A stretch of 64,000 bases of DNA from a bacterium HR28 (GTDB lineage Bacteria > Chloroflexota > Chloroflexia > Thermomicrobiales > Thermomicrobiaceae): positions 124,001 to 188,000 of the forward strand of contig BEIE01000001.1 in the NCBI GenBank assembly GCA_002898255.1, read 5' to 3'. Below are positions 1 to 64,000 of the stretch, one piece after another. Under the pieces are notes generated by a model. The model did no database searches. It had not been told where the DNA came from and saw nothing but the letters and a program-made list of their open reading frames with translations. The first letter of the stretch is position 1; each line of letters starts with the position of its first letter. Position numbers and translations under genes: made by a program.

Positions 1-555
1 CTTAAACCACTGCAGGTAGGGTGTGAGCCCAGCTGTGCTTTCACGATAAGTCATCCACTCACGGAGATAACCACGCACCGCCTGGCGAAAGTCTGGATCC
101 AGTCCCGTGAGATAGTCGAGGGCCACAAGTTCGTCGGTCAGCCGTTCTTCTGCCTCTACCCGAGCACACCAGCGCATCAGTATGTACTCAATACCAGATT
201 TGTCATCAGTAGACCACCCAATAGTGAGGTTTTCCAGGAGCTTTCGCCAAACTGTATCGAAACGGTCGAGCCGAACGTCTTTGTCGAGAGCAACTTCGGA
301 GACAACAAACGAGCGCTCGTACGCTAAGTGAGCCGTCACCCGGAGGAAATGTGTCTTGCCGCTCCCATAGTCACCGACGATGAAACGGACCGCGGACAAT
401 TCGTCTTCCCTGGCAGCATCTAGGTACCATGCCATGCCGTCGATCCATCGTGAACGCCCGACATGCAGGTAGCGTGCAAGCGGAGGAGGTGGCGGCGTGC
501 CGCGTTTCAAAGCCTCGATGATTTTTAATGCGTCTCTCCGGCTCAGCGCCTGCAT
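1..555 (-). CDS. BREX-type ATP-binding protein (DUF2791, BrxC/BrxD-like), 5' part only
   Basis: Reading the minus strand from the ATG at 553-555, the first 185 residues are open to the window edge, so the C-terminus is missing. Residues 61-68 form a Walker A loop (GDYGSGKT) followed by HFLR, and the next strand-like stretch (FVVSEVALDKDVRL) matches the style of the BREX P-loop family (DUF2791, BrxC/BrxD). Such ATPases occur in BREX and related anti-phage operons, usually with a helicase or methylase; the partner genes would lie left of base 1. The start sits 5 nt after the stop of the upstream gene, with the Shine-Dalgarno GAGGT between them, so the two are co-transcribed. The family call rests on motif recognition only; another STAND-like ATPase family is possible. 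Confidence 0.65.
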   Translation of the reverse strand, partial: MQALSRRDALKIIEALKRGTPPPPPLARYLHVGRSRWIDGMAWYLDAAREDELSAVRFIVGDYGSGKTHFLRVTAHLAYERSFVVSEVALDKDVRLDRFDTVWRKLLENLTIGWSTDDKSGIEYILMRWCARVEAEERLTDELVALDYLTGLDPDFRQAVRGYLREWMTYRESTAGLTPYLQWFK

Positions 556-560
556 ACCTC

Positions 561-1460
561 TTACCTTCCCTCGCTCGGCAGAAATGAGAGAAGCCCATAG
601 TTCTGGCCAACGCGGGTACCGAAGTTCACGATGAACAAGCTCTCTTTGGCGTTACGAACAGGGTGGAGATGCAAGCGAAACTTATCGATCCGCGTGTGCC
701 CTGACTCGAGCAACCTTCCCAGATCGACCGCGAACTCGTCGGGTGGATACGGGCGGAAGTGGCGAGGATCCACGCTGTGAAACGCTCTCTCTGACTGTCG
801 ACTCATGACCAGGAACTTATGTACGGACAGGAGGGATACAGGTTCGCCGACCCGACCCGCGTGCCCGTGGGCAGTGAGCGCCAGTTCGTAGGCTTTGAAC
901 AGGTCGACGAGGAATCGCTCAGGATCAAGAGGCCTGCCAAAGAGGCGCTGGATCTCGCCTCTCACAGCTTCTACTACGGTATCGACTGAGATGTCGCCTG
1001 TAAGCTGCCTTGATTGGAACGCTGTCCCCACTGTCGCACGGTACTTTCGATCGTCGATCCGCACGTGGATCACGTGGCGAATTCGATAGCCTTCGCTCAA
1101 GCGCCCTTCAAGAATTTCATCGGCCGGGAGTGCCTGACGGAATAGCTCTGTGTAGTGGGCAAGCTGCTCTCCAGCCAGACTCTCGGCCCAATCGCGTAGT
1201 CTTCTCACAGTCGCAGCCTGCTCCGGTGCTATCTTCGCAAGAATCTCGAGTCTGGCGAGGAGCGCGAACGGCCGCCGTTCGGCCTCGGGTAGAGTTTTGA
1301 GCACCTCTTCCCACTGCTGACGAGCGCTCCGAGCAGCTTGCTCCCGCTGCCGACACTCGCGGATCGCTTCCTGAACGAGCTTCTGAAGCGCACCTTTCAG
1401 GTCACCGTCGCTCTCACGACGAAGACTGTCCGCCGCATCATACTCTCGCAGGGTCACCAT
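561..1460 (-). CDS. Unknown 299-aa protein, first gene of the BREX-like operon
   Basis: I do not recognise a named family. The first about 100 residues are charged and alpha-helical with coiled-coil character (ESDGDLKGALQKLVQEAIRE region), consistent with an oligomerisation arm. The remaining 200 residues are mixed alpha/beta and end in a beta-rich segment (LFIVNFGTRVGQNYGLLSF). No signal peptide or membrane segment is visible. It precedes the DUF2791-type ATPase by 5 nt, and nothing transcribed in the same direction lies immediately upstream, so it is the likely first gene of that operon. In some defence loci DUF2791 ATPases pair with TerB-type or other small adaptor proteins; that role here is only a guess. 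Confidence 0.7.
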   Translation of the reverse strand: MVTLREYDAADSLRRESDGDLKGALQKLVQEAIRECRQREQAARSARQQWEEVLKTLPEAERRPFALLARLEILAKIAPEQAATVRRLRDWAESLAGEQLAHYTELFRQALPADEILEGRLSEGYRIRHVIHVRIDDRKYRATVGTAFQSRQLTGDISVDTVVEAVRGEIQRLFGRPLDPERFLVDLFKAYELALTAHGHAGRVGEPVSLLSVHKFLVMSRQSERAFHSVDPRHFRPYPPDEFAVDLGRLLESGHTRIDKFRLHLHPVRNAKESLFIVNFGTRVGQNYGLLSFLPSEGR

Positions 1461-3991
1461 CCGCCTCCGCAGCTTGACACCTAACGACTTCAGTTGCGGT
1501 AGTCATTTTTCGGCTCAGTTCGCGTTATAGGAAACGTGGACTGCTTACTTCACGGGTAGGCAAGCACAAAGTAGTAAAGGTCTCAAGAGGGAACGCCCAT
1601 GCATCTCTCCTCGGCGAGCAAGAGCCACAGGGAGCGACGGCCTATGTCGTGTACCATGCACCTGCTGAACCAGTAGTACGAATCTTTGTCGGTCATCGAC
1701 CGCTGACTCACCACCACTCACTTCATGCTCTAACCCGTCGCAGTTGAGACAGCGCTCGGAATAGAAGTCCAAGCCGCATGCCGATCGCCTCGCCCAGCCG
1801 CAACTCGCGGCCCGCGTTCGCCGGGAGGAAGCCCACTGTTGCCAAAGACCGCTGGCTCCAGTGGAATCTCAATAGCCGTTACCGTGGAGGACCCACCAGT
1901 GCCTGGCCGAGCACCACCGGGAGCGGCATGTCCTCCAGCGTGGCCGGCCGAGAGTGCGCTAGTTCGAGGCCGTTGCTCGCTGGGGCGGAAGCTGCCACTG
2001 TGTCAGTCGTTGCGCGTCTCTTGTGAGTGGCCCCACTCATACTTGGCATGCTCGCGTCGTCCCCACTCAGCGCTTGCTCTCCCAACATTCCTTGACCGAC
2101 TCCGTCTCCAGTGCCAGCCGACCGAAGCGATGACGGGCGAATACTTCTGCAGCCTGTGCTAACTGGTGGACCACCGCAAAGCCGTCCGTAGCCGAACTTG
2201 GCCTAGGCCCAGACGGTTCAGACCCGGCTCCGCGAGCCCAGGTTCTCCAGCACCTGCCGTAGGAGCCGCCAGGGAGGTTCTTTAGATAGATAGGAAAGTA
2301 TCTCGAGGAGCTCACCCAACTCGGACACAGCTGCGCTCGATCCGGCATAGGCCGATGCCCGACGATCGTAGCTCCTACACTGCTGCCCGGCCGGCGCCCC
2401 TTAGCCTCAGCCGCAGCCGGGCCAACTCCGCCACTTCGTGGTCGCGATAGCAACCCGCAATTAGTCTAGATCGTCGAGTTGCCTGCAATTCGACTATGAG
2501 TGCCGGACATGGACATTCGTAGGGCTCGCCGCAGGTACACGCCCCGACCAGATTGCTGCAGACTGTGCACCGTTCCTCCCAAGACGCAGGGCAGGTTTAG
2601 GCGAGACCTCGTCCGGAGTTTATAAACTCTCTCTGCTGACCTCCACCAATGGCTCGGGCATGTCGACACTGTGGCTTCGCTGGGTAGCCTGATAATGGCC
2701 CGTCTCTCCCGGAGCATACCCTCTCGGACGATAGGCTTCAGGAGGTCAGACATGGCGAACTTCAGTAAGGTGGCCCACTGGGCGGAGACCCGACGAACAT
2801 CGTCAATGCTCGCCCTCCCGCACTGCCATTCCCCGTTCGGGCACGCATATAGTTGTCGTGGCTGATAGCGACTTACCGTCCTCAGTCTCAGGTTTTACAA
2901 CTCGTGCAACACCCTGACCACAGTGTCGGCCGGATTCGACCGGACTTGTCACTGGTCTTTTGTCTACAGCATCATAAGCTCCGGTGGCACTGCGCTGGGT
3001 GATACATCGACGCCGCGATAACAGCAGGTTGTAAAGCTGGCGCAGTGCCGCTGAGGTCGCAAGGCAGAGTGCTCTCAGCTCGCTGCGGTGGAAGAGAGTG
3101 CACCGCACATCGCACCGCTCTGGGCCGACACCAGCTTACGACGACCCCCTGCGACCGCGAGTTCACCGGCTGCTCGACCGCCCCGAGGCTACTCGCATAC
3201 CCTAGTCGACCTCGGCTCGCTCTTCTCTTCGAGCCGTTCTCCAGAGCCCAGTAGAAACGAGCATTTCGCCCGCTCTCTTCATGCTGGCGGGCATGAGGCG
3301 GCAGATGACGCCCTGGACACTACGCTGCGCTTCCATCCTGCCACAAGTAGCGGAAGTGATGACACTCCCTATAGGGGGTAGGCCTTTCCCATTGCAATCG
3401 CGCCTCGCCCGATGAGAGACACGAAATTGCTGTCCAAGCCAAAGTTGGCGCTGAAGGCTCGCCTATGCCCTCGTGCCGTCTTGCAGTCCGCCCAGATGAC
3501 CGACCGAGACTCCCCGCCCTGGGTCACGACCGAACGGTTGTGCCATCCGTATGAGGTGATACTTGTCTTGCAAACCGCGCACGATACGGCACCGCCCTGC
3601 TCGAGCCATTTGTGTACCAAGACAATGCACAATCCGCCATCCCGCGGCGACCGGACCCCCATACCCCCATCGGCTGGGAACCACTGCTCCCCACAAGGGG
3701 ACGAGCGGCAAGGTACAGGTCCAGCGCTCCTGGACCACCGCCCACGGCGTGATGTGTAATACGTGAACCTTACCAGCCCACCTATTTGACCCTGCCCGAA
3801 GAGATGCAAGCTGCGGCCGATTGCCGAGGTGTTTGGCAACCAGGAAGTACGTTCGCGCGTTAAATAGGTAGTAGCTCTTTCTCCCTGATCTCTCTGGCAA
3901 GGACGACTGCTGCGGCAGCCCCAGACGAAGGAAAAACCGGCACGATGCGCGTTCATGGGTCGAGGACGTTCTCGAGCGAAAGGGATGAACG
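1461..3991. other. 2.5-kb stretch without a recognisable gene
   Basis: Only short overlapping frames are open on either strand and none shows a start with a convincing Shine-Dalgarno or a known motif. The base composition is less strongly GC3-biased than in the flanking genes. It is probably decayed or acquired DNA next to the defence-like operon. Confidence 0.5.
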
Positions 3992-5317
3992 ATGGAGCAG
4001 CAGCAATCTCCTCCGCGTACCCGGCATCCTCGGAACCTTCCACGGTTGTGGCTCTGCATCGCGATCATCGTGAGCAGCCTCGCGCTGGTTCAACCCACCA
4101 GCGCCACCGAGGCGTCCCCACCGGATGCCCCTCTGATACTCACGCAATTTCCGGATTCACTGCACAACGGGGGCAGGATTGACGCCCTCTGTCTCCAACT
4201 CTTCCCCGACTATTCCCGTGAACGTGTGAATCTCGGCTTGAGGAACAACGCCAAAGAGGACCTGACGCTGCGACTGCCAGCGATGGTTCTCGATGGGCCG
4301 ATCGCCCGCGGTCAGGAGCAAAGTTGGGTCTTTGGCGGTTCGGCCCGACTGGGCGGTTGGGTCGCGACCTTCGTCGAGCCGTACACCGAAGGCCAGGCGT
4401 ACATTACCTGTGGCTTCGAGAACGACTTCTTCATCCTTCCACAGCATCGGAAGGTGCTGTACTACGATAAGGGACGGATCGAACTTCTCGAGCAACATCA
4501 ATCGTTCCTTGCTCCATCTTTCCCCGTGGGGTGTGAGTTCTACGACGAGGTCAGGGGCCGCCCGCTCTCCATCTACTGTGGCGTCCAGAACAGCACGCTT
4601 GTCTGGAGCACCGACCAGCCATGGACCTTAACAGCTGGTCGGCTGTCCTGGGAGATGATGACTGGACAGATCCAGGTCGGTCACGCTGACTTCGTCCGCC
4701 GTGAGCCGGCCCAGATACCGATCGCGGGTGACCCCGGCAGTGCCGGTCTCACATACGCCGCGATGGGTCAGGCGATGGAGTTTCATCGCTGCGCCGGCCC
4801 GTGCCCGACCGGTCAGCCTATCCACACCACGCTGGATGCAAGCGGGACGATCGGGGTGGATCCCAGTCTCGACCGCTACGGCGTCACGTATGTGGATACA
4901 AACTCTTCCACTGACTTCAGCGTCGCCAGCGTCTTTTGGGAGTTTCTCGCGAGACCAGGATGGCACCTGCGTGACGTCGGGGTGCTCTCGAGCTATGGGC
5001 CGCGCGGTGATGCGAGCGAATCACTCCTTGGAACCCCGGTCTATGACTCTGTCCGAGTCCCTGGGATTTGGGTCGTCGGTCTCCCGATCACAGAGCCGTT
5101 CTGGACCCACGTTCCCGTTGCGGGACAACCACGGTGGGTTCTCGTCCAGTGCTTTGAGCGCCGCTGTCTCACCTACACCCCTGACAACCCAGAGGGATGG
5201 CGGGTCGAGTTCCCGAACTCGGGGCTCCATTACCTCGAGTGGCGTTATGGCTACGTACCTTCGGCACCAGATTGGGCAACCCCGTGGTGGGACTATGACG
5301 TGCAACCGCGCCGTTGA
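3992..5317 (+). CDS. Secreted protein with C-terminal Chloroflexota FERR/LTYTP-type domain
   Basis: A 441-aa exported protein. Residues 18-38 form a hydrophobic signal segment (LWLCIAIIVSSLALVQPTSA) after a basic N-terminus. The body is beta-rich with several cysteines. The last about 70 residues carry the pattern GLPITEPFW, then VLVQCFERRCLTYTP, then a GLHYLEWRYG ending. I know this arrangement from many secreted proteins of Chloroflexota, usually as a C-terminal module of unknown function. The start is supported by GAAAGGGA 6 nt upstream of ATG 3992. The gene stands alone between decayed sequences and is followed by a strong hairpin terminator. No enzymatic motif is seen; function unknown, probably at the cell surface. 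Confidence 0.85.
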   Translation: MEQQQSPPRTRHPRNLPRLWLCIAIIVSSLALVQPTSATEASPPDAPLILTQFPDSLHNGGRIDALCLQLFPDYSRERVNLGLRNNAKEDLTLRLPAMVLDGPIARGQEQSWVFGGSARLGGWVATFVEPYTEGQAYITCGFENDFFILPQHRKVLYYDKGRIELLEQHQSFLAPSFPVGCEFYDEVRGRPLSIYCGVQNSTLVWSTDQPWTLTAGRLSWEMMTGQIQVGHADFVRREPAQIPIAGDPGSAGLTYAAMGQAMEFHRCAGPCPTGQPIHTTLDASGTIGVDPSLDRYGVTYVDTNSSTDFSVASVFWEFLARPGWHLRDVGVLSSYGPRGDASESLLGTPVYDSVRVPGIWVVGLPITEPFWTHVPVAGQPRWVLVQCFERRCLTYTPDNPEGWRVEFPNSGLHYLEWRYGYVPSAPDWATPWWDYDVQPRR

Positions 5318-5371
5318 TCGATCCCTGAGCAGCAGACCTTCCACCGTACTGTCTGACAGCCACGTCTCAGT

Positions 5372-5398
5372 CCGGGGCGAGCGGTGTTCTCGCCCCGG
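5372..5398 (+). terminator. Rho-independent-type hairpin after the secreted gene
   Basis: A 10-bp perfect stem, CCGGGGCGAG (5372-5381) with CTCGCCCCGG (5389-5398), encloses a 7-nt loop. A mixed T-rich tail (gccttgtcttg) follows. It lies 55 nt after the stop codon at 5317. Confidence 0.75.
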
Positions 5399-5707
5399 GC
5401 CTTGTCTTGCCTCTTTGGGAGCGTCCTTACCCGGTGGAGTGCATAACTGTCACGATGGACTCCACAATGAAGAACGGCTTCACGGGCTTCTCTCTTGGGG
5501 AGATCTTCCCACCACTGTTCACTTTCTCGACAGCAAGCACGCGTCAACGCAGAGCAGCACATCCTTTGGCCTTTCCACAGGACTCGGGACACAGCTTTGG
5601 ACTAGTGGCTTCGGGCCAAAGGTGCCTCGGTGGGCAGATGTTCCCACTCAGGGGCCCAGATCTCTCACCGATCCCTGAAGACGCTGTGGTGGGCCACTGT
5701 ATCGATG

Positions 5708-6009
5708 TCAGCAGAGGAGGTTCTCTTCCAGAGCAATGGCGACCGTCCGAGCAGTTTTGGTGTCGGTCCGCACACCCACACCTCTCAGGATCGCCCCGAT
5801 GTGGTTCACCACGGCCCGCACGCCCTCGACCCGGAGGGCCGCCCGCTCAGCAGCCCACTTCTTGAGGAAGCCATCGACCGTCCCCGTCAGCGTCACCACG
5901 CCGTCGTCCACCTCGGCACCGACGTCGGTGACCTCGACTTCGGGTCCCAGTCCAGCTCGTCGAGCACGTCCTACCGGATCTCCCCGTTGGTCTTCACCCG
6001 CGGCGCCAT
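5708..6009 (-). pseudogene. Broken BON-domain (OsmY-like) gene
   Basis: A good Shine-Dalgarno (GGAGGT) precedes ATG 6007-6009. The frame reads MAPRVKTNGEIR and then hits TAG; the next codons continue DVLDELDWDP and then need a one-base shift to restore VEVTDVGAEVDDGVVTLTG, the classic BON-domain core. The tail stops early, near VAIALEENLLC, where intact homologues continue into a second BON unit. BON proteins bind membranes or envelopes under osmotic stress. The nonsense codon, frameshift and truncation make it non-functional, while the intact ribosome site suggests fairly recent decay. Confidence 0.8.
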
Positions 6010-6013
6010 CAGC

Positions 6014-6259
6014 TCACCTCCCCTGTGACTCGTGGAGATGAGTAGAGTCCTGCTCCTCTAACGACACGCGGTCGGTGATACCACGCCGGCGGGCATAGCT
6101 CCGGGCTCGAGCCACCTGGGCGGCGACAGGGGTGATCCCCACCACCTTGACGCCATCTGTCTCAGCAAGCCAGATCGCGCTGCCGCCCACGCCGCAGCCG
6201 GCGTCAGGAACGCGTTGCCCCGGCTGAATGCCGATCCGGCTCGCGAGCGTCCGGTTCAT
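6014..6259 (-). pseudogene. Truncated SAM-dependent methyltransferase fragment
   Basis: An 81-codon remnant beginning MNRTLASRIGIQPGQRV and containing DAGCGVGGSAIWLAE, the glycine-rich SAM-binding motif I of class I methyltransferases (UbiE/sterol-methyltransferase type), followed by VVGITPVAAQVARA, which matches motif II. Intact relatives are about 250-300 aa. The substrate-binding half is missing and the frame runs into a stop over the ribosome site of the BON pseudogene. Residues upstream of the apparent ATG are also not preserved. Confidence 0.75.
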
Positions 6260-6384
6260 ATCGACCAGCGATTCGCTCTGGCTGCGGCTGCACTCATCTC
6301 GACAGCCGAAAACAGGAAGCTTCCGTCCTCCCGCCTCAGGCGCTCATGCACCTCTACGAGCAGTACACGGGACCTACAAGTTGG

Positions 6385-6760
6385 CCATGGAGCAACGTCA
6401 GGCGCTTGAGCGCTACGAGGAGATGCTGGTTGCCGCCCGATCCAGAGGGCTACCAGCCATGGAATGCGCTGCCCTGAACCGGCGAGCAACCTTGCTGGTC
6501 CAGGATCTACGCCACCTCGCCCGCGCCGATAAGCCGCTGTAGCCGGCGCCGGCAGTCGCCGAGTGGGCCGTAGATTGTTCTGGGCGGTCCGAGACGGAGA
6601 TCGCTCTGGGCGGTCCGAGACGGGATGGAACCCGGCGATGCTCGACTCCTACAACCGGAACCCTGAAGGCGCCGTCACTCATGGCAGGCGAGCGTTGACC
6701 CTGGCCTGCCAACTGGGCGAACTGGAGCTGCCCGGCGCCGACCTGCGCCGCTTCACCGCG
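6385..6760 (+). pseudogene. Remnants of a TPR-type regulator or ATPase gene
   Basis: Two short frames look like parts of one tetratricopeptide region. About 6385-6542 encodes ALERYEEMLVAARSRGLPAM and ECAALNRRATLLVQDL. About 6640-6760 encodes YNRNPEGAVTHGRRALTLAC. Both have the A/L/Y spacing of TPR helices found in the C-terminal halves of large LuxR/BTAD-type regulators. They lie in different frames with a stop between them, and no N-terminal ATPase or HTH part is seen. The assignment is by pattern only. Confidence 0.4.
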
Positions 6761-6945
6761 CAGCCTCGGTTCAGCCCACGTGCTTACCTCCAGGACCTGC
6801 ACGGACTGGCGACGTTGCCCGTGCAGAGAGGCGACCTCGAGGAGACCCGGCTGCATCTGCGCCCCGGTGCAGCAACCACCGTCATAACCTGCAGTTGCAC
6901 GGTCTTCAAGTGGCTGGGCCCGAGCTGGTCGATACGCACTGTTGC

Positions 6946-6976
6946 GTCGAGTAGCCAGTGCAGCATCGGGTATACT
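6946..6976 (+). promoter_or_regulatory. Probable promoter of the HEPN-MNT pair
   Basis: TTGCGT (6946-6951) and TATACT (6971-6976) are separated by 19 bp, and a Shine-Dalgarno-like GGAGGG (6983-6988) precedes ATG 6993. The -10 box is near consensus; the -35 is weak and the spacer long. Confidence 0.5.
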
Positions 6977-6992
6977 CCGGTCGGAGGGACAG

Positions 6993-7394
6993 ATGGAACG
7001 GAGTGCCGACTGGCTGGCGCAGGCTCGGGCCGACCTGGCGGCGGCCCGCCATATGCTCAACAACGGCTTTCACGAATGGGCCTGCTTCGCCGCCCAGCAG
7101 GCCGCCGAGAAGGCAGCCAAGGCTGCCCTGCAGCGAGCCGGGCGTGACGCTTGGGGGCACAGCGTCGCCGCGCTACTCCTTGCGCTGCGCGAGCTGGTGG
7201 CTGTCCCGGATCCGCTCGTCGACGCCGCGCTTGAGCTCGACAAGGCGTATATCGGTACGCGCTATCCTGACGTCCACCCGGCGGGTGCGCCGCACGCACT
7301 CTATACCCGCGGCGAGGCGGAGCGGTGTCTCGGCTATGCGGAACGAATCGTCGAATTCTGTGCGCATCTGGTCGCCACACTTGACCAGAAGTGA
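6993..7394 (+). CDS. HEPN-domain protein, toxin half of a HEPN-MNT system
   Basis: A 133-aa all-helical protein starting MERSADWLAQARADLAAARH. It has the family's FAAQQAAEKAAKAAL helix and the motif GRDAWGHSVAALL, which contains R-x4-H, the catalytic signature of HEPN RNases. The overlapping downstream gene is a minimal nucleotidyltransferase, the usual partner. In characterised pairs the MNT protein silences HEPN by adenylylating a tyrosine near its active site; tyrosines are present at the ARYPDV-like region (YIGTRYPDV) and at YTRGEAERCLGYAERI. The start at 6993 is chosen because of its Shine-Dalgarno and because homologues begin at this point. The pair sits amid pseudogenes but appears intact. 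Confidence 0.85.
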   Translation: MERSADWLAQARADLAAARHMLNNGFHEWACFAAQQAAEKAAKAALQRAGRDAWGHSVAALLLALRELVAVPDPLVDAALELDKAYIGTRYPDVHPAGAPHALYTRGEAERCLGYAERIVEFCAHLVATLDQK

Positions 7395-7704
7395 GCTAGT
7401 CGCGCACCTGCGAGCGCGCGTGCGGGAGCTGGCGCGGCTGCTTCCCGTGCGCCGGGCGGTGCTCTTCGGCTCCTGGGCCAGGGGACGCGCGACAGCCCGG
7501 AGCGACGTGGACGTCCTCGTGATCTACGCTGATCCACCGCGCCCTGACGCCTATGCGCTGGTCTGGCGGACGCTCCAGACGCCAGGCCTAGAGCCGCACG
7601 TCTACGCCGAGTCGGAAGCGGCAGCCATCCAGGAAACACTCGACCGGATGACTGCGGGCGGCATCGACCTGCTCCGTTCACCACTCGATGCCGAGCATTG
7701 CTGA
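7381..7704 (+). CDS. Minimal nucleotidyltransferase (MNT), antitoxin partner
   Basis: A 107-aa protein in the nucleotidyltransferase superfamily. It shows VLFGSWARGRATARSDVDVL, that is GSx10-12DxD with both catalytic aspartates, followed by LVIYADPPRP. This is the MntA type that modifies or neutralises a cognate HEPN toxin. The best start is TTG 7381, which overlaps the end of the HEPN gene by 14 nt, an arrangement typical of translational coupling. The frame is also open further upstream, through the HEPN gene, without conserved sequence. The protein ends at a TGA at 7702-7704. Confidence 0.8.
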   Translation: MTRSELVAHLRARVRELARLLPVRRAVLFGSWARGRATARSDVDVLVIYADPPRPDAYALVWRTLQTPGLEPHVYAESEAAAIQETLDRMTAGGIDLLRSPLDAEHC

Positions 7705-7779
7705 TTCGCCCGCCGACCCCTACAATCGGGTTGCCCAGCCGGGCTATGTGTCGTTTGGAGCAACCGAGTAGAGGGCGTA

Positions 7780-8187
7780 GTGCTGGCGCGAGTCCTGCGC
7801 TGCGCGATTGTCGGGCTCGATGGTGTCTTGGTGGGGGTCGACGTTGGGCAGGGTGTGCCCGGGCTAATGATCGTCGGTTTGCCCGATACCGCGGTGCAAG
7901 AATCGCGCGAGCGGGTGCACGCTGCCATCTGTAACTCCGGGGCAAAATTCCCGCTGGGCTGTATCACCGTCAAACTGCCCCGGCCGATATCCGCAAGGAG
8001 GGACCGGCTTACGGCCTGCCGATCGCCCTGGGCATCCTGCTCGCCTCCGGTCAGGTCGTGGCCGACCTCGATAGGGTGCTGGTGATCGGCAAGCTGTCGC
8101 TGGACGGCAGCCTGCTCCACACCGCTGGCGTGCTCCCAATGGTGGGCCTCGCGCAGGAGCGGGGTTGCGGCGAGTGTTTGTGCCAGA
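7780..8187 (+). pseudogene. comM: N-terminal fragment of comM (Mg-chelatase-like AAA ATPase), frameshifted
   Basis: From GTG 7780 the frame gives LRCAIVGLDGVLVGVDVGQG and then LMIVGLPDTAVQESRERV, the conserved ComM N-terminus. Near 7975 the frame must shift to continue APADIRKEGPAYGLPIALG and LSLDGSLLHTAGVLPMV. A second shift near 8165 gives RRVFVPE, after which comM similarity ends. About 130 of roughly 500 residues remain and the AAA ATPase core is absent. ComM assists branch migration in natural transformation; this copy cannot function. Its last seven codons read directly into the recombinase fragment that follows. Confidence 0.85.
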
Positions 8188-8188
8188 G

Positions 8189-8425
8189 ATGACGCGACGC
8201 TTCCAACGGCTGCTCGCGCAGGCAGGGCTGCCGCGGGTGCGCTTTCCCGACCTCAGGCATACTACGGCGAGCCTGCGCCTGGGTGAGGGGGATGCGCCCG
8301 AAGGTGGTGGCGAGCCTCTTGGGCCACAGCACGGTCTCGGTCACGCTCGACACCCACAGCTATGTAAAGCCTGGGCTGGTGCGACAGGCGACGGAAGTCC
8401 TGGCCACGCTCGTTGCTCGCAGAAC
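8189..8425 (+). pseudogene. C-terminal fragment of a tyrosine recombinase (phage-type integrase)
   Basis: In frame with the comM remnant the sequence encodes MTRRFQRLLAQAGLPRVRF and then DLRHTTASL, the box carrying the catalytic Arg. After a frameshift near 8280 it continues RPKVVASLLGHSTVSVTLDT and HSYVKPGL. The usual DTYSHV tyrosine box reads DTHSYV, so the nucleophile position is altered. Only the catalytic C-terminal third remains. It lies about 70 bp from a tRNA gene, the classical target of such enzymes. Confidence 0.85.
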
Positions 8426-8492
8426 TATCGGCAGTGGCTTGGCAGCCAGTGCGGACCGACTTCCTGAGCGTCCAAATTCCGGGTCCGTACCC

Positions 8493-8579
8493 TGGTGCCG
8501 GAGGAGGGACTCGAACCCACACGGGGTACACCCCCAGCGGTTTTTGAGACCGCCGCGTCTGCCGTTCCGCCACTCCGGC
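8493..8579 (-). tRNA. tRNA-Leu (anticodon CAA)
   Basis: On the minus strand the 5' acceptor strand GCCGGAG (8573-8579) pairs with CTCCGGC (8497-8503), followed by discriminator A and an encoded CCA (8493-8495). The anticodon stem-loop is GCGGT-CTCAAAA-ACCGC, giving anticodon CAA for codon UUG. A long variable arm (GGGGGTGTACCCC) and the T-arm GGGTTCGAGTCCC are as expected for leucine tRNA. The total is 87 nt including CCA. Confidence 0.96.
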
Positions 8580-8593
8580 GCATCTTCCTCAAA

Positions 8594-8599
8594 AGTATA
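8594..8599 (-). promoter_or_regulatory. -10 element of the tRNA-Leu gene
   Basis: TATACT on the minus strand lies 15 nt upstream of the tRNA 5' end. No good -35 box is visible 16-18 bp further upstream. Confidence 0.5.
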
Positions 8600-9431
8600 C
8601 CGCCTCTCCTCCCAAACGTGCACGCTTCCTCCGCCTCAGCCGCAACGGCGCACCCCCGCCGCCCTGCACCCACCAGTGTCTCAGGCCACCTCTGCACCGC
8701 TCGTCGCACTCTTGGCAAGAAGGCACCGAACCCTCCCTCATCAATGTTGGCACTCGTCACACCCCACACACGACCGACAAGTTCAACAATCCGCCGAAGC
8801 TTGGTGCGTCGCTCACGAAGGTTGTGGACAGGACAATGGCCATCCTTACCTCGCTTCTGGGCCCCATCAAGAGCTGATCTCACACTGCTTTGCAGATGGT
8901 CTCGGAGCTCTACAGCTCGCTGCAGCGATCACGAAGCACCAGCCACAACGGACTGTCGTCCTGCTGTGCAGCACCAGATCTCGCGTTGTCTCGTGGCCGC
9001 ACCCACGTCCGGTGTCGTCAACTCGGCTGCCGTTCTACGACATCCGCTGCGAGCCGCCTCAGGCTCTCGAGGATCGTTTTGATCCCAACGGCCAGCGCCG
9101 ATCTGCCAAGGGTGCCAGTAGTGGTCTAGGCCAGGATTCCAGTGTGCGCAGCCCACTCGCTTGCGGAACTCTCCCGCTGACGACGACACATCTCTGCTTT
9201 GTATGTAGAACTGGTGCCACTACACCTCCCCGCTTACAGATTCACTGTCCCCGCTCACCGCCATCCCACTGTCTAATGCCGCGCCGTGCCGCGACGCTGT
9301 CCGACCACCCGTGCCTATAGGCGCCGATGCGGAGAGTCCCCCCTCACCACACCGCCACCCTATACCCATCGCCTTCCGCCGGTGCCCGTAAACACAGCGC
9401 GACACGTTGCGGCTCGTCTGACACAGCGTCG
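8600..9431. other. 830-bp non-coding stretch between tRNA-Leu and the PucR gene
   Basis: No frame carries recognisable protein motifs. The plus strand is rich in C and poor in G over 9180-9430. No hairpin terminator for the PucR gene was found with confidence. Confidence 0.5.
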
Positions 9432-10976
9432 TCACTGTCTCTCCGGCCTGGCCATATGGCGGCTCACCGAGTCGCTCCCGAGCAAGCCAAGCACCTCAGC
9501 CGCGCGCATCGCCAGCCACAGCATCGCCAGATCGCCGACACGATCCACGCGCAGCCCGGTCAGCGTCTCAACTCGCCGCAGTCGGTAGACAAGGGTCTGG
9601 CGGTGGATCCCAAGCCGGCGCGCCGTCGCACTCCATGACCCCTCACACTCAAGAAACACTCGCAGTGAGTCTAGGAGTTCGGTTCCGTGAACGGCATCGT
9701 ACTCACGGAGTGGTACGAGCACCCGGCCAACGAGCTCCTGCGCCGCCTCCAGGGTCAGCGGCCATCCTCCCGCGCCATCCCGCATCTCGGCATACCGCAC
9801 GAGTCCTGGTCTACCGACTTGGACAGCCCACCGTGCCTCTGTGAGGGCCTCTGGCACGCGCACCAGGGAGCGGATCGGCTCGCTCCAGCCGATGGGCATT
9901 CCCGGACAAGAACGGACGAGTGCCTCCGCAATCGCTGGTCGGTCTGGCAGCAGGATGAAAAAGTAACCGTCCCGTCGAAGGACGGCGTGCGGCACCGACC
10001 CCCGCTCGAGTGCGGTATGGAGCTCGCTCAGGGTGAGGGCCCGTTCTGGCACAGCGGCCACGGCGAATGGTGGCTCAGGAAAGCCGTACTCCCGCAACAG
10101 AAGATCCACGGCCAGGTCAGGGCCGATCCGCCGGTCGGCAAGCTGAGCAAACAGCTCCGCCGCGAGTCGCTGCTGCCGCTCCCGTTCCGCAGCCTTCCGC
10201 TCCAGCGCCAGCGCAAGGACGGTCGCCGCATGCCGCAGCACCACAACGTCGTGCCCGCGGCGCCGATCCTTCGGCATCACCACCAGGAACGCACGGCCTC
10301 GCGCTGGCACAGCAAGTGCAATAGCACCAGGCTCAAGTTCGGGCAACTGGACGACAGCCGGGAGCTGCCCCTCGGGATAACGCTCGACGGCCCGACTAAC
10401 CTCGTGCACAAACCGTGTCGGCGCGTCGGCGGGCGGCACGAGCTCTCGTCCGGTCACCAGGTCGAGGACGACAAGTCGCGCCGCGAGGATCCGCTCCAGG
10501 CGTGCTCGAAGCTCCTCCTCGTCCAATGCTCCCTGCACCACCAACCGTGCCACCTCGTAGATTTGCAGCGTCCGGCGCAGACGCTCATGCTCGTCACCGC
10601 GGTTCGCGTCGGCGACGACGCGCGAGACAGCAACGAACGGCACTTCGTAGGCAGTGAGCAACACCGGAAGTCCCCACCGGTCGGCCGTTTCCAGCATGGC
10701 CTCGGTGAGCGGCGGCGCACGCATCCCCTCGCAGATCATAAGGCCGCTCAGCTGCGCCCGCGCTAGACGCTCCACATACGCTACCTGCCCCGCTTCGTCG
10801 CGCGGAATCCCGATCCCCACCGTCATCACCAGCTCGCCGCCGCAGAGCCAGACCGTCGGATCCTCCAGTTCACAGACATGCGCCCAAGTGATCGGCCGAT
10901 CCAACCCCTTCTCGCCAGCCACGAGCCGCGTCCTGAGTTCGGGATGTTCCAGGAGCTCCCGCACCGTGATACCCAT
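9432..10976 (-). CDS. PucR-family transcriptional regulator
   Basis: A 514-aa regulator. Residues 1-125 form the PucR N-terminal ligand/sensor domain (ITVRELLEHPELRTRLVAG, WLCGGELVMTVGIGIP). A central region with a GGDEF-like degenerate fold follows, and the C-terminus holds the PucR helix-turn-helix: FLECEGSWSATARRLGIH then RQTLVYRLRRVETLTG. PucR regulators usually activate catabolic operons for purines, amino acids or polyamines in response to the substrate. The frame is open 44 codons further upstream, but ATG 10976 is where homology to the domain begins. It is divergent from the CoxG/FAD/Rieske genes, so it is the likely regulator of that island. Confidence 0.92.
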   Translation of the reverse strand: MGITVRELLEHPELRTRLVAGEKGLDRPITWAHVCELEDPTVWLCGGELVMTVGIGIPRDEAGQVAYVERLARAQLSGLMICEGMRAPPLTEAMLETADRWGLPVLLTAYEVPFVAVSRVVADANRGDEHERLRRTLQIYEVARLVVQGALDEEELRARLERILAARLVVLDLVTGRELVPPADAPTRFVHEVSRAVERYPEGQLPAVVQLPELEPGAIALAVPARGRAFLVVMPKDRRRGHDVVVLRHAATVLALALERKAAERERQQRLAAELFAQLADRRIGPDLAVDLLLREYGFPEPPFAVAAVPERALTLSELHTALERGSVPHAVLRRDGYFFILLPDRPAIAEALVRSCPGMPIGWSEPIRSLVRVPEALTEARWAVQVGRPGLVRYAEMRDGAGGWPLTLEAAQELVGRVLVPLREYDAVHGTELLDSLRVFLECEGSWSATARRLGIHRQTLVYRLRRVETLTGLRVDRVGDLAMLWLAMRAAEVLGLLGSDSVSRHMARPERQ

Positions 10977-11030
10977 CGCCGGCCATCCCTGCTGCCTACG
11001 CGCTCTGATTCGACGCCTCTCTTCCAGAGT

Positions 11031-11070
11031 GAAACCATACCGGACGGTTTCGTGCAACTGTCGCACGGTT
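11031..11070. promoter_or_regulatory. Candidate operator between the PucR and coxG-like genes
   Basis: ACGGTT occurs at 11044-11049 and again at 11065-11070, exactly 21 bp apart (two helical turns). An inverted partner lies at 11031-11051 (GAAACC...GGTTTC). The position, about 55-95 bp upstream of the PucR start, suits an autoregulatory site. This is pattern only. Confidence 0.35.
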
Positions 11071-11200
11071 GCTCGTTCCTTCTGGCAGCTGTGGCATTGC
11101 GATCGCATTGGAGCCAGCTCACAATGGGATCGCCGCCGGTCGAAACGGCAGCGTTGACCGACGTCCGAGCATTCGAGAGCGAGTCACGAGGAGTACAAGA

Positions 11201-11701
11201 GTGACTGAACCTGTCAGAAGTGAGCACGCTGTCACAGCCTGCTCCGAAGCTGTCCTGCTGGCACCGCGCGCCGCGGTCTGGCAATTTCTCCTGGACATCC
11301 CACGGTCCACCCGCTGCCTTCCTGGAGTGCACGACGTCGAACAGGTTGACGAGCGCACCTACCGCGGCACGGTACGCTTCCGTGCCGGATTCCTCCCCTT
11401 GACCTTCCAAGCCACCGTCGAGCTGAGTGAGCTCGTCCCGCCGGAGCGGATTCGGCTTGCCGCACGTGCCATCGATCCCCTCACCGGTGAGGAGGTCACT
11501 GCCAGCGCGCTGGCGGAACTCTCCGAACTCGAGGAATCGCGTACCCTGCTTCGGTATGCCTTCACGGTTGAGAACCCAGGATTGCTTGGCGGACTCGGGC
11601 GCCGCATGCTGGAAGAAGTCAACCGGCGGATGATTCAGCAGTTCTTGCAGTGTGTCGAGCGGGAACTCGTCGCGGCGGACAAGCCTTCAAGCGACCGCTG
11701 A
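11201..11701 (+). CDS. CoxG-like SRPBCC protein
   Basis: A 166-aa protein of the SRPBCC (START-like) fold in the CoxG branch: an N-terminal beta strand with VLLAPRAAVWQFLLDIPRST, then CLPGVHDVEQVDERTYRG, a central beta sheet and a long C-terminal amphipathic helix (MLEEVNRRMIQQFLQCVERE). CoxG proteins were named for CO dehydrogenase clusters, but many relatives sit beside Rieske or molybdenum hydroxylases, probably binding hydrophobic ligands or helping recruit the enzyme to membranes. GTG 11201 is preferred, with a GAGGAG-type site 8 nt upstream. It is the first plus-strand gene of the island and lies 36 nt before the first FAD oxidoreductase. Confidence 0.8.
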   Translation: MTEPVRSEHAVTACSEAVLLAPRAAVWQFLLDIPRSTRCLPGVHDVEQVDERTYRGTVRFRAGFLPLTFQATVELSELVPPERIRLAARAIDPLTGEEVTASALAELSELEESRTLLRYAFTVENPGLLGGLGRRMLEEVNRRMIQQFLQCVERELVAADKPSSDR

Positions 11702-11737
11702 CCACCGCTCGCATGAGCAGGAAGAAGGGGGTGAGCC

Positions 11738-12901
11738 ATGGCAGCATATGACGTCCTAATCATCGGCGGCGGGAACCTGGGTCTCTGGACGGCCTATCAC
11801 TTGGCCAAGCGCGGTGTGCAGCGCATCGCCGTCTGTGAACGCTACTGGGCTGGCTATGGTGCCACAATGCGTTCGGCCGGCATCATGCGTCAGCAAGGTG
11901 GCTCAGAGACGGCGGTCAAGCTCGGCAAGTGGTCGCGCGAGCTGTACCAGCAGCTGGGAGCCGAGCTCGGTGTGGACAGCGGCTTCCGGGAGGTGGGCTA
12001 CTACGTCGTGGCCTCGAGCCCGATGGAAAAGGCCGTGTTCCAGCGGCTGGTCGAATTACGCACGGCAAACGGTGTCCCCAACGAGTGGCTGGAACCCGAG
12101 GAACTCCGGCAGCGCGTTCCCTACGTCGATTGGAGCCGCTTTGTCGGCGCAACCTACACACCGACCGATGGCTATGTCGAACCAGCGATTGTGATGCGCA
12201 ACATCGTCATGGCAGCCCGTGCTCGGGGTGTCGAACTCTTCGAGCAATGCGAAGTGCGCGCGATTGAGCCACTCCAGAGCGGCTATCGGGTCGAGACGAG
12301 TCGCGGCGTGTTCGAGGCCGAGCGGATAGTGAACGCCGGTGGTCCACGCGGTGCTCGCCGCATCGGTGAACTCCTCGGGATCGATGTGCCAGTGGCAGCA
12401 TCGCGGCACATGGTCGTCTCGTTTCCTGAGCGTCCTGTGGAGATGCCGCCGGCCTTCCCGATGATGTTTGTTCTCGCCTCCGGCTTTTATCTGCGCCCGG
12501 ACGAGCAGGGAGTCCTCCTCGGCTTCAGTAACCCGCTCGAGCAAGCAGATCCGAGCGACCGCTTCCTCCTCGAGTTCGACTGGAACTATTTCGAGCGACT
12601 ACGGCCGGAGTGGGAGGCCACCATCCCCAGCCTGGCCGGCAAGACGATCGGCCGGGCTTGGACGGGCTCGATCGACTACACGCCAGACCAGCTGCCGATC
12701 ATTGATGAGCCGCGGTTTGGCTTCTATGTCCTGGCGGCTGGCGGGCACGGGATTATGTGGGGCCCCGGACTGGGAATGAAGATGGCTGAGTTGATCGTGG
12801 AAGAACGCGTCTCGGAGCTCCCAGCAGAAGAGATCCGGCTTAGCCGATTCGCCGAGGGACAGCTCGCGGCCGACGCAATTCACCTGCCCTTCCCGCACTG
12901 A
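11738..12901 (+). CDS. FAD-dependent amine/amino-acid oxidoreductase, copy 1 (DadA/SoxB type)
   Basis: A 387-aa flavoprotein. Its N-terminal dinucleotide motif is LIIGGGNLGLWTAYHLAKRG (GxGxxG form), followed by an acidic strand end CERYWAGYGAT and RSAGIMRQQGG. The C-terminus has GSIDYTPDQLPIID and a second FAD-contact motif, VLAAGGHGIMWGPGLGMKMA. This pattern is typical of sarcosine/dimethylglycine/D-amino-acid oxidases that oxidise a C-N bond. It has a strong ribosome site (AAGGGGGTGAG). It is highly similar at nucleotide level to the gene at 14968, with long identical stretches, so the two are a tandem duplication separated by the Rieske gene. The substrate is not deducible; N-methylated amines fit the context. 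Confidence 0.9.
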   Translation: MAAYDVLIIGGGNLGLWTAYHLAKRGVQRIAVCERYWAGYGATMRSAGIMRQQGGSETAVKLGKWSRELYQQLGAELGVDSGFREVGYYVVASSPMEKAVFQRLVELRTANGVPNEWLEPEELRQRVPYVDWSRFVGATYTPTDGYVEPAIVMRNIVMAARARGVELFEQCEVRAIEPLQSGYRVETSRGVFEAERIVNAGGPRGARRIGELLGIDVPVAASRHMVVSFPERPVEMPPAFPMMFVLASGFYLRPDEQGVLLGFSNPLEQADPSDRFLLEFDWNYFERLRPEWEATIPSLAGKTIGRAWTGSIDYTPDQLPIIDEPRFGFYVLAAGGHGIMWGPGLGMKMAELIVEERVSELPAEEIRLSRFAEGQLAADAIHLPFPH

Positions 12902-12963
12902 ACGTCGCCCGCAGCGGGCTGTCCAGCGCGCCGAGAAAGTGAACTCCCAGCAAGAGCATCATC

Positions 12964-12990
12964 GGGGGACGCGGAAAGCTCGCGTCCCCC
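12964..12990 (+). terminator. Hairpin after the first FAD oxidoreductase
   Basis: A perfect 10-bp stem (GGGGGACGCG with CGCGTCCCCC) and a 7-nt loop, about 60 nt past the stop codon. No T-tract follows, so it may act as an RNA 3'-end stabiliser or a rho-assisted terminator. Confidence 0.6.
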
Positions 12991-13619
12991 GCCCTGGGTT
13001 CCACGCGGCACATGCTTGGGAACAGTCTTCATGCGACGGTAACGGTTGCACCTGCATTCACCGCCTGGCAAACACCCGCGGCGGAACCCCTGTCGCAGAA
13101 CAATCCTCTGTTGCCTTTCGTCACTGCTCTTCGTGGCTGAACGCACCGCAGCGCTGGCGCTTTAAGCAAAACAGCCTGGAGAATTGCGCTCCGCGCTCCC
13201 GAATGAAGGATGCGCTCAAGGAGCACGCCCGCCGCCACGCGCCGTTTCGCCAGCTTGCTCCCATATTAAAGAATGCGTTCAACCGCAGGAAGGTCACTTG
13301 CGGCCGCACGTGAATACTGGCTCCCGCAATGGCCGTTCTGGAGATGAGCGCCCTGCTGCCACCCACTGGCATCCAGCAGTCCAGAGCAGCCTGACTCACG
13401 CGGGCGGCAGCACTCTAGCGGGTACCCCGCTCGGAGAACGCCAGCGCTTGGCGCAGTACCACCACCCTCGTGTGGTCTGGTGCAAGGCGTCCAGGAACGA
13501 CAATCGTAAGGAGATCCAAGAAGGGGCGGAGAGCAGCGAACTCTGACGAACCACTCGCAAAGCAGCGCCACGCCCGATGCCCACGCAGCCTTCCGACGCT
13601 CCACCGATTGCTTTCATCA
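12991..13619. other. Non-coding gap inside the amine island
   Basis: 630 bp with no supported gene. The gap separates the first FAD oxidoreductase from the Rieske gene and suggests two transcription units; the operator-like sequences lie at its right end. Confidence 0.5.
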
Positions 13620-13696
13620 AAACGTATGAAACAGAACGTTTCGGCTTGGACAGTCGACGTATTGCCTTGATGATTCCCACCACGTATTCAATACGT
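13620..13696 (+). promoter_or_regulatory. Operator-like palindromes upstream of the Rieske gene
   Basis: A 15-nt palindrome ACGTATTCAATACGT lies at 13682-13696. Further ACGTAT-type half-sites lie at 13622-13627 and 13657-13663, and AAACGT...ACGTTT forms a second inverted repeat at 13620-13641. The half-sites start about 35 and 25 bp apart. They lie 80-155 bp upstream of GTG 13777, a normal distance for activator or repressor binding. The cognate regulator is unknown; the PucR protein of the island is the obvious candidate. Confidence 0.5.
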
Positions 13697-13776
13697 AGTA
13701 TCCGGAAGAGACAGCCGGCACGGAGCAAGGTACCGATTCGGCAGCATCAGCGCTGACTCGACGACGGAGGTGAAGC

Positions 13777-14964
13777 GTGGACTCCCGCACCGCACCGATC
13801 GTCCCCACCCTGCCTGGCCGCTTTTACTGGGATCCCGACCTCTACCGTATTGAGAGCGAGCAGATCTTCGCCCGTCTCTGGACGTGCGTGGGGCTGGCCG
13901 CATCCTTGCCGCAGCCGGGTGACTTTCTCACCACGGAGGTGGCCGGCGAGCCACTCCTCGTCGTCCGCGGGCAAGACGGGGAGCTGCGCGCCTTTCTCAA
14001 CGTCTGCCGACACCGCGGTGCGCGGTTATGCACCGAGTCCTCCGGGCATCTCCAGGGTAGCATCATCCAGTGCCCATACCATGCCTGGAGCTATGCACTC
14101 GACGGTCGACTGATCGGGGCGCCCAACCTCCGCGACACACCAGGATTTGCCCCCGAGGCATTTGGGCTCCACTCAGTGTCGCTCGCGGTCTGGCACGGTC
14201 TCATCTGGGTCAACCTTTCGCCTGAACCACCACCGCTCGACACTCAACTCGAGGCCAGCATCCTGGAACGTTTCGGCGAACGGGAGACCTTTGCACGCTA
14301 CCAGGTTGGGGAACTCGCAATCGGCGCGAGCATCACCTACGACGTGGCCGCCAACTGGAAGCTCCTCGTCGAGAACTTCATGGAGTGCTACCACTGCGCC
14401 GTCGTGCACCCGGAGCTGAGCCGACTGGTGCCGAGCTTCCGTGCCGGCTACGCCTATCAGGAGGGCATCGGCGCGACCTTTGCCGAGGGGGTGGAAACGC
14501 TGACACTCAACGGCCGACGCACCCGCCCGCTCCTGCCCGGCTTACGCCCGGAGGACGACCGAAAATACTACGGCCTCGTGCTCCGCCCCAACGTCTTTGT
14601 AAATCTCCATCCGGACTATGTCCTCATCCACCGGCTGGAACCACAGGGACCAGACCGCACGCGGGTGGTCTGCCATTGGCTCTTCGCGCCTGAGGTCGTC
14701 GCCGCCCCGGACTTCGATCCCAGCGACGCAGTTGAGTTCTGGGATCTCGTCAACCGACAGGACTGGGCGATGTGCGAACGCTGCCAGCTCTCGATGCGCT
14801 CACGCGCCTACGCGGCGGGTGGCATCTACGCACCGATCGAATCCCATATCGGTCGTTTCAACAACTGGGTGCTTGAGCAGCTTGGTGAGCGAGCGAGTGC
14901 TGAAGAGATTCTTGGGAGTCAGCAGCCAGCCGTTCAGAAGTGGATGACTGGGAAGGGACTGTGA
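13777..14964 (+). CDS. Rieske non-heme iron oxygenase, large subunit (GbcA-like)
   Basis: A 395-aa oxygenase. The N-terminal Rieske domain has NVCRHRGARLC and QCPYHAWSY, giving CxH...CxxH ligands for the [2Fe-2S] cluster. The catalytic domain has ENFMECYHCAVVHPEL, which supplies the bridging acidic residue and two histidines, and RQDWAMCERCQ, whose Asp completes the mononuclear iron site. This signature is closest in style to glycine-betaine/stachydrine/carnitine demethylases, which oxidatively remove an N-methyl group. The reductase partner is not in the window. GTG 13777 follows GGAGGTG. The downstream FAD oxidoreductase begins 3 nt after its stop, so the two are certainly co-transcribed and probably act in sequence. 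Confidence 0.9.
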   Translation: MDSRTAPIVPTLPGRFYWDPDLYRIESEQIFARLWTCVGLAASLPQPGDFLTTEVAGEPLLVVRGQDGELRAFLNVCRHRGARLCTESSGHLQGSIIQCPYHAWSYALDGRLIGAPNLRDTPGFAPEAFGLHSVSLAVWHGLIWVNLSPEPPPLDTQLEASILERFGERETFARYQVGELAIGASITYDVAANWKLLVENFMECYHCAVVHPELSRLVPSFRAGYAYQEGIGATFAEGVETLTLNGRRTRPLLPGLRPEDDRKYYGLVLRPNVFVNLHPDYVLIHRLEPQGPDRTRVVCHWLFAPEVVAAPDFDPSDAVEFWDLVNRQDWAMCERCQLSMRSRAYAAGGIYAPIESHIGRFNNWVLEQLGERASAEEILGSQQPAVQKWMTGKGL

Positions 14965-14967
14965 ACA

Positions 14968-16134
14968 ATGCCATCTTACGATGTGCTCATTATCGGTGGC
15001 GGGAACCTCGGACTCTGGACGGCCTATCACCTGGCCAAGCGCGGTGTGCAGCGCATTGCCGTCTGCGAACGCTATTGGGCTGGTTTCGGCGCTACCACCC
15101 GTTCGGCCGGAATCGTGCGTCAACAAGGTGGCTCGGAGACAGCGGTCAAGCTCGGCAAGTGGTCGCGTGAGCTCTATCAGGAGCTCGGGCGCGAACTCGG
15201 CCTTGGGAGTGGCTTTCACGAGGTTGGCTACTACGTCATCGCCTCGAGCCCAGAAGAACGCGCAGCCTTCCAAGACCTGGTCGCCCTCCGCCAGCGCTGC
15301 GGGGTCGAAAACGTCTGGCTTGAGCCAGACGAGCTTGCTCGGCGCGTCCCCTTCATCGATTGGAGTCGGTTCCTTGGTGCCACCTACACCCCGAACGACG
15401 GCTTTGTCTACCCGACGATCGTCGCCCGCAACATCACGCATGCCGTCCTGCGCGCCGGCGTTGCGCTCTTTGAAGAGTGCGAGGTCCATGAGATCGAGCC
15501 GCTCGAGAGCGGCTACCGCGTGCGGACCAGTCGCGGTGTCTTCGAGGCCGAGCGGGTGGTCAACGCTGCTGGCCCACGCGGTGCTCGCCGCATTGGCCAG
15601 CTCCTTGGCCTCGACATCCCTGTTTCGGCCGCGCGGCACCAGATCGTTAGCTTCCCAACCCGCCCGCCCGAGCTCCCGCCCTCGTTCCCGATGTTTTTCG
15701 TTCTCGCTCAGGGCTATTACCTTCGGCCAGACGAGCACGGCGTGCTTCTGGGCATGAGCAACCCGGAGGAACAGCCTGATCCGACCGACCGCTTTCTCCT
15801 TGAATTTGACTGGGACTACTTTGAGCGCCTGAGACCCCACTGGGAGGCTGCCGTCCCTGCCTTGCGTGGGCAACCGATCGGCCGCGCCTGGACCGGCTCC
15901 ATTGACTACACGCCGGATCATCTCCCGATCATCGATGAGCCGCGGTTTGGCTTCTACGTCCTGGCGGCCGGAGGTCACGGCATGATGTGGGGTCCGGCAC
16001 TGGGGATGAAGATGGCCGAACTGATCCTGGATGAGCGAGTGTCAGACCTCCCCGATGAGGAGATCCGGCTCGCCCGTTTCCAGGAGCCCGGCAAGGTGCG
16101 CGATACCATCGCGCTCCCCTTCCCGACACGGTGA
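14968..16134 (+). CDS. FAD-dependent amine/amino-acid oxidoreductase, copy 2
   Basis: A 388-aa paralogue of the protein at 11738. It has the same IIGGGNLGLWTAYHLAKRG dinucleotide motif, the same GSIDYTPD segment and the same C-terminal GGHGMMWGPALGMKMAEL. Differences cluster in the central substrate-facing region (for example FVYPTIVARNITHAVL versus YVEPAIVMRNIVMAAR), so the copies may have diverged in specificity, for instance dimethylated versus monomethylated substrate. It is coupled to the Rieske gene (3-nt gap) and followed 40 nt later by the binding-protein gene. Confidence 0.9.
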   Translation: MPSYDVLIIGGGNLGLWTAYHLAKRGVQRIAVCERYWAGFGATTRSAGIVRQQGGSETAVKLGKWSRELYQELGRELGLGSGFHEVGYYVIASSPEERAAFQDLVALRQRCGVENVWLEPDELARRVPFIDWSRFLGATYTPNDGFVYPTIVARNITHAVLRAGVALFEECEVHEIEPLESGYRVRTSRGVFEAERVVNAAGPRGARRIGQLLGLDIPVSAARHQIVSFPTRPPELPPSFPMFFVLAQGYYLRPDEHGVLLGMSNPEEQPDPTDRFLLEFDWDYFERLRPHWEAAVPALRGQPIGRAWTGSIDYTPDHLPIIDEPRFGFYVLAAGGHGMMWGPALGMKMAELILDERVSDLPDEEIRLARFQEPGKVRDTIALPFPTR

Positions 16135-16173
16135 GGTGATGAGGGTCAGCACTCGCGAGGAGGAGGGATTGCC

Positions 16174-17403
16174 ATGGCAGACCGAATCGATGCACTGCTT
16201 CGTTTCCTATTCCACCAGCAACGGCTGCGCCGTCGGGAGCTCTTGGCCGGGCTCGTCGGTACCGGCATGCTGGCAGCCTGCCGCCAGGCGCCGGCGCCAA
16301 CGCCGACACCCGCCCCACCAGCGGCAACGGCTGCACCGAGTCCGGCGCCGGCCACTCCGCCCCCTGCAGCAACGCCGACCGCCGCTCCTACCCCGACAGG
16401 GGAACTCGTCGTCCCCGGCTACGACGACCCCAACCGCTGGAAGGGACGCACCCTCGTCGTCACCCCCTGGGGCGGCGCACTCCAGGACGCGTTGCGCAAG
16501 GCGATCTACGAGCCGTTCTCACGCCTGACCGGCTGCCAAATTGTTGAAGACACGACAGACGAAGCCAAACTCCGCACCATGGTTGAGTCTGGTCGCGTCG
16601 AATGGGATGTGGTCGACGTTGGGACTGAGTCGGTCATCCCGATGGGTCGGCTCAACTTGCTCGAGCCGCTTGACTACAGCAAGATCGACACGAAGGACAT
16701 TTTCCCGGAACTGGTGCTCGAGCACGGCATTGGTTATTACTACTACTCCACCTGCCTGGCCTACCGGAAGGACAAGTTCCCGAACAAGCCACCGAACAGC
16801 TGGGCAGACTTCTGGGATGTGCAGGGCTTCCCTGGTGTGCGTGCCTTCCAGAAATACGCGCAGTGGGGGCCGATCGAGGCCGCCCTCTTGGCCGACGGCG
16901 TGCCGATCGACCAGCTCTATCCGCTCGACATCGACCGTGCTTTCCGCTCCCTCGACCGGATCAAGCCGCACATCCGCATCTGGTGGGAGGCCGGCGCGCA
17001 ACCAGCCCAGCTGTTGACCGACGGCGAAGTAGACCTGACCGACGCCTGGATTGCCCGCATCCAGTTCCTAATCGAGCAAGGCTCGACAGTCCTCGGCTAC
17101 ACCTGGAACCAGGGACGCCTCTCCAGCGACTCGCTGGTGATTCCGCGCGGCTCAAAGAACGTCGACGTGGCCCATGACTTCATCAACTTCGCGCTCCGTC
17201 CCGAGGTCCAGCGTGCGTTCGCCATGATCTATCCGGACGGTCCAGCCAACAAGCGGGCTTTCGAGGCGCTGCCACCAGAGCGCGTGGCCGTCCTGCCCAG
17301 CGCGCCGCAGAACAAGGCGCTCCAGGTCTACCCTGATTACCAGTGGTGGGCCGACCACCTGGACGAGGTGGTCGAGCGCTTCAACGCCTGGGTCGCGGCG
17401 TGA
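16174..17403 (+). CDS. ABC transporter substrate-binding lipoprotein, polyamine (PotD) type
   Basis: A 409-aa lipoprotein. After a basic start, LLAGLVGTGMLAAC forms a lipobox whose Cys would be lipidated. A Pro/Ala/Thr linker (about residues 30-75) leads to a periplasmic-binding fold containing TLVVTPWGGALQDALRKA, VEWDVVDVGTESVIPM and VDLTDAWIARIQFLIEQG. It is closest to the spermidine/putrescine-type family, which also includes binding proteins for betaine-like cations and opines. No permease or ATPase gene is present here, so the transporter is completed elsewhere. Its place at the end of the Rieske/FAD operon suggests that it captures the pathway substrate. Confidence 0.88.
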   Translation: MADRIDALLRFLFHQQRLRRRELLAGLVGTGMLAACRQAPAPTPTPAPPAATAAPSPAPATPPPAATPTAAPTPTGELVVPGYDDPNRWKGRTLVVTPWGGALQDALRKAIYEPFSRLTGCQIVEDTTDEAKLRTMVESGRVEWDVVDVGTESVIPMGRLNLLEPLDYSKIDTKDIFPELVLEHGIGYYYYSTCLAYRKDKFPNKPPNSWADFWDVQGFPGVRAFQKYAQWGPIEAALLADGVPIDQLYPLDIDRAFRSLDRIKPHIRIWWEAGAQPAQLLTDGEVDLTDAWIARIQFLIEQGSTVLGYTWNQGRLSSDSLVIPRGSKNVDVAHDFINFALRPEVQRAFAMIYPDGPANKRAFEALPPERVAVLPSAPQNKALQVYPDYQWWADHLDEVVERFNAWVAA

Positions 17404-17430
17404 AGACTCCTCGTTCCAGCACTCCTCAAC

Positions 17431-17454
17431 CAGGGGTCCTGTCTGGGGCCCCTG
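17431..17454 (+). terminator. Terminator hairpin of the amine operon
   Basis: CAGGGGTCC (17431-17439) pairs with GGGCCCCTG (17446-17454) over 9 bp, including one G-T pair, around a 6-nt loop. A T-rich tail (acttgtcttctctc) follows. Confidence 0.75.
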
Positions 17455-17539
17455 ACTTGTCTTCTCTCATGCGTCGGGCACCCTGTCATCTGCTAGGATA
17501 GGGGCAGGGTGAAAGCAGACTGAGAAAGGAGACAGCGCC

Positions 17540-17872
17540 GTGACGACCGACCTCTTGATCACCACCACGACTGCGGTCGAGGGCCGGCCAGTGAAGGAAT
17601 ACCTCGGTGTCGTGACCGGCGAAGCGATCCTGGGCGCCAATATCTTCCGGGACCTCTTTGCCAGCATCCGCGATATCGTCGGTGGACGCTCCGGCGCCTA
17701 CGAGAAGGAGCTCCGGCGGGCGCGGGAGATCGCCTTCCAGGAGATGGCCGAGGCCGCCCGGCAACTTGGAGCGAATGCGGTGATCGGCGTCGATATCGAC
17801 TACGAGACGATCGATATGGGCGGCAGCAACATGCTGATGGTGACCGTCTCAGGGACAGCGGTACGGATCTGA
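17540..17872 (+). CDS. YbjQ family protein (DUF74, heavy-metal-binding domain fold)
   Basis: A 110-aa soluble protein matching the YbjQ/UPF0145 family over its whole length. It opens with [20 protein letters not shown], continues [20 protein letters not shown] and [20 protein letters not shown], and ends [18 protein letters not shown]. The family forms pentameric beta rings of unknown role; a metal-binding annotation is by fold similarity only. The ribosome site AAAGGAGA lies 9 nt before the GTG. It stands alone after the amine-operon terminator and is probably not functionally linked. Confidence 0.92.
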
Positions 17873-19058
17873 GGGGGCCGCCGTATCGGTTACCGGGAAA
17901 CTCCAGCCGAGACGGGACGGTCTGGGCGACTCCGGCGGGAGGAGCAGGCGAGCAGTATCCCGGGTGCTTCAGCGTGCCGCGGATGCCCCTGGTGCCACCC
18001 GGGTTCTGCTCTGGGGATAGGGCAATCCTCACCAGCGCCAGTGACCCGACGAGCATCGTATCCAACGCCCCAACTGTCGGTTCGCCACACAGCACGGAAC
18101 GTCTGGCCGCACACGGCCCATGGGCCAGAGTCTGGCCTTTTCGAAGGTGAGACCGGAAGGGTTGGACACTTCCCTTCGACTCCGCTATGCCAGCGGCGTC
18201 GCGTTCACCAAGGTCCCACGTGCGTCTGGTTTTCCTCTTCTCGTTACGTCCCCTCCCGATCCGTTGAGGGTGAGCTTCCTCTGCTCCACCAGCTACACCC
18301 CTACAATTGCCCTACCGACCACCGCCCTCTCCCCAGTCACGCCTGTGCCCGACCGACGGCTCCGGCCCCCGCTCTGCCCGTCGCTCGGCTCCCCCAGCAG
18401 CACTCCCCTCCACGCCAGCCCCTCGCACCTGGTGTGCATAACCGGGTGGTACCCCCCTTGCACGTCCCATCGCGTCGCTGGGCGCCTTGCTTGAGATCTC
18501 CACCCTACAGCCCTCTCTCGGTGCGCCACATTTTCCCGCCGAAACTCCTGCGCAGCGGCTTCAGCCATCAGGAGCCGGCGGATCCCTGGTACGTCGCACC
18601 CTACCAGGAGCAGGATCCCTGCTCGCGCGCTGTCCGGCTGCCCTCTCGACGACCCGGGAAAGCAGGGGCCAGCCAGCTCGCTCGCAACAGCATCAGTTCC
18701 GCCTCCCTCCACCGCGGGGCAAAAACCCGCTGCGCGCCTGCACTGAGGCTCGGGCAGCAGGTGGCCACTGCCTCACATAGGGGAACAACCTCCTCGAGCG
18801 CAGTTCGGGCGAGACCAGCGCAGCCGCAACCGGTGCAGCATCACGAGCACGCGGATATCGCCCCCTGAGAGTGGAGCTCGGTCGACAGCAGGACGTGCCC
18901 GATGAAGTCGTCCCCCGACTCACCTGGCTCGATGGCTCGAACACCTTCACCCCCGGGCAGAAGCCTCACGGGCCGCAGGCGGTCTTGAGGCTCTGTACAG
19001 CAGTTAAGTGTTGCGACCTCTGTCGGCCCAGGTCACCGACAGCCGGCACGAAAGTACC
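17873..19058. other. Non-coding, pyrimidine-rich stretch
   Basis: 1.2 kb without supported genes. From about 18,200 to 18,720 the plus strand is very rich in C and T, so long open frames appear by chance. No known motif was found. Confidence 0.5.
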
Positions 19059-19087
19059 TTGCCCTTGTTCATCTTCCTTGCTAGACT
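19059..19087 (+). promoter_or_regulatory. Probable promoter of the LPXTG stalk gene
   Basis: TTGCCC (19059-19064), a 17-bp spacer, then TAGACT (19082-19087). It would give a leader of about 230 nt before ATG 19326. Confidence 0.45.
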
Positions 19088-19246
19088 GGTCCTAGGAAAG
19101 CTGGGCTACCCGAGCTCACCATTCTGGGGGATGTCGGGAGAGCACAGCAGATTCGCGGGAAGGGATCAGGAAGCTCGCCTTCTGAATCTGTGTTGGTTAT
19201 AGGTAGGCAGAACGAAGCGTGTGTATTGGAGCACACAGACATCTCT

Positions 19247-19276
19247 GGAGGTACCGTACCCCTGCACGGTACCTCC
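19247..19276 (+). promoter_or_regulatory. Perfect 11-bp hairpin in the leader of the LPXTG gene
   Basis: GGAGGTACCGT (19247-19257) pairs exactly with ACGGTACCTCC (19266-19276) around an 8-nt loop. It ends 50 nt before the start codon and no T-tract follows. It could be an attenuator, an mRNA stabiliser or a protein-binding site; its left arm contains a Shine-Dalgarno-like GGAGGT. Confidence 0.6.
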
Positions 19277-19325
19277 GGGGTGAGTCTTTGGTGCTGGTGT
19301 GTCTTCTGAGATGAGGTGACGGGTG

Positions 19326-20657
19326 ATGGGATGGTCAGGCAAAAAATTCGGACAGCTTCTGCGACGGGTGGGGTCGTGGGCCCTCACCCTCCTCGCGCTC
19401 GCGCTCCTCGGTGCGAGTATCGTCACGGCGTTCCGTGTCAGTTTTGGCACGTCCGCTGCCCCTGAGCTGGCTATCGCGCTGAAGTACATTGAAATCAAGA
19501 AAGATCAGCAATATACAAAGAGGGACTGCGGACCGGAGGCACGGATCGAGTGGCACTTTGTCATCACGCAGATTGATGACGAAGCTGACGAAGCGCATGC
19601 GCCTTCGTCCATCACGGCGCAGTTTGAGCACGCTGGCACGGTCACGATACCGCTGGAGAAGTTCACCGGTGGCACTGCTCACTACACGTGGGTGACTTCC
19701 TCGCCCGAGACGTTGATCACTGCGTGGACGTGGATTTACTCAACCTGGAGTGGCCAGTTTAACCTGAGCCATGCCGAATGCATCAAGCCCAAGACGCCAA
19801 CTCCAACCAAGACACCGAAGCCAACCAAGACCCCCACACTCACCGCCACACCCACTGCTACTCCGACCTCCACGCCAACGGCGACACCAACCGCCACTCC
19901 CACGGCGACACCGACAGCCACGCCCACCGCTACTCCAACCGCCACGCCAACACCGACGCCGACGGCAACACCCACCGCGACCCCCACACCAACGCCGACG
20001 GCTACCCCAACCGCCACACCCACGGCTACGCCGACCGCAACCCCGACGGCGACACCAACACCGATACCGACCCCAACAGCCACGCCGACACCAACACCTA
20101 CCCCCACACCGACCGCAACACCAACCGCTACACCAACGGCCACGCCCGCGGCGACCGCAACCCCCACTCCGACGCCGACGGCTACTCCAACCGCTACGCC
20201 AACGGCCACGCCCACCGCCACACCGACGGCGACACCAACGGCGACACCCACCGCAACGCCCACCGCTACTCCAACCGCCACGCCAACCGCTACCTCCACT
20301 CCAACACCGACGCCCACCGCGCAGACAACACCGGTCGGCGGCCCACAACCCACAGCGACGCCGACTTCCACACCGCCAGCGACCCCGACCGGTACGGTCT
20401 CACCTGTTGCGCCAACAGCAACTCCAACCCCGGTTAGCGAGGTCAGCGGTGTGACGAGCACCCCAACCGCCTCACCAGTCAGTGAGGCACTCCCGGCCAC
20501 TGCGGTGCCGACCGCCTCGCCAGCCGCTCCATCACCACCAGGGCAGGTCCTGCCACAGACCGGGACCGGTTTCGGCACCTCGTTCATCCTGATCCTGGTC
20601 CTGGCCGGTCTCCTGGTTGGAGTGACGGGTATCGTGCTCGAGTGGCGACGGTTGTGA
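19326..20657 (+). CDS. LPXTG-anchored surface protein with long Thr/Pro stalk
   Basis: A 443-aa wall-type protein. A basic N-terminus and hydrophobic segment ([19 protein letters not shown]) export it. A small domain of about 100 residues follows with two cysteines (one in KRDCGPEAR, one in SHAECIKPK). Next come about 190 residues of TPTATPTP-type repeats, an extended glycosylatable stalk. The C-terminus is LPQTGTG, a hydrophobic helix ([19 protein letters not shown]) and EWRRL, the full sortase sorting signal. ATG 19326 is preferred over GTG 19323 because of GAGGTG 7 nt upstream. A sortase gene is not in the window. The repeat DNA gives long spurious frames on the other strand. Confidence 0.88.
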
Positions 20658-21780
20658 GGCAGGTACGCTGGCGACCCGGTGCCGGCCGTGGCATGGGGTC
20701 GCCAGCTCGCCTTCGGATGGGGCTGCCCGCTCGGACCGACAAAGGTCTTGCTCCAGAGCCACAGCAAGGCTCCCGTTTGCACCACGCGCCGGCCACACGG
20801 TTAGCCGGCGCTTGGTCCTCACAACAGTCGTGTGCCCGGGATTGACGTCGCTCACACGTCCACGCTTACGCTGAAGGACAAAGGGAGCCGGCCGCGCAAC
20901 GAGCGATCCCGCCCCTGTCCTCTCGCGTGAATCAAGAGCCCAGTCGCTAGGTCGATCGCCGTTGCGGTCACGCTCGAGGAGAGACACGTTGCGCACTGCA
21001 GCAGAAGTCGTGTCTGCGACGACAGACCCCGTTGGTGACGCCGGCGAGACAGCTCGGCGGCAGCCCCTCGCCCAGTGACGACATACCCGTGCGCCAGCGA
21101 GCCCCGCGCGGTGCAAGGCAGCCCACCCTGGGAGGACAAAGGCAGCGCCCACTGTGCGCGCCGTCTCGTCTCCCGCGGGAACTGGAGATCTCGTCGCGAG
21201 GAGCGAGCCTCATCAGGCCGCGCAGCCGTCCGCTGGATGACCACTGGTGTTGCATCGGCGCAGACTGCGCGCCACCGCGCCTCCTAGTTCTCTCACCCGC
21301 ATCGCCCCTTGCTTGAGCTCCTCGGCCGACACCGCTGCCCCTCGCGGTCCAGGCACCGCGATTTGCCCCTGGTCGCGAGGACGGTCGCGTCTGAGACAGA
21401 TGGCTGCCGGACGTCGCTGCGCCAGGGATCAGCACACCCCTCGCGCCCCGCGAGAGGTTCAGCACGGCGATCAGGCTGCGGCTACCGATGACAGACAGAG
21501 GCGCCCCAGAGCGATCCGGCCTGCGCTCCAGCGCGGGTGCGCAGGCCGCGTTAGTATCCCGCGGTAGAAGGCGTCACCGCCGAGGAGTGCAACGGAGCGC
21601 GCTGCACCTCGTCTTCCGACCACTTGGCCTATCGCATTACCGTAACGGTAACCAGGGCGCGCGGAGCAGACACCTCAGCATGCGCACGGGTGGCCTGTCT
21701 CGAACGGAAAAGCTGGCCCCACCAAGGTCTCACGCCATGCATAGCGCCGTACCCCCTAGCGCTGCATTTCTCTGACTCTC
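20658..21780. other. 1.1-kb stretch without a gene
   Basis: Only short frames with unusual composition are open. It ends at a recognisable terminase remnant, so part of it may be unrecognisably decayed phage DNA. Confidence 0.45.
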
Positions 21781-21939
21781 CCCCTGGAGCCGGCCACTCC
21801 GCCAGACCTCGCCGCGCTCTCTGAGGCCTTCCTGGCCGAGCTGGCCAGCCTCAGAGGAGTCGTCGCCGCAGGACTAGGACGGCTGCTCCGCTGGTGGCGT
21901 GACCCACACAACGACCTAGCGGTCGCATCCGAAGCCTGA
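21781..21939 (+). pseudogene. 3' fragment of a second phage terminase large-subunit gene
   Basis: In one frame the sequence reads LEPATPPDLAALSEAFLAEL, then ASLRGVVAAGLGRLLRWW, RDPHNDLAVASEA and a stop. The intact terminase at 38113-39612 has LEPPTPPELATLGEAFLAEL, ASLKAVVAPGPGRLLRWW and GEPHDDLAVSAAL at its C-terminus, so about three quarters of these 50 residues match. It is truncated at both ends relative to the gene and lies on the opposite strand, 16 kb away. Confidence 0.88.
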
Positions 21940-22372
21940 CGGGTCGAACCCGCGTGTCTGCCGGTCGTCTCCCACAGCGACGCCTGCATGTTGCCGGCAA
22001 CGCGGCCGACGGGCCCGATGCATTAGGCCCGGACGATATCGTCATCCCGGCGTTCCGGTCGGCAGGTGCGATGCATCGCACCCGGATAGGGGAAACGCCC
22101 CACCGCCATTCACCGGCATTGCGTCGGGAACGCCATGCGTGACGCCCGCCGGGCCTAGGGTGACCACCGCCCGGCGGAGTCCCCGCACCCAGGTGTCGCT
22201 CTCGCCGGAGATCACTCCCACCTTCATCCTCTTGCCCGCGGGCTCTCCTCAGCCCCGTGCCCGCAGCGTTCCCTCGCCCTCCAGCCTCCACTCCCGCCTT
22301 TGTTCCCCTCACCTCCAACTCCGCTCTCGTCGGCTCCCCTCACACTTCCAACCCCCTCTTGCGCCTTGGCTC

Positions 22373-22480
22373 CCCTCACCCCCAACCCCCTCTCCCGCGC
22401 GTTGCGGGAGAGGGGGTTGGGGGTGAGGGTGACTCCCCCTCTCCCGCCCCGAGCGGGAGAGGGGGTCAGGGGGGTGAGGG
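22373..22480. repeat. Palindromic G/C-rich repeat, type A (one long and one short unit)
   Basis: The long unit has 26-nt perfect arms: CCCTCACCCCCAACCCCC continuing to 22398, a 5-nt loop GCGTT, and the exact complement at 22404-22429. The following short unit has CCCCCTCTCCCGC arms around CCCGA. The right arm has four G-runs and could fold as a G-quadruplex. Confidence 0.9.
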
Positions 22481-22753
22481 CGGTCACCGCGAGAGAGGGC
22501 AAGGAGGTGAGGGTGGCAACTGCGGAACAGGGGCCAAGGGGTAAGGGCAGTACTATGGCCAAGGGGGTGAGGGTGGTCACCGCGAGAGAGGGGGCAACGG
22601 GGTGAGGCCTGTCACTGCGCGAGAGGGGACGAGGGTGGTAACCCTCTTGCCCGGCGGAGCCCTCCTCACCCCTGCCTCCCGACAGATTCCCTCTCACCCC
22701 CGTTCCTCTCCCGCCTTGGCTCCCCTCACCTCCAGCTCCGCTCTCGTCGCCTC

Positions 22754-22863
22754 CCCTCACCCCCAACCCCCTCTCCCGCAACCTGCGGGAGAGGGGGCAA
22801 GGGGGGTGAGGGTGACTCCCCCTCTCCCGCTCGGGGCGGGAGAGGGGGTAAGGGGGGTGAGGG
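22754..22863. repeat. Palindromic repeat type A (long unit plus short unit)
   Basis: The left arm is 22754-22779, the loop AACCT and the right arm 22785-22812, followed by a short unit with TCGGG-type loop to 22863. The arms match the unit at 22373 while the loop differs. Confidence 0.88.
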
Positions 22864-22929
22864 CGGTCACCACGGGAGAGGGGGACAGGGGGTGAGGGTG
22901 GTACCAGCGGTCAAGGGGGTGAGGGCGGC

Positions 22930-23115
22930 ACCGGGCCGGCGGGCCCGATATTTCGCGCCCCTACGGTGCCGCCACCCCACCCTCATGGCCAGCGGGCGCG
23001 ATCAATCGGCCCGTACCGTGCCGTCGTGCCGGCCTTGCGGCCGGCGAGCGCGATACATCGCGCCCCTACGACGCTGTGTTGCGGACCTGATGCATCGGGA
23101 CCGACGATGCTGTCT
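22930..23115. repeat. Repeat family B (GCGCGATnnATCGCGCCCCTACG type)
   Basis: Four degenerate copies in tandem near 22933, 22991, 23041 and 23086. Each has a short palindrome around GATNNATC followed by CCCCTACGGTGCTG-like sequence. Related copies occur near 22063, 26561, 26645, 27012 and, more weakly, at 44085-44310. Confidence 0.7.
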
Positions 23116-23193
23116 TACCAGCCACCTGGCCAGCCAGCATGCTGCATGAGGCCCCGGATAGCCCGTTACCCTCGCGCATGCCCACGCCTGCCC

Positions 23194-24963
23194 CTACGTA
23201 AGGAGCTCGGCAATTCGGCGGTGCGCCTGGCGCAGCGACCACACCACCTGGTTCTGCCCACGCAAAAGGTGCGTCCGGACCCGGTGCCAGCGGTCGCTCC
23301 CCGGCTCCAGCCGCGGCAGCTCAAGCGCAGCCGCCAGCTCCGGCACCGGCGGGATCGGTTCAGCCGGATCGTGGCGGAAGCGGCCACGGCGCACGTAGTT
23401 GACCGGCACCAGGTGCCGCGCCAGCGCCCGCTGCGCCCCGTTCATTCGGCGCACCTCCGGGTCATCGACCGGCCGATCCAACAGTGTCGCCGTGTGCTCG
23501 TAGAACCGGTCGAGCGTCGTCAACAAGTTCCCCGCCGCTTGCAACGACGGACGCAGATCGAACGCCTCACCAGCCGCTTCTTGGTACCGATAGAGCGCGG
23601 TTTCGATCTCCCGCACCGTGGCGCGGAAATCGAGCGGATGGATCGGCGCGTTGGCCAGCCGCAAGACGACCGCCGCATACACGCGGATGTCGCGCAGAAG
23701 CACGTCTGGGTCGGCGACTTCCAGCGTATCGTCCTCCGTGTGCCACACGATATTGCCGCCGCAGCCACCGACCCGGTAGTACCCCTTGGCTTGGCGGAGC
23801 TCCTCCGGCATCGTCGAGGAGAGCATGAGGCACCCGGTGATCCCCAAGTTCGTGAACGAGTAGTCACCGGCGCGCGGTGGCCGGGCCGTCGTGGCTTCCT
23901 TACCGGTGACGTCGCGGATCGCCGTCCGCACGAGCGCTGCCGCCTCGGCCATAGCAGCCACGTCCCGATACTCGCTCGCCTCACGACAGCCGGGCGAGTC
24001 GCAGTTGACGTGCGCGACGCAGTTCGGCACCAGGTCCTGCGCCTGCGCGTCGGCATACCAGGTGGACCCAGCGTATCGCCCGTGCGAGTGTCCCGACCAC
24101 CAGGCGATGCGTACCGTACGGGCCAACAGCTCACGGTGCTGCCAGAAGACGCGTGCCAGCTCCAGGAGCGCAGCATCACCAGTCGCGTTGTCCCCTACCC
24201 CGACATGCCAGGAGTCGAGGTGGCCGTGCAGCAGCACAAACTCATCGGCCGCCTGCGTTCCGGGGATCTCGGCGACGAGCACCGGGATAGGGCGCCAGTC
24301 GGTCTCTACCATCGTGCTGAAGGCCACCGTGACCGGGCCCTGCGCGACCAGGGCACGGAGGGCCTCGCCGTCGGGCCGGGCAATGGCCAGCACCGGTACG
24401 GCTGGTACCGTCCCCTCGGCATCCAGATCAGGAGATCCCCAACTCGTCGTGGCGATCCCCTCGTGGATGGCCAGGCCGGGATGGACAAAGATCACCCCCA
24501 CAGCCCCCGTGGCCGCCCAGCGCACCGCCTGCGCCGCAAACCCAAACCCGTCGGTCAGCACCACCTTGCCACGCAGGTCAAGAAGTCCCGGCGGCAGCTC
24601 GCCGCTGAAGAGCTCCCCCGTCGCTTGCCCGGGGACGACCACCAGCTCCCCCACCAACTCCGCACCGCCGGTCGACGGGGAGAACGCGAGCGTCTTGGCG
24701 CGCAGCACGCGCTCCTCCGGCGCCACCACGCGCAGCGTCGCGTAGACAGGCTGGGACACAAGACAGGTTGGCCAGAAGACGCGGTAGGGAACACCCCAGC
24801 GGTCCAACCGCTCGACCAAGTAGTCGAGTGCCGCTCGCTCCTCCGCACTGCCGGAAAACCGCACCAGCTGAGCAAACGCCTCGACCACTCCCCATGGCTC
24901 GTCCAGCGAGATGGCCGCCAAGACACGACGTTCTGCGTCCGGGTCGCGCCAGGTGGTATGCAT
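23194..24963 (-). CDS. M28-family peptidase-like protein with PA-type insert
   Basis: A 589-aa protein of the M28 metallopeptidase fold. Its middle region resembles a PA insert (ATGAVGVIFVHPGLAIHEG). Metal-site motifs are LLHGHLDSWHVGVGDNATGD (first His and bridging Asp), HVNCDSPGCR (Asp) and NIVWHTEDDTLEVAD (last His). The motif that normally holds the catalytic Glu-Glu reads WWSGHSHGRYAGSTWY, with His-Ser at those positions, so classical aminopeptidase chemistry is uncertain. No signal peptide is seen. ATG 24963 is preferred because of GGAAAGGGACGG upstream and because residues further upstream are not conserved in style. It diverges from the sigma-factor gene, and both lie between inverted repeats. 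Confidence 0.82.
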   Translation of the reverse strand: MHTTWRDPDAERRVLAAISLDEPWGVVEAFAQLVRFSGSAEERAALDYLVERLDRWGVPYRVFWPTCLVSQPVYATLRVVAPEERVLRAKTLAFSPSTGGAELVGELVVVPGQATGELFSGELPPGLLDLRGKVVLTDGFGFAAQAVRWAATGAVGVIFVHPGLAIHEGIATTSWGSPDLDAEGTVPAVPVLAIARPDGEALRALVAQGPVTVAFSTMVETDWRPIPVLVAEIPGTQAADEFVLLHGHLDSWHVGVGDNATGDAALLELARVFWQHRELLARTVRIAWWSGHSHGRYAGSTWYADAQAQDLVPNCVAHVNCDSPGCREASEYRDVAAMAEAAALVRTAIRDVTGKEATTARPPRAGDYSFTNLGITGCLMLSSTMPEELRQAKGYYRVGGCGGNIVWHTEDDTLEVADPDVLLRDIRVYAAVVLRLANAPIHPLDFRATVREIETALYRYQEAAGEAFDLRPSLQAAGNLLTTLDRFYEHTATLLDRPVDDPEVRRMNGAQRALARHLVPVNYVRRGRFRHDPAEPIPPVPELAAALELPRLEPGSDRWHRVRTHLLRGQNQVVWSLRQAHRRIAELLT

Positions 24964-25282
24964 CCGTTCCGTCCCTTTCCTGGTGTGGCCCGTCGCCGGG
25001 CGATGTCGCGGGAGAATCCTAGCTGATGAGGCAAGGATTGTGCACGCGCCGGCCGCAACGCCAGCGCCGCGGTCGGGGAGCTCCGCGCGACGCGACCCCG
25101 GCGCTCGGTGCACTGCCTGGCGCAGTAGCCGCGTCCCGTTCGCCACCACACTCCTGCTCCGGCGCGCCCACACCGTGCCCAGCGTGACTCCCGCACCGAC
25201 ACTATCGCCCTGCCCTGAGTTTGGGAACACCCTTGAACCCAACCCAAGACCGTCCCACGGAACTCGACCCGCTTGGAAACGC

Positions 25283-25311
25283 TTGACACGCGGAGAAGGC
25301 TGTCTTACAAT
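25283..25311 (+). promoter_or_regulatory. Consensus sigma-70 promoter of the sigma-factor gene
   Basis: TTGACA (25283-25288), a 17-bp spacer and TACAAT (25306-25311) form the best promoter match in the window. Transcription would start near 25318, about 40 nt before GTG 25356. Confidence 0.8.
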
Positions 25312-25355
25312 ACGCACACTTGTTCGTATCCGCTTCGAGGGAAGGGGTTCGAGGG

Positions 25356-26327
25356 GTGCAGCAGGAGCGTCTCTTCACCAGCAGGAGCCAATGCCGACTC
25401 AGCACACCAGGCGCCGCGCCAGGAGACAGCCTGGTGACCGAGTCGGGACGCCACGTCAGGCCAGTCCAGTCGACCGCCGAGCGCTACCGAGCTCACGGGT
25501 CGGACACACCGGACATGAGGCAACCAGCAACTGGGCCGCTTCCGACCGCCGCCCCAATGGCGCCACCGAACCCCGCCACAGGGAACCCCTTCCCACCCGC
25601 CGACGCCGATCCGCAACCGGACGGTACGCGTCCACAAGCAAGCACACCGCGGCGCCGAGCAGCCGAGCGCGCACCGAGTGGGGTCGCATCGTCCCCGGAC
25701 ACGGCCCGCACGAGCTCCGGCTCGCGAGCTACAACGCGCCGACGCCGTGGGTCGGACGCCGACCGACCACGGCGCAGCCGACCGCCGCGGCCGCTCCTTT
25801 TCGACCCGGTCGAAGAGGGATTCCTGGACGGGCTAGCCCGACTGGCCCAACGCGGCGACCGCCTGCTGCGCGACCGGCTCTACGAGCGGTTCCGACCCTA
25901 CCTCGACCGCGTCTGCGCGGTGCTGGCTCGCCGTGCCTGGGTACGCCTGGCCGAGCTGGACGATGTTCGCCACGAAGGCTATATCGTCTTCTGTGAGCTT
26001 CTCGCCGACTGGCCGGGTGAGGGGAGTTTTGCCGGTTTTCTCTTTGCGCACTTTGCCCGACGTTTGACCGCAGCCCTCCGCCGCTTCGAGGGGTTGCGGC
26101 CGCGCGGTCCACTCGTCCCGCGACCGACCTTGGAGCCCACGCCTGAACACGAGGCAACTGAGATGGCAGTCGTCGAGTTCCTGACTGGGCTCACCGCGGC
26201 CGATCGCGCCTTGCTGGAGCTTCTTCTCGCTGGCCACTCCCTGCGTGAGGCCGCCGCGCGCCTCGGCATTGCCGAGCGGACTGCGCGCCGCCGCCTGCGT
26301 CGCCTGCGCCAGCGGTTGCGCTCCTGA
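25356..26327 (+). CDS. Sigma-70-like RNA polymerase sigma factor with long disordered N-terminus
   Basis: The C-terminal about 175 residues form a two-domain sigma factor. Region 2 includes LYERFRPYLDRVCAVLARRA, DDVRHEGYIVFCELL and FLFAHFARRLTAALRRFEG. Region 4 has FLTGLTAADRALLELLLAGH followed by SLREAAARLGIAERTARRRL, a helix-turn-helix. The preceding 130-140 residues are low-complexity Pro/Arg/Thr sequence. GTG 25356 follows AGGGAAGGGG and a strong promoter; ATG 25515 is an alternative start. The factor resembles small ECF or sporulation-type sigmas rather than the housekeeping one. No anti-sigma gene is adjacent. Confidence 0.75.
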   Translation: MQQERLFTSRSQCRLSTPGAAPGDSLVTESGRHVRPVQSTAERYRAHGSDTPDMRQPATGPLPTAAPMAPPNPATGNPFPPADADPQPDGTRPQASTPRRRAAERAPSGVASSPDTARTSSGSRATTRRRRGSDADRPRRSRPPRPLLFDPVEEGFLDGLARLAQRGDRLLRDRLYERFRPYLDRVCAVLARRAWVRLAELDDVRHEGYIVFCELLADWPGEGSFAGFLFAHFARRLTAALRRFEGLRPRGPLVPRPTLEPTPEHEATEMAVVEFLTGLTAADRALLELLLAGHSLREAAARLGIAERTARRRLRRLRQRLRS

Positions 26328-26579
26328 TCCAGGACGGTACTCGCTTGGGCCTGCAGTCGGGCGTATCGCCCACCTCCAGGGTGGCAGATGAGTTGCACTC
26401 TGCCGGCCGGCAAACGGCTGAGCGTCCGCGCCGGCCCACCGGCAGTGCTGAGGCCACCGAGGCGCGCAGTGGCGGCACCTGCAGGGCGGCGCATGCCATG
26501 TATTCCCGCCACACGCGGCGGGCGCCGTATCGTAGACCTCGCGACGGCAGGATCCACGTGTGGCGGCGCGATGCCTCGC

Positions 26580-27035
26580 ACCGGCAACACAGCACCGTAG
26601 GGGTGCGATTTATGGCCCCCGCTGGGCGTGAGGGCGGGGTGGCAGCACCGTAGGGGCCCGATGGATCGGGCCCGCCGGGCCTCTACCGCCCCCCTGGCCG
26701 CCGGTGCCGCCCTCACCCCCTTAACTGCCGGTACCACCCTGGTCTCTTCTCCCGCGGCTGCCACCCTCACCCCCTTCGCCCCCTCTCCCGCCCCGAGCGG
26801 GAGAGGAGGCTGGAGGGCGAGGGAGCGCTGCGGGCACGGGGCTGAGGAGAGCCCGCGGGCGAGGGGATGAACCTGGGACTGGTCTCCGGTGAGAGCGAGA
26901 CCTGGGGTGCGAGGGCTGCGCCGGGCGGTGGTCAGCCCAGGCCCGGCAGGCGTCACGCATGGCGCCCCGGCCCAATGGCGGGGAATGGCGGCGCGCTTTC
27001 CCTGTCAGGGCACGATCCATCGCGCCCGCCCGGCT
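26580..27035. repeat. Right arm of the inverted repeat flanking the M28/sigma pair
   Basis: Reverse-complement match to the left arm at 22060-22300 and 22828-23030, including type B copies near 26561-26685 and a type A palindrome at 26764-26809 (CCCCCTCTCCCGC arms, loop CCCGA). Confidence 0.75.
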
Positions 27036-28291
27036 GCAGGGCCGGGGCGCGGTTGTTCGGTCGGCGGCGGCAATGGGTTTGTGAGGCAGGGACCGCGGGA
27101 CGTCCCAGACGATGGGCACGTGTCTCCAGCCGCGTTTGGGGTTGCGGGCGCACGAAAGGCGCGCCGACGCGTGACCGCCGGCGCTACGAATGGCGCCTCC
27201 ATACTGGCATGCGGGCGCAAAATGGTCCGCACGACTGATGCTGGCACAACGCACCACCCAACGCAGGAAGAAATCGCGCCGCCGCGGGGGCTGCGCCGTG
27301 GCGCGTCAGCGAGCGCGCGTGCTCGCCTCGGCCGGTTCATGGCAGGCCGGGGATCGCGAGGGGACGTGCGCCAGCAGTTAACGTCGCACCACACGGCCGC
27401 ATCGGGTGCCCGCCGTACGGCCACCGGGGATACGCGCCGACAGCTCCCAACGAACCGCCCGTCCGCCGTGCGGCACAGACCGCGCGTCTCCTGCGCCACG
27501 AGCCCGACCATCAGACCGCCGCCGTGGCCCCCGCGACGCACCACGCCCTGCGGGTGTCATCGATGGCACACCCGCCCTGGCGCAACAGGCTGAGCACGCC
27601 TATGCTCCAGCTGCGGCGTGGGTCCGCCTGCAAGGACACGAGGTCTGCTGGGCGCCATGCCGCCCACTGCACAGTCGCCCTAGTCGAGGGGACCGCTGCC
27701 CGGCGCACATGCGCGAAACAGACCGCGGCCGCAGGCACACCGCCAGACAACAGGAGAACCCGCAGCCCCTGGCTCAGCTGGAGAGCGCACTCCCATGGAG
27801 CCTACTGCTGCGGGCTTCGCCAAGGGACGCCTACGCCGCGTAGCACGCCAGCCCCCGCGGGAGCCCCGCCCCGGCCACAGACAGCGCCAATGGCGGCCCG
27901 GCCCACCGCGCCCGAGCGGCCACCGTGCCACACCTGCCGTCAGCACCCACCGGCAGCTGCGACCTATCGGCCGCCAGAGCGAGCGTCCGGCCCCTTTCCC
28001 CGGGCACATGCACGGCGCGCCGGTGCGCGTCGGTCGCCCTGCATCGCAGGAGCTGGCCCAGCCACACACTACGCCCTCACCCTTCCGACTAGGCCAAGAG
28101 GCAACACGGAGGTCACCTAGGCACTCGCCACCGGAGCTACCTCAGCAGCACCCACGCGACTCGCCGCCTTCGACCGCGAGGCTGCTGGAGTGACGCGCAA
28201 ACACCTGTGGCACCGGCCGGCAGTGGGCTCCCGGGTGGACGGCGCATCGTGTCCGGACAGGGCGGAGCCTGCCTTCGCCCATGAAGTCAGC
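27036..28291. other. Non-coding GC-rich stretch
   Basis: 1.25 kb with no supported gene on either strand. The frames are open by GC bias only. No repeat of type A is present here. Confidence 0.5.
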
Positions 28292-28314
28292 GGTCCTAGG
28301 GGCAGCCTAGGACC
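28292..28314. repeat. Perfect 9-bp inverted repeat upstream of the FPETG protein gene
   Basis: GGTCCTAGG (28292-28300), loop GGCAG, CCTAGGACC (28306-28314). It lies 30 nt before the promoter, so it could be an operator or the terminator of an upstream transcript. Confidence 0.6.
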
Positions 28315-28344
28315 TTCGGGCTAGGGAAATGTACGGACATGCAA

Positions 28345-28374
28345 TTGACTCGGCATCTGGCTCGTTGGTATAAG
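28345..28374 (+). promoter_or_regulatory. Promoter of the FPETG-domain secreted protein
   Basis: TTGACT (28345-28350), an 18-bp spacer and TATAAG (28369-28374). The leader of about 90 nt ends in a strong Shine-Dalgarno GGAGGT (28461-28466) before ATG 28473. Confidence 0.65.
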
Positions 28375-28472
28375 GTAGGCAAGGATCCATTTCCGTCGCC
28401 TCCGCAGGGTCTCGCGCGGGGCCAATCCTGCGCATGGAGACGGAAAACAATCTATCGTAAGGAGGTGCGGAT

Positions 28473-29906
28473 ATGCGTGTCTTACGATGGTTGCGCCAAA
28501 GCGGGGAACGAACCCGCTGGCAGCTGGGTCCTCGGGCTGTCGCCGTGCTTGTGGCGCTAGCGTTCGTGGTTGGTGTAGGACTGCCTACACTGGCGCAACA
28601 ATGGGTTGGAGCGGGGCACCGGATGCCGAATGCACCTCCAAGCTGGGCAGTTGCGCCGGCAGCACCCAAGCCCGGTTGCCGTTACTTCCCAGAGACACAG
28701 CACAACCTATGCGGCGGCTTTTTGCAGTACTGGGAGAGGTACGGGGGCCTCCTTGTGTTTGGTTACCCGCTCACCGAAGAATATTTCGCGCCAGAGTTGG
28801 GCCACGCAGGACACAACGGCGTTGTCACCCAGTGGTTTGAGCGAGCCCGTTTTGAGTGGCATCCCGGCGAGATTCCAGATCGCTATGATGTGCTCCAAGG
28901 CCACGTTGGCCGCGAGATCCTGGCCATGCTTACGGCCCCAACACCGACCCCAACACCCACACCGACTCCGACGCCGACGCCAACGGCCACACCGACACCC
29001 ACGCCAACCCCGACGCCGACGCCGGTGCCACCGACGGGAGTGCTGCGGATCACGGACGGCGGACTTAATCCGGTGATCGGTCCGAAGCTCAGCGGTGAAG
29101 CGTACGTTGTACCGATCCGCGACGCTACCGGCAGCTTGATTACCGATGCTTCAGCGTACTTTGCGGCTCGCACGCTTCTCATTACCTGTGATACCAATCA
29201 ACCGGCTGGCACGCCGGTGCGGCTAGTCGAATACGAGGAGGTGAATGGCGGCGCCAACACTGGCGACATCCTGAAGTTGATCTTCCCGACGCCAATTTCG
29301 CTCGGTAACAACAACTCATATGTGAACGGTAATGTGAATTTCAACGGTGACTTTAGCGCCACTGCGACACTAACGCCGACCAACGCCGATGACGGCGACG
29401 TCTTGCGGATTGAGTGCTGGGTGGACGGCTTCGCCGGCCTCCAAAAGGTGACCGAGGTTCGTATCTTCTTCGCAAAGCTCACCTTGACGTTGCAAGACGA
29501 CGGCACCGCCAATAACGCCAAGGTGCGGGCTGCTGCTCCGGATGGCCCGAACGCCGATGGCCGCCTCGTCGCCCGCGTCCTGCGCGGTACCACGGGGATC
29601 AACAGCGTGCCCGTGATTTTGGAAAGCCGGAACCTTGAGACTGCGGCTGTGGATGACTACATCTTCTCGAATAGCGCCGCACCCGCGTGCAACAGCATGA
29701 CCAACGTCCAAGTTTCCGGCACAACCTCCACCGTTGGCCCAGGCGCCGGCACTGTCCAGCAGGATGTGTACTGGCAGTGTGATGACGGCGACGTTCCGAA
29801 TCCGGTTCCCGAAGCCGGTGTCTTCCGCGTCTACTGGGACGCGAATCAAGACGGCGTTGCTAACGACCCATACGTGGAGGTGCAGCAGACTAACCAGATC
29901 TCCTAG
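28473..29906 (+). CDS. Secreted FPETG-domain protein with Thr/Pro linker and beta-rich C-terminus
   Basis: A 477-aa exported protein. The signal segment is AVAVLVALAFVVGVGLPTLA. Residues about 65-150 form the domain seen in many Chloroflexota exported proteins: CRYFPETQHNLCGGFLQYW, then GGLLVFGYPLTEEYF, TQWFERARFEWHPGE and [22 protein letters not shown] linker of about 40 residues follows. The C-terminal 290 residues are beta-strand rich, with Asp/Asn loops such as YWDANQDGVANDP resembling EF-hand-like calcium loops. The strong promoter, Shine-Dalgarno and terminator indicate an abundant monocistronic product. A role in the cell surface or adhesion is inference; there is no catalytic motif. 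Confidence 0.88.
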   Translation: MRVLRWLRQSGERTRWQLGPRAVAVLVALAFVVGVGLPTLAQQWVGAGHRMPNAPPSWAVAPAAPKPGCRYFPETQHNLCGGFLQYWERYGGLLVFGYPLTEEYFAPELGHAGHNGVVTQWFERARFEWHPGEIPDRYDVLQGHVGREILAMLTAPTPTPTPTPTPTPTPTATPTPTPTPTPTPVPPTGVLRITDGGLNPVIGPKLSGEAYVVPIRDATGSLITDASAYFAARTLLITCDTNQPAGTPVRLVEYEEVNGGANTGDILKLIFPTPISLGNNNSYVNGNVNFNGDFSATATLTPTNADDGDVLRIECWVDGFAGLQKVTEVRIFFAKLTLTLQDDGTANNAKVRAAAPDGPNADGRLVARVLRGTTGINSVPVILESRNLETAAVDDYIFSNSAAPACNSMTNVQVSGTTSTVGPGAGTVQQDVYWQCDDGDVPNPVPEAGVFRVYWDANQDGVANDPYVEVQQTNQIS

Positions 29907-29930
29907 TAGCGCAAGGGCTCGGTAGACTAC

Positions 29931-29957
29931 GGGGCCGGTCGGCTGACCGGCCCCTTT
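29931..29957 (+). terminator. Strong rho-independent terminator
   Basis: GGGGCCGGTC (29931-29940), loop GGCT, GACCGGCCCC (29945-29954), then TTTCTCGTT: a perfect 10-bp stem with a T-tract. It closes the secreted-protein gene and separates it from the convergent phage module. Confidence 0.9.
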
Positions 29958-29966
29958 CTCGTTGTC

Positions 29967-31769
29967 TCACCCCACCTCCACCAACTCCACCTCCACTCGC
30001 CGCGCGTGGCGCACGTCGACCCCCTCCCAGCGCTCGCTTAGCCCCACCACCTGCACCAGCCGCTCTTCGCCGGCCACGGCATCGACGTCACGGAACGACA
30101 CTACTGCCCCGCCCTGCCACAGCGCCCACAGCTGGCCGGCCACGTCACCCGGCTCCCGCGTGTCCGCTGCTCCACTCTCCCACGGCAGGAGCGGCGCCAG
30201 CTGCACCGCAAACTGCCAGCGTCGCCGCGGGAGCCACACCCCTTCGCTCGCCTGGCCGCCACTCGCCTCGGCCGCACCAGCGTTCCCCAGCGCCCACAAC
30301 CCCACCACCGCCGGCGACCAGCTCGTCACCCCGCTCACCTCGACACGCACCTGGAGCGAGGCCGCCTCCAGCGGCACAGCAAAGCGCTCCTCGAGCACCA
30401 CAAAGCCGCTCGCCGCCCCACCGCCCACCGCTCGCCAGCTGCCCACGCTCCAGCTCGTCCCGGCGTCAGTACTCCACCCCAGCCGCGCCTGCACCGCGCT
30501 TGTCCCACCGTCGCCCAGCCACGTCAGCGCGGCACCCACACCCAGCCAAGGCACCCGCGCCGCCGGAAGCGCCGTAGCCAAGCCACTCGTGACGCTGTAA
30601 CCACTGCGCAGCCCCGGAAAGCCCGGCCGCGAGACCGCCTGGCCGATCGCCAGCCCAGCTGTGCCGACGCGGCTCAGGAGCAGGTCAGCATCCGGGTGCC
30701 GCCCGCCGATGGCCACCGGATAGGCGTAACCGTCGTCGCTCCACTCCTCGACCAGGTACCACGTCTCCTCAGGCCTCTTCCCCATGACCAGCCCCTGCAC
30801 CGTGGCCAGCGTGCCGGGCGTCGTCCAGAGTTGCCAGCGCCCGCTCTGCGCATCCTGCAGGACCACCCACAAGAAGCCGCCAGCACTCACCGCACCGCGC
30901 GTCGCCAGGCCCCGCGGCCCGGTCGGCATCCAGCCACGCACCGTCCCCACCGTGTCAGCCCGATGCACCTGCCCGGCCAGCCAGGTGTAGAGCGCCGTGC
31001 CGTGCCCAACAAGAAATGCGCCGTCGTCGTCAGCCAAAAGCGGGGAAAACGTGAACCAGAGCTCCGTAGTCGTCCCCTTCACCCGCCACAAAGCGGTACG
31101 GGTCAGCGCCCAGACAAACCCGGCGTGGCTGGCCACGCGCCGGACCGGCGCATCGAGGAGGAGCGTGGTCGAGCTCGTCGCCGCCGTGTAGCGCAGCAGC
31201 CGGTCGTCCTGCCCGGCCGCCGTCGGCACCAGATACCCCGCCTGACCGTCGGTCGCGATCAGCTTGGCCGTGTTCTGGTAAAAGCCGGTGGTGTAGGTAT
31301 TGGCCACCAGGTCGATGGCTGAGACCTGCGCTGCCGTCCCATGGGCCAGGAGGAGTCGAGTGCCCATCTGGCAGGCGTCGACCACCGTTGCGGCAAGTGT
31401 CCGCACTTCGGTCAGCCCGCTGTAGGCGCTCCCGGCGGTGCCAGCGAGCCGCCACTGGCGGTTCCCGGCCACCACGTGCACCTCCGGCGCCGCGGTCCCG
31501 CTCCAGGCCGGACCCCCGACCGGCCAATTGGCCGGCGCACTCACAGTCAGGAGGCGCGGGCCAGCCCGCAGACCCTGCCCGTCCCAGACCGGAAAGGCGC
31601 CGAGCGAGGCCCAGAACCGGTCAGCCACGCGCTGCAGCGCCTGCCCCGGGCCACCGGCAAAGCCGCGCACGGCCACCCGCACTGGCCCGCTCGCCCGGCG
31701 GGCTAGTGTCTCTCGCCGGTAGGTCCCGGGCAGGACCACGAGCGGTATCCCGGCAAGTTCCACCTCCAT
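29967..31769 (-). CDS. 600-aa phage structural-type protein (tail/host-contact candidate)
   Basis: A large Gly/Ala/Trp-rich protein with no signal peptide. The middle part has repeated about 40-residue beta units (for example AAGQDDRLLRYTAATSS, VWALTRTALWRVKGTTTELW, DDDGAFLVGHGTALYTWLAG), suggesting a beta-propeller. The C-terminal third is jelly-roll-like, with paired strands. It is the last gene of the minus-strand phage cassette, where tail-tip or fibre genes are expected, and starts after GGGGAGGTGAG. I do not recognise a specific family, so the tail role is inferred from position and fold style. Confidence 0.7.
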   Translation of the reverse strand: MEVELAGIPLVVLPGTYRRETLARRASGPVRVAVRGFAGGPGQALQRVADRFWASLGAFPVWDGQGLRAGPRLLTVSAPANWPVGGPAWSGTAAPEVHVVAGNRQWRLAGTAGSAYSGLTEVRTLAATVVDACQMGTRLLLAHGTAAQVSAIDLVANTYTTGFYQNTAKLIATDGQAGYLVPTAAGQDDRLLRYTAATSSTTLLLDAPVRRVASHAGFVWALTRTALWRVKGTTTELWFTFSPLLADDDGAFLVGHGTALYTWLAGQVHRADTVGTVRGWMPTGPRGLATRGAVSAGGFLWVVLQDAQSGRWQLWTTPGTLATVQGLVMGKRPEETWYLVEEWSDDGYAYPVAIGGRHPDADLLLSRVGTAGLAIGQAVSRPGFPGLRSGYSVTSGLATALPAARVPWLGVGAALTWLGDGGTSAVQARLGWSTDAGTSWSVGSWRAVGGGAASGFVVLEERFAVPLEAASLQVRVEVSGVTSWSPAVVGLWALGNAGAAEASGGQASEGVWLPRRRWQFAVQLAPLLPWESGAADTREPGDVAGQLWALWQGGAVVSFRDVDAVAGEERLVQVVGLSERWEGVDVRHARRVEVELVEVG

Positions 31770-32423
31770 CGCTCACCTCCCCTTTCGGCAAGCGCCTCCA
31801 TGAACATCCCGGACGTAGAAGACGCCCGACCCCGCCAGGAGCCAGCTGAGGCAGCACACCAGCCGCGACCGGCGGTCGGCCACCCTGCACCGTGGTGCGC
31901 TTGCGGTGGTGGCCGACCTCGTGCCCGGCGCGAGCGCGGAGAGCAGCACCGCGCCGGAGGCGAGGTCTCCCCGTGCCCGACAAGGCGTGCGCAGCGGCAG
32001 CGCGCCGGGCGTGCCGCCCAGGCTGGGATCGGCTGCCGGTGAGGCCCACTCCCTTGGCCGCCACGCTGGCGACCACACCACGCGACACACACTCCCGCGC
32101 CACCATGCCGACCGATCCCGGGTCCAAGGAAGCGCCGACTTCCAGTCGACTGCGCAGCTCGAGCCCTGCGTCCCCCGACCACGGACAGGACCCGCCAGGC
32201 GCGCGAGTCGAGAGGGCGTCCCCTGCCCCAGAAACCATGCCTCTCTCACCACACGACCACCCCAGCGACCTGTCCTGCCGCAGCCGCCGTGCGCTGGCCA
32301 GCAGTCAGTCGTTCGCCCCGGCTCGCCGCCCCCTTGGCAGGAGCGACCCAGCTCCCGCGACGGCCCCTGCTCGTGTCCCGCGGTGACTCGTCCGACCGCG
32401 CGAGGCAGCCTGGCGTTGCTCCT
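31770..32423. other. Gap between the 600-aa gene and upstream repeats
   Basis: No supported gene. A minus-strand frame ending near 31773 has one hydrophobic stretch (LSWLLAGSGVFYV) but no conserved sequence. Confidence 0.45.
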
Positions 32424-32446
32424 CTCATAAAAGAGGACAGCAGAAG
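32424..32446. repeat. 23-nt element shared with 43606-43628
   Basis: This AT-richer element has the core CATAAAAGA with CAGCA downstream. It matches 43606-43628 at about 17 of 23 positions. Here CCTCT...AGAGG also forms a small hairpin. Both copies lie upstream of minus-strand phage-module genes. Confidence 0.4.
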
Positions 32447-32729
32447 CTGATCAAAACTGGACAACCCGACCCTGCGCAGCAGCGCTCTGCAGCATTGGCG
32501 GCGTCGCAGGCTGCGTCTCCCTTGGCACGCTGGCGCCAGGCGTTCTACCGCGAACGCTAGTCGGACGGTGCACTTCGCGGCGCGAAGCCTGGCCGGGCTT
32601 GGGCTCTCTTACCTCCTTGCCCACGGGGCCCCCTCACCTCCTTCGGCCCACTCTTCCGCAGTTACCGCCCTCACCCGCCTTCGCCCCTGGGTCCACCCTC
32701 ACCCCCTGGTCCCTCTCCCGCAGTTACCA

Positions 32730-32792
32730 CCCTCACCCCCCTTCGCCCCCCTCTCCCGCAATGTGCGGGAGAGGGGGGTTGGGGGGTGAGGG
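32730..32792. repeat. Palindromic repeat type A
   Basis: Arms of about 28-30 nt (CCCTCACCCCCC...CTCTCCCGC) surround the loop AATGT. It is preceded by several half-arm fragments from 32620. Confidence 0.88.
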
Positions 32793-32993
32793 GAGCCTAC
32801 GGGAGAGGGAAGCCTGCGGAAGCAGGGATGCGAGTGAGTGGGCCTGAGGAAGAAAGGCGGGCGGATGAGACTAGGGAAGCCTGTGAGCGACGCAGCTGCC
32901 ACTCTCTCCCCTTTAGCACCGGTAACCACGATTACTCTCTCGTCCCCTGGGACCGCCCTCACTCCCCTTCGCTCCCCTCTCCTGCAGTTACCA

Positions 32994-33371
32994 CCCTCAC
33001 CCCCCTTCGCCCCCCTCTCCCGCAAGCTGCGGGAGAGGGGGGAGCCACCCTCACCCCCTTGCCCCCTCTCCCGCACATCGCGGGAGAGGGGGTTGGGGGT
33101 GAGGGGAGCCTACGGCAGAGGGGGTTTGGGGGTGAGGGGGCAAAGGCCGCAGAGGGGCTGGGGCGAGGGGGCCTGCAGAAGAGCGGCCGGGAATGAGGGG
33201 AGCGCTGCGGGAGAGAGGCGGGGGCAAAGGCGGGCCCGGGGTGAGGGGATCTGCGAGCAAGGGAGCACAGCGGTCAGGGGGAAGCAGACGCGCGACCGGG
33301 CGGGCATGCCGACGCTACGAAACGCACCGCAGGGGTGCGGGCTGTGCTGCACCCCTGCACGCGGAGCGCCA
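32994..33371. repeat. Two palindromic type A repeats and half-arm fragments
   Basis: The first unit is 32994-33043 with loop AAGCT; the second is 33048-33105 with loop ACATC and near-perfect arms. G-rich half-arms continue to about 33290. The gap ends at the capsid gene stop. Confidence 0.85.
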
Positions 33372-34259
33372 TTAGTTGGCCGTGATCCCCTGCAGCCGCG
33401 CCACCGCCACCGTCGAGAACAACGCCAGCCCTACATACCAGCGCACCCGCCACCGCCGCGCATTCTTCGTCTCCAACGCCCCCACTTCCTCTACCGTAAT
33501 CCCGCCATTCTCTAGCCCCATGAGCCCACTCGGCCCGAACTTGACCGCGTAGATCGAGGAAAGGTTATTCCCTGTCCCTAACGTCTCGTCCTCCGGCACA
33601 AAGTCGTCAACCAAGACCGGTATCCCGTCATAGGTCACAATCCGTTGCCCAAACTGGTCTACTTCCGTCTCCAGCACGCTCCCGCTCGACCGCCGCAGCT
33701 GCGCGAGCTTGCGACGCGTCCGCTTCGCCATCAGCAGCGCGTCCGGCTTCCCTGGCTTGACGAGGTCAATCAGCTGCTCTAGCAGCTCGAGTGTCAAACT
33801 CCCCCCATTCGGCCCCGGCTGAATCGTCTGACTCGCCGGGACCAGCTTGCGTAACCCGTCGAACTGCTTGGGATTGACCGCGCTATCACCGCGGTAAAAC
33901 GCGTTTAAGAAAGCATGCGCCACCGCCTTCGCCTTCTGCTGCAGAACCACCGCCTCAAGCTGATTGGGATCCCGGTACGTCTGCAGGAGAAAATGGTCGA
34001 TGTCCGCATCCCCACCCAGAATCTTCAGACCGGTCGTCACCTGCTCGAACGTCGGAGTCGACTCGGTCCAGGTATCGCCAACATCGTAGAAGTCGGTCGC
34101 CGGAAGGGTTCCTTCGCGGTTGTACGTCAGCCCGGTGCCGACCACCTCCATGAAGGGCAGACGCTGCAACACTGGTGATTCCATCACGATCGTCTCGATC
34201 ACCCCACGCAGCAAGAGGTCGTCAGTGAGCTTCGCTGCTTCCACCTTGGTCAAGGCCAT
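33372..34259 (-). CDS. Phage major capsid protein (HK97-fold type)
   Basis: A 295-aa protein starting MALTKVEAAKLTDDLLLRG. The N-terminal helix, VLQRLPFMEVVGTGLTYNRE (the E-loop-like strand), FEQVTTGLKILGGDADIDHF and the C-terminal ARRWRVRWYVGLALF strand pattern match small HK97-fold capsid proteins of siphoviruses and podoviruses. No protease gene is nearby and there is no obvious delta domain, so assembly may use a separate scaffold. The start ATG 34259 follows AAAGGAG; a TTG two codons upstream is less likely. It lies downstream of portal and connector, the normal head-gene order. Confidence 0.8.
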   Translation of the reverse strand: MALTKVEAAKLTDDLLLRGVIETIVMESPVLQRLPFMEVVGTGLTYNREGTLPATDFYDVGDTWTESTPTFEQVTTGLKILGGDADIDHFLLQTYRDPNQLEAVVLQQKAKAVAHAFLNAFYRGDSAVNPKQFDGLRKLVPASQTIQPGPNGGSLTLELLEQLIDLVKPGKPDALLMAKRTRRKLAQLRRSSGSVLETEVDQFGQRIVTYDGIPVLVDDFVPEDETLGTGNNLSSIYAVKFGPSGLMGLENGGITVEEVGALETKNARRWRVRWYVGLALFSTVAVARLQGITAN

Positions 34260-34509
34260 CCTCAACGCTCCTTTCTCGCATCAGTTTCGATTGCCCAACA
34301 CTGCCCAACCGCGGAGGTGGCCCACCGCGGAGACAGCATCGTCTCTCCCTGCACCATCAGGGGCGCCTCTTCCCGCGCCTCGCACCAGCAGTGCTCTGGG
34401 GACGGGCAAGCCATGTTGCCGCGGTCTCCTCACTGTGCTGGCGGTCGGCCTCCGCGCCGCTCCCGACCAGCACACCACGAGGGCGCACAGGGCCGAAGCC
34501 AGCGGCGCC

Positions 34510-35058
34510 TCAGAGCGCCACCACCTGGACAGCCCGGCGCAACGCCCGTGCTGCCTCTTCTTGCGCCGCCTGCGCTGCCGCGATGGCTGCAACCAAGTGA
34601 TCGGTTGGTCCTTGCCAGCGGGCCTGCCGAACTAGCGCCTGTCGCAGAAGCTGTAGGGTGGCGACAGCCAAAACGAAGGCTGCTTCCGCCTCGCCCGCAA
34701 TGGGAAGCAGACCGCTCTCCTGGTCGGGGAGAGTCCGCTCCACCCAGCAACGGAGCTCCAGGCTCCCGACCAGCGGCTCTTCCAGGTAAAGCTGCCCGCC
34801 CCAGACGGCCCATCCGCTGAGGGGCCAACCTTGGTGAAGCACTGCCAGGACGCGGCGCACTCCACTGGGCAGCGGCAGGCGGTCGGTGCCACCAGCGTTC
34901 AGAGTCAGGCTGGCTTGGCGAGGCAACGCTGCATCTAACTGGGCCAGGGCTGCAGCGAGCGCAGCATCGAGGTCGGCATCGCTGAACGTCGCCGGGAGTG
35001 CTGTATCGCTCAGTTGGCGCCGGAGCGCCTGGCGGGCAGCAGCAAGCGTCAGCGTCAC
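34510..35058 (-). CDS. Head-tail connector-like protein
   Basis: A 182-aa protein starting at GTG 35058 after GGAGGT. The N-terminal helical part (MTLTLAAARQALRRQL, then DADLDAALAAALAQLDAAL) followed by a compact beta region (SGVRRVLAVLHQ, WAVWGGQLYLEEP) and a long C-terminal helix resembles head-completion adaptors placed between portal/capsid and tail genes. No sequence family is recognised with certainty. Its position between portal and capsid supports the call. Confidence 0.6.
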   Translation of the reverse strand: MTLTLAAARQALRRQLSDTALPATFSDADLDAALAAALAQLDAALPRQASLTLNAGGTDRLPLPSGVRRVLAVLHQGWPLSGWAVWGGQLYLEEPLVGSLELRCWVERTLPDQESGLLPIAGEAEAAFVLAVATLQLLRQALVRQARWQGPTDHLVAAIAAAQAAQEEAARALRRAVQVVAL

Positions 35059-35451
35059 GGTTTAGACCTCCGTTCTGTCCCCGGAAACGTGGCCACAGAT
35101 CTCTCAGCGGCAGCTCGGCGCGGCATGAGACAACGATGCCCCGGGCACGTCCCGGCAGCGCCGGTGAACGGGGGATCGGCGTCTGGTGGGCCTCGTAGGC
35201 GGTGGGCGCGACGCGCAGCGCCCCTCCACCGGCAACGTCTCCTCCCCCGTCGTTGTCGCGGCGCCATGCATTGCGGCTGCAGCTGCGAAGCGGGCTGGCT
35301 ACCGCCCGGACTGCGACCGTCAGTGGCGCGCCGAAGGCAGTGCGCTCTGGCCTGTGGTTGCCGTGTCACACCGGCCCCCCCTCTTTCGCAGGCTCCGGTC
35401 GCCTCCGGTCCCTCTCCCGTCTTTGCCCCCACCCCCCTAGCCTCTAGGCTC

Positions 35452-35560
35452 CCCTCACCCCCCCAACCCCCCCTCTCCCGCGATGTGCGGGAGAGGGGGG
35501 CGAACGGGGGTGAGGGCGGTCCCCCTCTCCCGCTCCGTGCGTGAGAGGGGGCCAGGGATG
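35452..35560. repeat. Palindromic type A repeats in the connector-portal gap
   Basis: The long unit has arms at 35452-35481 and 35487-35516 with loop GATGT; a short imperfect unit follows. The whole gap 35059-35972 contains no supported gene, only further half-arms to about 35700. Confidence 0.85.
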
Positions 35561-35972
35561 AGGGCGGTCACTGCGGGAGAAGGGGTGAGAGTGGTCCCGC
35601 GGGCAAGGGTGGTGAGGGCAGTCCCGGTGGGCGAGGGGATAAGGGTGGTCCCGCAGGCACGGGCTGTGAGGACGGTACCGGGATCAGGGGGTGAGGGTGA
35701 TCCGGAACTCTAGCCTGAGAGTGATGCCGGAGCTCAGCGGATGAGTGCGGTAAACCCAGGAGAGCGGCGCCAAAGTGGGAGAGATCGCCAGCGGGTGCGG
35801 GCAGCGGTTCCACCCAGACCACCGGCTAGCCGCGAGCACACCGTCATCTCGTCCATCCCGCCGGCAGGGCACGATGCGTCGCGGCCTGCCACCCTGCCCC
35901 GCACGGTCACCCGTCCCCCTCGCGCACCAGCGAACTCGCGACCCTGCACCACACGCCGACCCACCCCAACGA

Positions 35973-37358
35973 TTACCGCGACGTCGGCGGCAAGCCGCCG
36001 GACCCGCTGTCACCCTCGTGCTGGTCTTGCACCCCCTGCGATGTCGCGCTGCGCAACGCTCGTCCCCCGCGGGTCTCCTCCATGAAGGACCGCTCCTGCT
36101 GCACCCGTCCCAGCTCAGCCTCCGGATCAAGCGAGCCCAGCTCACGCGCAGCAGTCAGGCGCGAACGGATACCGGCACCGACAAGCGCCACCTGGATCCG
36201 TGCCGCCCGCTCCTCATCGACCGGGAGCGTGGGGCCCCAAATCAGCTCGACCGCACGGGCACCGGCCAGATCGACACCGCCGAAGCGCTCAACGAGATCG
36301 AGCACCCGCCAGGTCCGCTGGCGCAGGGCGCGCTCCCAGGCCCGTCGCTTGCGTTCGACCTTGTGCACGAGCGGCTGGAGCTCGAGCTCCAACGCCGCGC
36401 CCGAAAGGTCGCGCCCGTGGTCGCCAAAGGCGGCCCGCGGCACCTCAGCCAAGTCATGCAAGACCTGGAAGAGCAGGCGCACGTACTCCAAGTGCAGGGC
36501 AACCCCACCGCCACTCAGCATGTCGAGGAGGTAGGCGCGGCTTCCCTCTGGGAGTTCCCAAATCGCCCCTTCCTCTGCTCGAATCCCTTCGCTCGCCGTG
36601 ACGTTCTCCAGGACGACGATCGGGTTCCCGCTCACCTGCAGGATGCGGGAGAGCACCGTCATCCGCCGGTTGATCTCCCGGCAGACGTCGAGCAGATCGG
36701 CCAGGTCGCTCTCGCCCCAGACGTCCCCCGGAATCGGCGTGTTCGGCAGGAGCACGTATGGGATCCACCCGTACGGGTTGCGTCCCTCGTGGACCAGCTG
36801 CTCACCGACCAGGAGGCGATATCGCTCGGCCGTCCACTCCTCCCGCACCGTCACCCAGCCGTCAGGGCCGAGCAGAGGGAGTTTGCGCCCAAAGACCTGC
36901 TCGACCGCCCCCACGGTCAGCGGGTACGTGTGGGCCACGGCCACCACCTCGCGCTGGTCATCCGGGCGGGTTGCGACGACGAGCTGCGCCGGGTCGACCG
37001 TGGTCAATCGCGGGCGGCGACGTTCCCGATCCCACGTGACCTTAAAAGCAGCGTCACCGAGTACTGCTGCATCGAGCGCGGCTACATAGTCGAGGCCGTG
37101 CCAGTCGTCTTCGCTTGCCAGTTGGGCCAGGTAGCGCTCGGCGGCAGCTGAATCAGGCACGCTGTAGCGCACTGGCCGGCTAAAAAGGACACTGGTCACC
37201 TTGCGGACGAGCGCACGGGCGTAGTTGAGCACCAGGCGCGTTTCGCCGGGGCGAGCGCGATCAGGCCACTGCCGACCCTCCCAAAAGGCGAGATATTCAC
37301 GATAGCGGGCCCAACGGGCCCGATCAGCCGCGCTCGGTTCCAGGGGCACTGGGTCCAT
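35973..37358 (-). CDS. Phage portal protein (SPP1 gp6-like)
   Basis: A 461-aa portal. It has a charged N-terminus with RYREYLAFWEGRQWP, the wing-type region RLVLNYARALVRKVTSVLFS, a core with AVLGDAAFKVTWDRERRRPR and VDPAQLVVATRPDDQREVVA, and the long stem helix DLADLLDVCREINRRMTVLS followed by RILQVSGNPIVVLENV. These are characteristic of Gp6-type portals, which form the dodecameric DNA gate at a capsid vertex. Length and domain order are normal. A good Shine-Dalgarno (GGGAGGAG) precedes ATG 37358. Confidence 0.88.
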   Translation of the reverse strand: MDPVPLEPSAADRARWARYREYLAFWEGRQWPDRARPGETRLVLNYARALVRKVTSVLFSRPVRYSVPDSAAAERYLAQLASEDDWHGLDYVAALDAAVLGDAAFKVTWDRERRRPRLTTVDPAQLVVATRPDDQREVVAVAHTYPLTVGAVEQVFGRKLPLLGPDGWVTVREEWTAERYRLLVGEQLVHEGRNPYGWIPYVLLPNTPIPGDVWGESDLADLLDVCREINRRMTVLSRILQVSGNPIVVLENVTASEGIRAEEGAIWELPEGSRAYLLDMLSGGGVALHLEYVRLLFQVLHDLAEVPRAAFGDHGRDLSGAALELELQPLVHKVERKRRAWERALRQRTWRVLDLVERFGGVDLAGARAVELIWGPTLPVDEERAARIQVALVGAGIRSRLTAARELGSLDPEAELGRVQQERSFMEETRGGRALRSATSQGVQDQHEGDSGSGGLPPTSR

Positions 37359-37599
37359 CAGCGTCTCCTCCCTTCGGAGATCCGGTCAACTGGCATGGGT
37401 CGCACGCGATGCCGCCGCGGCGCCCTCTCCGGGAAATTCCTTCTCAGCCGGCTGCCATTCGGATCCCGCCCGGCGCGACCGGGATAGCGACAGCAGGCAA
37501 CGCCGCAACCTGGTCGTCGCGATACCGCCCCGCCCCAGAAACTCATCTGCAGGCACCACTCTCAGCCCCTCACCCACAGGGCCACCCCCCCACCCCTGT

Positions 37600-38112
37600 C
37601 CCCGCTCCGGTGGTTGCCCGCTCACTCCCGGCCGCGCTCCTGCAGGCTCCCCTCACTCCCCGTCTTTGCTCCTGCCAGTTCCCCGCACCGCCATCACCGC
37701 TCCCGGCGGCTCCCCTCACCCCCAACCCTTTCCCGCCTTGGCTCCCCTCACTTCCAGCCCCTCTCCTGCCTTTGTTCCCACCACCCGCTCCCGTAGGCTC
37801 CCCTCCACCCGCAACCCCCGCTCTCGTAGACTCCCCTCACCCCCAACCCGTCTCCTGCCTTTGTTTCCCTCACCCCCAACCCCCTCTCCCGTAGGCCCCC
37901 CTCACCCCCCAACCCCCCTCTCCCGCAGGTTGCGGGAGAGGGGGGCAAGGGGGGGGTGAGGGCGGCACCCCCTCTCCCGCAACATGCGGGAGAGGGGGAA
38001 AGGGGGTGAGGGTGATCACCGCGGGAGAGGGAGCAAAGGGGGTGAGGGTGGTCACCGCGAGAGTGGGGTGAGGGTGGTAACCACGGGCAAGGAGGCGAGG
38101 GTCGTACTGGGG
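37600..38112. repeat. Palindromic type A repeats in the portal-terminase gap
   Basis: A long unit at 37899-37962 (loop AGGTT), a second at 37969-38012 (loop AACAT), and many C-rich half-arms from 37600 and G-rich half-arms to 38100. The 37359-37600 part has nothing recognisable. Confidence 0.85.
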
Positions 38113-39612
38113 CTAGGGGTGAGGTCCGGGACCACTTCCTACCCGCCCGCGGGCCACACGCGGCCGCCAGTCTTCGCTATCGAGCAAGGCAGCCAACGCT
38201 GCACTCACCGCTAAGTCGTCGTGCGGTTCACCCCACCAGCGCAGGAGCCGACCCGGCCCTGGTGCCACCACCGCCTTGAGGCTGGCCAGCTCGGCGAGGA
38301 ACGCCTCCCCAAGGGTCGCTAGTTCCGGCGGCGTTGGTGGCTCCAGGGCATAGTCACGATAGCGGCCACTCTCGACCAGCCCAACGAAGGCCCACCCGAG
38401 CTCCGACTTCAGGCGCGGAGTGAAGACGATCGGCCGAACCCGCTCCCCCAGCGCTTGCCGCAGGAAGGCAGCAAGCCCAGCGCCCACGCCGGTGCTATCG
38501 ACCACCACCCGCTCGGCCCGCCAGGCCCGGGCCAGCCGGACGAGCTCCTCATACTGCCGCACCTGGCGTGCTCCCACCCAGCGGGCTCGCCACACCGCTT
38601 CGTAGCGTGGCTGTTCACCGGGAACAATGCGCACCACGGTGAGCGCTGTAGCATCACGGCGCTGCGTCGGCTCAGTGCGCAGCTCCTCGCTGCTTGTCTC
38701 GTCTTCCCCAGCCACATCGACCAGCAGGGCATAGCGTTCTCCACTCCGCGGCCCGACCAATGCCGCGTGGTGCCCCCGGACAAGGGCAAGGCGTTCGAGC
38801 GGGAAGAGACGCCCCTGCCCAGAAAGCTCCTCCAGGCAGTACTCGGTCCGGATAAAGGGATGGCCTGCCCCCAGCTGTGCCATCCGCTCCTCGACATGGG
38901 CGCCATAGGCTGGGAGTTCGGTCGCCACCAGCGTCCACGGGACACGCCACACGCGCCGTCGCCCATCCTCCTGCTCCAGCGCGCTGAGGTAGCGCAGCTC
39001 GCGGGCAAGCAGCGACGTGCTCTCCCAAGGCGTCCCCAAGTAGAGCGTTGGCGCCCCGGTCGAGGCGGCCATCGGGGCAAAGGCACTGTCCCACCGTTCG
39101 GGTCGGATGTCCTGCGCCTCGTTGGCCACTAACAGGAGGGAGGCGGTCAAGCCACGGACGTTGGCGCTTGGCCCAGCCGAGGCGTAGCGCACGACGGCCC
39201 GTCCAAGCGCGACGCTGCTCCCACTCACCTGGGGCACGAGGTCCAGTGAGGCGAGCAAGGTCGCCAGCCGCGGCGCTTGCAGCACGGCGCGCAGTCGCTC
39301 CCGGGCCACAAGGCCCTGGGGTCGCCAGGAGGGGAGCGCGACCACCACTTCACCACCTCGCCAGTGGTAGCGCAGTAGCAGCCAGGCCAAGAGCTGTGCC
39401 AAGGCCTCGTCTTTCCCCGACTGGCGACTGAACAGCCAGAGCTGGGCGTGCGGTGCAGTGCTATCGCCCCGCGCCCGGCCTACGACCATCGCGGCAGCAG
39501 CGGCCACTGGCCCCGCTTGGTAGCCGCGGAGTGCCCGGTCCGGAAGGAGAAGGTGTGAAAAGGCGATCGGATCGGCCAGAAGGCGCCGGAGGAGCGTCAG
39601 CGGGAAGGTCAT
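38113..39612 (-). CDS. terL: Phage terminase large subunit
   Basis: A 499-aa packaging motor. The ATPase domain has a Walker A-type FSRQSGKDEALAQLLAW and a Walker B-type ASLLLVANEAQDIRPERW, with a coupling motif at TLYLGTPWES. The C-terminal RNase H-like nuclease shows YALLVDVAGEDE, RVVVDSTGVGAGLAAFL and EPHDDLAVSAALAALL, supplying the acidic metal ligands. Length is full and all motifs are intact. Its ATG overlaps the stop of the preceding holin-like gene (ATGA). No small terminase subunit is clearly identified. A decayed duplicate of its 3' end lies at 21781. Confidence 0.95.
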   Translation of the reverse strand: MTFPLTLLRRLLADPIAFSHLLLPDRALRGYQAGPVAAAAAMVVGRARGDSTAPHAQLWLFSRQSGKDEALAQLLAWLLLRYHWRGGEVVVALPSWRPQGLVARERLRAVLQAPRLATLLASLDLVPQVSGSSVALGRAVVRYASAGPSANVRGLTASLLLVANEAQDIRPERWDSAFAPMAASTGAPTLYLGTPWESTSLLARELRYLSALEQEDGRRRVWRVPWTLVATELPAYGAHVEERMAQLGAGHPFIRTEYCLEELSGQGRLFPLERLALVRGHHAALVGPRSGERYALLVDVAGEDETSSEELRTEPTQRRDATALTVVRIVPGEQPRYEAVWRARWVGARQVRQYEELVRLARAWRAERVVVDSTGVGAGLAAFLRQALGERVRPIVFTPRLKSELGWAFVGLVESGRYRDYALEPPTPPELATLGEAFLAELASLKAVVAPGPGRLLRWWGEPHDDLAVSAALAALLDSEDWRPRVARGRVGSGPGPHP

Positions 39613-39911
39613 CGCTCTTCAGGCGGCGTCGCGAACTCCCGACGCACGAACCGGGCCGTTTCATAGGCGCCACTCGCCCCCAAGCCAAGGAGGACCGTCG
39701 CCACTGCCCAGCGCACCACCGGCTCCAGCGCCGGGGCAAACGGCAGTGCCTCAGCCGCGCCGACGACCAGGCTCGCGGCGAGAAGGGTCGCCAGCGGGGC
39801 ATACCGCGTGGGAAGTCCGACCCGTTTGGCTGCCTCAACCAGGAGCGGGACGAGCACCACTGCCGGGACACCAGCGACCAGAAGCGTCTCAGCGACGAGC
39901 GGTTCAGTCAT
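39609..39911 (-). CDS. Small membrane protein, holin-like
   Basis: A 100-aa protein with three hydrophobic segments (VAGVPAVVLVPLLVEA, YAPLATLLAASLVVGAAEAL, VVRWAVATVLLGLGASGAY) and a charged C-terminus (RFVRREFATPPEER). Size, topology and position in a cassette that also holds an endolysin fit a holin, the pore that releases the lytic enzyme. It is translationally coupled to the terminase gene. Holins are not recognisable by sequence alone, so this remains inference. Confidence 0.6.
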   Translation of the reverse strand: MTEPLVAETLLVAGVPAVVLVPLLVEAAKRVGLPTRYAPLATLLAASLVVGAAEALPFAPALEPVVRWAVATVLLGLGASGAYETARFVRREFATPPEER

Positions 39912-40241
39912 CGCACCCCCTTTCCAGAACTCCCCTCAGAAGACTCCGGTCATCACGACCACTCCCCACTCTCCGCATCACACGCGCTCCAGAAGGCCCA
40001 CGGCAGCAGCGACATGCCATCGCCACTAGAGCTGCAGATCCCAGCACCGTGGTACACACGGCCAGCGCGGCGAAGTTGCAGCGCCCCACCGGCGACGTCG
40101 CCCACAGCTCAGCCGTCCGGCTCGCGCGGCTGCTCTCCGTTGGGTCGTGCTGTAGACACGACGCCTTCGCCGCGTCCCTGACGGCGGGCGTCGCGCCGCC
40201 TGTGCCCTCCTGCCCTGTCTGTGCCCGCAGGAGGCAAGCAC
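39912..40241. other. 330-bp gap without a gene
   Basis: No supported frame and no type A repeat. Confidence 0.5.
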
Positions 40242-40466
40242 TCACTGCCACCAGCGGAGCAAAAGCTCGAGCACGACTGCGCCGACGACGGTGGTGAAGA
40301 GCTGGTCGACCCGTCGCTTGACGTCCGCCACGTCGCGCGCCAGCTGCTCGACCATCTGGCGGGTGAGGAGCTCGTAAGCAGTCTGCGGGCGTTCCGGCAG
40401 CGCTGATGCGTGGCGGCCGGCCACGACGCGGCGTAGCCGGTCGATTCCAGCCTGCGTCTCGTCCAT
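40242..40466 (-). CDS. Small coiled-coil/TM protein, XhlA-like
   Basis: A 74-aa protein. ATG 40466 is chosen for its strong ribosome site (GGGGAGGGGTGAG); the frame is open further upstream without support. A helical region (LLTRQMVEQLARDVADVKRR) leads into one C-terminal membrane segment (LFTTVVGAVVLELLLRWW). This coiled coil plus terminal TM layout is that of XhlA/haemolysin-type accessory holin proteins of phages. It precedes the holin-like gene in the same direction. Confidence 0.6.
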   Translation of the reverse strand: MDETQAGIDRLRRVVAGRHASALPERPQTAYELLTRQMVEQLARDVADVKRRVDQLFTTVVGAVVLELLLRWWQ

Positions 40467-40984
40467 CTCACCCCTCCCCTCGACTCGCACCATCCGAGCC
40501 CAACCGTGTGGGGCAGCCGGCGTAAGGAGCCGCGCCCCAACACCAGCGGTGCATCCCTGCTCGTGTCGCCGTGCCATACCGCGCGCCCGCCTGTTGCCGG
40601 CACACCCTTCCTCCTGCCTGCCAGGTGAGGCTTGCCCCCTCGCCCGCCTTTGCTCCCCTCACCTCCGTCTCGTCTCTCGTAGGCTCCCCTCAGCCCCAAC
40701 CCCCTCTGCCGTAGGCTCCCCTCACCCCCAACCCCCGCTCCTGCAGGCTCCCCTCAGCCCCAACCTCCTCTCCCGTAGGGTGCCCTCACCCCCAACCCCC
40801 GCTCCCGTAGGGTCCCCTCACCCCCCAACCCCCCTCTCCCGCATGTTGCGGGAGAGGGGGGCGAGGGGGGTGAGGGCGGCACCCCCTCTCCCGCAGGTTG
40901 CGGGAAAGGGGGCAAAGGGGGTGAGGGTGGTCACCGCGGAAGAGGAAGCAAAGGAGGTGAGGGCGGTCACCGCGGCAATGAGGG
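40467..40984. repeat. Palindromic type A repeats in the XhlA-127aa gap
   Basis: A long unit at about 40815-40876 (loop ATGTT) and a second at about 40880-40928 (loop AGGTT, one arm mismatch GGGAAAGGG), preceded by C-rich half-arms from 40670. No gene lies in this gap. Confidence 0.85.
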
Positions 40985-41368
40985 TCACCCCACCTCGCCG
41001 CCTTCACCTAACCCCAACTCCACAAGCAGCTGGGTCAACGCACCAGCCAAATCGTCCGCCTTGCGCCCAGCGAGCAGACGCTGCGCCCGCAGCGCCCGCA
41101 CCTCCACATCGATCAGCCTCGCCACATGACTCACCAGCCGACGCGGATCGGGCTCGGCCAGCAGCACCTCCGCGAGCACCTGGCGCAACGCCTCGATCTC
41201 CCGCTCCAGGTCGCCGGTCGCTGCCTCAGCCCGCAAGAGGGCCAAGATCTTCTCCGCGAGCTCGGCCCGCTCTACCGGTACCTCCGTTGCCGCAGCCGAC
41301 TCAGCTGCCTCCCGACAGCGGCGCGCCGCACGCCGCGTGCGGCGACGGCCACCTGGCATCTCACTCAC
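40985..41368 (-). CDS. Uncharacterised 127-aa phage-module protein
   Basis: A basic N-terminus (RRRTRRAARRCREA) precedes a long helical body with coiled-coil character (AELAEKILALLRAEAATGD, LEREIEALRQVLAEVLL). The start overlaps the endolysin stop (ATGA), so the two are coupled. Location and the basic, helical nature would allow a small terminase subunit or a DNA-binding role, but I see no helix-turn-helix and do not assign a function. Confidence 0.7.
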   Translation of the reverse strand: MSEMPGGRRRTRRAARRCREAAESAAATEVPVERAELAEKILALLRAEAATGDLEREIEALRQVLAEVLLAEPDPRRLVSHVARLIDVEVRALRAQRLLAGRKADDLAGALTQLLVELGLGEGGEVG

Positions 41369-42621
41369 ACCCGCTCTCCCTCCCTGGCCCGCTGCGCCAG
41401 CTGCTCCGCGCCGAGTCGGCGCAACAGCACCTGGCGACCCGGCGGCAGCTCGGTGTGCCGCTCAAAACAGGCCCGTTCAAACCACTGCACCACATGCTCG
41501 TGCCCGTCCTCACAACGCTCTGTCTGCTCACCACTGAGCGGGTATCCGAAGAGCTCCAACCCGCCGCGCTGCTCCCAGTAGGCAAGAAAATCGCCGCGTA
41601 CCCACTGTCCCGTCTCAGGGAAATAGCGGCCCCCTCGTGCCGCCAGGAGCTCACCCACCCGCCGCTGAAACGCAGCGAATCCGGCCGCCAACAGACGTCG
41701 TGGGCAGTTTTTACCGCTCCAGCGCTGGTGCGGCACCACCCGTTCCGGGCTCAGCTGGAAGGTCCGGCAGAGTACCGCCGCCAGCTGGGCACCATGTTCC
41801 TGCGTCCGCTGCCAGTCAGAGTCAGCGTTGACGCAGAGCTCGATGGCTACCGACGTGCGGTTGCCCGGACCGTTCGCACCGTCGCCAGCGTGCCAACCGA
41901 CCTCAGTAGTCGGCAGCAGCTGCACCACCTGCCGATCGTCCACCACAAAGTGGAAACTGACCACTTCACTTCCCCCGCCAGCATGGACAAAGCGCCGATG
42001 CGCTTCAGCATCAGCCCCCCGCGCTTCGTTCGCTGTCTCGTGGATTGTGACCCAGGCAGGCCGAAGCGGCAGACCAGGGCGATTGCCCGCGCCCCGCGGC
42101 ACCCAGTCGACCCGCAGCGGCAGGCCAGGAAGCGGCTCCTCCGCGTGCCGGGCCATGAACTCCCGCACCGCTGCCACGTACGCCGCGGGATCGTTACCGT
42201 CGCTGGCCGGCGCCCACAACGGGACGATCTGCTCGACCGTCTCCGCCCGCTGCTCTCGGTAGACGAAACCGGGCTCGACGAGGCGCCGCGCGAGATCACG
42301 GAATCCGGCTTCCCAGTTCGGATAGCGCCACCACTGGCCGCGCCCGGGAACCTGGACCGGCTCCCCCTCCCTCGTCCGGCTGCTCCGCGTGGCACCGGGA
42401 TTCCGCAGCCCATAGGTCGGCACCAGGCCAACCGTGCCCAGCCGCGACTCATGGTGAAAGATGGCGAGAGCAAAGAGCGGATCGACCCCCTCGCTGGCGA
42501 CAGCGGCCCAGCAGGCCTGGGCCTCAGGCGTGGCTGGTGACCCCGCAGCAGCCAAGAGAGCGGCAAACCGCTCAGGACTGATCCGTGGCAACACCCCAAC
42601 CACCAGGAACTCCCCCAGCAT
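41365..42621 (-). CDS. Endolysin: lysozyme-like domain, amidase_2 domain and FPETG domain
   Basis: A 418-aa three-part protein without a signal peptide. Residues about 15-150 resemble a glucosaminidase/lysozyme domain (ALAIFHHESRLGT, TYGLRNPGATRSSR, RYPNWEAGFRDLARRL). Residues about 165-310 form an N-acetylmuramoyl-L-alanine amidase (PGRP-like) domain with the zinc ligands in VTIHETANEARGA, VVPHQRWSGKNCPRRL and the region VGWHAGDGANGPGNRTSVAI. The C-terminal 75 residues are RYFPETGQWVRGDFLAYW, then GGLELFGYPLSGEQTE, VVQWFERACFERHTEL and VLLRRLGAEQL, the module shared with host secreted proteins. It would cut peptidoglycan at two bonds and presumably bind the host surface with its C-terminus. 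Confidence 0.9.
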   Translation of the reverse strand: MLGEFLVVGVLPRISPERFAALLAAAGSPATPEAQACWAAVASEGVDPLFALAIFHHESRLGTVGLVPTYGLRNPGATRSSRTREGEPVQVPGRGQWWRYPNWEAGFRDLARRLVEPGFVYREQRAETVEQIVPLWAPASDGNDPAAYVAAVREFMARHAEEPLPGLPLRVDWVPRGAGNRPGLPLRPAWVTIHETANEARGADAEAHRRFVHAGGGSEVVSFHFVVDDRQVVQLLPTTEVGWHAGDGANGPGNRTSVAIELCVNADSDWQRTQEHGAQLAAVLCRTFQLSPERVVPHQRWSGKNCPRRLLAAGFAAFQRRVGELLAARGGRYFPETGQWVRGDFLAYWEQRGGLELFGYPLSGEQTERCEDGHEHVVQWFERACFERHTELPPGRQVLLRRLGAEQLAQRAREGERV

Positions 42622-42934
42622 CGTCGTTCCCCCTCACGTGACTATCCAGCGCGCCAGCGAGCAGCCGAGCCGCACCTCTGCGCCAACGGGGCACGTCAGT
42701 CTTTGACCGACGTGCCTGGCAGCCTCCCCGGGCCGACGCGTTGCTACAGGGAGGAAGAAGTTCCCCTTCCGTTCGATGGCACCGGCTCCACACAGAACTC
42801 CAGAGCAGTCCTCGCTGTTCCCCGAGCTGACTCCTGGTGCACACTAGGCCCTCAACCGGCCCAAGCGCCTGATCGAGTGCCCGAAGCGCCGTACTGCTCG
42901 CGCCAGGAGCACCCGGTGCGCGCCGTCGACCAGC
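42622..42934. other. 310-bp gap without a gene
   Basis: No supported frame and no type A palindrome in this gap. Confidence 0.5.
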
Positions 42935-43492
42935 TCATGCTCCACGACTGGCAATGCCCCGCAGCAGCTTCTCAAGCGGCGAAAGGCGCGCGACGTCCCC
43001 CGCGTCAGCTCGTCGCGGCGCCCCTGCCGCGACCGGTGGGTTAGCAGCTGGTGCCTGAGCCAAGAGCCGCTCCCGCAGCGCCACGGCCTGCTCGGCGCGA
43101 GCCAAGAGTTCGGCAAGCGTTTCTCCGTACACGAGCTCCGGCAGCGCGTCGGGGTATGCCCGCAGCACGAGTGACCGCAACTCGTCCAGCGGCACGGTCG
43201 CCGTGAGCGCTGTTTCACCGTCGGGTAGTGCTGCCCCGCCGGGTGCTGCCGCGGCGCTGTCCTCCGCGGCAACGCTGTCCTGTCCGCGCGCTGTCCCCTC
43301 CCCGTGTACCGGCAGCGTCTCGTGTGCGTCCCGTTCTCCCGTCACCGCTTCCCGCCAGCCGCTCGTTCCGAGCTCCTTGGCCTCTGGTGACGCGTAGCCG
43401 TGCATCGTCTGCTCGACACCGCGCGTCATGTCAGGGCGCTCCACAGGCTCCACGTGCTGCTCCAGAGGTTCCCCGGCCACCTGGTCGCGCAT
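42935..43492 (-). CDS. Uncharacterised acidic 185-aa protein, first gene of the phage module
   Basis: A strong Shine-Dalgarno (AAAGGAGGTG) precedes ATG 43492. The N-terminal 100 residues are acidic and low-complexity; residues 100-155 are helical (VPLDELRSLVLRAYPDALP, GETLAELLARAEQAVALRER), and the tail is Pro/Ala-rich. The composition resembles phage scaffolding or small structural proteins but gives no firm family. Its clear ribosome site and position ahead of the endolysin support it as a real module gene. Confidence 0.65.
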   Translation of the reverse strand: MRDQVAGEPLEQHVEPVERPDMTRGVEQTMHGYASPEAKELGTSGWREAVTGERDAHETLPVHGEGTARGQDSVAAEDSAAAAPGGAALPDGETALTATVPLDELRSLVLRAYPDALPELVYGETLAELLARAEQAVALRERLLAQAPAANPPVAAGAPRRADAGDVARLSPLEKLLRGIASRGA

Positions 43493-43605
43493 CGTTGCAC
43501 CTCCTTTCTCCGTTGCGCGCAGCAGCCGACGCCCATAGGCGATCAGCGGAGAAGACGGTCCGCTGACGCTTTACCCCTCGGAACCGACTGGTGCTGCACG
43601 CTGCT

Positions 43606-43628
43606 TCCATAAAAGAACACAGCACAAG
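43606..43628. repeat. 23-nt element shared with 32424-32446
   Basis: Core CATAAAAGA then ACAGCA, located about 115 nt upstream of the first gene of the phage module. It could be part of a promoter or operator read on the minus strand. Confidence 0.4.
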
Positions 43629-44746
43629 AGCCAGGAAAGCGGACAGGGGGCCTCCGGATCTCTCCGGATCAGAGCACGGTGTCCCCGGAATAGGTCGGAC
43701 AATCCATGAGCAGTGCCGCATGTCCGTGGCCCGGCTCGAGCGACCCTCGGCGCACGCGCCGCGACTCCCCGCTCGCGCGAGTCGGAGGGACGTTGCTGTA
43801 GATATGCCAGCGCACCGTCCCCTCGATGCTGGTCTCCCCACCACGTCCCTTCCCCCAGAGCCCGGCCCCGCCGGTCGGACGATGTGGGGAGGCAGCAGCT
43901 ACCCTCGCCAGCCAGCCCTCGCCACCGCGGTGAGCGGCCGGTAGGCCGCCTCACTTCCGTCCAGGGACCGACGCGGTGAACGCACGTCGGGTTGGAATGC
44001 ATGCTGTTTGTCGGATCGCGAATTCCAGTGCCGGCAGCCTTCTCGAGGGGCGCCATTCATGGCGTCGGCGTGTTCTCGGGGCGGAATGCATTGCGCCCAC
44101 TCGCCCAGGGAGCGTGGGATCACCAGCAGTATGCGCAGGTCACGGGTCCCACCCCAGAGGTCAGCTGCCGCGGGTGACGACGCCGTGCCACCGGCCCAGC
44201 GGGCCGGCGGGCCGGATGAATACGGCCCCTACCCGAACCGCAGGCCCGCAGTTCTGACGGGGCGCCATTTCTGTGTCGTACCGGCGCGATGCATTCCGCC
44301 CGCAGCCCCACCAGGGCGTGGATTCCCATGTACCCGGGCCATCGCCACGCCATCCCCTCCCTGCCACCACGGCCTGCCAATACCCCGCCACGTGCTCCCG
44401 TTGCCAGGTCGACGCGCCCGCCGGGGCGCGCGACACCGGGCCCTACCACAATCCACACGATCCCTGGTGTCACCTTACGCGGGCCGACAATCCGCTACGC
44501 CCGTCGTTCCGCAGGGTGTGCTGCACCAGAACCGCACCGGTCGGCCCACAGTGCGCACGCGGCCGGGGCAGTCCTCTACTCTCCCTGCGCGCCCGCCACG
44601 GGCACACAACCCATCGACCCTTGAGGAAGACGGCTCCACGCCTCCGCATCTCGCACTAAACCACGACACACCGCCCCTCTCCACACCACCCCCTCAACGC
44701 ACCAGCCGCTACGCAAGTCGCTCAAAGACTTCATGACCCCTGGGTC
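43629..44746. other. 1.1-kb gap with weak type B repeat remnants
   Basis: No gene is supported. Type B-like sequences (GCGATGCATT, GGATGAATAC, GAATGCATTGCGCCC) occur at 44085-44310. From 44450 the plus strand is C-rich. Confidence 0.5.
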
Positions 44747-46207
44747 TTACTCCTTGGCCTCACCCGAGAAGAGCCGCCAAGCCGCTTCGACACGCCCCGC
44801 CACCCCCAGCTTCCGGTAGGCCCGCTCGAGGTGTGTCCGCACCGTCCCGATCCGCACCCCAAGCCGATCCGCGATCTCCTTGTTGGCCAGCCCCTGCAGT
44901 GCCAGCTCCAGGACCTCCGCCTCACGCCGCGACAACCGGTACTGCACCACCAGCCGCTGCCGCAGGTCTGCCGGCAGCATCGGCATGTCTCGAGTGGCTG
45001 ACCCGGCCGGGTCGTCCCCAACCGCTCCTCCCAGAACCCCTGCTCGAGCCGCCGTGTGGGAACCCGCGGGTACCATCGTCTCCTGCTCTGTTCGTGCCGG
45101 CGTGTCGCCCTCCTGAGCTGCGTCCTGGCTCGGTTGCTCGAGCGGCTCCGCAGCAGCCCCTTCGGCGACGCTCTGCTCCTCCCGCACCACCAGGCTCGCC
45201 GGATCGCTGGGTACAAGCAGCGCTGCCCCGAGCAACCCCAGCATCGCCACCAGCGGCCCACCGGTCGTCGGTGCCAACGCCTCACTCACCGTCGTCAGCG
45301 GCACGCCCAGACCGATTGCCAGCACCATCACCCCGAGCCCCAGGGGATACGCCCGCCCCCACCCACGCTCCTCTCCCAACCGCGTCCACCAGCCGACATC
45401 CAGCAACGCCCAGCAGCCGACCGCCGCGGCAGCGACCACTCCGGCGGCGCCCCGGCCCACGACCCAGCCCACCAGCGCCAGCCCCAAGAGGAGGAGTCCA
45501 GTCCGCACGGCCGGCCCAGCCTGCCCCACACCCGCGAGCACTGCCGCCAACGGCAGCAGCACCAGATACGGCACCACTCCCACGCCCCCACCGCCAATTG
45601 CGGGCAGGAGTGCAGCATAGGTCAGTCCCCCAGCCAGGTAGCACGCCCCGACGGCCACGAGCGGCCGCCACCCAGGCCAAGCGAGCGGTAGCGGCCCCGG
45701 CCGTACCAGCACTCCCTGCCCAACGACGAGGAGCCCCGCCAACCCGCCAGCCACCCGCAGCACAAACCCCGGCGTGGTGGCGTCCAGTACAAGCAGCGGC
45801 AGGTTGGCCAGCGCCGCTCCCAACGCGATGGCCCACGCCCGCCGTCCACGATCCAGTCGCCCCAGCTCCCACGCTGCAGTGGCGACCGGCAAGGCCGCCG
45901 CGACCCCACCCAGTACCAGAGTCAGGAGTGCTGGTCGGCCGCTGAGTCCGACACTCAGCAGCCCCACCGCGGCGACCAGCAGCCCACCCCAGCGCGCGAG
46001 CCCTACCACGCGGCGCTCCGCCAGCAACCCGAGGAACACCAGCGCAACGCCGTGCGCCAGCGCAAACCACGTGCTTGCCCCCGGGCCCGCCAGCTCCTGC
46101 CCCACCGGGCCGAGCGGTACCAACAGGACCCAGGTCATCGGCAGGCACAGGAGCAACGCAGAGCGCAGCGTGGGCCCCGTGGAACTGAGGAAGAGCCGCC
46201 CGCCCAC
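44747..46207 (-). CDS. Membrane-embedded LuxR-type transcriptional regulator (12 TM + HTH)
   Basis: A 486-aa protein. Residues about 10-370 contain twelve hydrophobic segments (for example MTWVLLVPLGPVG, WGGLLVAAVGLLSVGLSG, VVPYLVLLPLAAVLAGVG, AYPLGLGVMVLAIGLGVPL) in an MFS-like layout. A flexible acidic linker of about 70 residues follows, then a classical LuxR DNA-binding domain: LSRREAEVLELALQGLANKE then IADRLGVRIGTVRTHLERAY. Such proteins sense a ligand at the membrane and regulate a neighbouring gene. GTG 46207 is chosen because AAGGGGGA lies 5 nt upstream and because the sequence before it is not protein-like. A palindromic operator candidate lies upstream of its promoter. The regulated target is unknown. 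Confidence 0.88.
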   Translation of the reverse strand: MGGRLFLSSTGPTLRSALLLCLPMTWVLLVPLGPVGQELAGPGASTWFALAHGVALVFLGLLAERRVVGLARWGGLLVAAVGLLSVGLSGRPALLTLVLGGVAAALPVATAAWELGRLDRGRRAWAIALGAALANLPLLVLDATTPGFVLRVAGGLAGLLVVGQGVLVRPGPLPLAWPGWRPLVAVGACYLAGGLTYAALLPAIGGGGVGVVPYLVLLPLAAVLAGVGQAGPAVRTGLLLLGLALVGWVVGRGAAGVVAAAAVGCWALLDVGWWTRLGEERGWGRAYPLGLGVMVLAIGLGVPLTTVSEALAPTTGGPLVAMLGLLGAALLVPSDPASLVVREEQSVAEGAAAEPLEQPSQDAAQEGDTPARTEQETMVPAGSHTAARAGVLGGAVGDDPAGSATRDMPMLPADLRQRLVVQYRLSRREAEVLELALQGLANKEIADRLGVRIGTVRTHLERAYRKLGVAGRVEAAWRLFSGEAKE

Positions 46208-46306
46208 ATCTGTCCCCCTTCCCCGTTCATCAGGGCGGCTTAAGGCTGCTGCTGCCGCCTTTCGACCACCTGGACGCAGCGTACAAACGGTTTGCCTGAT
46301 GCCCGA

Positions 46307-46404
46307 AGTATACCGCAATACCCGCTCCTCTGACATTGCCCTCCGAATTTTTGGGAGCAACGGTCTGTCAGATGACAGATATAGCCAGCCGAATCTGTCT
46401 GTCA
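46307..46404 (-). promoter_or_regulatory. Promoter -10 box and palindromic operator of the LuxR-type gene
   Basis: TATACT on the minus strand at 46307-46312 is a good -10 box. Upstream lies the palindrome TCTGTCA-GA-TGACAGA (46364-46379), and a third TCTGTCA half-site at 46398-46404. A regulator site 50-90 bp upstream of the -10 would suit autoregulation. Confidence 0.5.
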
Positions 46405-47178
46405 CCCGACGGATACCCCTTTGGAAGGGCTTCAGCTACTAAGGAAAAGGAAAGGGCAGGCGGCGTGATCACGGGCGCTCGCGGAAACGTCGTCGCAGCG
46501 TGAGAAGGGGTTGGGGAGAGGCACCTAACACATGTGCCCCAGTGCGTCGTGGCTGTCCGGCGGTGTGCGGCTCTCCTCGGGGACCGTCGCGGGGGTGTGT
46601 CCTGACACGGATGAGGCCCTGCTCGGAATTGACGCCGGTCCCTACGCTGGCACTCGACCTCCAAGTCGGCGTGTATGGCCGTCACTGCGGCGACTACGAC
46701 GGCAAGGAGGCTCCGGCATCAGTCCAGGCATCTGGGCACCGAGACCTCACATCGGTAGGAGGCGCACAAATGACCACACGGCACGGGCGACGAGTCACAC
46801 GCCGTGTTTTCCACGCATCCCGCATAGCGCTCCAGCCGTATTGAGCCCGCACCGGGACCACTCCCTGGTAGTGCCACCTCATACCCGGCTTGCTGAGCCA
46901 ATGTCTTGGCACCCGCAGTCTCCGCACCCCTCGGCGCCCCTCACGCTGCAGCTCAGCGGCTCGCTGCGGCGTCTTTTTCTACGCGGAAACGGGTTGGCCC
47001 TTCGACCCGTCCTGTGCTGCACTGGCCAAAAGCACTTTCGGGGGCACCTGACTGAGCCACGACGAGCTAGCTTTCCACGATCCTGGCGCACCACTGAGCC
47101 GCGTGGTCCTCCGCAGTCAGGTGTCACTCTGATTTGCTGTCTGCTGCGTCGTTGTTCGCGCTTATGAGGGGGTTGTCC
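46405..47178. other. Non-coding region between the LuxR-type and subtilase genes
   Basis: No supported gene in 770 bp. It must contain the promoter of the subtilase gene, but no clear -35/-10 pair stands out. Confidence 0.5.
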
Positions 47179-48405
47179 ATGCGGAAGCTGTTACGTCTCA
47201 CCATCGCGGTGGTCCTTTTGCTCGCACTCTTCCCCGCCACGTTTGTGGCGGCGCAATCAGGTGGCCAAGACCCGGGCTTGGTACCAGGACAGCTGGTGAT
47301 CGCCTTCCGCCCTGGCACGTCACTGCAGCAACAGGACGCTGTGATCAGCCGTATCGGCGGAACCGTGGTCTTCGGGATCCCTGAGATCGACGTGGCAGTC
47401 GTCAGGGTAGCCCCCGGCCAGGAGGCGTCTGCTCTGCAGCAGCTCCGGCGCGAGCGCGTGGTCCAGCACGCGGCTCAGGACGTGCGAATTGGTTCGGCCC
47501 AGGTCCCTGGTCCCAACGACCCGCTCCTGTCACAGCAATGGTATGTGGACTTTGTGCAGGCGAGGCAGGCCTGGCAAATGGTCGGTCCAGGGCGGGGTAC
47601 GATCATCGCGGTGGTGGATGACGGCATCGACGTGAGCCATCCCGACCTCCAGGGCAAGATTGTCGACTTTGTGATTGCGCCAGGCATCTCGCCGCTTGCT
47701 GCTAATCCGAGCGACGGTCGACATGGGACTCATGTGGCTGGGACGGCCGCAGCCGCCACCAACAACGGCATCGGTGTGGCTGGGATTTGCCCGACCTGCC
47801 GCATTCTGGCGATCCGCGCGTACAGCGACTTCCTCGGGCAAGGCTCCGTCAGCACTGCTGCCTGGTCCATTGTGTATGCCGCGAATCACGGTGCACGGGT
47901 CATCAATATGAGCTTCGGTTTCCAAAAGCCTGGAGATTTTCCTGACATCAAGCCCATTGGTGACCGTGCACTTGCCTATGCAGCACGTCGCGGTGTCGTG
48001 CTCGTGGCAGCTGCTGGAAACGACCGCCTTACCTACCCGCGCGGCTTTCCGCAATCGAGTCCGCTCGTCATCAGCGTAGCGGCTCTGACCCCGGCTGGGA
48101 GCAAGGCCGACTTCTCACGCTGGGGCCGCTGGGTCGCCATTGGTGCACCAGGTGTTCAGGTCCTCGCTCCGGTGCGCGGTGGCGGATATGCGCCCTTAGA
48201 CGGTACCTCCATGGCGAGCCCCATCGTTGCCGGTGTCGTGGGGCTCATGTTTGAGTCCGGCATCTGCAGCACAGCGAGCTGCGCCCAGACGCGCCTCCTT
48301 ACCTCAGCAACCACCCACCCGGGCCTCAACCGATACTGGCCGGCCGGCCGCATCGTTAATGCTTGCCGTGCCGCCACCAACGAGTGGTGGCGGTGCGCTA
48401 ACTAA
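47179..48405 (+). CDS. Secreted subtilisin-like serine protease (S8)
   Basis: A 408-aa secreted protease. The signal peptide is LLRLTIAVVLLLALFPATFVA. A propeptide of the I9 style follows (LVIAFRPGTSLQQQDAVISR, IDVAVVRVAPGQEASALQQL). The catalytic domain shows all three triad motifs: AVVDDGIDVSHPDLQGK (Asp), DGRHGTHVAGTAAA (His) and DGTSMASPIVAGVVGL (Ser), plus the oxyanion Asn in LVAAAGNDRLTYP. Two Cys pairs (GICPTCR and GICSTASC) may form disulfides. The start is ATG 47179 after GAGGGGG; an ATG five codons upstream is possible. It is monocistronic with a strong terminator, and probably nutritional or surface-processing. Confidence 0.93.
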   Translation: MRKLLRLTIAVVLLLALFPATFVAAQSGGQDPGLVPGQLVIAFRPGTSLQQQDAVISRIGGTVVFGIPEIDVAVVRVAPGQEASALQQLRRERVVQHAAQDVRIGSAQVPGPNDPLLSQQWYVDFVQARQAWQMVGPGRGTIIAVVDDGIDVSHPDLQGKIVDFVIAPGISPLAANPSDGRHGTHVAGTAAAATNNGIGVAGICPTCRILAIRAYSDFLGQGSVSTAAWSIVYAANHGARVINMSFGFQKPGDFPDIKPIGDRALAYAARRGVVLVAAAGNDRLTYPRGFPQSSPLVISVAALTPAGSKADFSRWGRWVAIGAPGVQVLAPVRGGGYAPLDGTSMASPIVAGVVGLMFESGICSTASCAQTRLLTSATTHPGLNRYWPAGRIVNACRAATNEWWRCAN

Positions 48406-48429
48406 TTTACAGACACCGCGCGCACGAAA

Positions 48430-48463
48430 GGGGATCCTGGGATCACGAAATCCGGGATCCCCC
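48430..48463 (+). terminator. Terminator of the subtilase gene
   Basis: A long stem of about 13 bp (GGGGATCCTGGGAT with ATCCGGGATCCCC, one bulge) and a short CACGAA loop, followed by the pyrimidine-rich tail CGTTCCTCCTC. Confidence 0.85.
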
Positions 48464-48475
48464 GTTCCTCCTCTC

Positions 48476-49482
48476 CTCCGTTTCACCTTGCTCTCTCACC
48501 CTCCGCCAACCTACACGCCTTCTCTCCTACCAAGCAAGACAATAGCCCTTCCCGGTTCGCTTTGCGGTGGTACCTCGCTGCGTCACCCGGCCTTTCCGGC
48601 CGACCCTCCCCTTCACAGTAAAACACGTGCCACACCCGCGGGCTCTCAGCTCGCGTACAACTTCCGCCAGCCGATTCGTTTCCTAGATCCCGCTCTTTCC
48701 CCCCAAGTTGCTCAGCGTTCAGACTGCACTGCCCAAGCCTGACGAATCTCACGCGGCGATACCCACCACACCCGCGACTACGTGCACCCATCATGCAGTC
48801 CGCTCCCGGCCAGCCACGAGTCGCTCACGGCCTCTCGTGCTGCCGTCCACTCGACCGCACGTGTGGCCACCAGGGCCTCCGCCGACGCAGGCTCAATTCC
48901 TTTGTGTACCTCCCGCGATCTATTCGATCAATCCTCCAACAGCCCTTCCGTACGACGTCGCTCAAGGACGGGCTCAATTCCTCAGTACCCCTCGGCCAAC
49001 GTTCCCACCTGAACCGAAACAAACCACGCCCCTCCGCGCGACGCGGTATCCCTCTTGTCTTCCCCTCACCGACACTTGCACCGGCTGGCAGTCAGGACCA
49101 GGGATCGCAGACTACCCGTACGACACCCCACCCCCTCACACACAAGACCGGTGCCCCCAGCCGCCTGGGCTCGTAGACCGCACCCCTGCCTAGCTATCCC
49201 GCACGCGTCCCACCACGCACACCCGACACGTCACCCAAAACGGTCAGATCACTCAAACCATCTCCCCTTCGCTCCCGCTTACCTACATGCCCTCGCTGAA
49301 GCAGCCTCCATCCCCGCGAGCGCCTGTCAGACCAACATGACCTCCTATCGCGACAGCCCCCAAACCGTTCGCTCGACTACCGGAGACCCATAGAACCCCT
49401 CATGCGCGCCAAACGACGACCTCTTGCCCAGTAGAACATCCGAAGACAACTCGAGTGGCTAAGCATCCCAACACCAATAAGC
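48476..49482. other. 1-kb pyrimidine-rich non-coding stretch
   Basis: The plus strand is strongly depleted in G. Two copies of GGCTCAATTCCT occur near 48,890 and 48,970. No gene is supported. Confidence 0.5.
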
Positions 49483-49511
49483 GGCAGGGGCCGGGTTCAC
49501 CGGCCCCTACC
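49483..49511 (-). terminator. Terminator of the 852-aa surface-protein gene
   Basis: AGGGGCCGG and CCGGCCCCT (with flanking GG/CC pairs across one mismatch) form a stem around a 5-nt loop. On the minus strand the stem is followed by CTTATTGG. Confidence 0.75.
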
Positions 49512-49535
49512 GCCTCCTCCAACCGCGGTGGGTCA

Positions 49536-52094
49536 CTACCAGGTGAAGTTCACCGGGGAACCGATCAACGGCACGTCCACGCCTGCGTCGACTTGTCCGT
49601 TGGCGTTGACGTCCCAATAGGCCTCAACCTGGAAGGTACCACCAGCTGGAGCGGGATCAGCACAGATGTAGAGTGGCACGTTGGTGTCGGCGCTGACGAA
49701 CCACGGCTGCACATTCCGGTCGGGCTGGTTGCAGACCGCGAACGAGACATCACCGCCGGTCTCGTTGACGATCCGCAGGACGAGCGGCAAGCCAGCGTTA
49801 AGCTGGTCTGGATCAACATCAATAGCGAGGACAAGGTCCTCCGTGTTGTCGCCGACGACACCAGCGTCCTGCGGCGGCTGGCCCTGGTCGACCGTCGCAG
49901 TAGCCCAGACCTTCCGCACGGTCTGGCGCGGCTCGCCAGGATCGCACTGGCTGTTGCCGTTCACGTCAGCGCAGACCAAGATCGTGTCGACGCCCGACGT
50001 ATTCGCAGCCCCACCGTCTTGGTAGGTCCAGCTCGCGACACCGTTGTTGTTGGTGTTGACGACCACGTCGTCGTCCCCAGCCGGGTTATAGGTGCCCTGA
50101 TCGTTCTCGGCCGGGTCGTCGTTGCGCGAACCGTTGAGGATCTCGAAGAGCACCGGCACGCCCGTCTGCGGCTGCCCGGCGAAGCGGACGACCGCAGTCA
50201 CCGTGTGCTGGAACCGCTCAACGTCCGTGTCTACCGTCCGAGCAGCAAGGTTCGCAGCATTCGCCGGTCGAGCCTCGAGTGTCCACTCCGGTCGCGGTAC
50301 CGCACCGTCAACCGCCTCGCGGATGAAGCAGTTGTACGTTGCCGTGCCGTCGAACTGCACCTGATAGTTCACGTTGTTCGAGACACAGGCAACCGGACCG
50401 CCCTGAGTGACCTCCAGCACCACCGAACCGCGGAACCCGAACGGCATCTCACCGTACCACGGTGCGTAGAGGATGCCACCGCCAGCGGGAGGCAGGTTGA
50501 TGACGAGGTCGTTCACCAGCGTCGGGGCAACGCGGAAACCAGCACCGTCGTAGAAGGTCACCTCGACCGTCGCCGGCGCGCCAGTGTTGGCGTTGAAGTA
50601 GGCAATACCGCTGTTGTCCTGCTGGGCCGTCAGACCGAACTGCTTCTGGAAGAGCGCGACAGACAGCAGCCCGTTCTGCGCACCCTCGCCAGGCCGCGCC
50701 GCGCGCGTGCCCTGCTGCGCCAGGTAGCTCGTGGCCTGCCCGACGTCCTGGTCAATTCCGGTGTACTTGACCGAGTCCACTGCGGCCGCCAGGTTGAGGC
50801 CACTCAGTGAGCGGATGACGGCCTGGCTCAGCCCCTGCGTGCCCAAGTCGGTGCGCTCGGGCAGATACAGCCACTCCATCGCCCGTGGCGGGATGGTCAG
50901 GCTCTCGCTGTGCACCAGCGTGCCGTCGCGGTTGTAGAACTGGACCTGCACGTTGTTATTGAAGTCAGGGTCGAGGTTGACGATGCTGATGCCAGTGTTC
51001 CACCCGTTGTAGTTCTGGTACACGAGCGGCGCGTAGACCTCGCTCCAGTTCCCGAAGGTCGGCTGGGCCACGTTGGTCACGGCCATGTTAACTGGATCGC
51101 CCCAAGGCTGAGCTGCCTTCAGGCGGTCGACCGATGCCGCAACCCCGCAGTCGGCCGTAATGAAGGCTGTCCCGATCCAGTCAGCTGGCCAACCATAGTC
51201 CTGGACCAGGTCGATATGCCAGGTCTCACCAGCCGCCAGCAGCTCGGAGAAGTGGCCCTCACTCGGCCCGCTGGCACCCGGCGCACCAGCCCGCGTCGGC
51301 GTCTGGTAGAGGTCGACGTTGACCGAGCAGTTGCCGCCGCCGAAGTTGGTGATGTGCATCACCGAGTTCCAGCCGTTGTTCGTCTGGATGATCGGGAAGA
51401 CCCAGCTTCGCGGCCAGGTCCAGACATCCTCGACCGGAAGCGAGGTATAACCGGTCACTGACTCGTGACCCGTACCGGTCCAGGCCGCCGAAATCAGCGC
51501 CTGCGGGGCCGCCATCTTCACAACGCCACCAAGCAGCCCATCACAGGCCACATTGACCGTGTAGTCCGTGCCGGCTGCGGGCGCGCTGCCAATCCAGGTG
51601 ATATCGAGGCGGGAACCCGTCTGGCTCCAGATGTAGTCGACACCCTGGACGAATACAGTCGCCCCCTGGCTGATAGAGACACTTTGCACCACGCAGCGAC
51701 CGACCGACACCGAGTCGATGTCAGTGTCCCCACGGGTCACGGTCAGCGGCCCGACGGCTGCGTCGACGAAGACGCCCGCACCGCTCCCGTTACCGAAGAG
51801 GTCGGCCGAGGACCAGGACTTGGACGCCCACGGCTCAAAGGTCACCGACGTGAGCTTCGTCCCGTCCGCCTTGTAAATGTTCGCCCGAACAGGAAACTCG
51901 GTAAAGTTCTGGATCGTCACCGAACTGTACCAGGGACCCATCCCGGCGTACTCTTCGCCGTTGGGTACCCACGGGAAGTAAATCGTGCCGCTCGGCACTT
52001 CCTGCGCTGCCCCGGCCGGCGCAATGGTCAGCCCGGCAAAGGCGCTGACCGCCATTGCGACGGCCAAAAGCAGATGTACCAACCGCTTACCCAT
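49536..52094 (-). CDS. Large secreted surface protein, S-layer-like candidate
   Basis: An 852-aa exported protein with signal peptide (LVHLLLAVAMAVSAFAGLTIA). The N-terminal two thirds contain several related beta units around Gly-Trp-Asn motifs: WYSSVTIQNFTEFPVRANIY, NNGWNSVMHITNFGGGNC, NYNGWNTGISIVNLDPDF, each followed by 'Y..DGT' and a Trp-rich strand. Residues about 620-720 form an Ig-like domain (VPVLFEILNGSR, GVASWTYQDGGAANTSGVD, VCADVNGNSQCDPGEP), and the end repeats YWDVNANGQVDAG. No catalytic motif or wall anchor is present. ATG 52094 is preferred, with GAGGAGGG 8 nt upstream. Size, beta repeats and isolated strong-looking transcription unit suggest an abundant surface-layer or adhesive protein. 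Confidence 0.82.
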   Translation of the reverse strand: MGKRLVHLLLAVAMAVSAFAGLTIAPAGAAQEVPSGTIYFPWVPNGEEYAGMGPWYSSVTIQNFTEFPVRANIYKADGTKLTSVTFEPWASKSWSSADLFGNGSGAGVFVDAAVGPLTVTRGDTDIDSVSVGRCVVQSVSISQGATVFVQGVDYIWSQTGSRLDITWIGSAPAAGTDYTVNVACDGLLGGVVKMAAPQALISAAWTGTGHESVTGYTSLPVEDVWTWPRSWVFPIIQTNNGWNSVMHITNFGGGNCSVNVDLYQTPTRAGAPGASGPSEGHFSELLAAGETWHIDLVQDYGWPADWIGTAFITADCGVAASVDRLKAAQPWGDPVNMAVTNVAQPTFGNWSEVYAPLVYQNYNGWNTGISIVNLDPDFNNNVQVQFYNRDGTLVHSESLTIPPRAMEWLYLPERTDLGTQGLSQAVIRSLSGLNLAAAVDSVKYTGIDQDVGQATSYLAQQGTRAARPGEGAQNGLLSVALFQKQFGLTAQQDNSGIAYFNANTGAPATVEVTFYDGAGFRVAPTLVNDLVINLPPAGGGILYAPWYGEMPFGFRGSVVLEVTQGGPVACVSNNVNYQVQFDGTATYNCFIREAVDGAVPRPEWTLEARPANAANLAARTVDTDVERFQHTVTAVVRFAGQPQTGVPVLFEILNGSRNDDPAENDQGTYNPAGDDDVVVNTNNNGVASWTYQDGGAANTSGVDTILVCADVNGNSQCDPGEPRQTVRKVWATATVDQGQPPQDAGVVGDNTEDLVLAIDVDPDQLNAGLPLVLRIVNETGGDVSFAVCNQPDRNVQPWFVSADTNVPLYICADPAPAGGTFQVEAYWDVNANGQVDAGVDVPLIGSPVNFTW

Positions 52095-52150
52095 ACGAGT
52101 CTTCCCTCCTCGCGTCATCGGCGTTCAGACACGTCGACGACACCGCAACA

Positions 52151-52171
52151 CGCGCAAGACCACCTTGCGCG
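52151..52171 (-). promoter_or_regulatory. Hairpin in the 5' leader of the surface-protein gene
   Basis: CGCGCAAG (52151-52158) pairs with CTTGCGCG (52164-52171) around a 5-nt loop, about 57 nt upstream of the start codon at 52094. It may stabilise the mRNA, as leaders of abundant surface proteins often do. Confidence 0.5.
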
Positions 52172-52559
52172 CTGCCGCTGTTTTGCCCCTCCGGGCGCAG
52201 GCGCGGCTCCCTGCTTCTCTACGTGCCGCTTCACGCGGACTCCTTCCCTATCCCCTGGCGCTTCACCTCCTTTCCCCAATCCGTTCCCGTCCCTTGACGC
52301 GCTTCGTTTCAGCGTCCCCCATCATCAACGGAACCCAGCGGGTGCGCCCGCCCGCTCGGCTCCAGGCGCAGTCTACCAGCGTCTTCGCCGGGTGTCTAGC
52401 CCCGACTTTCGCGGAGGCACCCAGTGGGCCAGCCCCCGTTCGACTGCACCCACTATCTCTAACGCGCAAGGGTGCCCAACGGTTGCGCAGCAGTCACCGT
52501 CCCGCCCTCTCCCGTCTGCTCCCCTCACCCCAACTCCGCTCCCCGCGGCTCCCCTCACC

Positions 52560-52870
52560 CTAACCCCTCTCCAGTAGACTCCCCTCACCCCGAACCCCTC
52601 TCCCGCCTTTGTTTCCCTCACCCCCCAACCCCCTCTCCCGCTCGTTGCGGGAGAGGGGGCGAAGGGGGGTGAGGGCGGCAACTGCGGGAGAGACGGCAAG
52701 CGGAGTGAGGGTGGTACCTGCGGGAGATGGAGCAACAGGGTGAGGGTCGTCACCGCAGCAGAGGGCGCCAGGGCGTCAGGGTGGCAGTCGCGGGCGAGGG
52801 CGCCAGGGGGTGAGCGTTACCCCCTCTCCCACACGTGGTGGGAGAGGGGGCACGGGGGTGAGGGTGGTCA
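52560..52870. repeat. Palindromic type A repeats upstream of the surface-protein gene
   Basis: A long unit at about 52616-52674 (loop TCGTT), a short unit at 52819-52863 (loop ACACG-type) and G-rich half-arms between them. This is the rightmost cluster in the window; none is seen from 53 to 64 kb. Confidence 0.85.
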
Positions 52871-53185
52871 CTGCCGGAGAGGGGGGGGGGGTGAGGGTGG
52901 TCACCTGCGAGAGAGGGAGCCAGGGGGATGCAACCGGTGACGTGCGCAGCTGGGGCGCAGGCCGGTACGCCCACGAAGGTATGGGTCGTGGAGTCGACGC
53001 TGGGCATGGGGCCACCTCCTCCTGGGGCGGTGTGGGGCTGGAGGGGCTGCGTCCGCGTCTCACAGTGACCGCCGGCGCCGGTGGCGAAACGCTGGATTGG
53101 GGCGCCGCCGGGTGACGACGAAGCTGGCCGCACGGCGGGGCCGAGCTCCGCCCAGCACCCGTCAAAACGTCGACCTTCCGTACTG

Positions 53186-53212
53186 TTGACTTTGGTCTTT
53201 TTTTGCTATGCT
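53186..53212 (+). promoter_or_regulatory. Promoter of the 53-55 kb membrane-protein operon
   Basis: TTGACT (53186-53191) and TATGCT (53207-53212) with an extended TGC before the -10. The spacer is only 15 bp, partly compensated by the extended -10; a T7 run lies in it. Confidence 0.5.
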
Positions 53213-53252
53213 GCTTAGTAGGTAACAGCCGTCCCAAGAAAGGAGGTAACTC

Positions 53253-53273
53253 ATGGAAGGGGGTGGCTCATGA
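53253..53273 (+). CDS. Six-codon leader ORF overlapping the next start
   Basis: A strong AAAGGAGGT is followed by ATG GAA GGG GGT GGC TCA TGA, encoding MEGGGS. Its stop overlaps the start of the 289-aa gene (ATGA), and its codons contain the GGGGGTGG that serves that gene as ribosome site. It may couple translation; it may equally be fortuitous. Confidence 0.4.
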   Translation: MEGGGS

Positions 53274-54139
53274 ATCGGCAGCCGCCACGCGTCACTGTCC
53301 CTCTTCTCGTCGCTGCCCTGCTCGCTGGCGCCTTTGCGGCCGGGGTGTGGGCCGGACTCAGCCAGCACAGCGTGCTCGCTGAGGTTCCCATCCAGGCAGC
53401 ACCCGAGGTCCCAGGTGCTGTTCAGCAGAGAGCGATCGAGACAGCCCGTTTTCACCCCCGCATTGCCACGGTGTTGAGACAGGTCAGTGAGGAACAGATC
53501 CGCGGCATCGTTGTCGGTGTCGCAAACCAACCCGGCACACTGACGACGCAGCTCGACGGCATCTACGTGCAGTTCGACTTCACCACTCCCCAACGGGTCC
53601 GTGCGCAGTGGCTTGACCGAGCGGGCCGTAGCTACACCGCAACATTCCGCAACGTTGGGGGCATCTGGGCGGCTTTTCGCCTGCCCGACTACGAGCTCCG
53701 CTGGTTCGAGCCGACGCCGTTCCCGGCCTATGAGCCTGAGGATCCGACCGAACTCCCAGACTATGTCCACGAGCCGGAGCGCGCACGGGTCGTCTCCATT
53801 GTTCAGGAGAGCACATGGCTCGAGGAACTGCTCGCGGGTCAGGAGTACCGCATAACGGGCATCTGGTGGTGGCGACCAGGCAAGGCTGCGCTCGTCGACC
53901 TCACACTCTCCCGTCCTGTCGTGGCCCCACTCGATTCACCGGTTGTCGAGCCGTGGGGAACCGGTGAAGCACCGTGGCCACCATCTGTCACGACGTTCCG
54001 CGGATGGCTGCAGGCCACGGACCCGAGTGAACTCGCCCGGATCGAAGCGGAAGGAGGCATCACCTTCGAGAGCGGGCTCACGCTGCTGGTCGACCTGGAA
54101 CGGGAGGACGCATACCTGTTCACCGGTTCCGGAGTGTGA
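53270..54139 (+). CDS. Membrane-anchored protein of unknown function
   Basis: A 289-aa protein with an N-terminal membrane anchor (VPLLVAALLAGAFAAGVWAGL) and a soluble outward domain rich in Trp, Pro and acidic residues. The region GTLTTQLDGIYVQFDFTTPQ and ADELRWFEPTPFP-like segments (YELRWFEPTPFPAYEPEDPT) are distinctive but unknown to me. There is no catalytic signature. It heads a small operon with a 58-aa exported peptide and two multi-TM proteins, suggesting an envelope complex. Confidence 0.75.
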   Translation: MNRQPPRVTVPLLVAALLAGAFAAGVWAGLSQHSVLAEVPIQAAPEVPGAVQQRAIETARFHPRIATVLRQVSEEQIRGIVVGVANQPGTLTTQLDGIYVQFDFTTPQRVRAQWLDRAGRSYTATFRNVGGIWAAFRLPDYELRWFEPTPFPAYEPEDPTELPDYVHEPERARVVSIVQESTWLEELLAGQEYRITGIWWWRPGKAALVDLTLSRPVVAPLDSPVVEPWGTGEAPWPPSVTTFRGWLQATDPSELARIEAEGGITFESGLTLLVDLEREDAYLFTGSGV

Positions 54140-54151
54140 GGGCAGGAAGCC

Positions 54152-54328
54152 ATGTTCCGTCGGCCAGTGATTCTTTTTGAGGCAGTCGTCATCTGCTTCA
54201 CGCTCGGCCTGGCGACCGCACCGGCAGGTTCCACGACCACCTTTACGACGATCAGTGTCGGAGGAGACCGGTTCTACAACTGGGACAACCTCTCGGCATC
54301 ATGCGCCTGTTCGACCGATGTGGGCTGA
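54152..54328 (+). CDS. 58-aa exported small protein
   Basis: ATG 54152 lies 12 nt after the preceding stop, with GGCAGGAAG upstream. The product starts MFRRPVILFEAVVICFTLGL and continues ATAPAGSTTTFTTISVGG, then DRFYNWDNLSASCACSTDVG. The first 25 residues form a signal peptide, and the mature part would be about 35 residues with two cysteines in CAC. Its small size, secretion and operon position suggest a structural or signalling peptide; no family is recognised. Confidence 0.6.
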   Translation: MFRRPVILFEAVVICFTLGLATAPAGSTTTFTTISVGGDRFYNWDNLSASCACSTDVG

Positions 54329-54386
54329 CCAGTGACCGGGATCTTCCGGGAAAATGCCTCGGTCAATAGAGCAAGAGGAGGAACCT

Positions 54387-54914
54387 ATGCAGTCATTCTC
54401 ATGGGGTACGCGCCTTCTCACACTGCTCGTCGCAGCCTGGGCCGCATGGCTGTGGGGCTGGGCCCTCGGTCTGACTGTTACCTGGCTCCGCGGGTATCGC
54501 GGTGATACCGACCTGCGGCTCATCGCCCTTTGGTTCGCTGTGCTCGGGATCGTGCCCTTCCTCACCGCACTCGAACTGTGGCGCGGCAGCCGGGCAAGAG
54601 GGCTCTGGGTCGGCATTGGGGTGCTCGGTCTGCTCGGCTTCGCGAGTCTTCACCTCACCTGGCTCGTCGTCGCTCTCCTGAGCGCTTTCCGCACCGGCAC
54701 CTGGGATGGAGTCTTCACAACGCTCCTTAACTGGGAGTGGGTACGCGAATTTTTCATTCGGCCGCAGAGCTGGCGCGACTGGCTCGGCTGGCTGGCCTGG
54801 GGGATCTGGAGCCAGCTCCTGTTCGCACTCCATGCTTTCCTCCGTGCGGCCTGGGGAGTGGGCAGAAGGACACCCACACAACCGGACTCACTCCTCTCAG
54901 CGAGTGAACTGTGA
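54387..54914 (+). CDS. Four-TM membrane protein of unknown function
   Basis: A 175-aa integral membrane protein starting MQSFSWGTRLLTLLVAAWAA. Hydrophobic segments are LLTLLVAAWAAWLWGWALGL, LIALWFAVLGIVPFLTALEL, WVGIGVLGLLGFASLHLTWL and WLGWLAWGIWSQLLFALHAF. ATG 54387 follows GAGGAGGAAC. It is unusually Trp-rich (about 10%). It is probably co-transcribed with the flanking genes, although a 58-nt gap precedes it. Function unknown. Confidence 0.78.
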   Translation: MQSFSWGTRLLTLLVAAWAAWLWGWALGLTVTWLRGYRGDTDLRLIALWFAVLGIVPFLTALELWRGSRARGLWVGIGVLGLLGFASLHLTWLVVALLSAFRTGTWDGVFTTLLNWEWVREFFIRPQSWRDWLGWLAWGIWSQLLFALHAFLRAAWGVGRRTPTQPDSLLSASEL

Positions 54915-54929
54915 GCGAGGTTCACTGCG

Positions 54930-55346
54930 GTGGCCCTGAGGCTGACACAGCGTCTCACAGCCCTCATCACCCTCGGCTGGGCCTGCTGGCTCGCCGAGTG
55001 GTGCGGCTGGCTCCTCGCAGCACCATCCTGGATGCGTCCTGCCGGTGCATGGCCCGGTTGGCTCATTGCCCTTGTCTCTGGGCTCCTCGCCCTCCTGGCC
55101 GCAGCAACTGCCGCCCTCCTGTGGCAAGGCACACCCTTGGTTGTGCTCCGCATGACCGCCGTAGCACTCGCAGCCCTGGGAGTCAGTGCTCCTCTCTCCC
55201 TCTGGCTCTGGCGCTTCGTTTGGAGCAGCCACCTCCTGTGGCTTGGCCCGCTCCCAGCCACCGGCCTCCCACCAGGGACGACGGAGCTGGCCCTCGTCTT
55301 TGGGGCTCTGGCGCTCCTCCTCGCGCACCGCGTGACGGGCCGCTGA
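54930..55346 (+). CDS. Multi-TM membrane protein of unknown function
   Basis: A 138-aa protein, GTG start 15 nt after the preceding stop. It has four hydrophobic segments (ALITLGWACWLAEWCGWLLA, WLIALVSGLLALLAAATAAL, VLRMTAVALAALGVSAPLSL, ELALVFGALALLLAHRV). It is similar in size and topology to the preceding gene, so the two may form a hetero-oligomeric membrane complex. No known family. Confidence 0.72.
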   Translation: MALRLTQRLTALITLGWACWLAEWCGWLLAAPSWMRPAGAWPGWLIALVSGLLALLAAATAALLWQGTPLVVLRMTAVALAALGVSAPLSLWLWRFVWSSHLLWLGPLPATGLPPGTTELALVFGALALLLAHRVTGR

Positions 55347-55669
55347 CCAGTGCCGTCGCTGGGCGCAGTCCCATCGCCTCTCCAGGAGTCCGGCCCCTCG
55401 CGCACCGGGCCGCACTCACCCTGCCCCCGGTGGCTCGAGTGACGAGCTCCTCCCCTGCGCTCGTCTCATCGACCGAGCGATGTTCCTGCCACGAGATCAC
55501 GCCGAGCGGCGCTCCTCGCCCTTCGAGGCCGGTGACACACCCAGGCGTCGTCGCCATGGGCAAGTCACCGGCGCCCCGCGAGGCCGTGCCGCCCGGCGCG
55601 ACAGGCCATTGCCACGTCCCGCTCCGCCGCGGGCTCATTTTCTGGACTGACGGCGTGTCTGGTGCGCTC
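55347..55669. other. Convergent intergenic region
   Basis: 320 bp between the convergent membrane operon and mutase gene. No supported gene and no confident terminator hairpin. Confidence 0.5.
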
Positions 55670-57244
55670 CTAGAACCGCGGCCGGTACTCACCCCATACC
55701 TGCCGCAGCCGCCCGCAGATCTGTCCCAGCGTCGCGCCGGCCAACAGCGCCTCGCGCAGCACCGGCAGCATATTCTCGCTTCCCCGCGCCGCCTCCTCGA
55801 CCCGGTCGAGTGCTCGGGCCACGCGCGCGGCGTCTTGCCGAGCTCGGTACTCCTGGACACGCCGAATCTGGCGCTCCACTGCCGCCTCGTCGAGGCGATG
55901 CACCGGGACATGCACTGGGGTCGCATCTTGGTAACGGTTGACGCCGACGACGATGCGCTCGCCGCGTTCCACCGCTTGCTCCCACGCGTAGGCGCTCTCC
56001 GCAATCTGCGCCTGGATCCAGCCCCGCTCGATTGCGGTGACCGCGCCCCCCATTGCTTCAATCGCATCGATGAGCTCCCAGGCTCGCCGTTCCACCTCGT
56101 CGGTCAGCGCCTCCACGAAGTAGGAGCCACCGAGCGGGTCGGCGGTATCCGCGACGCCAGTTTCTTCCGCGAGGATTTGCTGTGTCCGCAGCGCGATTGT
56201 TGCCGATTCCTCGGTCGGAAGCCCAAGTGCCTCATCATAGGAATTGGTATGCAAGCTCTGGGTACCTCCGAGCACAGCCGCGAGCGCCTGATAGGCGACG
56301 CGCACGATGTTGTTCAGCGGTTGCTGCGCGGTGAGGGTGCAGCCGCAGGTCTGGGTGTGGAAGCGGAGCATCCAGGAGCGGGGGTTCTGGGCACCGAACC
56401 GCTCGCGCATGATCACCGCCCACATCCGCCGCGCAGCCCGGAACTTGGCAATCTCCTCGAAAAAGTTGTTGTGTGCACCGAAGAAGAAGCTGAGTCGCGG
56501 CGCAAACTCGTCCACCGCCAGCCCCGCCTCGATCGCCGCTCGGACGTAGGCGATCGCGTTGGCAAGGGTGAAGGCAACTTCTTGGACGGCGGTCGCTCCA
56601 GCTTCACGGATGTGGTAACCGCTGATGGAGATCGTATTCCAGTTTGGAAGGTGCTCCTTACAGTAGGCGAACGTATCAACCACGAGCCGCATCGATGGGC
56701 GAGGCGGGAAAATGTACGTGCCGCGGGCAGCGTATTCCTTCAGGATGTCGTTCTGGATGGTCCCCCGCAGTTGTTTGGGGTCGACCCCCTGCTCCTCAGC
56801 GACGATCTGATACATCAGTAAGAGGATGGCCGCCGGGGCGTTGATCGTCATAGAGGTGGTCACTGCCCCGAGGTGGATCCCCTCGAAGAGTCGGCGCATG
56901 TCATCGAGCGTCGAGATCGCCACGCCCACTCGTCCGACTTCCGGACGCGCCTGCGGATGGTCTGAGTCGTAGCCGAGCTGCGTCGGGAGGTCGAAGGCGA
57001 CGCTGAGGCCTGTCTGACCGCGCTCCAAGAGGAGTCGAAAGCGACGGTTCGTCTCCTCGGCTGAGCCGTAGCCGGCATACTGGCGGATCGTCCACTTCTT
57101 CCCGCGGTACATCGTCGGATGGATGCCGCGCGTGTAGGGATACTCTCCGGGGTCTGGTTCGGGAGGTCGTCCAGTCTCACGGTAGACCGGAGCGATCTCG
57201 ATGCCTGAATCGGTCACGACGCGACGGACATCTGCGGTCGTCAT
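55670..57244 (-). CDS. Acyl-CoA mutase large subunit (methylmalonyl-CoA mutase N-terminal type)
   Basis: A 524-aa B12-dependent mutase catalytic subunit. The start region [20 protein letters not shown] and [20 protein letters not shown], then [20 protein letters not shown] match the family's TIM barrel. Further landmarks are [37 protein letters not shown] and [20 protein letters not shown]. There is no C-terminal B12-binding domain (DxHxxG), so a separate small subunit elsewhere must supply it. It probably interconverts succinyl-CoA and methylmalonyl-CoA, but related isobutyryl- or ethylmalonyl-type mutases cannot be excluded. ATG 57244 is where homology starts; an upstream extension of the frame is not protein-like. 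Confidence 0.9.
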
Positions 57245-57744
57245 CCCCGACCCCCTCGACGGAACGTCGTGCGAGCAAATCGTCTCTGGTTCTTGTCCAG
57301 ACACTCCTCGGCGGTCACCCGCCGGACGCAGTCGCGATGACCCCATTACTCTACACGAATCCCTTTTGCCGGACTCTGCCACGGCCGAAGGGGCAGGAGC
57401 GACCGCCCGGTACTGCGCCGACGCGCAACGAGAACACTCGTCTCGCTCTGATCCGCGAGAGACTCCACACGTCCACCGGTCAGGCACTCCTTGGGCGGTC
57501 GGTCACTGACGCCGGAGGCACCAAGACGCGGGGAGCAGCGGTCCGGGCAGATCGCACGCATGGCAAAGCGTCTGAAACCCAAAGGCGGAGATCTCTCTCC
57601 CGCGGTCGCTACTCACAGTGCACGCCAGCAAATGCACGAACTCCAGAGACACGTTCACCTCACGACGAGCCAGCCGAGGCATGTTAGGCTTGGGCAAGAC
57701 GAAGCAGGTGCGGCGGTGAGACTCGGGAGGGAGGGATAGCGTCT
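57245..57744. other. Divergent promoter region of the mutase and USP-CBS genes
   Basis: 500 bp without a supported gene. A minus-strand TAGAGTAAT near 57345-57353 could be a -10 region for the mutase gene. Confidence 0.45.
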
Positions 57745-59118
57745 ATGGCAGGGCCGGTCGTCGTTCCAGTCTTGCCCACGTATCTCGATCCGGAGCGCGT
57801 GACGCATTGTGCGATTCCCTACGGCCGGGCGATCGCTCAGCGACTTGGGAGCGAGCTCGTCCTGCTCTCGGTTGTCGAGATCACCGAGTCGCTCCGTTCG
57901 TACCTGGAAGCTGAGGGCGAGCAGGTCGAGCGTCTCATTCAGCGCTGGCTCGAGCAGCGGCGAGAGGCGATCAGCCGTCTCGCCGCGGCGGTGGACGGTG
58001 TGCGTACTCGCGTCGAGGTTCTCCTCGGAGAGCCCGCAAAAGAGATTGTCGCCTTCGCCAACGAGCAACAGGCTGCCGTCATCGTCATGAGCAGTCACGG
58101 CCGACTCGGCGTCGCTCGACTGCTCGTTGGGAGCGTGACGTTCAGCGTGATGCAGCGTGCACAGCAACCAGCGCTCGTCGTCCGCGCCCGGGTTCCCATA
58201 CCGGCCCCCAACGCACCGGTGAGCTTTTCACCGGTCCTGGTCCCGCTTGATGGCTCATCGCTCGCCGAAGAGGCGATCGACACAGCCCTGGCGCTGATCG
58301 GCCAAGGCCGTGAACCGTTGGAGCTCCATCTCTTCCACGTGTTGACGAATGACGAGGAGCCAGCACGTTGGGAAGACTATCTCCAGAGCGTGGCACAGCG
58401 TCTTCGCGATCGAGGGTATCCCGTCACCTGGAGCCTGGGGCGCGGGCCCGTGGCCGAGACGATCGCGCAAGAGGCCGTCCAACGACGAGCCGGCCTGATC
58501 GCGATGGGAACCCACGGTCTGAGCGGCGTCCGCCGCGTACTCCTTGGGTCTACAGCCGAGCACGTGCTCCACGCGACCACCGTCCCGTTGCTGCTGCACC
58601 GTCCACGCGCTGTCCGCCGCGTCCTGGAGGAACGCCACGCTGCTGCCGAACCGCTACGCGCACGCGACATCATGACACCCAACCCGATCACGGTCGGGCC
58701 TGACACAACGCTCGAGCAGGTCGCACGACTCATGCTCGAACATCAGATCGGCGCTGTTCCGGTTGTCGACGCTGAGGGGCGTCTCCTTGGTCTCATCCGC
58801 GAAGAGGATTTCCTGGCGCAGGAACGACCCATCCCATTCTCGGCCTTCCGCGCCCCTCAACTGTTTGGGCATTGGGTTGGGCCGGAAGGGATCGAACGGA
58901 TCTATGAAGAGGCACGGAAACTGACAGCCAGTCAGGTCGCTCACCCGGCAGAGGTGACCGCGAGCGAGGACACCACGCTGAGCGAACTTGCACAGCGGAT
59001 GGTCGAGGCGAACGTCCGGCACGTGCCAGTGCTCCGTGACGGGAAGCTCGTCGGCATCGTCACGCGGCACGATGTCCTCAAAGCGATCGCCGGTCATTCC
59101 CGTGGCCGAGGAGCCTAA
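57745..59118 (+). CDS. Tandem universal-stress-protein/CBS-domain protein
   Basis: A 457-aa regulatory protein. Residues 1-150 and 160-290 are two UspA domains. The second has the complete ATP-binding signature GTHGLSGVRRVLLGST; in the first the leading Gly is Ser (SSHGRLGVARLLVGS), so it may not bind ATP. Residues about 305-450 are a CBS pair (ARDIMTPNPITVGPDTTLEQ, HQIGAVPVVDAEGRLLGLI and NVRHVPVLRDGKLVGIVTRH) that would bind adenine nucleotides. GGAGGG precedes ATG 57745. It is followed 13 nt later by a P-type ATPase gene, suggesting energy- or stress-dependent control of ion transport. Confidence 0.9.
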   Translation: MAGPVVVPVLPTYLDPERVTHCAIPYGRAIAQRLGSELVLLSVVEITESLRSYLEAEGEQVERLIQRWLEQRREAISRLAAAVDGVRTRVEVLLGEPAKEIVAFANEQQAAVIVMSSHGRLGVARLLVGSVTFSVMQRAQQPALVVRARVPIPAPNAPVSFSPVLVPLDGSSLAEEAIDTALALIGQGREPLELHLFHVLTNDEEPARWEDYLQSVAQRLRDRGYPVTWSLGRGPVAETIAQEAVQRRAGLIAMGTHGLSGVRRVLLGSTAEHVLHATTVPLLLHRPRAVRRVLEERHAAAEPLRARDIMTPNPITVGPDTTLEQVARLMLEHQIGAVPVVDAEGRLLGLIREEDFLAQERPIPFSAFRAPQLFGHWVGPEGIERIYEEARKLTASQVAHPAEVTASEDTTLSELAQRMVEANVRHVPVLRDGKLVGIVTRHDVLKAIAGHSRGRGA

Positions 59119-59131
59119 GGGAAAGCGGTTG

Positions 59132-61939
59132 GTGAGTGAGCACCGGAAATCCGAAACGCCAACGCGCACCGAGGCAGTAGGCAGTGTGGAGCAGCCCTGG
59201 CATGCACTTCCTGCTGCCACGGTCATCGATCTGCTCACCAGCGATCCGGCAGGGTTGACGTCAGCTGAGGCACGGCGTCGGCTGGCCCAATATGGCCCGA
59301 ACCAGATCGCCGAAATACCGCCGCCCAACCCGCTGGCGATCTTTGCCCACCAATTCGCCAGTCCCCTGATCGTCACGTTGGCGCTTGCTGCGCTCGTCGC
59401 CGGCCTTCTCGGCGAATGGATCGATGCAGCGGTGATCGTCGCCGCGCTGGCGATCAATGCGTTCTTCGGCTTCCTCCAGGAATGGCGCGCCGAATCGGCG
59501 ATCCGTTCACTTCTGCGCTACCTCGCGCCCAAGGCCCGCGTTCTCCGTGACGGCGTCGAACAGATCGTGGACAGTAGGGAACTTGTGCCCGGGGATATCG
59601 TGCTGCTCGAGTCGGGAGTTCGCGTACCGGCAGATCTCCGGCTGCTCACGACAATCGCTTTGATGATCGACGAATCGGTGCTCACCGGCGAATCAGTCCC
59701 CGTCGCAAAGCGACCCGATCCGGTCGCCGCTGACACGCCGGTCGCCGATCGTACCTGCATGGCTTACCTGGGGACAGTGGTGACGAGTGGTCGAGGGCGA
59801 GGCATCGTCGTCGCCACGGGAAGCCGCACCGAGGTCGGTCGCGTCGCTGCCATTGCCCAACGGGAAGTGGCACCCCCTACCCCCCTGCAGCAGCAACTCG
59901 CGCGCTTTGCGCGGACGGTAGCCATTCTGGTGCTGCTGGGGATCGTGAGCATCGGGGCCTTCGGTCTCCTCCGTGGTGACGATCTGGGAACAATTCTCGT
60001 ATTCGCCGTCGGCGCGGCTGTGGCGATCGTCCCGGAAGACCTTCCTGTTATTCTTACGATCGTTTTCGCCGTCAGTGTCCAGCGCATGGCACGGCGGAAC
60101 GCGATCGTGCGGCATCTCCCGGCCGTCGAAACGCTTGGCAGCACGACAGTCATCGGCTCAGACAAGACGGGCACGCTCACAGAAAACCGCATGACCGTCC
60201 GGTTCCTCTGGGCCGCGGGCGAGCGTAGAGAGATCGGTTCACGCTCTCTCACGCACCAGACCGCGCCGCCAGGCGTTCTTCTCCCCGCACAGGCATCCGG
60301 TTTCGAAGCGCTTTGGAAAACGCTTGAACCCCATGCACTCGTGCTCCTTGCTGGCGTCCTGGCCAACGAAGCGCAACTCACTCCAGCCGCGGAACTCGAT
60401 CGCGAAGGGGTCGGTGATCCGACCGACATTGCCCTTCTTGTCGCGGCACGGCAGGAACTCGCTGACCCAACCACGCTCCGCGAGCGGTTCCCCTTGCTGG
60501 CGATGCTGCCGTTTGAACCAGAACGGCGGTTCGCCGCCGCACTCTGCGCGGTTGGAGAGCAACCGACGGTCTTCGTCAAGGGAGCTCCTGAACGCGTCGT
60601 CGAGATGTGCACCTGCTGGCTCAGCAGCACCGGCCCTGCTCCACTCGCCCCACAAGAGATCGCGGACGCGGCTGCCGAACTCGCGCAAGCCGGTTTTCGT
60701 GTCCTCGGGCTTGCTGCGGGAGACGTCAGCCAGCGCGACGAATCGGTATTCGCGCAGCTCAACGAGCTCGTCTTTCTCGGGCTGGTTGCGTTATGGGATC
60801 CACCACGCCCGGGCGTGAAGGAATCGATCGCCCAGTGTCATGCGGCCGGCATCCGTGTGCTGATGATCACTGGTGATCACGCCGGAACCGCTGCGGCGGT
60901 CGCAGCCGAACTCGGTATTGCACCCCCCGGAAGCCCTGTCCTCACCGGACGGGAGCTTGCCCAGCTCGACGATACACAACTCCGCGAGCGGATTCGCAGC
61001 GTCAACGTGTACGCGCGCGTCGAGCCGGAGCAGAAATTGCGCATTGTTAGGGCACTGCAAGCCCTCGGCGAAACCATCGCGGTCACGGGTGACGGTGTGA
61101 ACGACGCCCCTGCTCTACGGGCAGCTGACGTCGGCGTCGCAATGGGCAAAAGTGGAACCGATGTTGCGCGCGAAGCGGCCGACATGGTGCTCGCCGACGA
61201 CAACTTCGTCACGATCGTGGCGGCGGTCGAGGAAGGTCGTGCTGCGGCGGACAACCTGCGCAAGGCGACCTTCTTCCTGCTCTCCACTGGCGCGGCGACC
61301 GCGTTCCTTTTGCCCATGGCTATCTTCCTGGGGTGGCCGCTCCCTCTTTATCCGGCACAGCTCCTCTGGCTCAACTTGGTAACGAACGGCGTGCAGGATA
61401 TCGCGCTCGCCGTCGAACCGAAGGAGCCGGATCTTTTGAGGCGTCGCCCCCGTCCCCGCCGGGAGGGGATCCTTTCGATGCTCCTGTGGGAACGGATCGC
61501 CTTGAGCGGTCTCGTCATGGCACTCGGGACCATTTGGATCTTCGACTGGACGCTGGAGCGTTTCGGCTCGCTCGACCTTGCCCGGACGGTCGCACTCACT
61601 ACAATGGTGCTCTACCAGACGTTCCAAGTCGGTAATGCGCGCTCCAGCACGCGTTCACTCTTCCAGATTCATCCCTTGTCCAACCGCTTCCTCTTCCTCG
61701 CCGCAGCTGCAGCATTGACGCTCCACATCGTGGCCCTTCACACACCTCTTCTGCAGTTCGTGCTCCGGGTTCAGCCAATCCCGCTGGAACTCTGGCCACG
61801 CATGATCGTGCTCGCAGCGAGCATCGTCGTCGCTGTGGAACTGCACAAGATGATCCGCCGGCGCTGGCCGTACCCTTCCTGGGAGCTGAGCAGTACTCCA
61901 GCCGCCTCCACGGCGGCGACTACATCATCCGATAGCTGA
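59132..61939 (+). CDS. P-type cation-transporting ATPase (P2-like)
   Basis: A 935-aa pump. Motifs in order: actuator MIDESVLTGESVPVAKR; TM4 AIVPEDLPVILTIVF; phosphorylation site GSDKTGTLTENRM; nucleotide domain ERRFAAALCAVGEQPTVFVK; hinge AVTGDGVNDAPALRAADVGV; six C-terminal TM segments. TM6 reads LWLNLVTNGVQDIALA, where SERCA-type pumps have N-x-x-T-D, so the classic second calcium-site Asp is Asn and an Asp sits three residues on. The transported ion (Ca2+, Mn2+ or another) is therefore uncertain. GTG 59132 follows AAGGGA; GTG 59102, overlapping the USP gene, is an alternative. Its 3' end overlaps the convergent antiporter gene by 20 nt. Confidence 0.92.
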   Translation: MSEHRKSETPTRTEAVGSVEQPWHALPAATVIDLLTSDPAGLTSAEARRRLAQYGPNQIAEIPPPNPLAIFAHQFASPLIVTLALAALVAGLLGEWIDAAVIVAALAINAFFGFLQEWRAESAIRSLLRYLAPKARVLRDGVEQIVDSRELVPGDIVLLESGVRVPADLRLLTTIALMIDESVLTGESVPVAKRPDPVAADTPVADRTCMAYLGTVVTSGRGRGIVVATGSRTEVGRVAAIAQREVAPPTPLQQQLARFARTVAILVLLGIVSIGAFGLLRGDDLGTILVFAVGAAVAIVPEDLPVILTIVFAVSVQRMARRNAIVRHLPAVETLGSTTVIGSDKTGTLTENRMTVRFLWAAGERREIGSRSLTHQTAPPGVLLPAQASGFEALWKTLEPHALVLLAGVLANEAQLTPAAELDREGVGDPTDIALLVAARQELADPTTLRERFPLLAMLPFEPERRFAAALCAVGEQPTVFVKGAPERVVEMCTCWLSSTGPAPLAPQEIADAAAELAQAGFRVLGLAAGDVSQRDESVFAQLNELVFLGLVALWDPPRPGVKESIAQCHAAGIRVLMITGDHAGTAAAVAAELGIAPPGSPVLTGRELAQLDDTQLRERIRSVNVYARVEPEQKLRIVRALQALGETIAVTGDGVNDAPALRAADVGVAMGKSGTDVAREAADMVLADDNFVTIVAAVEEGRAAADNLRKATFFLLSTGAATAFLLPMAIFLGWPLPLYPAQLLWLNLVTNGVQDIALAVEPKEPDLLRRRPRPRREGILSMLLWERIALSGLVMALGTIWIFDWTLERFGSLDLARTVALTTMVLYQTFQVGNARSSTRSLFQIHPLSNRFLFLAAAAALTLHIVALHTPLLQFVLRVQPIPLELWPRMIVLAASIVVAVELHKMIRRRWPYPSWELSSTPAASTAATTSSDS

Positions 61940-62909
61940 TCGCCAGGCCGAGGCCATATGCCAACACGACCGGTAACGCACCGGGATCGAGTAGACGATG
62001 TCGTGGCTCTGCTTGGCTGAGCGTGCCTAGAACAACCAGGGCGGTCAGCACCACCGCGAAGAGGTTCCCGACCAGGACCGACGGCTCGGCGTGCGCGAGC
62101 AAGGGTCCACCACCATCCACCACGTCGAGAATGAAGAGGATCACCATGTTAAAGGCATTACTCCCAAGGAGGTTTCCAACCACCAGGTCGTAGGATCCAG
62201 CGCGTATCCCAGCAATCGAGACGACAATCTCGGGCAACGAGGTGACTACTGCCAGGACGATGATTCCGAAAAACCCTGTCGTCACTCCGGTCTGCTCGAC
62301 AAGCTCCGTCGCCGCCCCGATGAGTAATCGCGCCGCGAGGACCAATACGAGCGTCGCCGCGGCAAAGCGGGCGGCATCTTGCCAGAGTCCGAAACGCATC
62401 TGGCCGGGTGTCGCTCCGACCGGTACTGGTAGTACGCGTGCGCGGCGCGTCGCGTGTAGCAACCACGCACCCCACAGGTAGGCAAGGCCAATCAGGACCG
62501 TGGCCCATCCGACGCCGAAAGGGGCAAGCTGCGACGCAGTCACGATCCCAAGCGCAGCGAGGGCGAGGACAATGATCGCGAGGACTCCGGCCATCGCCTG
62601 ATCGATGATTACCCGAGTGAGGATCCGTACCTGGGGAGTCAGTAGGTCAGCGACAGCCAACACCAGCATGTTGAACATACACGAGCCGAAAAGATCACCG
62701 GTCGCGAAATTTGCAGTGCCACTCCGAACCGCGATCAGATCGACTGAGAGTTCCGGCAGTGAGGTTGCACCAGCGAGGAGGATGGCACCGATCCACGCGT
62801 GCCCGAGCCCGGTGTGCTCGGCCAGTTTCTCAGCCCGCCGCGTCAATTCCCAGCCAGCCAGCACGACAAAAGCCGCGCTGAGACTGAACACGACAAGCGT
62901 TCCCCACAC
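61920..62909 (-). CDS. Calcium/cation antiporter of the CaCA family (YrbG-like)
   Basis: A 329-aa membrane protein with about ten TM segments and the two inverted alpha-repeats of the family. Alpha-1 is AILLAGATSLPELSVDLIAV followed by GDLFGSCMFNML. Alpha-2 is IIVLAVVTSLPEIVVSIAGI followed by VGNLLGSNAFNMV. The Glu in each SLPE motif is the ion ligand. Such proteins exchange Ca2+ (or K+) for Na+ or H+. Starts at GTG 62909 after GATGAGGAG. It lies 47 nt downstream of the malic-enzyme stop and may be in the same transcript; its 3' end overlaps the P-type ATPase gene tail to tail. Confidence 0.9.
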   Translation of the reverse strand: MWGTLVVFSLSAAFVVLAGWELTRRAEKLAEHTGLGHAWIGAILLAGATSLPELSVDLIAVRSGTANFATGDLFGSCMFNMLVLAVADLLTPQVRILTRVIIDQAMAGVLAIIVLALAALGIVTASQLAPFGVGWATVLIGLAYLWGAWLLHATRRARVLPVPVGATPGQMRFGLWQDAARFAAATLVLVLAARLLIGAATELVEQTGVTTGFFGIIVLAVVTSLPEIVVSIAGIRAGSYDLVVGNLLGSNAFNMVILFILDVVDGGGPLLAHAEPSVLVGNLFAVVLTALVVLGTLSQAEPRHRLLDPGALPVVLAYGLGLAISYRMM

Positions 62910-62956
62910 TCCGGCCGTCTCCTCATCGCCTTGTCAGAATCGCTGTCAGGGTGTCC

Positions 62957-64000
62957 TCAGCGGCGCACGCCCTCGTAGAGAAGCTCCCGTGTGCGCGCTG
63001 CCACCTCGTCCGGATCGACCTGGACACGCGCCACGCCGGTTTCTATCGCCGCGCGAGCGACTGCCGCCGCCACAGCGGGCGGGACGTTCAGATCCAGGCT
63101 ATCTGGGATGACGAACTGTGGGGAGAGCTGGCGCGGCGTGACCAGCTCAGCGATCGCCTGTGCTGCAGCCAGCTTCATGGCATCGTTAATGTCCCGAGCA
63201 CGCACATCAAGGGCGCCGCGGAAGACACCAGGGAAAGCGAGGGAGTTATTCACCTGGTTCGGGAAGTCAGAGCGGCCAGTCGCCACCACGAGCGCACCAG
63301 CCTCATAGGCGAGGTCGGGGTGAATTTCTGGGTCAGGATTGGCCAAGGCGAAGACAATGGGACCGGGAGCCATAGTACGGATCATCTCCGGCGTGAGGAT
63401 GTTGGGACTGGACAGGCCGATGAAGGCATCTGCCCCGACAAGCGCATCCGCAAGACTTCCGCGCACACCCGCCTTGTTTGTGAGCCGGGCGATCTCCATC
63501 TTGTAGCGATTCATCCCCACCTCACGCTCGCGGTAGATCGCCCCGTGCCGGTCACAGAGCACGATGTCACCGACACCGTAGACGAGGAGCAACTTCGCCG
63601 TGGCGATCCCAGCCGCGCCGGCCCCGTTGATCACAATCTTCGCTTCACTGAGCGGTGTCCCACGCAGCTTGAAGGCGTTGATGAGACCCGCCAAGACCAC
63701 GATGGCGGTCCCATGCTGGTCATCGTGGAAGACCGGCATATCGAGGCGCTCCTTGAGTGCCGCCTCGATTTCGAAGCACCGCGGGGCCGAGATATCTTCG
63801 AGGTTGATGCCACCGAACGAGGGCGCAATCGCTGCCACAATGTCGACGATCCGCTCCGGGTCACGCTCGGCGATACAGATCGGGAAGGCCTCAACACCAC
63901 CCAGCGACTGGAACAAGACGGCCTTCCCCTCCATCACCGGCAGCGCCGCCTGTGGTCCAATGTCGCCGAGGCCAAGCACAGCACTGCCATCGGTCACAAT
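62957..64000 (-). CDS. Malic enzyme (NAD(P)-dependent, oxaloacetate-decarboxylating), N-terminus cut by window edge
   Basis: The visible 346 residues are the C-terminal part of a short-form bacterial malic enzyme. It has VTDGSAVLGLGDIGPQAALP in style at the left, then metal ligands in GGINLEDISAPRCFEIE and PVFHDDQHGTAIVVLAG. The dinucleotide fold has IVINGAGAAGIATAKLLLVY, and the C-terminal DFPNQVNNSLAFPGVFRGAL is conserved. It converts malate to pyruvate and CO2. About 80 or more N-terminal residues lie beyond base 64000. There is no phosphotransacetylase-like extension at the C-terminus (the protein ends YEGVRR). Cofactor preference cannot be read from the sequence. Confidence 0.93.
   Translation of the reverse strand: MVTDGSAVLGLGDIGPQAALPVMEGKAVLFQSLGGVEAFPICIAERDPERIVDIVAAIAPSFGGINLEDISAPRCFEIEAALKERLDMPVFHDDQHGTAIVVLAGLINAFKLRGTPLSEAKIVINGAGAAGIATAKLLLVYGVGDIVLCDRHGAIYREREVGMNRYKMEIARLTNKAGVRGSLADALVGADAFIGLSSPNILTPEMIRTMAPGPIVFALANPDPEIHPDLAYEAGALVVATGRSDFPNQVNNSLAFPGVFRGALDVRARDINDAMKLAAAQAIAELVTPRQLSPQFVIPDSLDLNVPPAVAAAVARAAIETGVARVQVDPDEVAARTRELLYEGVRR

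Follow-up and report, generated by a model that had tools for sequence, protein, structure and literature searches.

The window analyzed here, a 64,000-nucleotide stretch of the genome of bacterium HR28, contains a block of phage genes, and the endolysin in this block ends in a module that also occurs on secreted proteins encoded in the same genome. What does this module do, and how did a phage enzyme and host proteins come to share it? We conclude, with a probability of about three in four, that the endolysin depends on a holin and degrades peptidoglycan, that its C-terminal ~80 residues form an LGFP-fold module that binds the wall, and that the module descended within a lineage of endolysins. 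The core idea of an earlier note on this DNA, that endolysin and host have a wall-binding module in common, is thus probably right. Coordinates are given in Table 1.

Table 1. Features of the window. Positions are those of the whole stretch; aa, amino acids.
Feature	Position	Strand	Evidence or remarks
Secreted protein with divergent module, 441 aa	3992..5317	+	Hydrophobic N terminus
Divergent module of the 3992 protein, with insertion (aa ~303-420)	4898..5251	+	HMM 23.6 bits; best match of the model is MytA LGFP
Secreted single-module protein, 477 aa, adjoins phage block	28473..29906	+	Hydrophobic N terminus
LGFP-like module of the 28473 protein (aa 69-151)	28677..28925	+	52% identity to the endolysin module; HMM 114 bits
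Phage block: capsid, portal, large terminase, holin, endolysin	29967-43492	-	
Probable tail protein, 600 aa	29967..31769	-	Kept in 8 of the loci searched
Major capsid protein	33372..34265	-	phrog_212, E 1e-77; GP7
182-aa protein, no function given	34510..35058	-	In the block in G174, G166, G318, and G315
Portal protein (SPP1 Gp6-like)	35973..37358	-	PF05133, E 3e-20; phrog_64
Terminase large subunit	38113..39612	-	PHROGs; Terminase_6C
Holin-like membrane protein, 100 aa	39609..39911	-	phrog_1299 (holin), E 3.4e-10
111-aa protein with hydrophobic C-terminal stretch (read from sequence)	40242..40577	-	Kept in 11 loci
127-aa protein, possibly small terminase (guess), ends at endolysin	40985..41368	-	Kept in 7 loci
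Endolysin, 418 aa	41365..42621	-	ORF; Amidase_2, E 1.8e-20 (Pfam); many PHROG endolysin/amidase families
LGFP-like module of endolysin (aa 331-410)	41392..41631	-	Homology, HMM, AlphaFold model, fold match
Amidase_2 domain of endolysin (aa 187-308); candidate zinc ligands H194, H298, and C306, with K304	41698..42063	-	Pfam
Weakly glucosaminidase-like N-terminal domain of endolysin (aa 36-160), HHESRLG at 56	42142..42516	-	PF01832, E 0.022
185-aa protein upstream of endolysin	42935..43492	-	Near a capsid or tail-like gene in several loci

Domains and proposed action of the endolysin

The open reading frame that the earlier note had described exists, on the minus strand, and all of the C-terminal motifs that the note had quoted (RYFPETG, FGYPL, and QWFERACFE) are present: in the protein, RYFPETG begins at residue 332, FGYPLSG at 358, and VQWFERACFE at 378. 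The middle part of the protein matches endolysins or amidases in PHROGs, and we take H194, H298, C306, and K304 to have the roles of their counterparts in T7-lysozyme/AmpD-type amidases. The N-terminal match to PF01832 (aa 36-125, E 0.022) is below Pfam's cut-off; among the viral contigs that we scanned, other module-bearing endolysins have stronger matches to this family. The N-terminal domain also occurs, joined to a different C-terminal domain, on membrane-anchored host proteins (family f3; loci L064 and L066-L075). The last ~88 residues have no significant match in Pfam, NCBIfam, or PHROGs.

The endolysin has no signal peptide, as judged by hydropathy, and a holin gene lies close by. Its ratio of nonsynonymous to synonymous substitution rates (dN/dS) is 0.12, and relatives that are 54-82% identical in the catalytic part still carry the module. 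We propose that in the lytic phase, the neighboring holin would release the endolysin, and the module would dock on a wall polymer of this lineage, perhaps the glycan of peptidoglycan itself or another polymer linked to it. The same polymer would anchor the exported L,D-transpeptidases, chitinase-like enzymes, deacetylases, and amidases of the host. The Amidase_2 domain would then cut MurNAc-L-Ala bonds nearby, taking the stem peptide off the glycan. Binding by the single module of the endolysin may be weak.

Two other copies of the module in the window

The earlier note had equated the C terminus of the endolysin with a domain of the secreted protein encoded at 28473, and the two are clear homologs: the last ~88 residues of the endolysin are 52% identical to residues 69-151 of the secreted protein, far above chance (E 4e-22). 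In the secreted protein, the module is followed by a Thr-Pro-rich linker and then by a C-terminal part that matches no family.

The third copy that the note had listed, the related form at the end of the 3992 protein, is real though divergent. It has the form FERR.LTYTP, interrupted by an insertion. It gave E 0.003 in a pairwise comparison and E 0.04 with an HMM of two sequences; with an HMM of 29 sequences, run against all of the six-frame open reading frames covered, it scored 23.6 bits (E 1.8e-5), in a match that spans model positions 25-67 only. The best structure match of the predicted module was the LGFP domain of MytA (Z 5.4; the next match had 3.3), from a model whose alignment is dominated by the other copies and which is therefore biased towards their fold. 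The C terminus of the 3992 protein had zero relatives among the viral contigs searched. Proteins with this divergent FERR.LTYTP-type form of the module are encoded within ~10 kb of the block's terminase gene in four other genomes (G307, G309, G339, and G311; loci L184, L181, L171, and L172).

The note had also drawn on there being three occurrences within 40 kb. With ~20 carriers in the 3.12-Mb genome, a stretch of 64 kb should hold 0.4-0.5 carriers by chance, and the probability of two or more is 0.05-0.09, so two clear carriers in the window are not striking. Nor is the 28473 gene an independent sample, because two sister genomes also have it linked to the block (it keeps its position next to the 600-aa tail-like gene in G174 and is near that gene in G166). 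The 28473 protein may itself be part of the block.

The module has the fold of LGFP repeats

An AlphaFold model of the module, built with 117 aligned copies, had a pLDDT of 94 and a pTM of 0.83. Its only credible match in the PDB was to the LGFP repeats of Corynebacterium glutamicum MytA (6swz and 6sx4). Foldseek gave this match a probability of 0.99-1.00, though with E 0.06-0.12, and VIA gave Z 8.0 against 6swz, with an rmsd of 2.0 Å over 60 residues at 20% identity (the next match had 3.3). The link to MytA comes from fold comparison only; when the profile of the module was searched against PDB sequences, there were no hits. The models of the endolysin and 3992 modules both have MytA LGFP as their best match. 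Among viral models, the best named match was the amidase of Gordonia phage Gsput1.

LGFP (PF08310) is also the only Pfam family that recurs in the module copies (47 of 117, best E 2.9e-5). The endolysin module scores 14.3 bits, below the curated cut-off of 22 bits, and the top score in the genome is 21.2 bits. At the site of the LGFP motif, the G is invariant and the P is kept in at least 90% of the 117 copies, while L and F are replaced, giving the consensus FGYP. The unit is ~80 aa long and does not show the tandem pattern of ~54-residue LGFP repeats. On the predicted structure, we consider the module to be a relative with the LGFP fold; we left it outside PF08310 because it scores under the Pfam cut-off. 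The LGFP repeats of MytA were reported to bind peptidoglycan-arabinogalactan (PMC11299179).

The module is common in Chloroflexota and sits on exported proteins

A search of the whole genome found 40 matches to the module in ~20 carrier open reading frames. These include two L,D-transpeptidases, a GH18 protein, a polysaccharide deacetylase, a CAP protein, an Amidase_2 protein, two further glycoside-hydrolase-like proteins, and SH3 proteins. We read other carriers from their sequences as propellers, NHL-like, squalene-cyclase-like, and Ig-like proteins. Among the secreted carriers of this genome, all 15 with a complete sequence start with a hydrophobic stretch in their N-terminal region (mean hydropathy over 14 residues of at least 2.0), which bears out the claim that the module sits on exported proteins; for both endolysins of this genome and for the controls from the phage block, this value was at most 1.7. 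Most secreted carriers have two modules (83 of 97 open reading frames), and the endolysins have one, at the C terminus.

The earlier note had described the module as widespread in Chloroflexota, and we found it in 157 of the 301 Chloroflexota genomes sampled. In a search across all bacterial and archaeal species, the record titles of the best 80 of at least 572 loci mostly named Chloroflexota; a few were unassigned, and one had a different title. The module was absent from 50,697 records of isolate phages. Ten endolysins from viral contigs with one C-terminal module were scanned; nine have an Amidase_2 domain, several of them together with a glucosaminidase domain, and one has Amidase_3. Several of the module-bearing viral contigs also hold tape-measure or head genes.

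The export pattern, the wall enzymes among the carriers, and the predicted LGFP fold all point to an envelope-binding module that the endolysin has in common with exported host proteins, as had been suggested. The propeller, NHL-like, and squalene-cyclase-like carriers are not obvious wall enzymes, and the module could bind some other surface component. Specifically, it might be a general extracellular module for structural or protein-protein contacts (such as attachment to a surface layer or proteinaceous coat), in which case it would bind a surface protein when on the endolysin. Such a role would suit the diversity of the carriers (propellers, NHL-like, and Ig-like proteins), and the wall of a relative, Thermomicrobium roseum, was reported to be dominated by protein, with little peptidoglycan (PMC2615216). 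We consider it unlikely because a domain with this fold was reported to bind polysaccharide of the wall, because the module recurs strongly on amidases, L,D-transpeptidases, GH18 proteins, and deacetylases, and because it is also present in families far from that of the window. If the module binds a wall polymer, as we prefer, then the polymer may differ from that of Actinomycetota, given the protein-rich wall of T. roseum.

Neither Pfam, NCBIfam, nor PHROGs holds a family for this module. Although ~20 proteins here carry it, and roughly one in two of the sampled Chloroflexota genomes, only now does it have a predicted fold, a plausible function, and a testable class of ligand, and it could serve as a single-domain reagent for a poorly known type of wall.

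Descent of the endolysin module

A tree of 79 module copies has few alignment columns and many weak forks. On it, the endolysin module falls among 16 modules that form one clade (support 92/94) and derive from viral contigs, sister genomes, and genomes of other families. Since L032 is identical to the endolysin L031, all 16 are from endolysins. The 28473 module groups with secreted paralogs (support 100/98). The second endolysin of this genome and some others are placed in different parts of the tree.

The earlier note had suggested that the phage took the module from the host, or the reverse. If a recent capture had joined the endolysin to a secreted protein of the same genome, such as the 28473 protein, then this could account for the 52% identity of modules encoded within 13 kb of each other, and the linkage of the 28473 gene to the block in sister genomes would fit too. 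We rejected capture between these neighbors, which is very improbable on the module tree: the endolysin copy is with 15 other endolysin modules, in a clade separate from the secreted modules of this genome, and the 28473 copy is with its secreted paralogs. Also, several other modules in the genome outscore the 28473 copy against the endolysin module. On this phylogeny, the endolysin's copy appears to have descended with an endolysin lineage and not from the neighboring host genes.

Across the whole tree, about 10 changes between endolysin and secreted labels are needed, and the starred branches force at least two of them. These changes indicate that the module probably passed on more than one occasion between endolysins and secreted proteins, in one direction or the other.

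The second endolysin of the genome has the same architecture and lies in a separate, ordinary-looking prophage (C4:3000-22000; L223). This region has an integrase at C4:3907, its proteins are ~95% identical to those of a viral contig (L052), and it has a relative in another genome (G166, C1:66000-85000). From these features, we accept an ordinary prophage as the setting of the second endolysin, unlike that of the block in the window.

The phage block appears to be inherited with the host

The terminase of the block is present, nearly always as a single copy, in 32 of 81 genomes of the class and in 24 of 33 genomes of the window's order. In a terminase tree, 20 host terminases form one clade (support 100/100) apart from 23 terminases from viral contigs, and within the host clade, the grouping by genus and family largely follows host taxonomy and rpoB. 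(Pairwise Spearman correlations with rpoB are 0.61-0.73, from pairs that are not independent, so trees are the better test; the terminase is the only gene of the block for which vertical inheritance was judged by a tree.) For the capsid, portal, terminase, holin, endolysin, and tail-like genes, dN/dS is 0.035-0.23 with dS near 1, which indicates purifying selection. In 10 genomes, tyrosine integrases were absent from the 120 kb around the terminase gene, or from its contig. An ordinary prophage was rejected for the window block on the lack of a nearby tyrosine integrase and on the terminase tree. By the terminase tree, the dN/dS values, and the copy number, what the earlier note had called the phage module looks more like an old, vertically inherited set of genes than like a visiting phage.

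"Tail" for the 600-aa protein is a guess from its position, as it matches no family. The window has several other features of note. On the plus strand, 21781-21933 encodes a 51-residue fragment that shares 71% identity with the terminase of the block, in the C-terminal part of the latter, and may be the remnant of a second copy or the product of a rearrangement. Directly upstream of the block, 44747-46405 (minus strand) encodes a large membrane protein that ends in a LuxR-type helix-turn-helix, as read from its sequence; it is possibly a regulator. Further along, 47134-48405 (plus strand) encodes, as read from its sequence, an exported subtilisin-like protease whose catalytic motifs look intact.

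Loci of the block type (L166-L185) are found, usually as a single copy, across an order of Chloroflexota. In a search of the phylum, the capsid was found as a single copy with 47-65% identity in scattered families, including six small genomes (1.7-1.9 Mb) of one genus. Given this distribution, the particle genes may predate the order.

Could the endolysin instead belong to a decaying prophage relic and no longer work? Prophage relics that include an amidase were described in the relative T. roseum (PMC2615216), and the genes of the block are spread out and rearranged between genomes. We think that decay is quite unlikely, as the open reading frames are intact, the block is retained across a family, and six of its genes are under the purifying selection described above. 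The "prophage relics" of T. roseum may be the same kind of gene set as the block.

Single-copy terminases, dispersed phage genes, purifying selection on particle genes, the lack of an integration module, and a phylogeny that follows the host are among the traits used to recognize gene transfer agents (PMC9662315). We consider a gene-transfer-agent-like element to be a serious candidate for the block; the absence of the terminase from two genomes of the same genus argues the other way. A module-bearing amidase is present within the block in nine other genomes (families f1, f8, and f82), with differing catalytic parts. It is tentative, at a little under even odds, that the order and its relatives inherit a particle system of this kind, for which the endolysin performs lysis and of which the LGFP-like module is a conserved part. 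A literature search, judged by titles and abstracts, found no gene transfer agent described for Chloroflexota. The setting of the block makes gene transfer by phage-derived particles in this phylum directly testable.

Comparison with known systems

In the choline-binding lysins of pneumococcal phages, the phage lysin and the wall enzymes of the host use one binding module. The sharing that we propose is of the same kind; the pneumococcal module differs in having an unrelated fold and ligand. The closer likeness in fold is to MytA, whose LGFP repeats also have an N-terminal helix and a small antiparallel sheet, a conserved G and P (in FGYP, in the module), and a C-terminal or tandem placement on envelope proteins. 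Unlike MytA LGFP (~54 aa), the module has a unit of ~80 aa, is 20% identical to it, is sub-threshold in Pfam, and usually comes as two units, or as one on endolysins. To our knowledge, a mycolate-arabinogalactan wall is not expected in Chloroflexota.

RcGTA and the Brachyspira agent BhGTA, gene transfer agents with a host-inherited endolysin, resemble the block in their single-copy terminase, dispersed phage genes, and host-following phylogeny (PMC9662315); unlike them, the block is known from its genes. For the endolysin itself, the nearest parallel is in actinophages, a few of whose endolysins have LGFP repeats: mycobacteriophage Barnyard gp39 and the endolysin of Tsukamurella phage TPA2 have a C-terminal LGFP-type domain of the kind found on host wall proteins (PMC3314691). 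Barnyard gp39 has three tandem repeats of canonical LGFP and is from another phylum, whereas the endolysin studied here has one divergent module.
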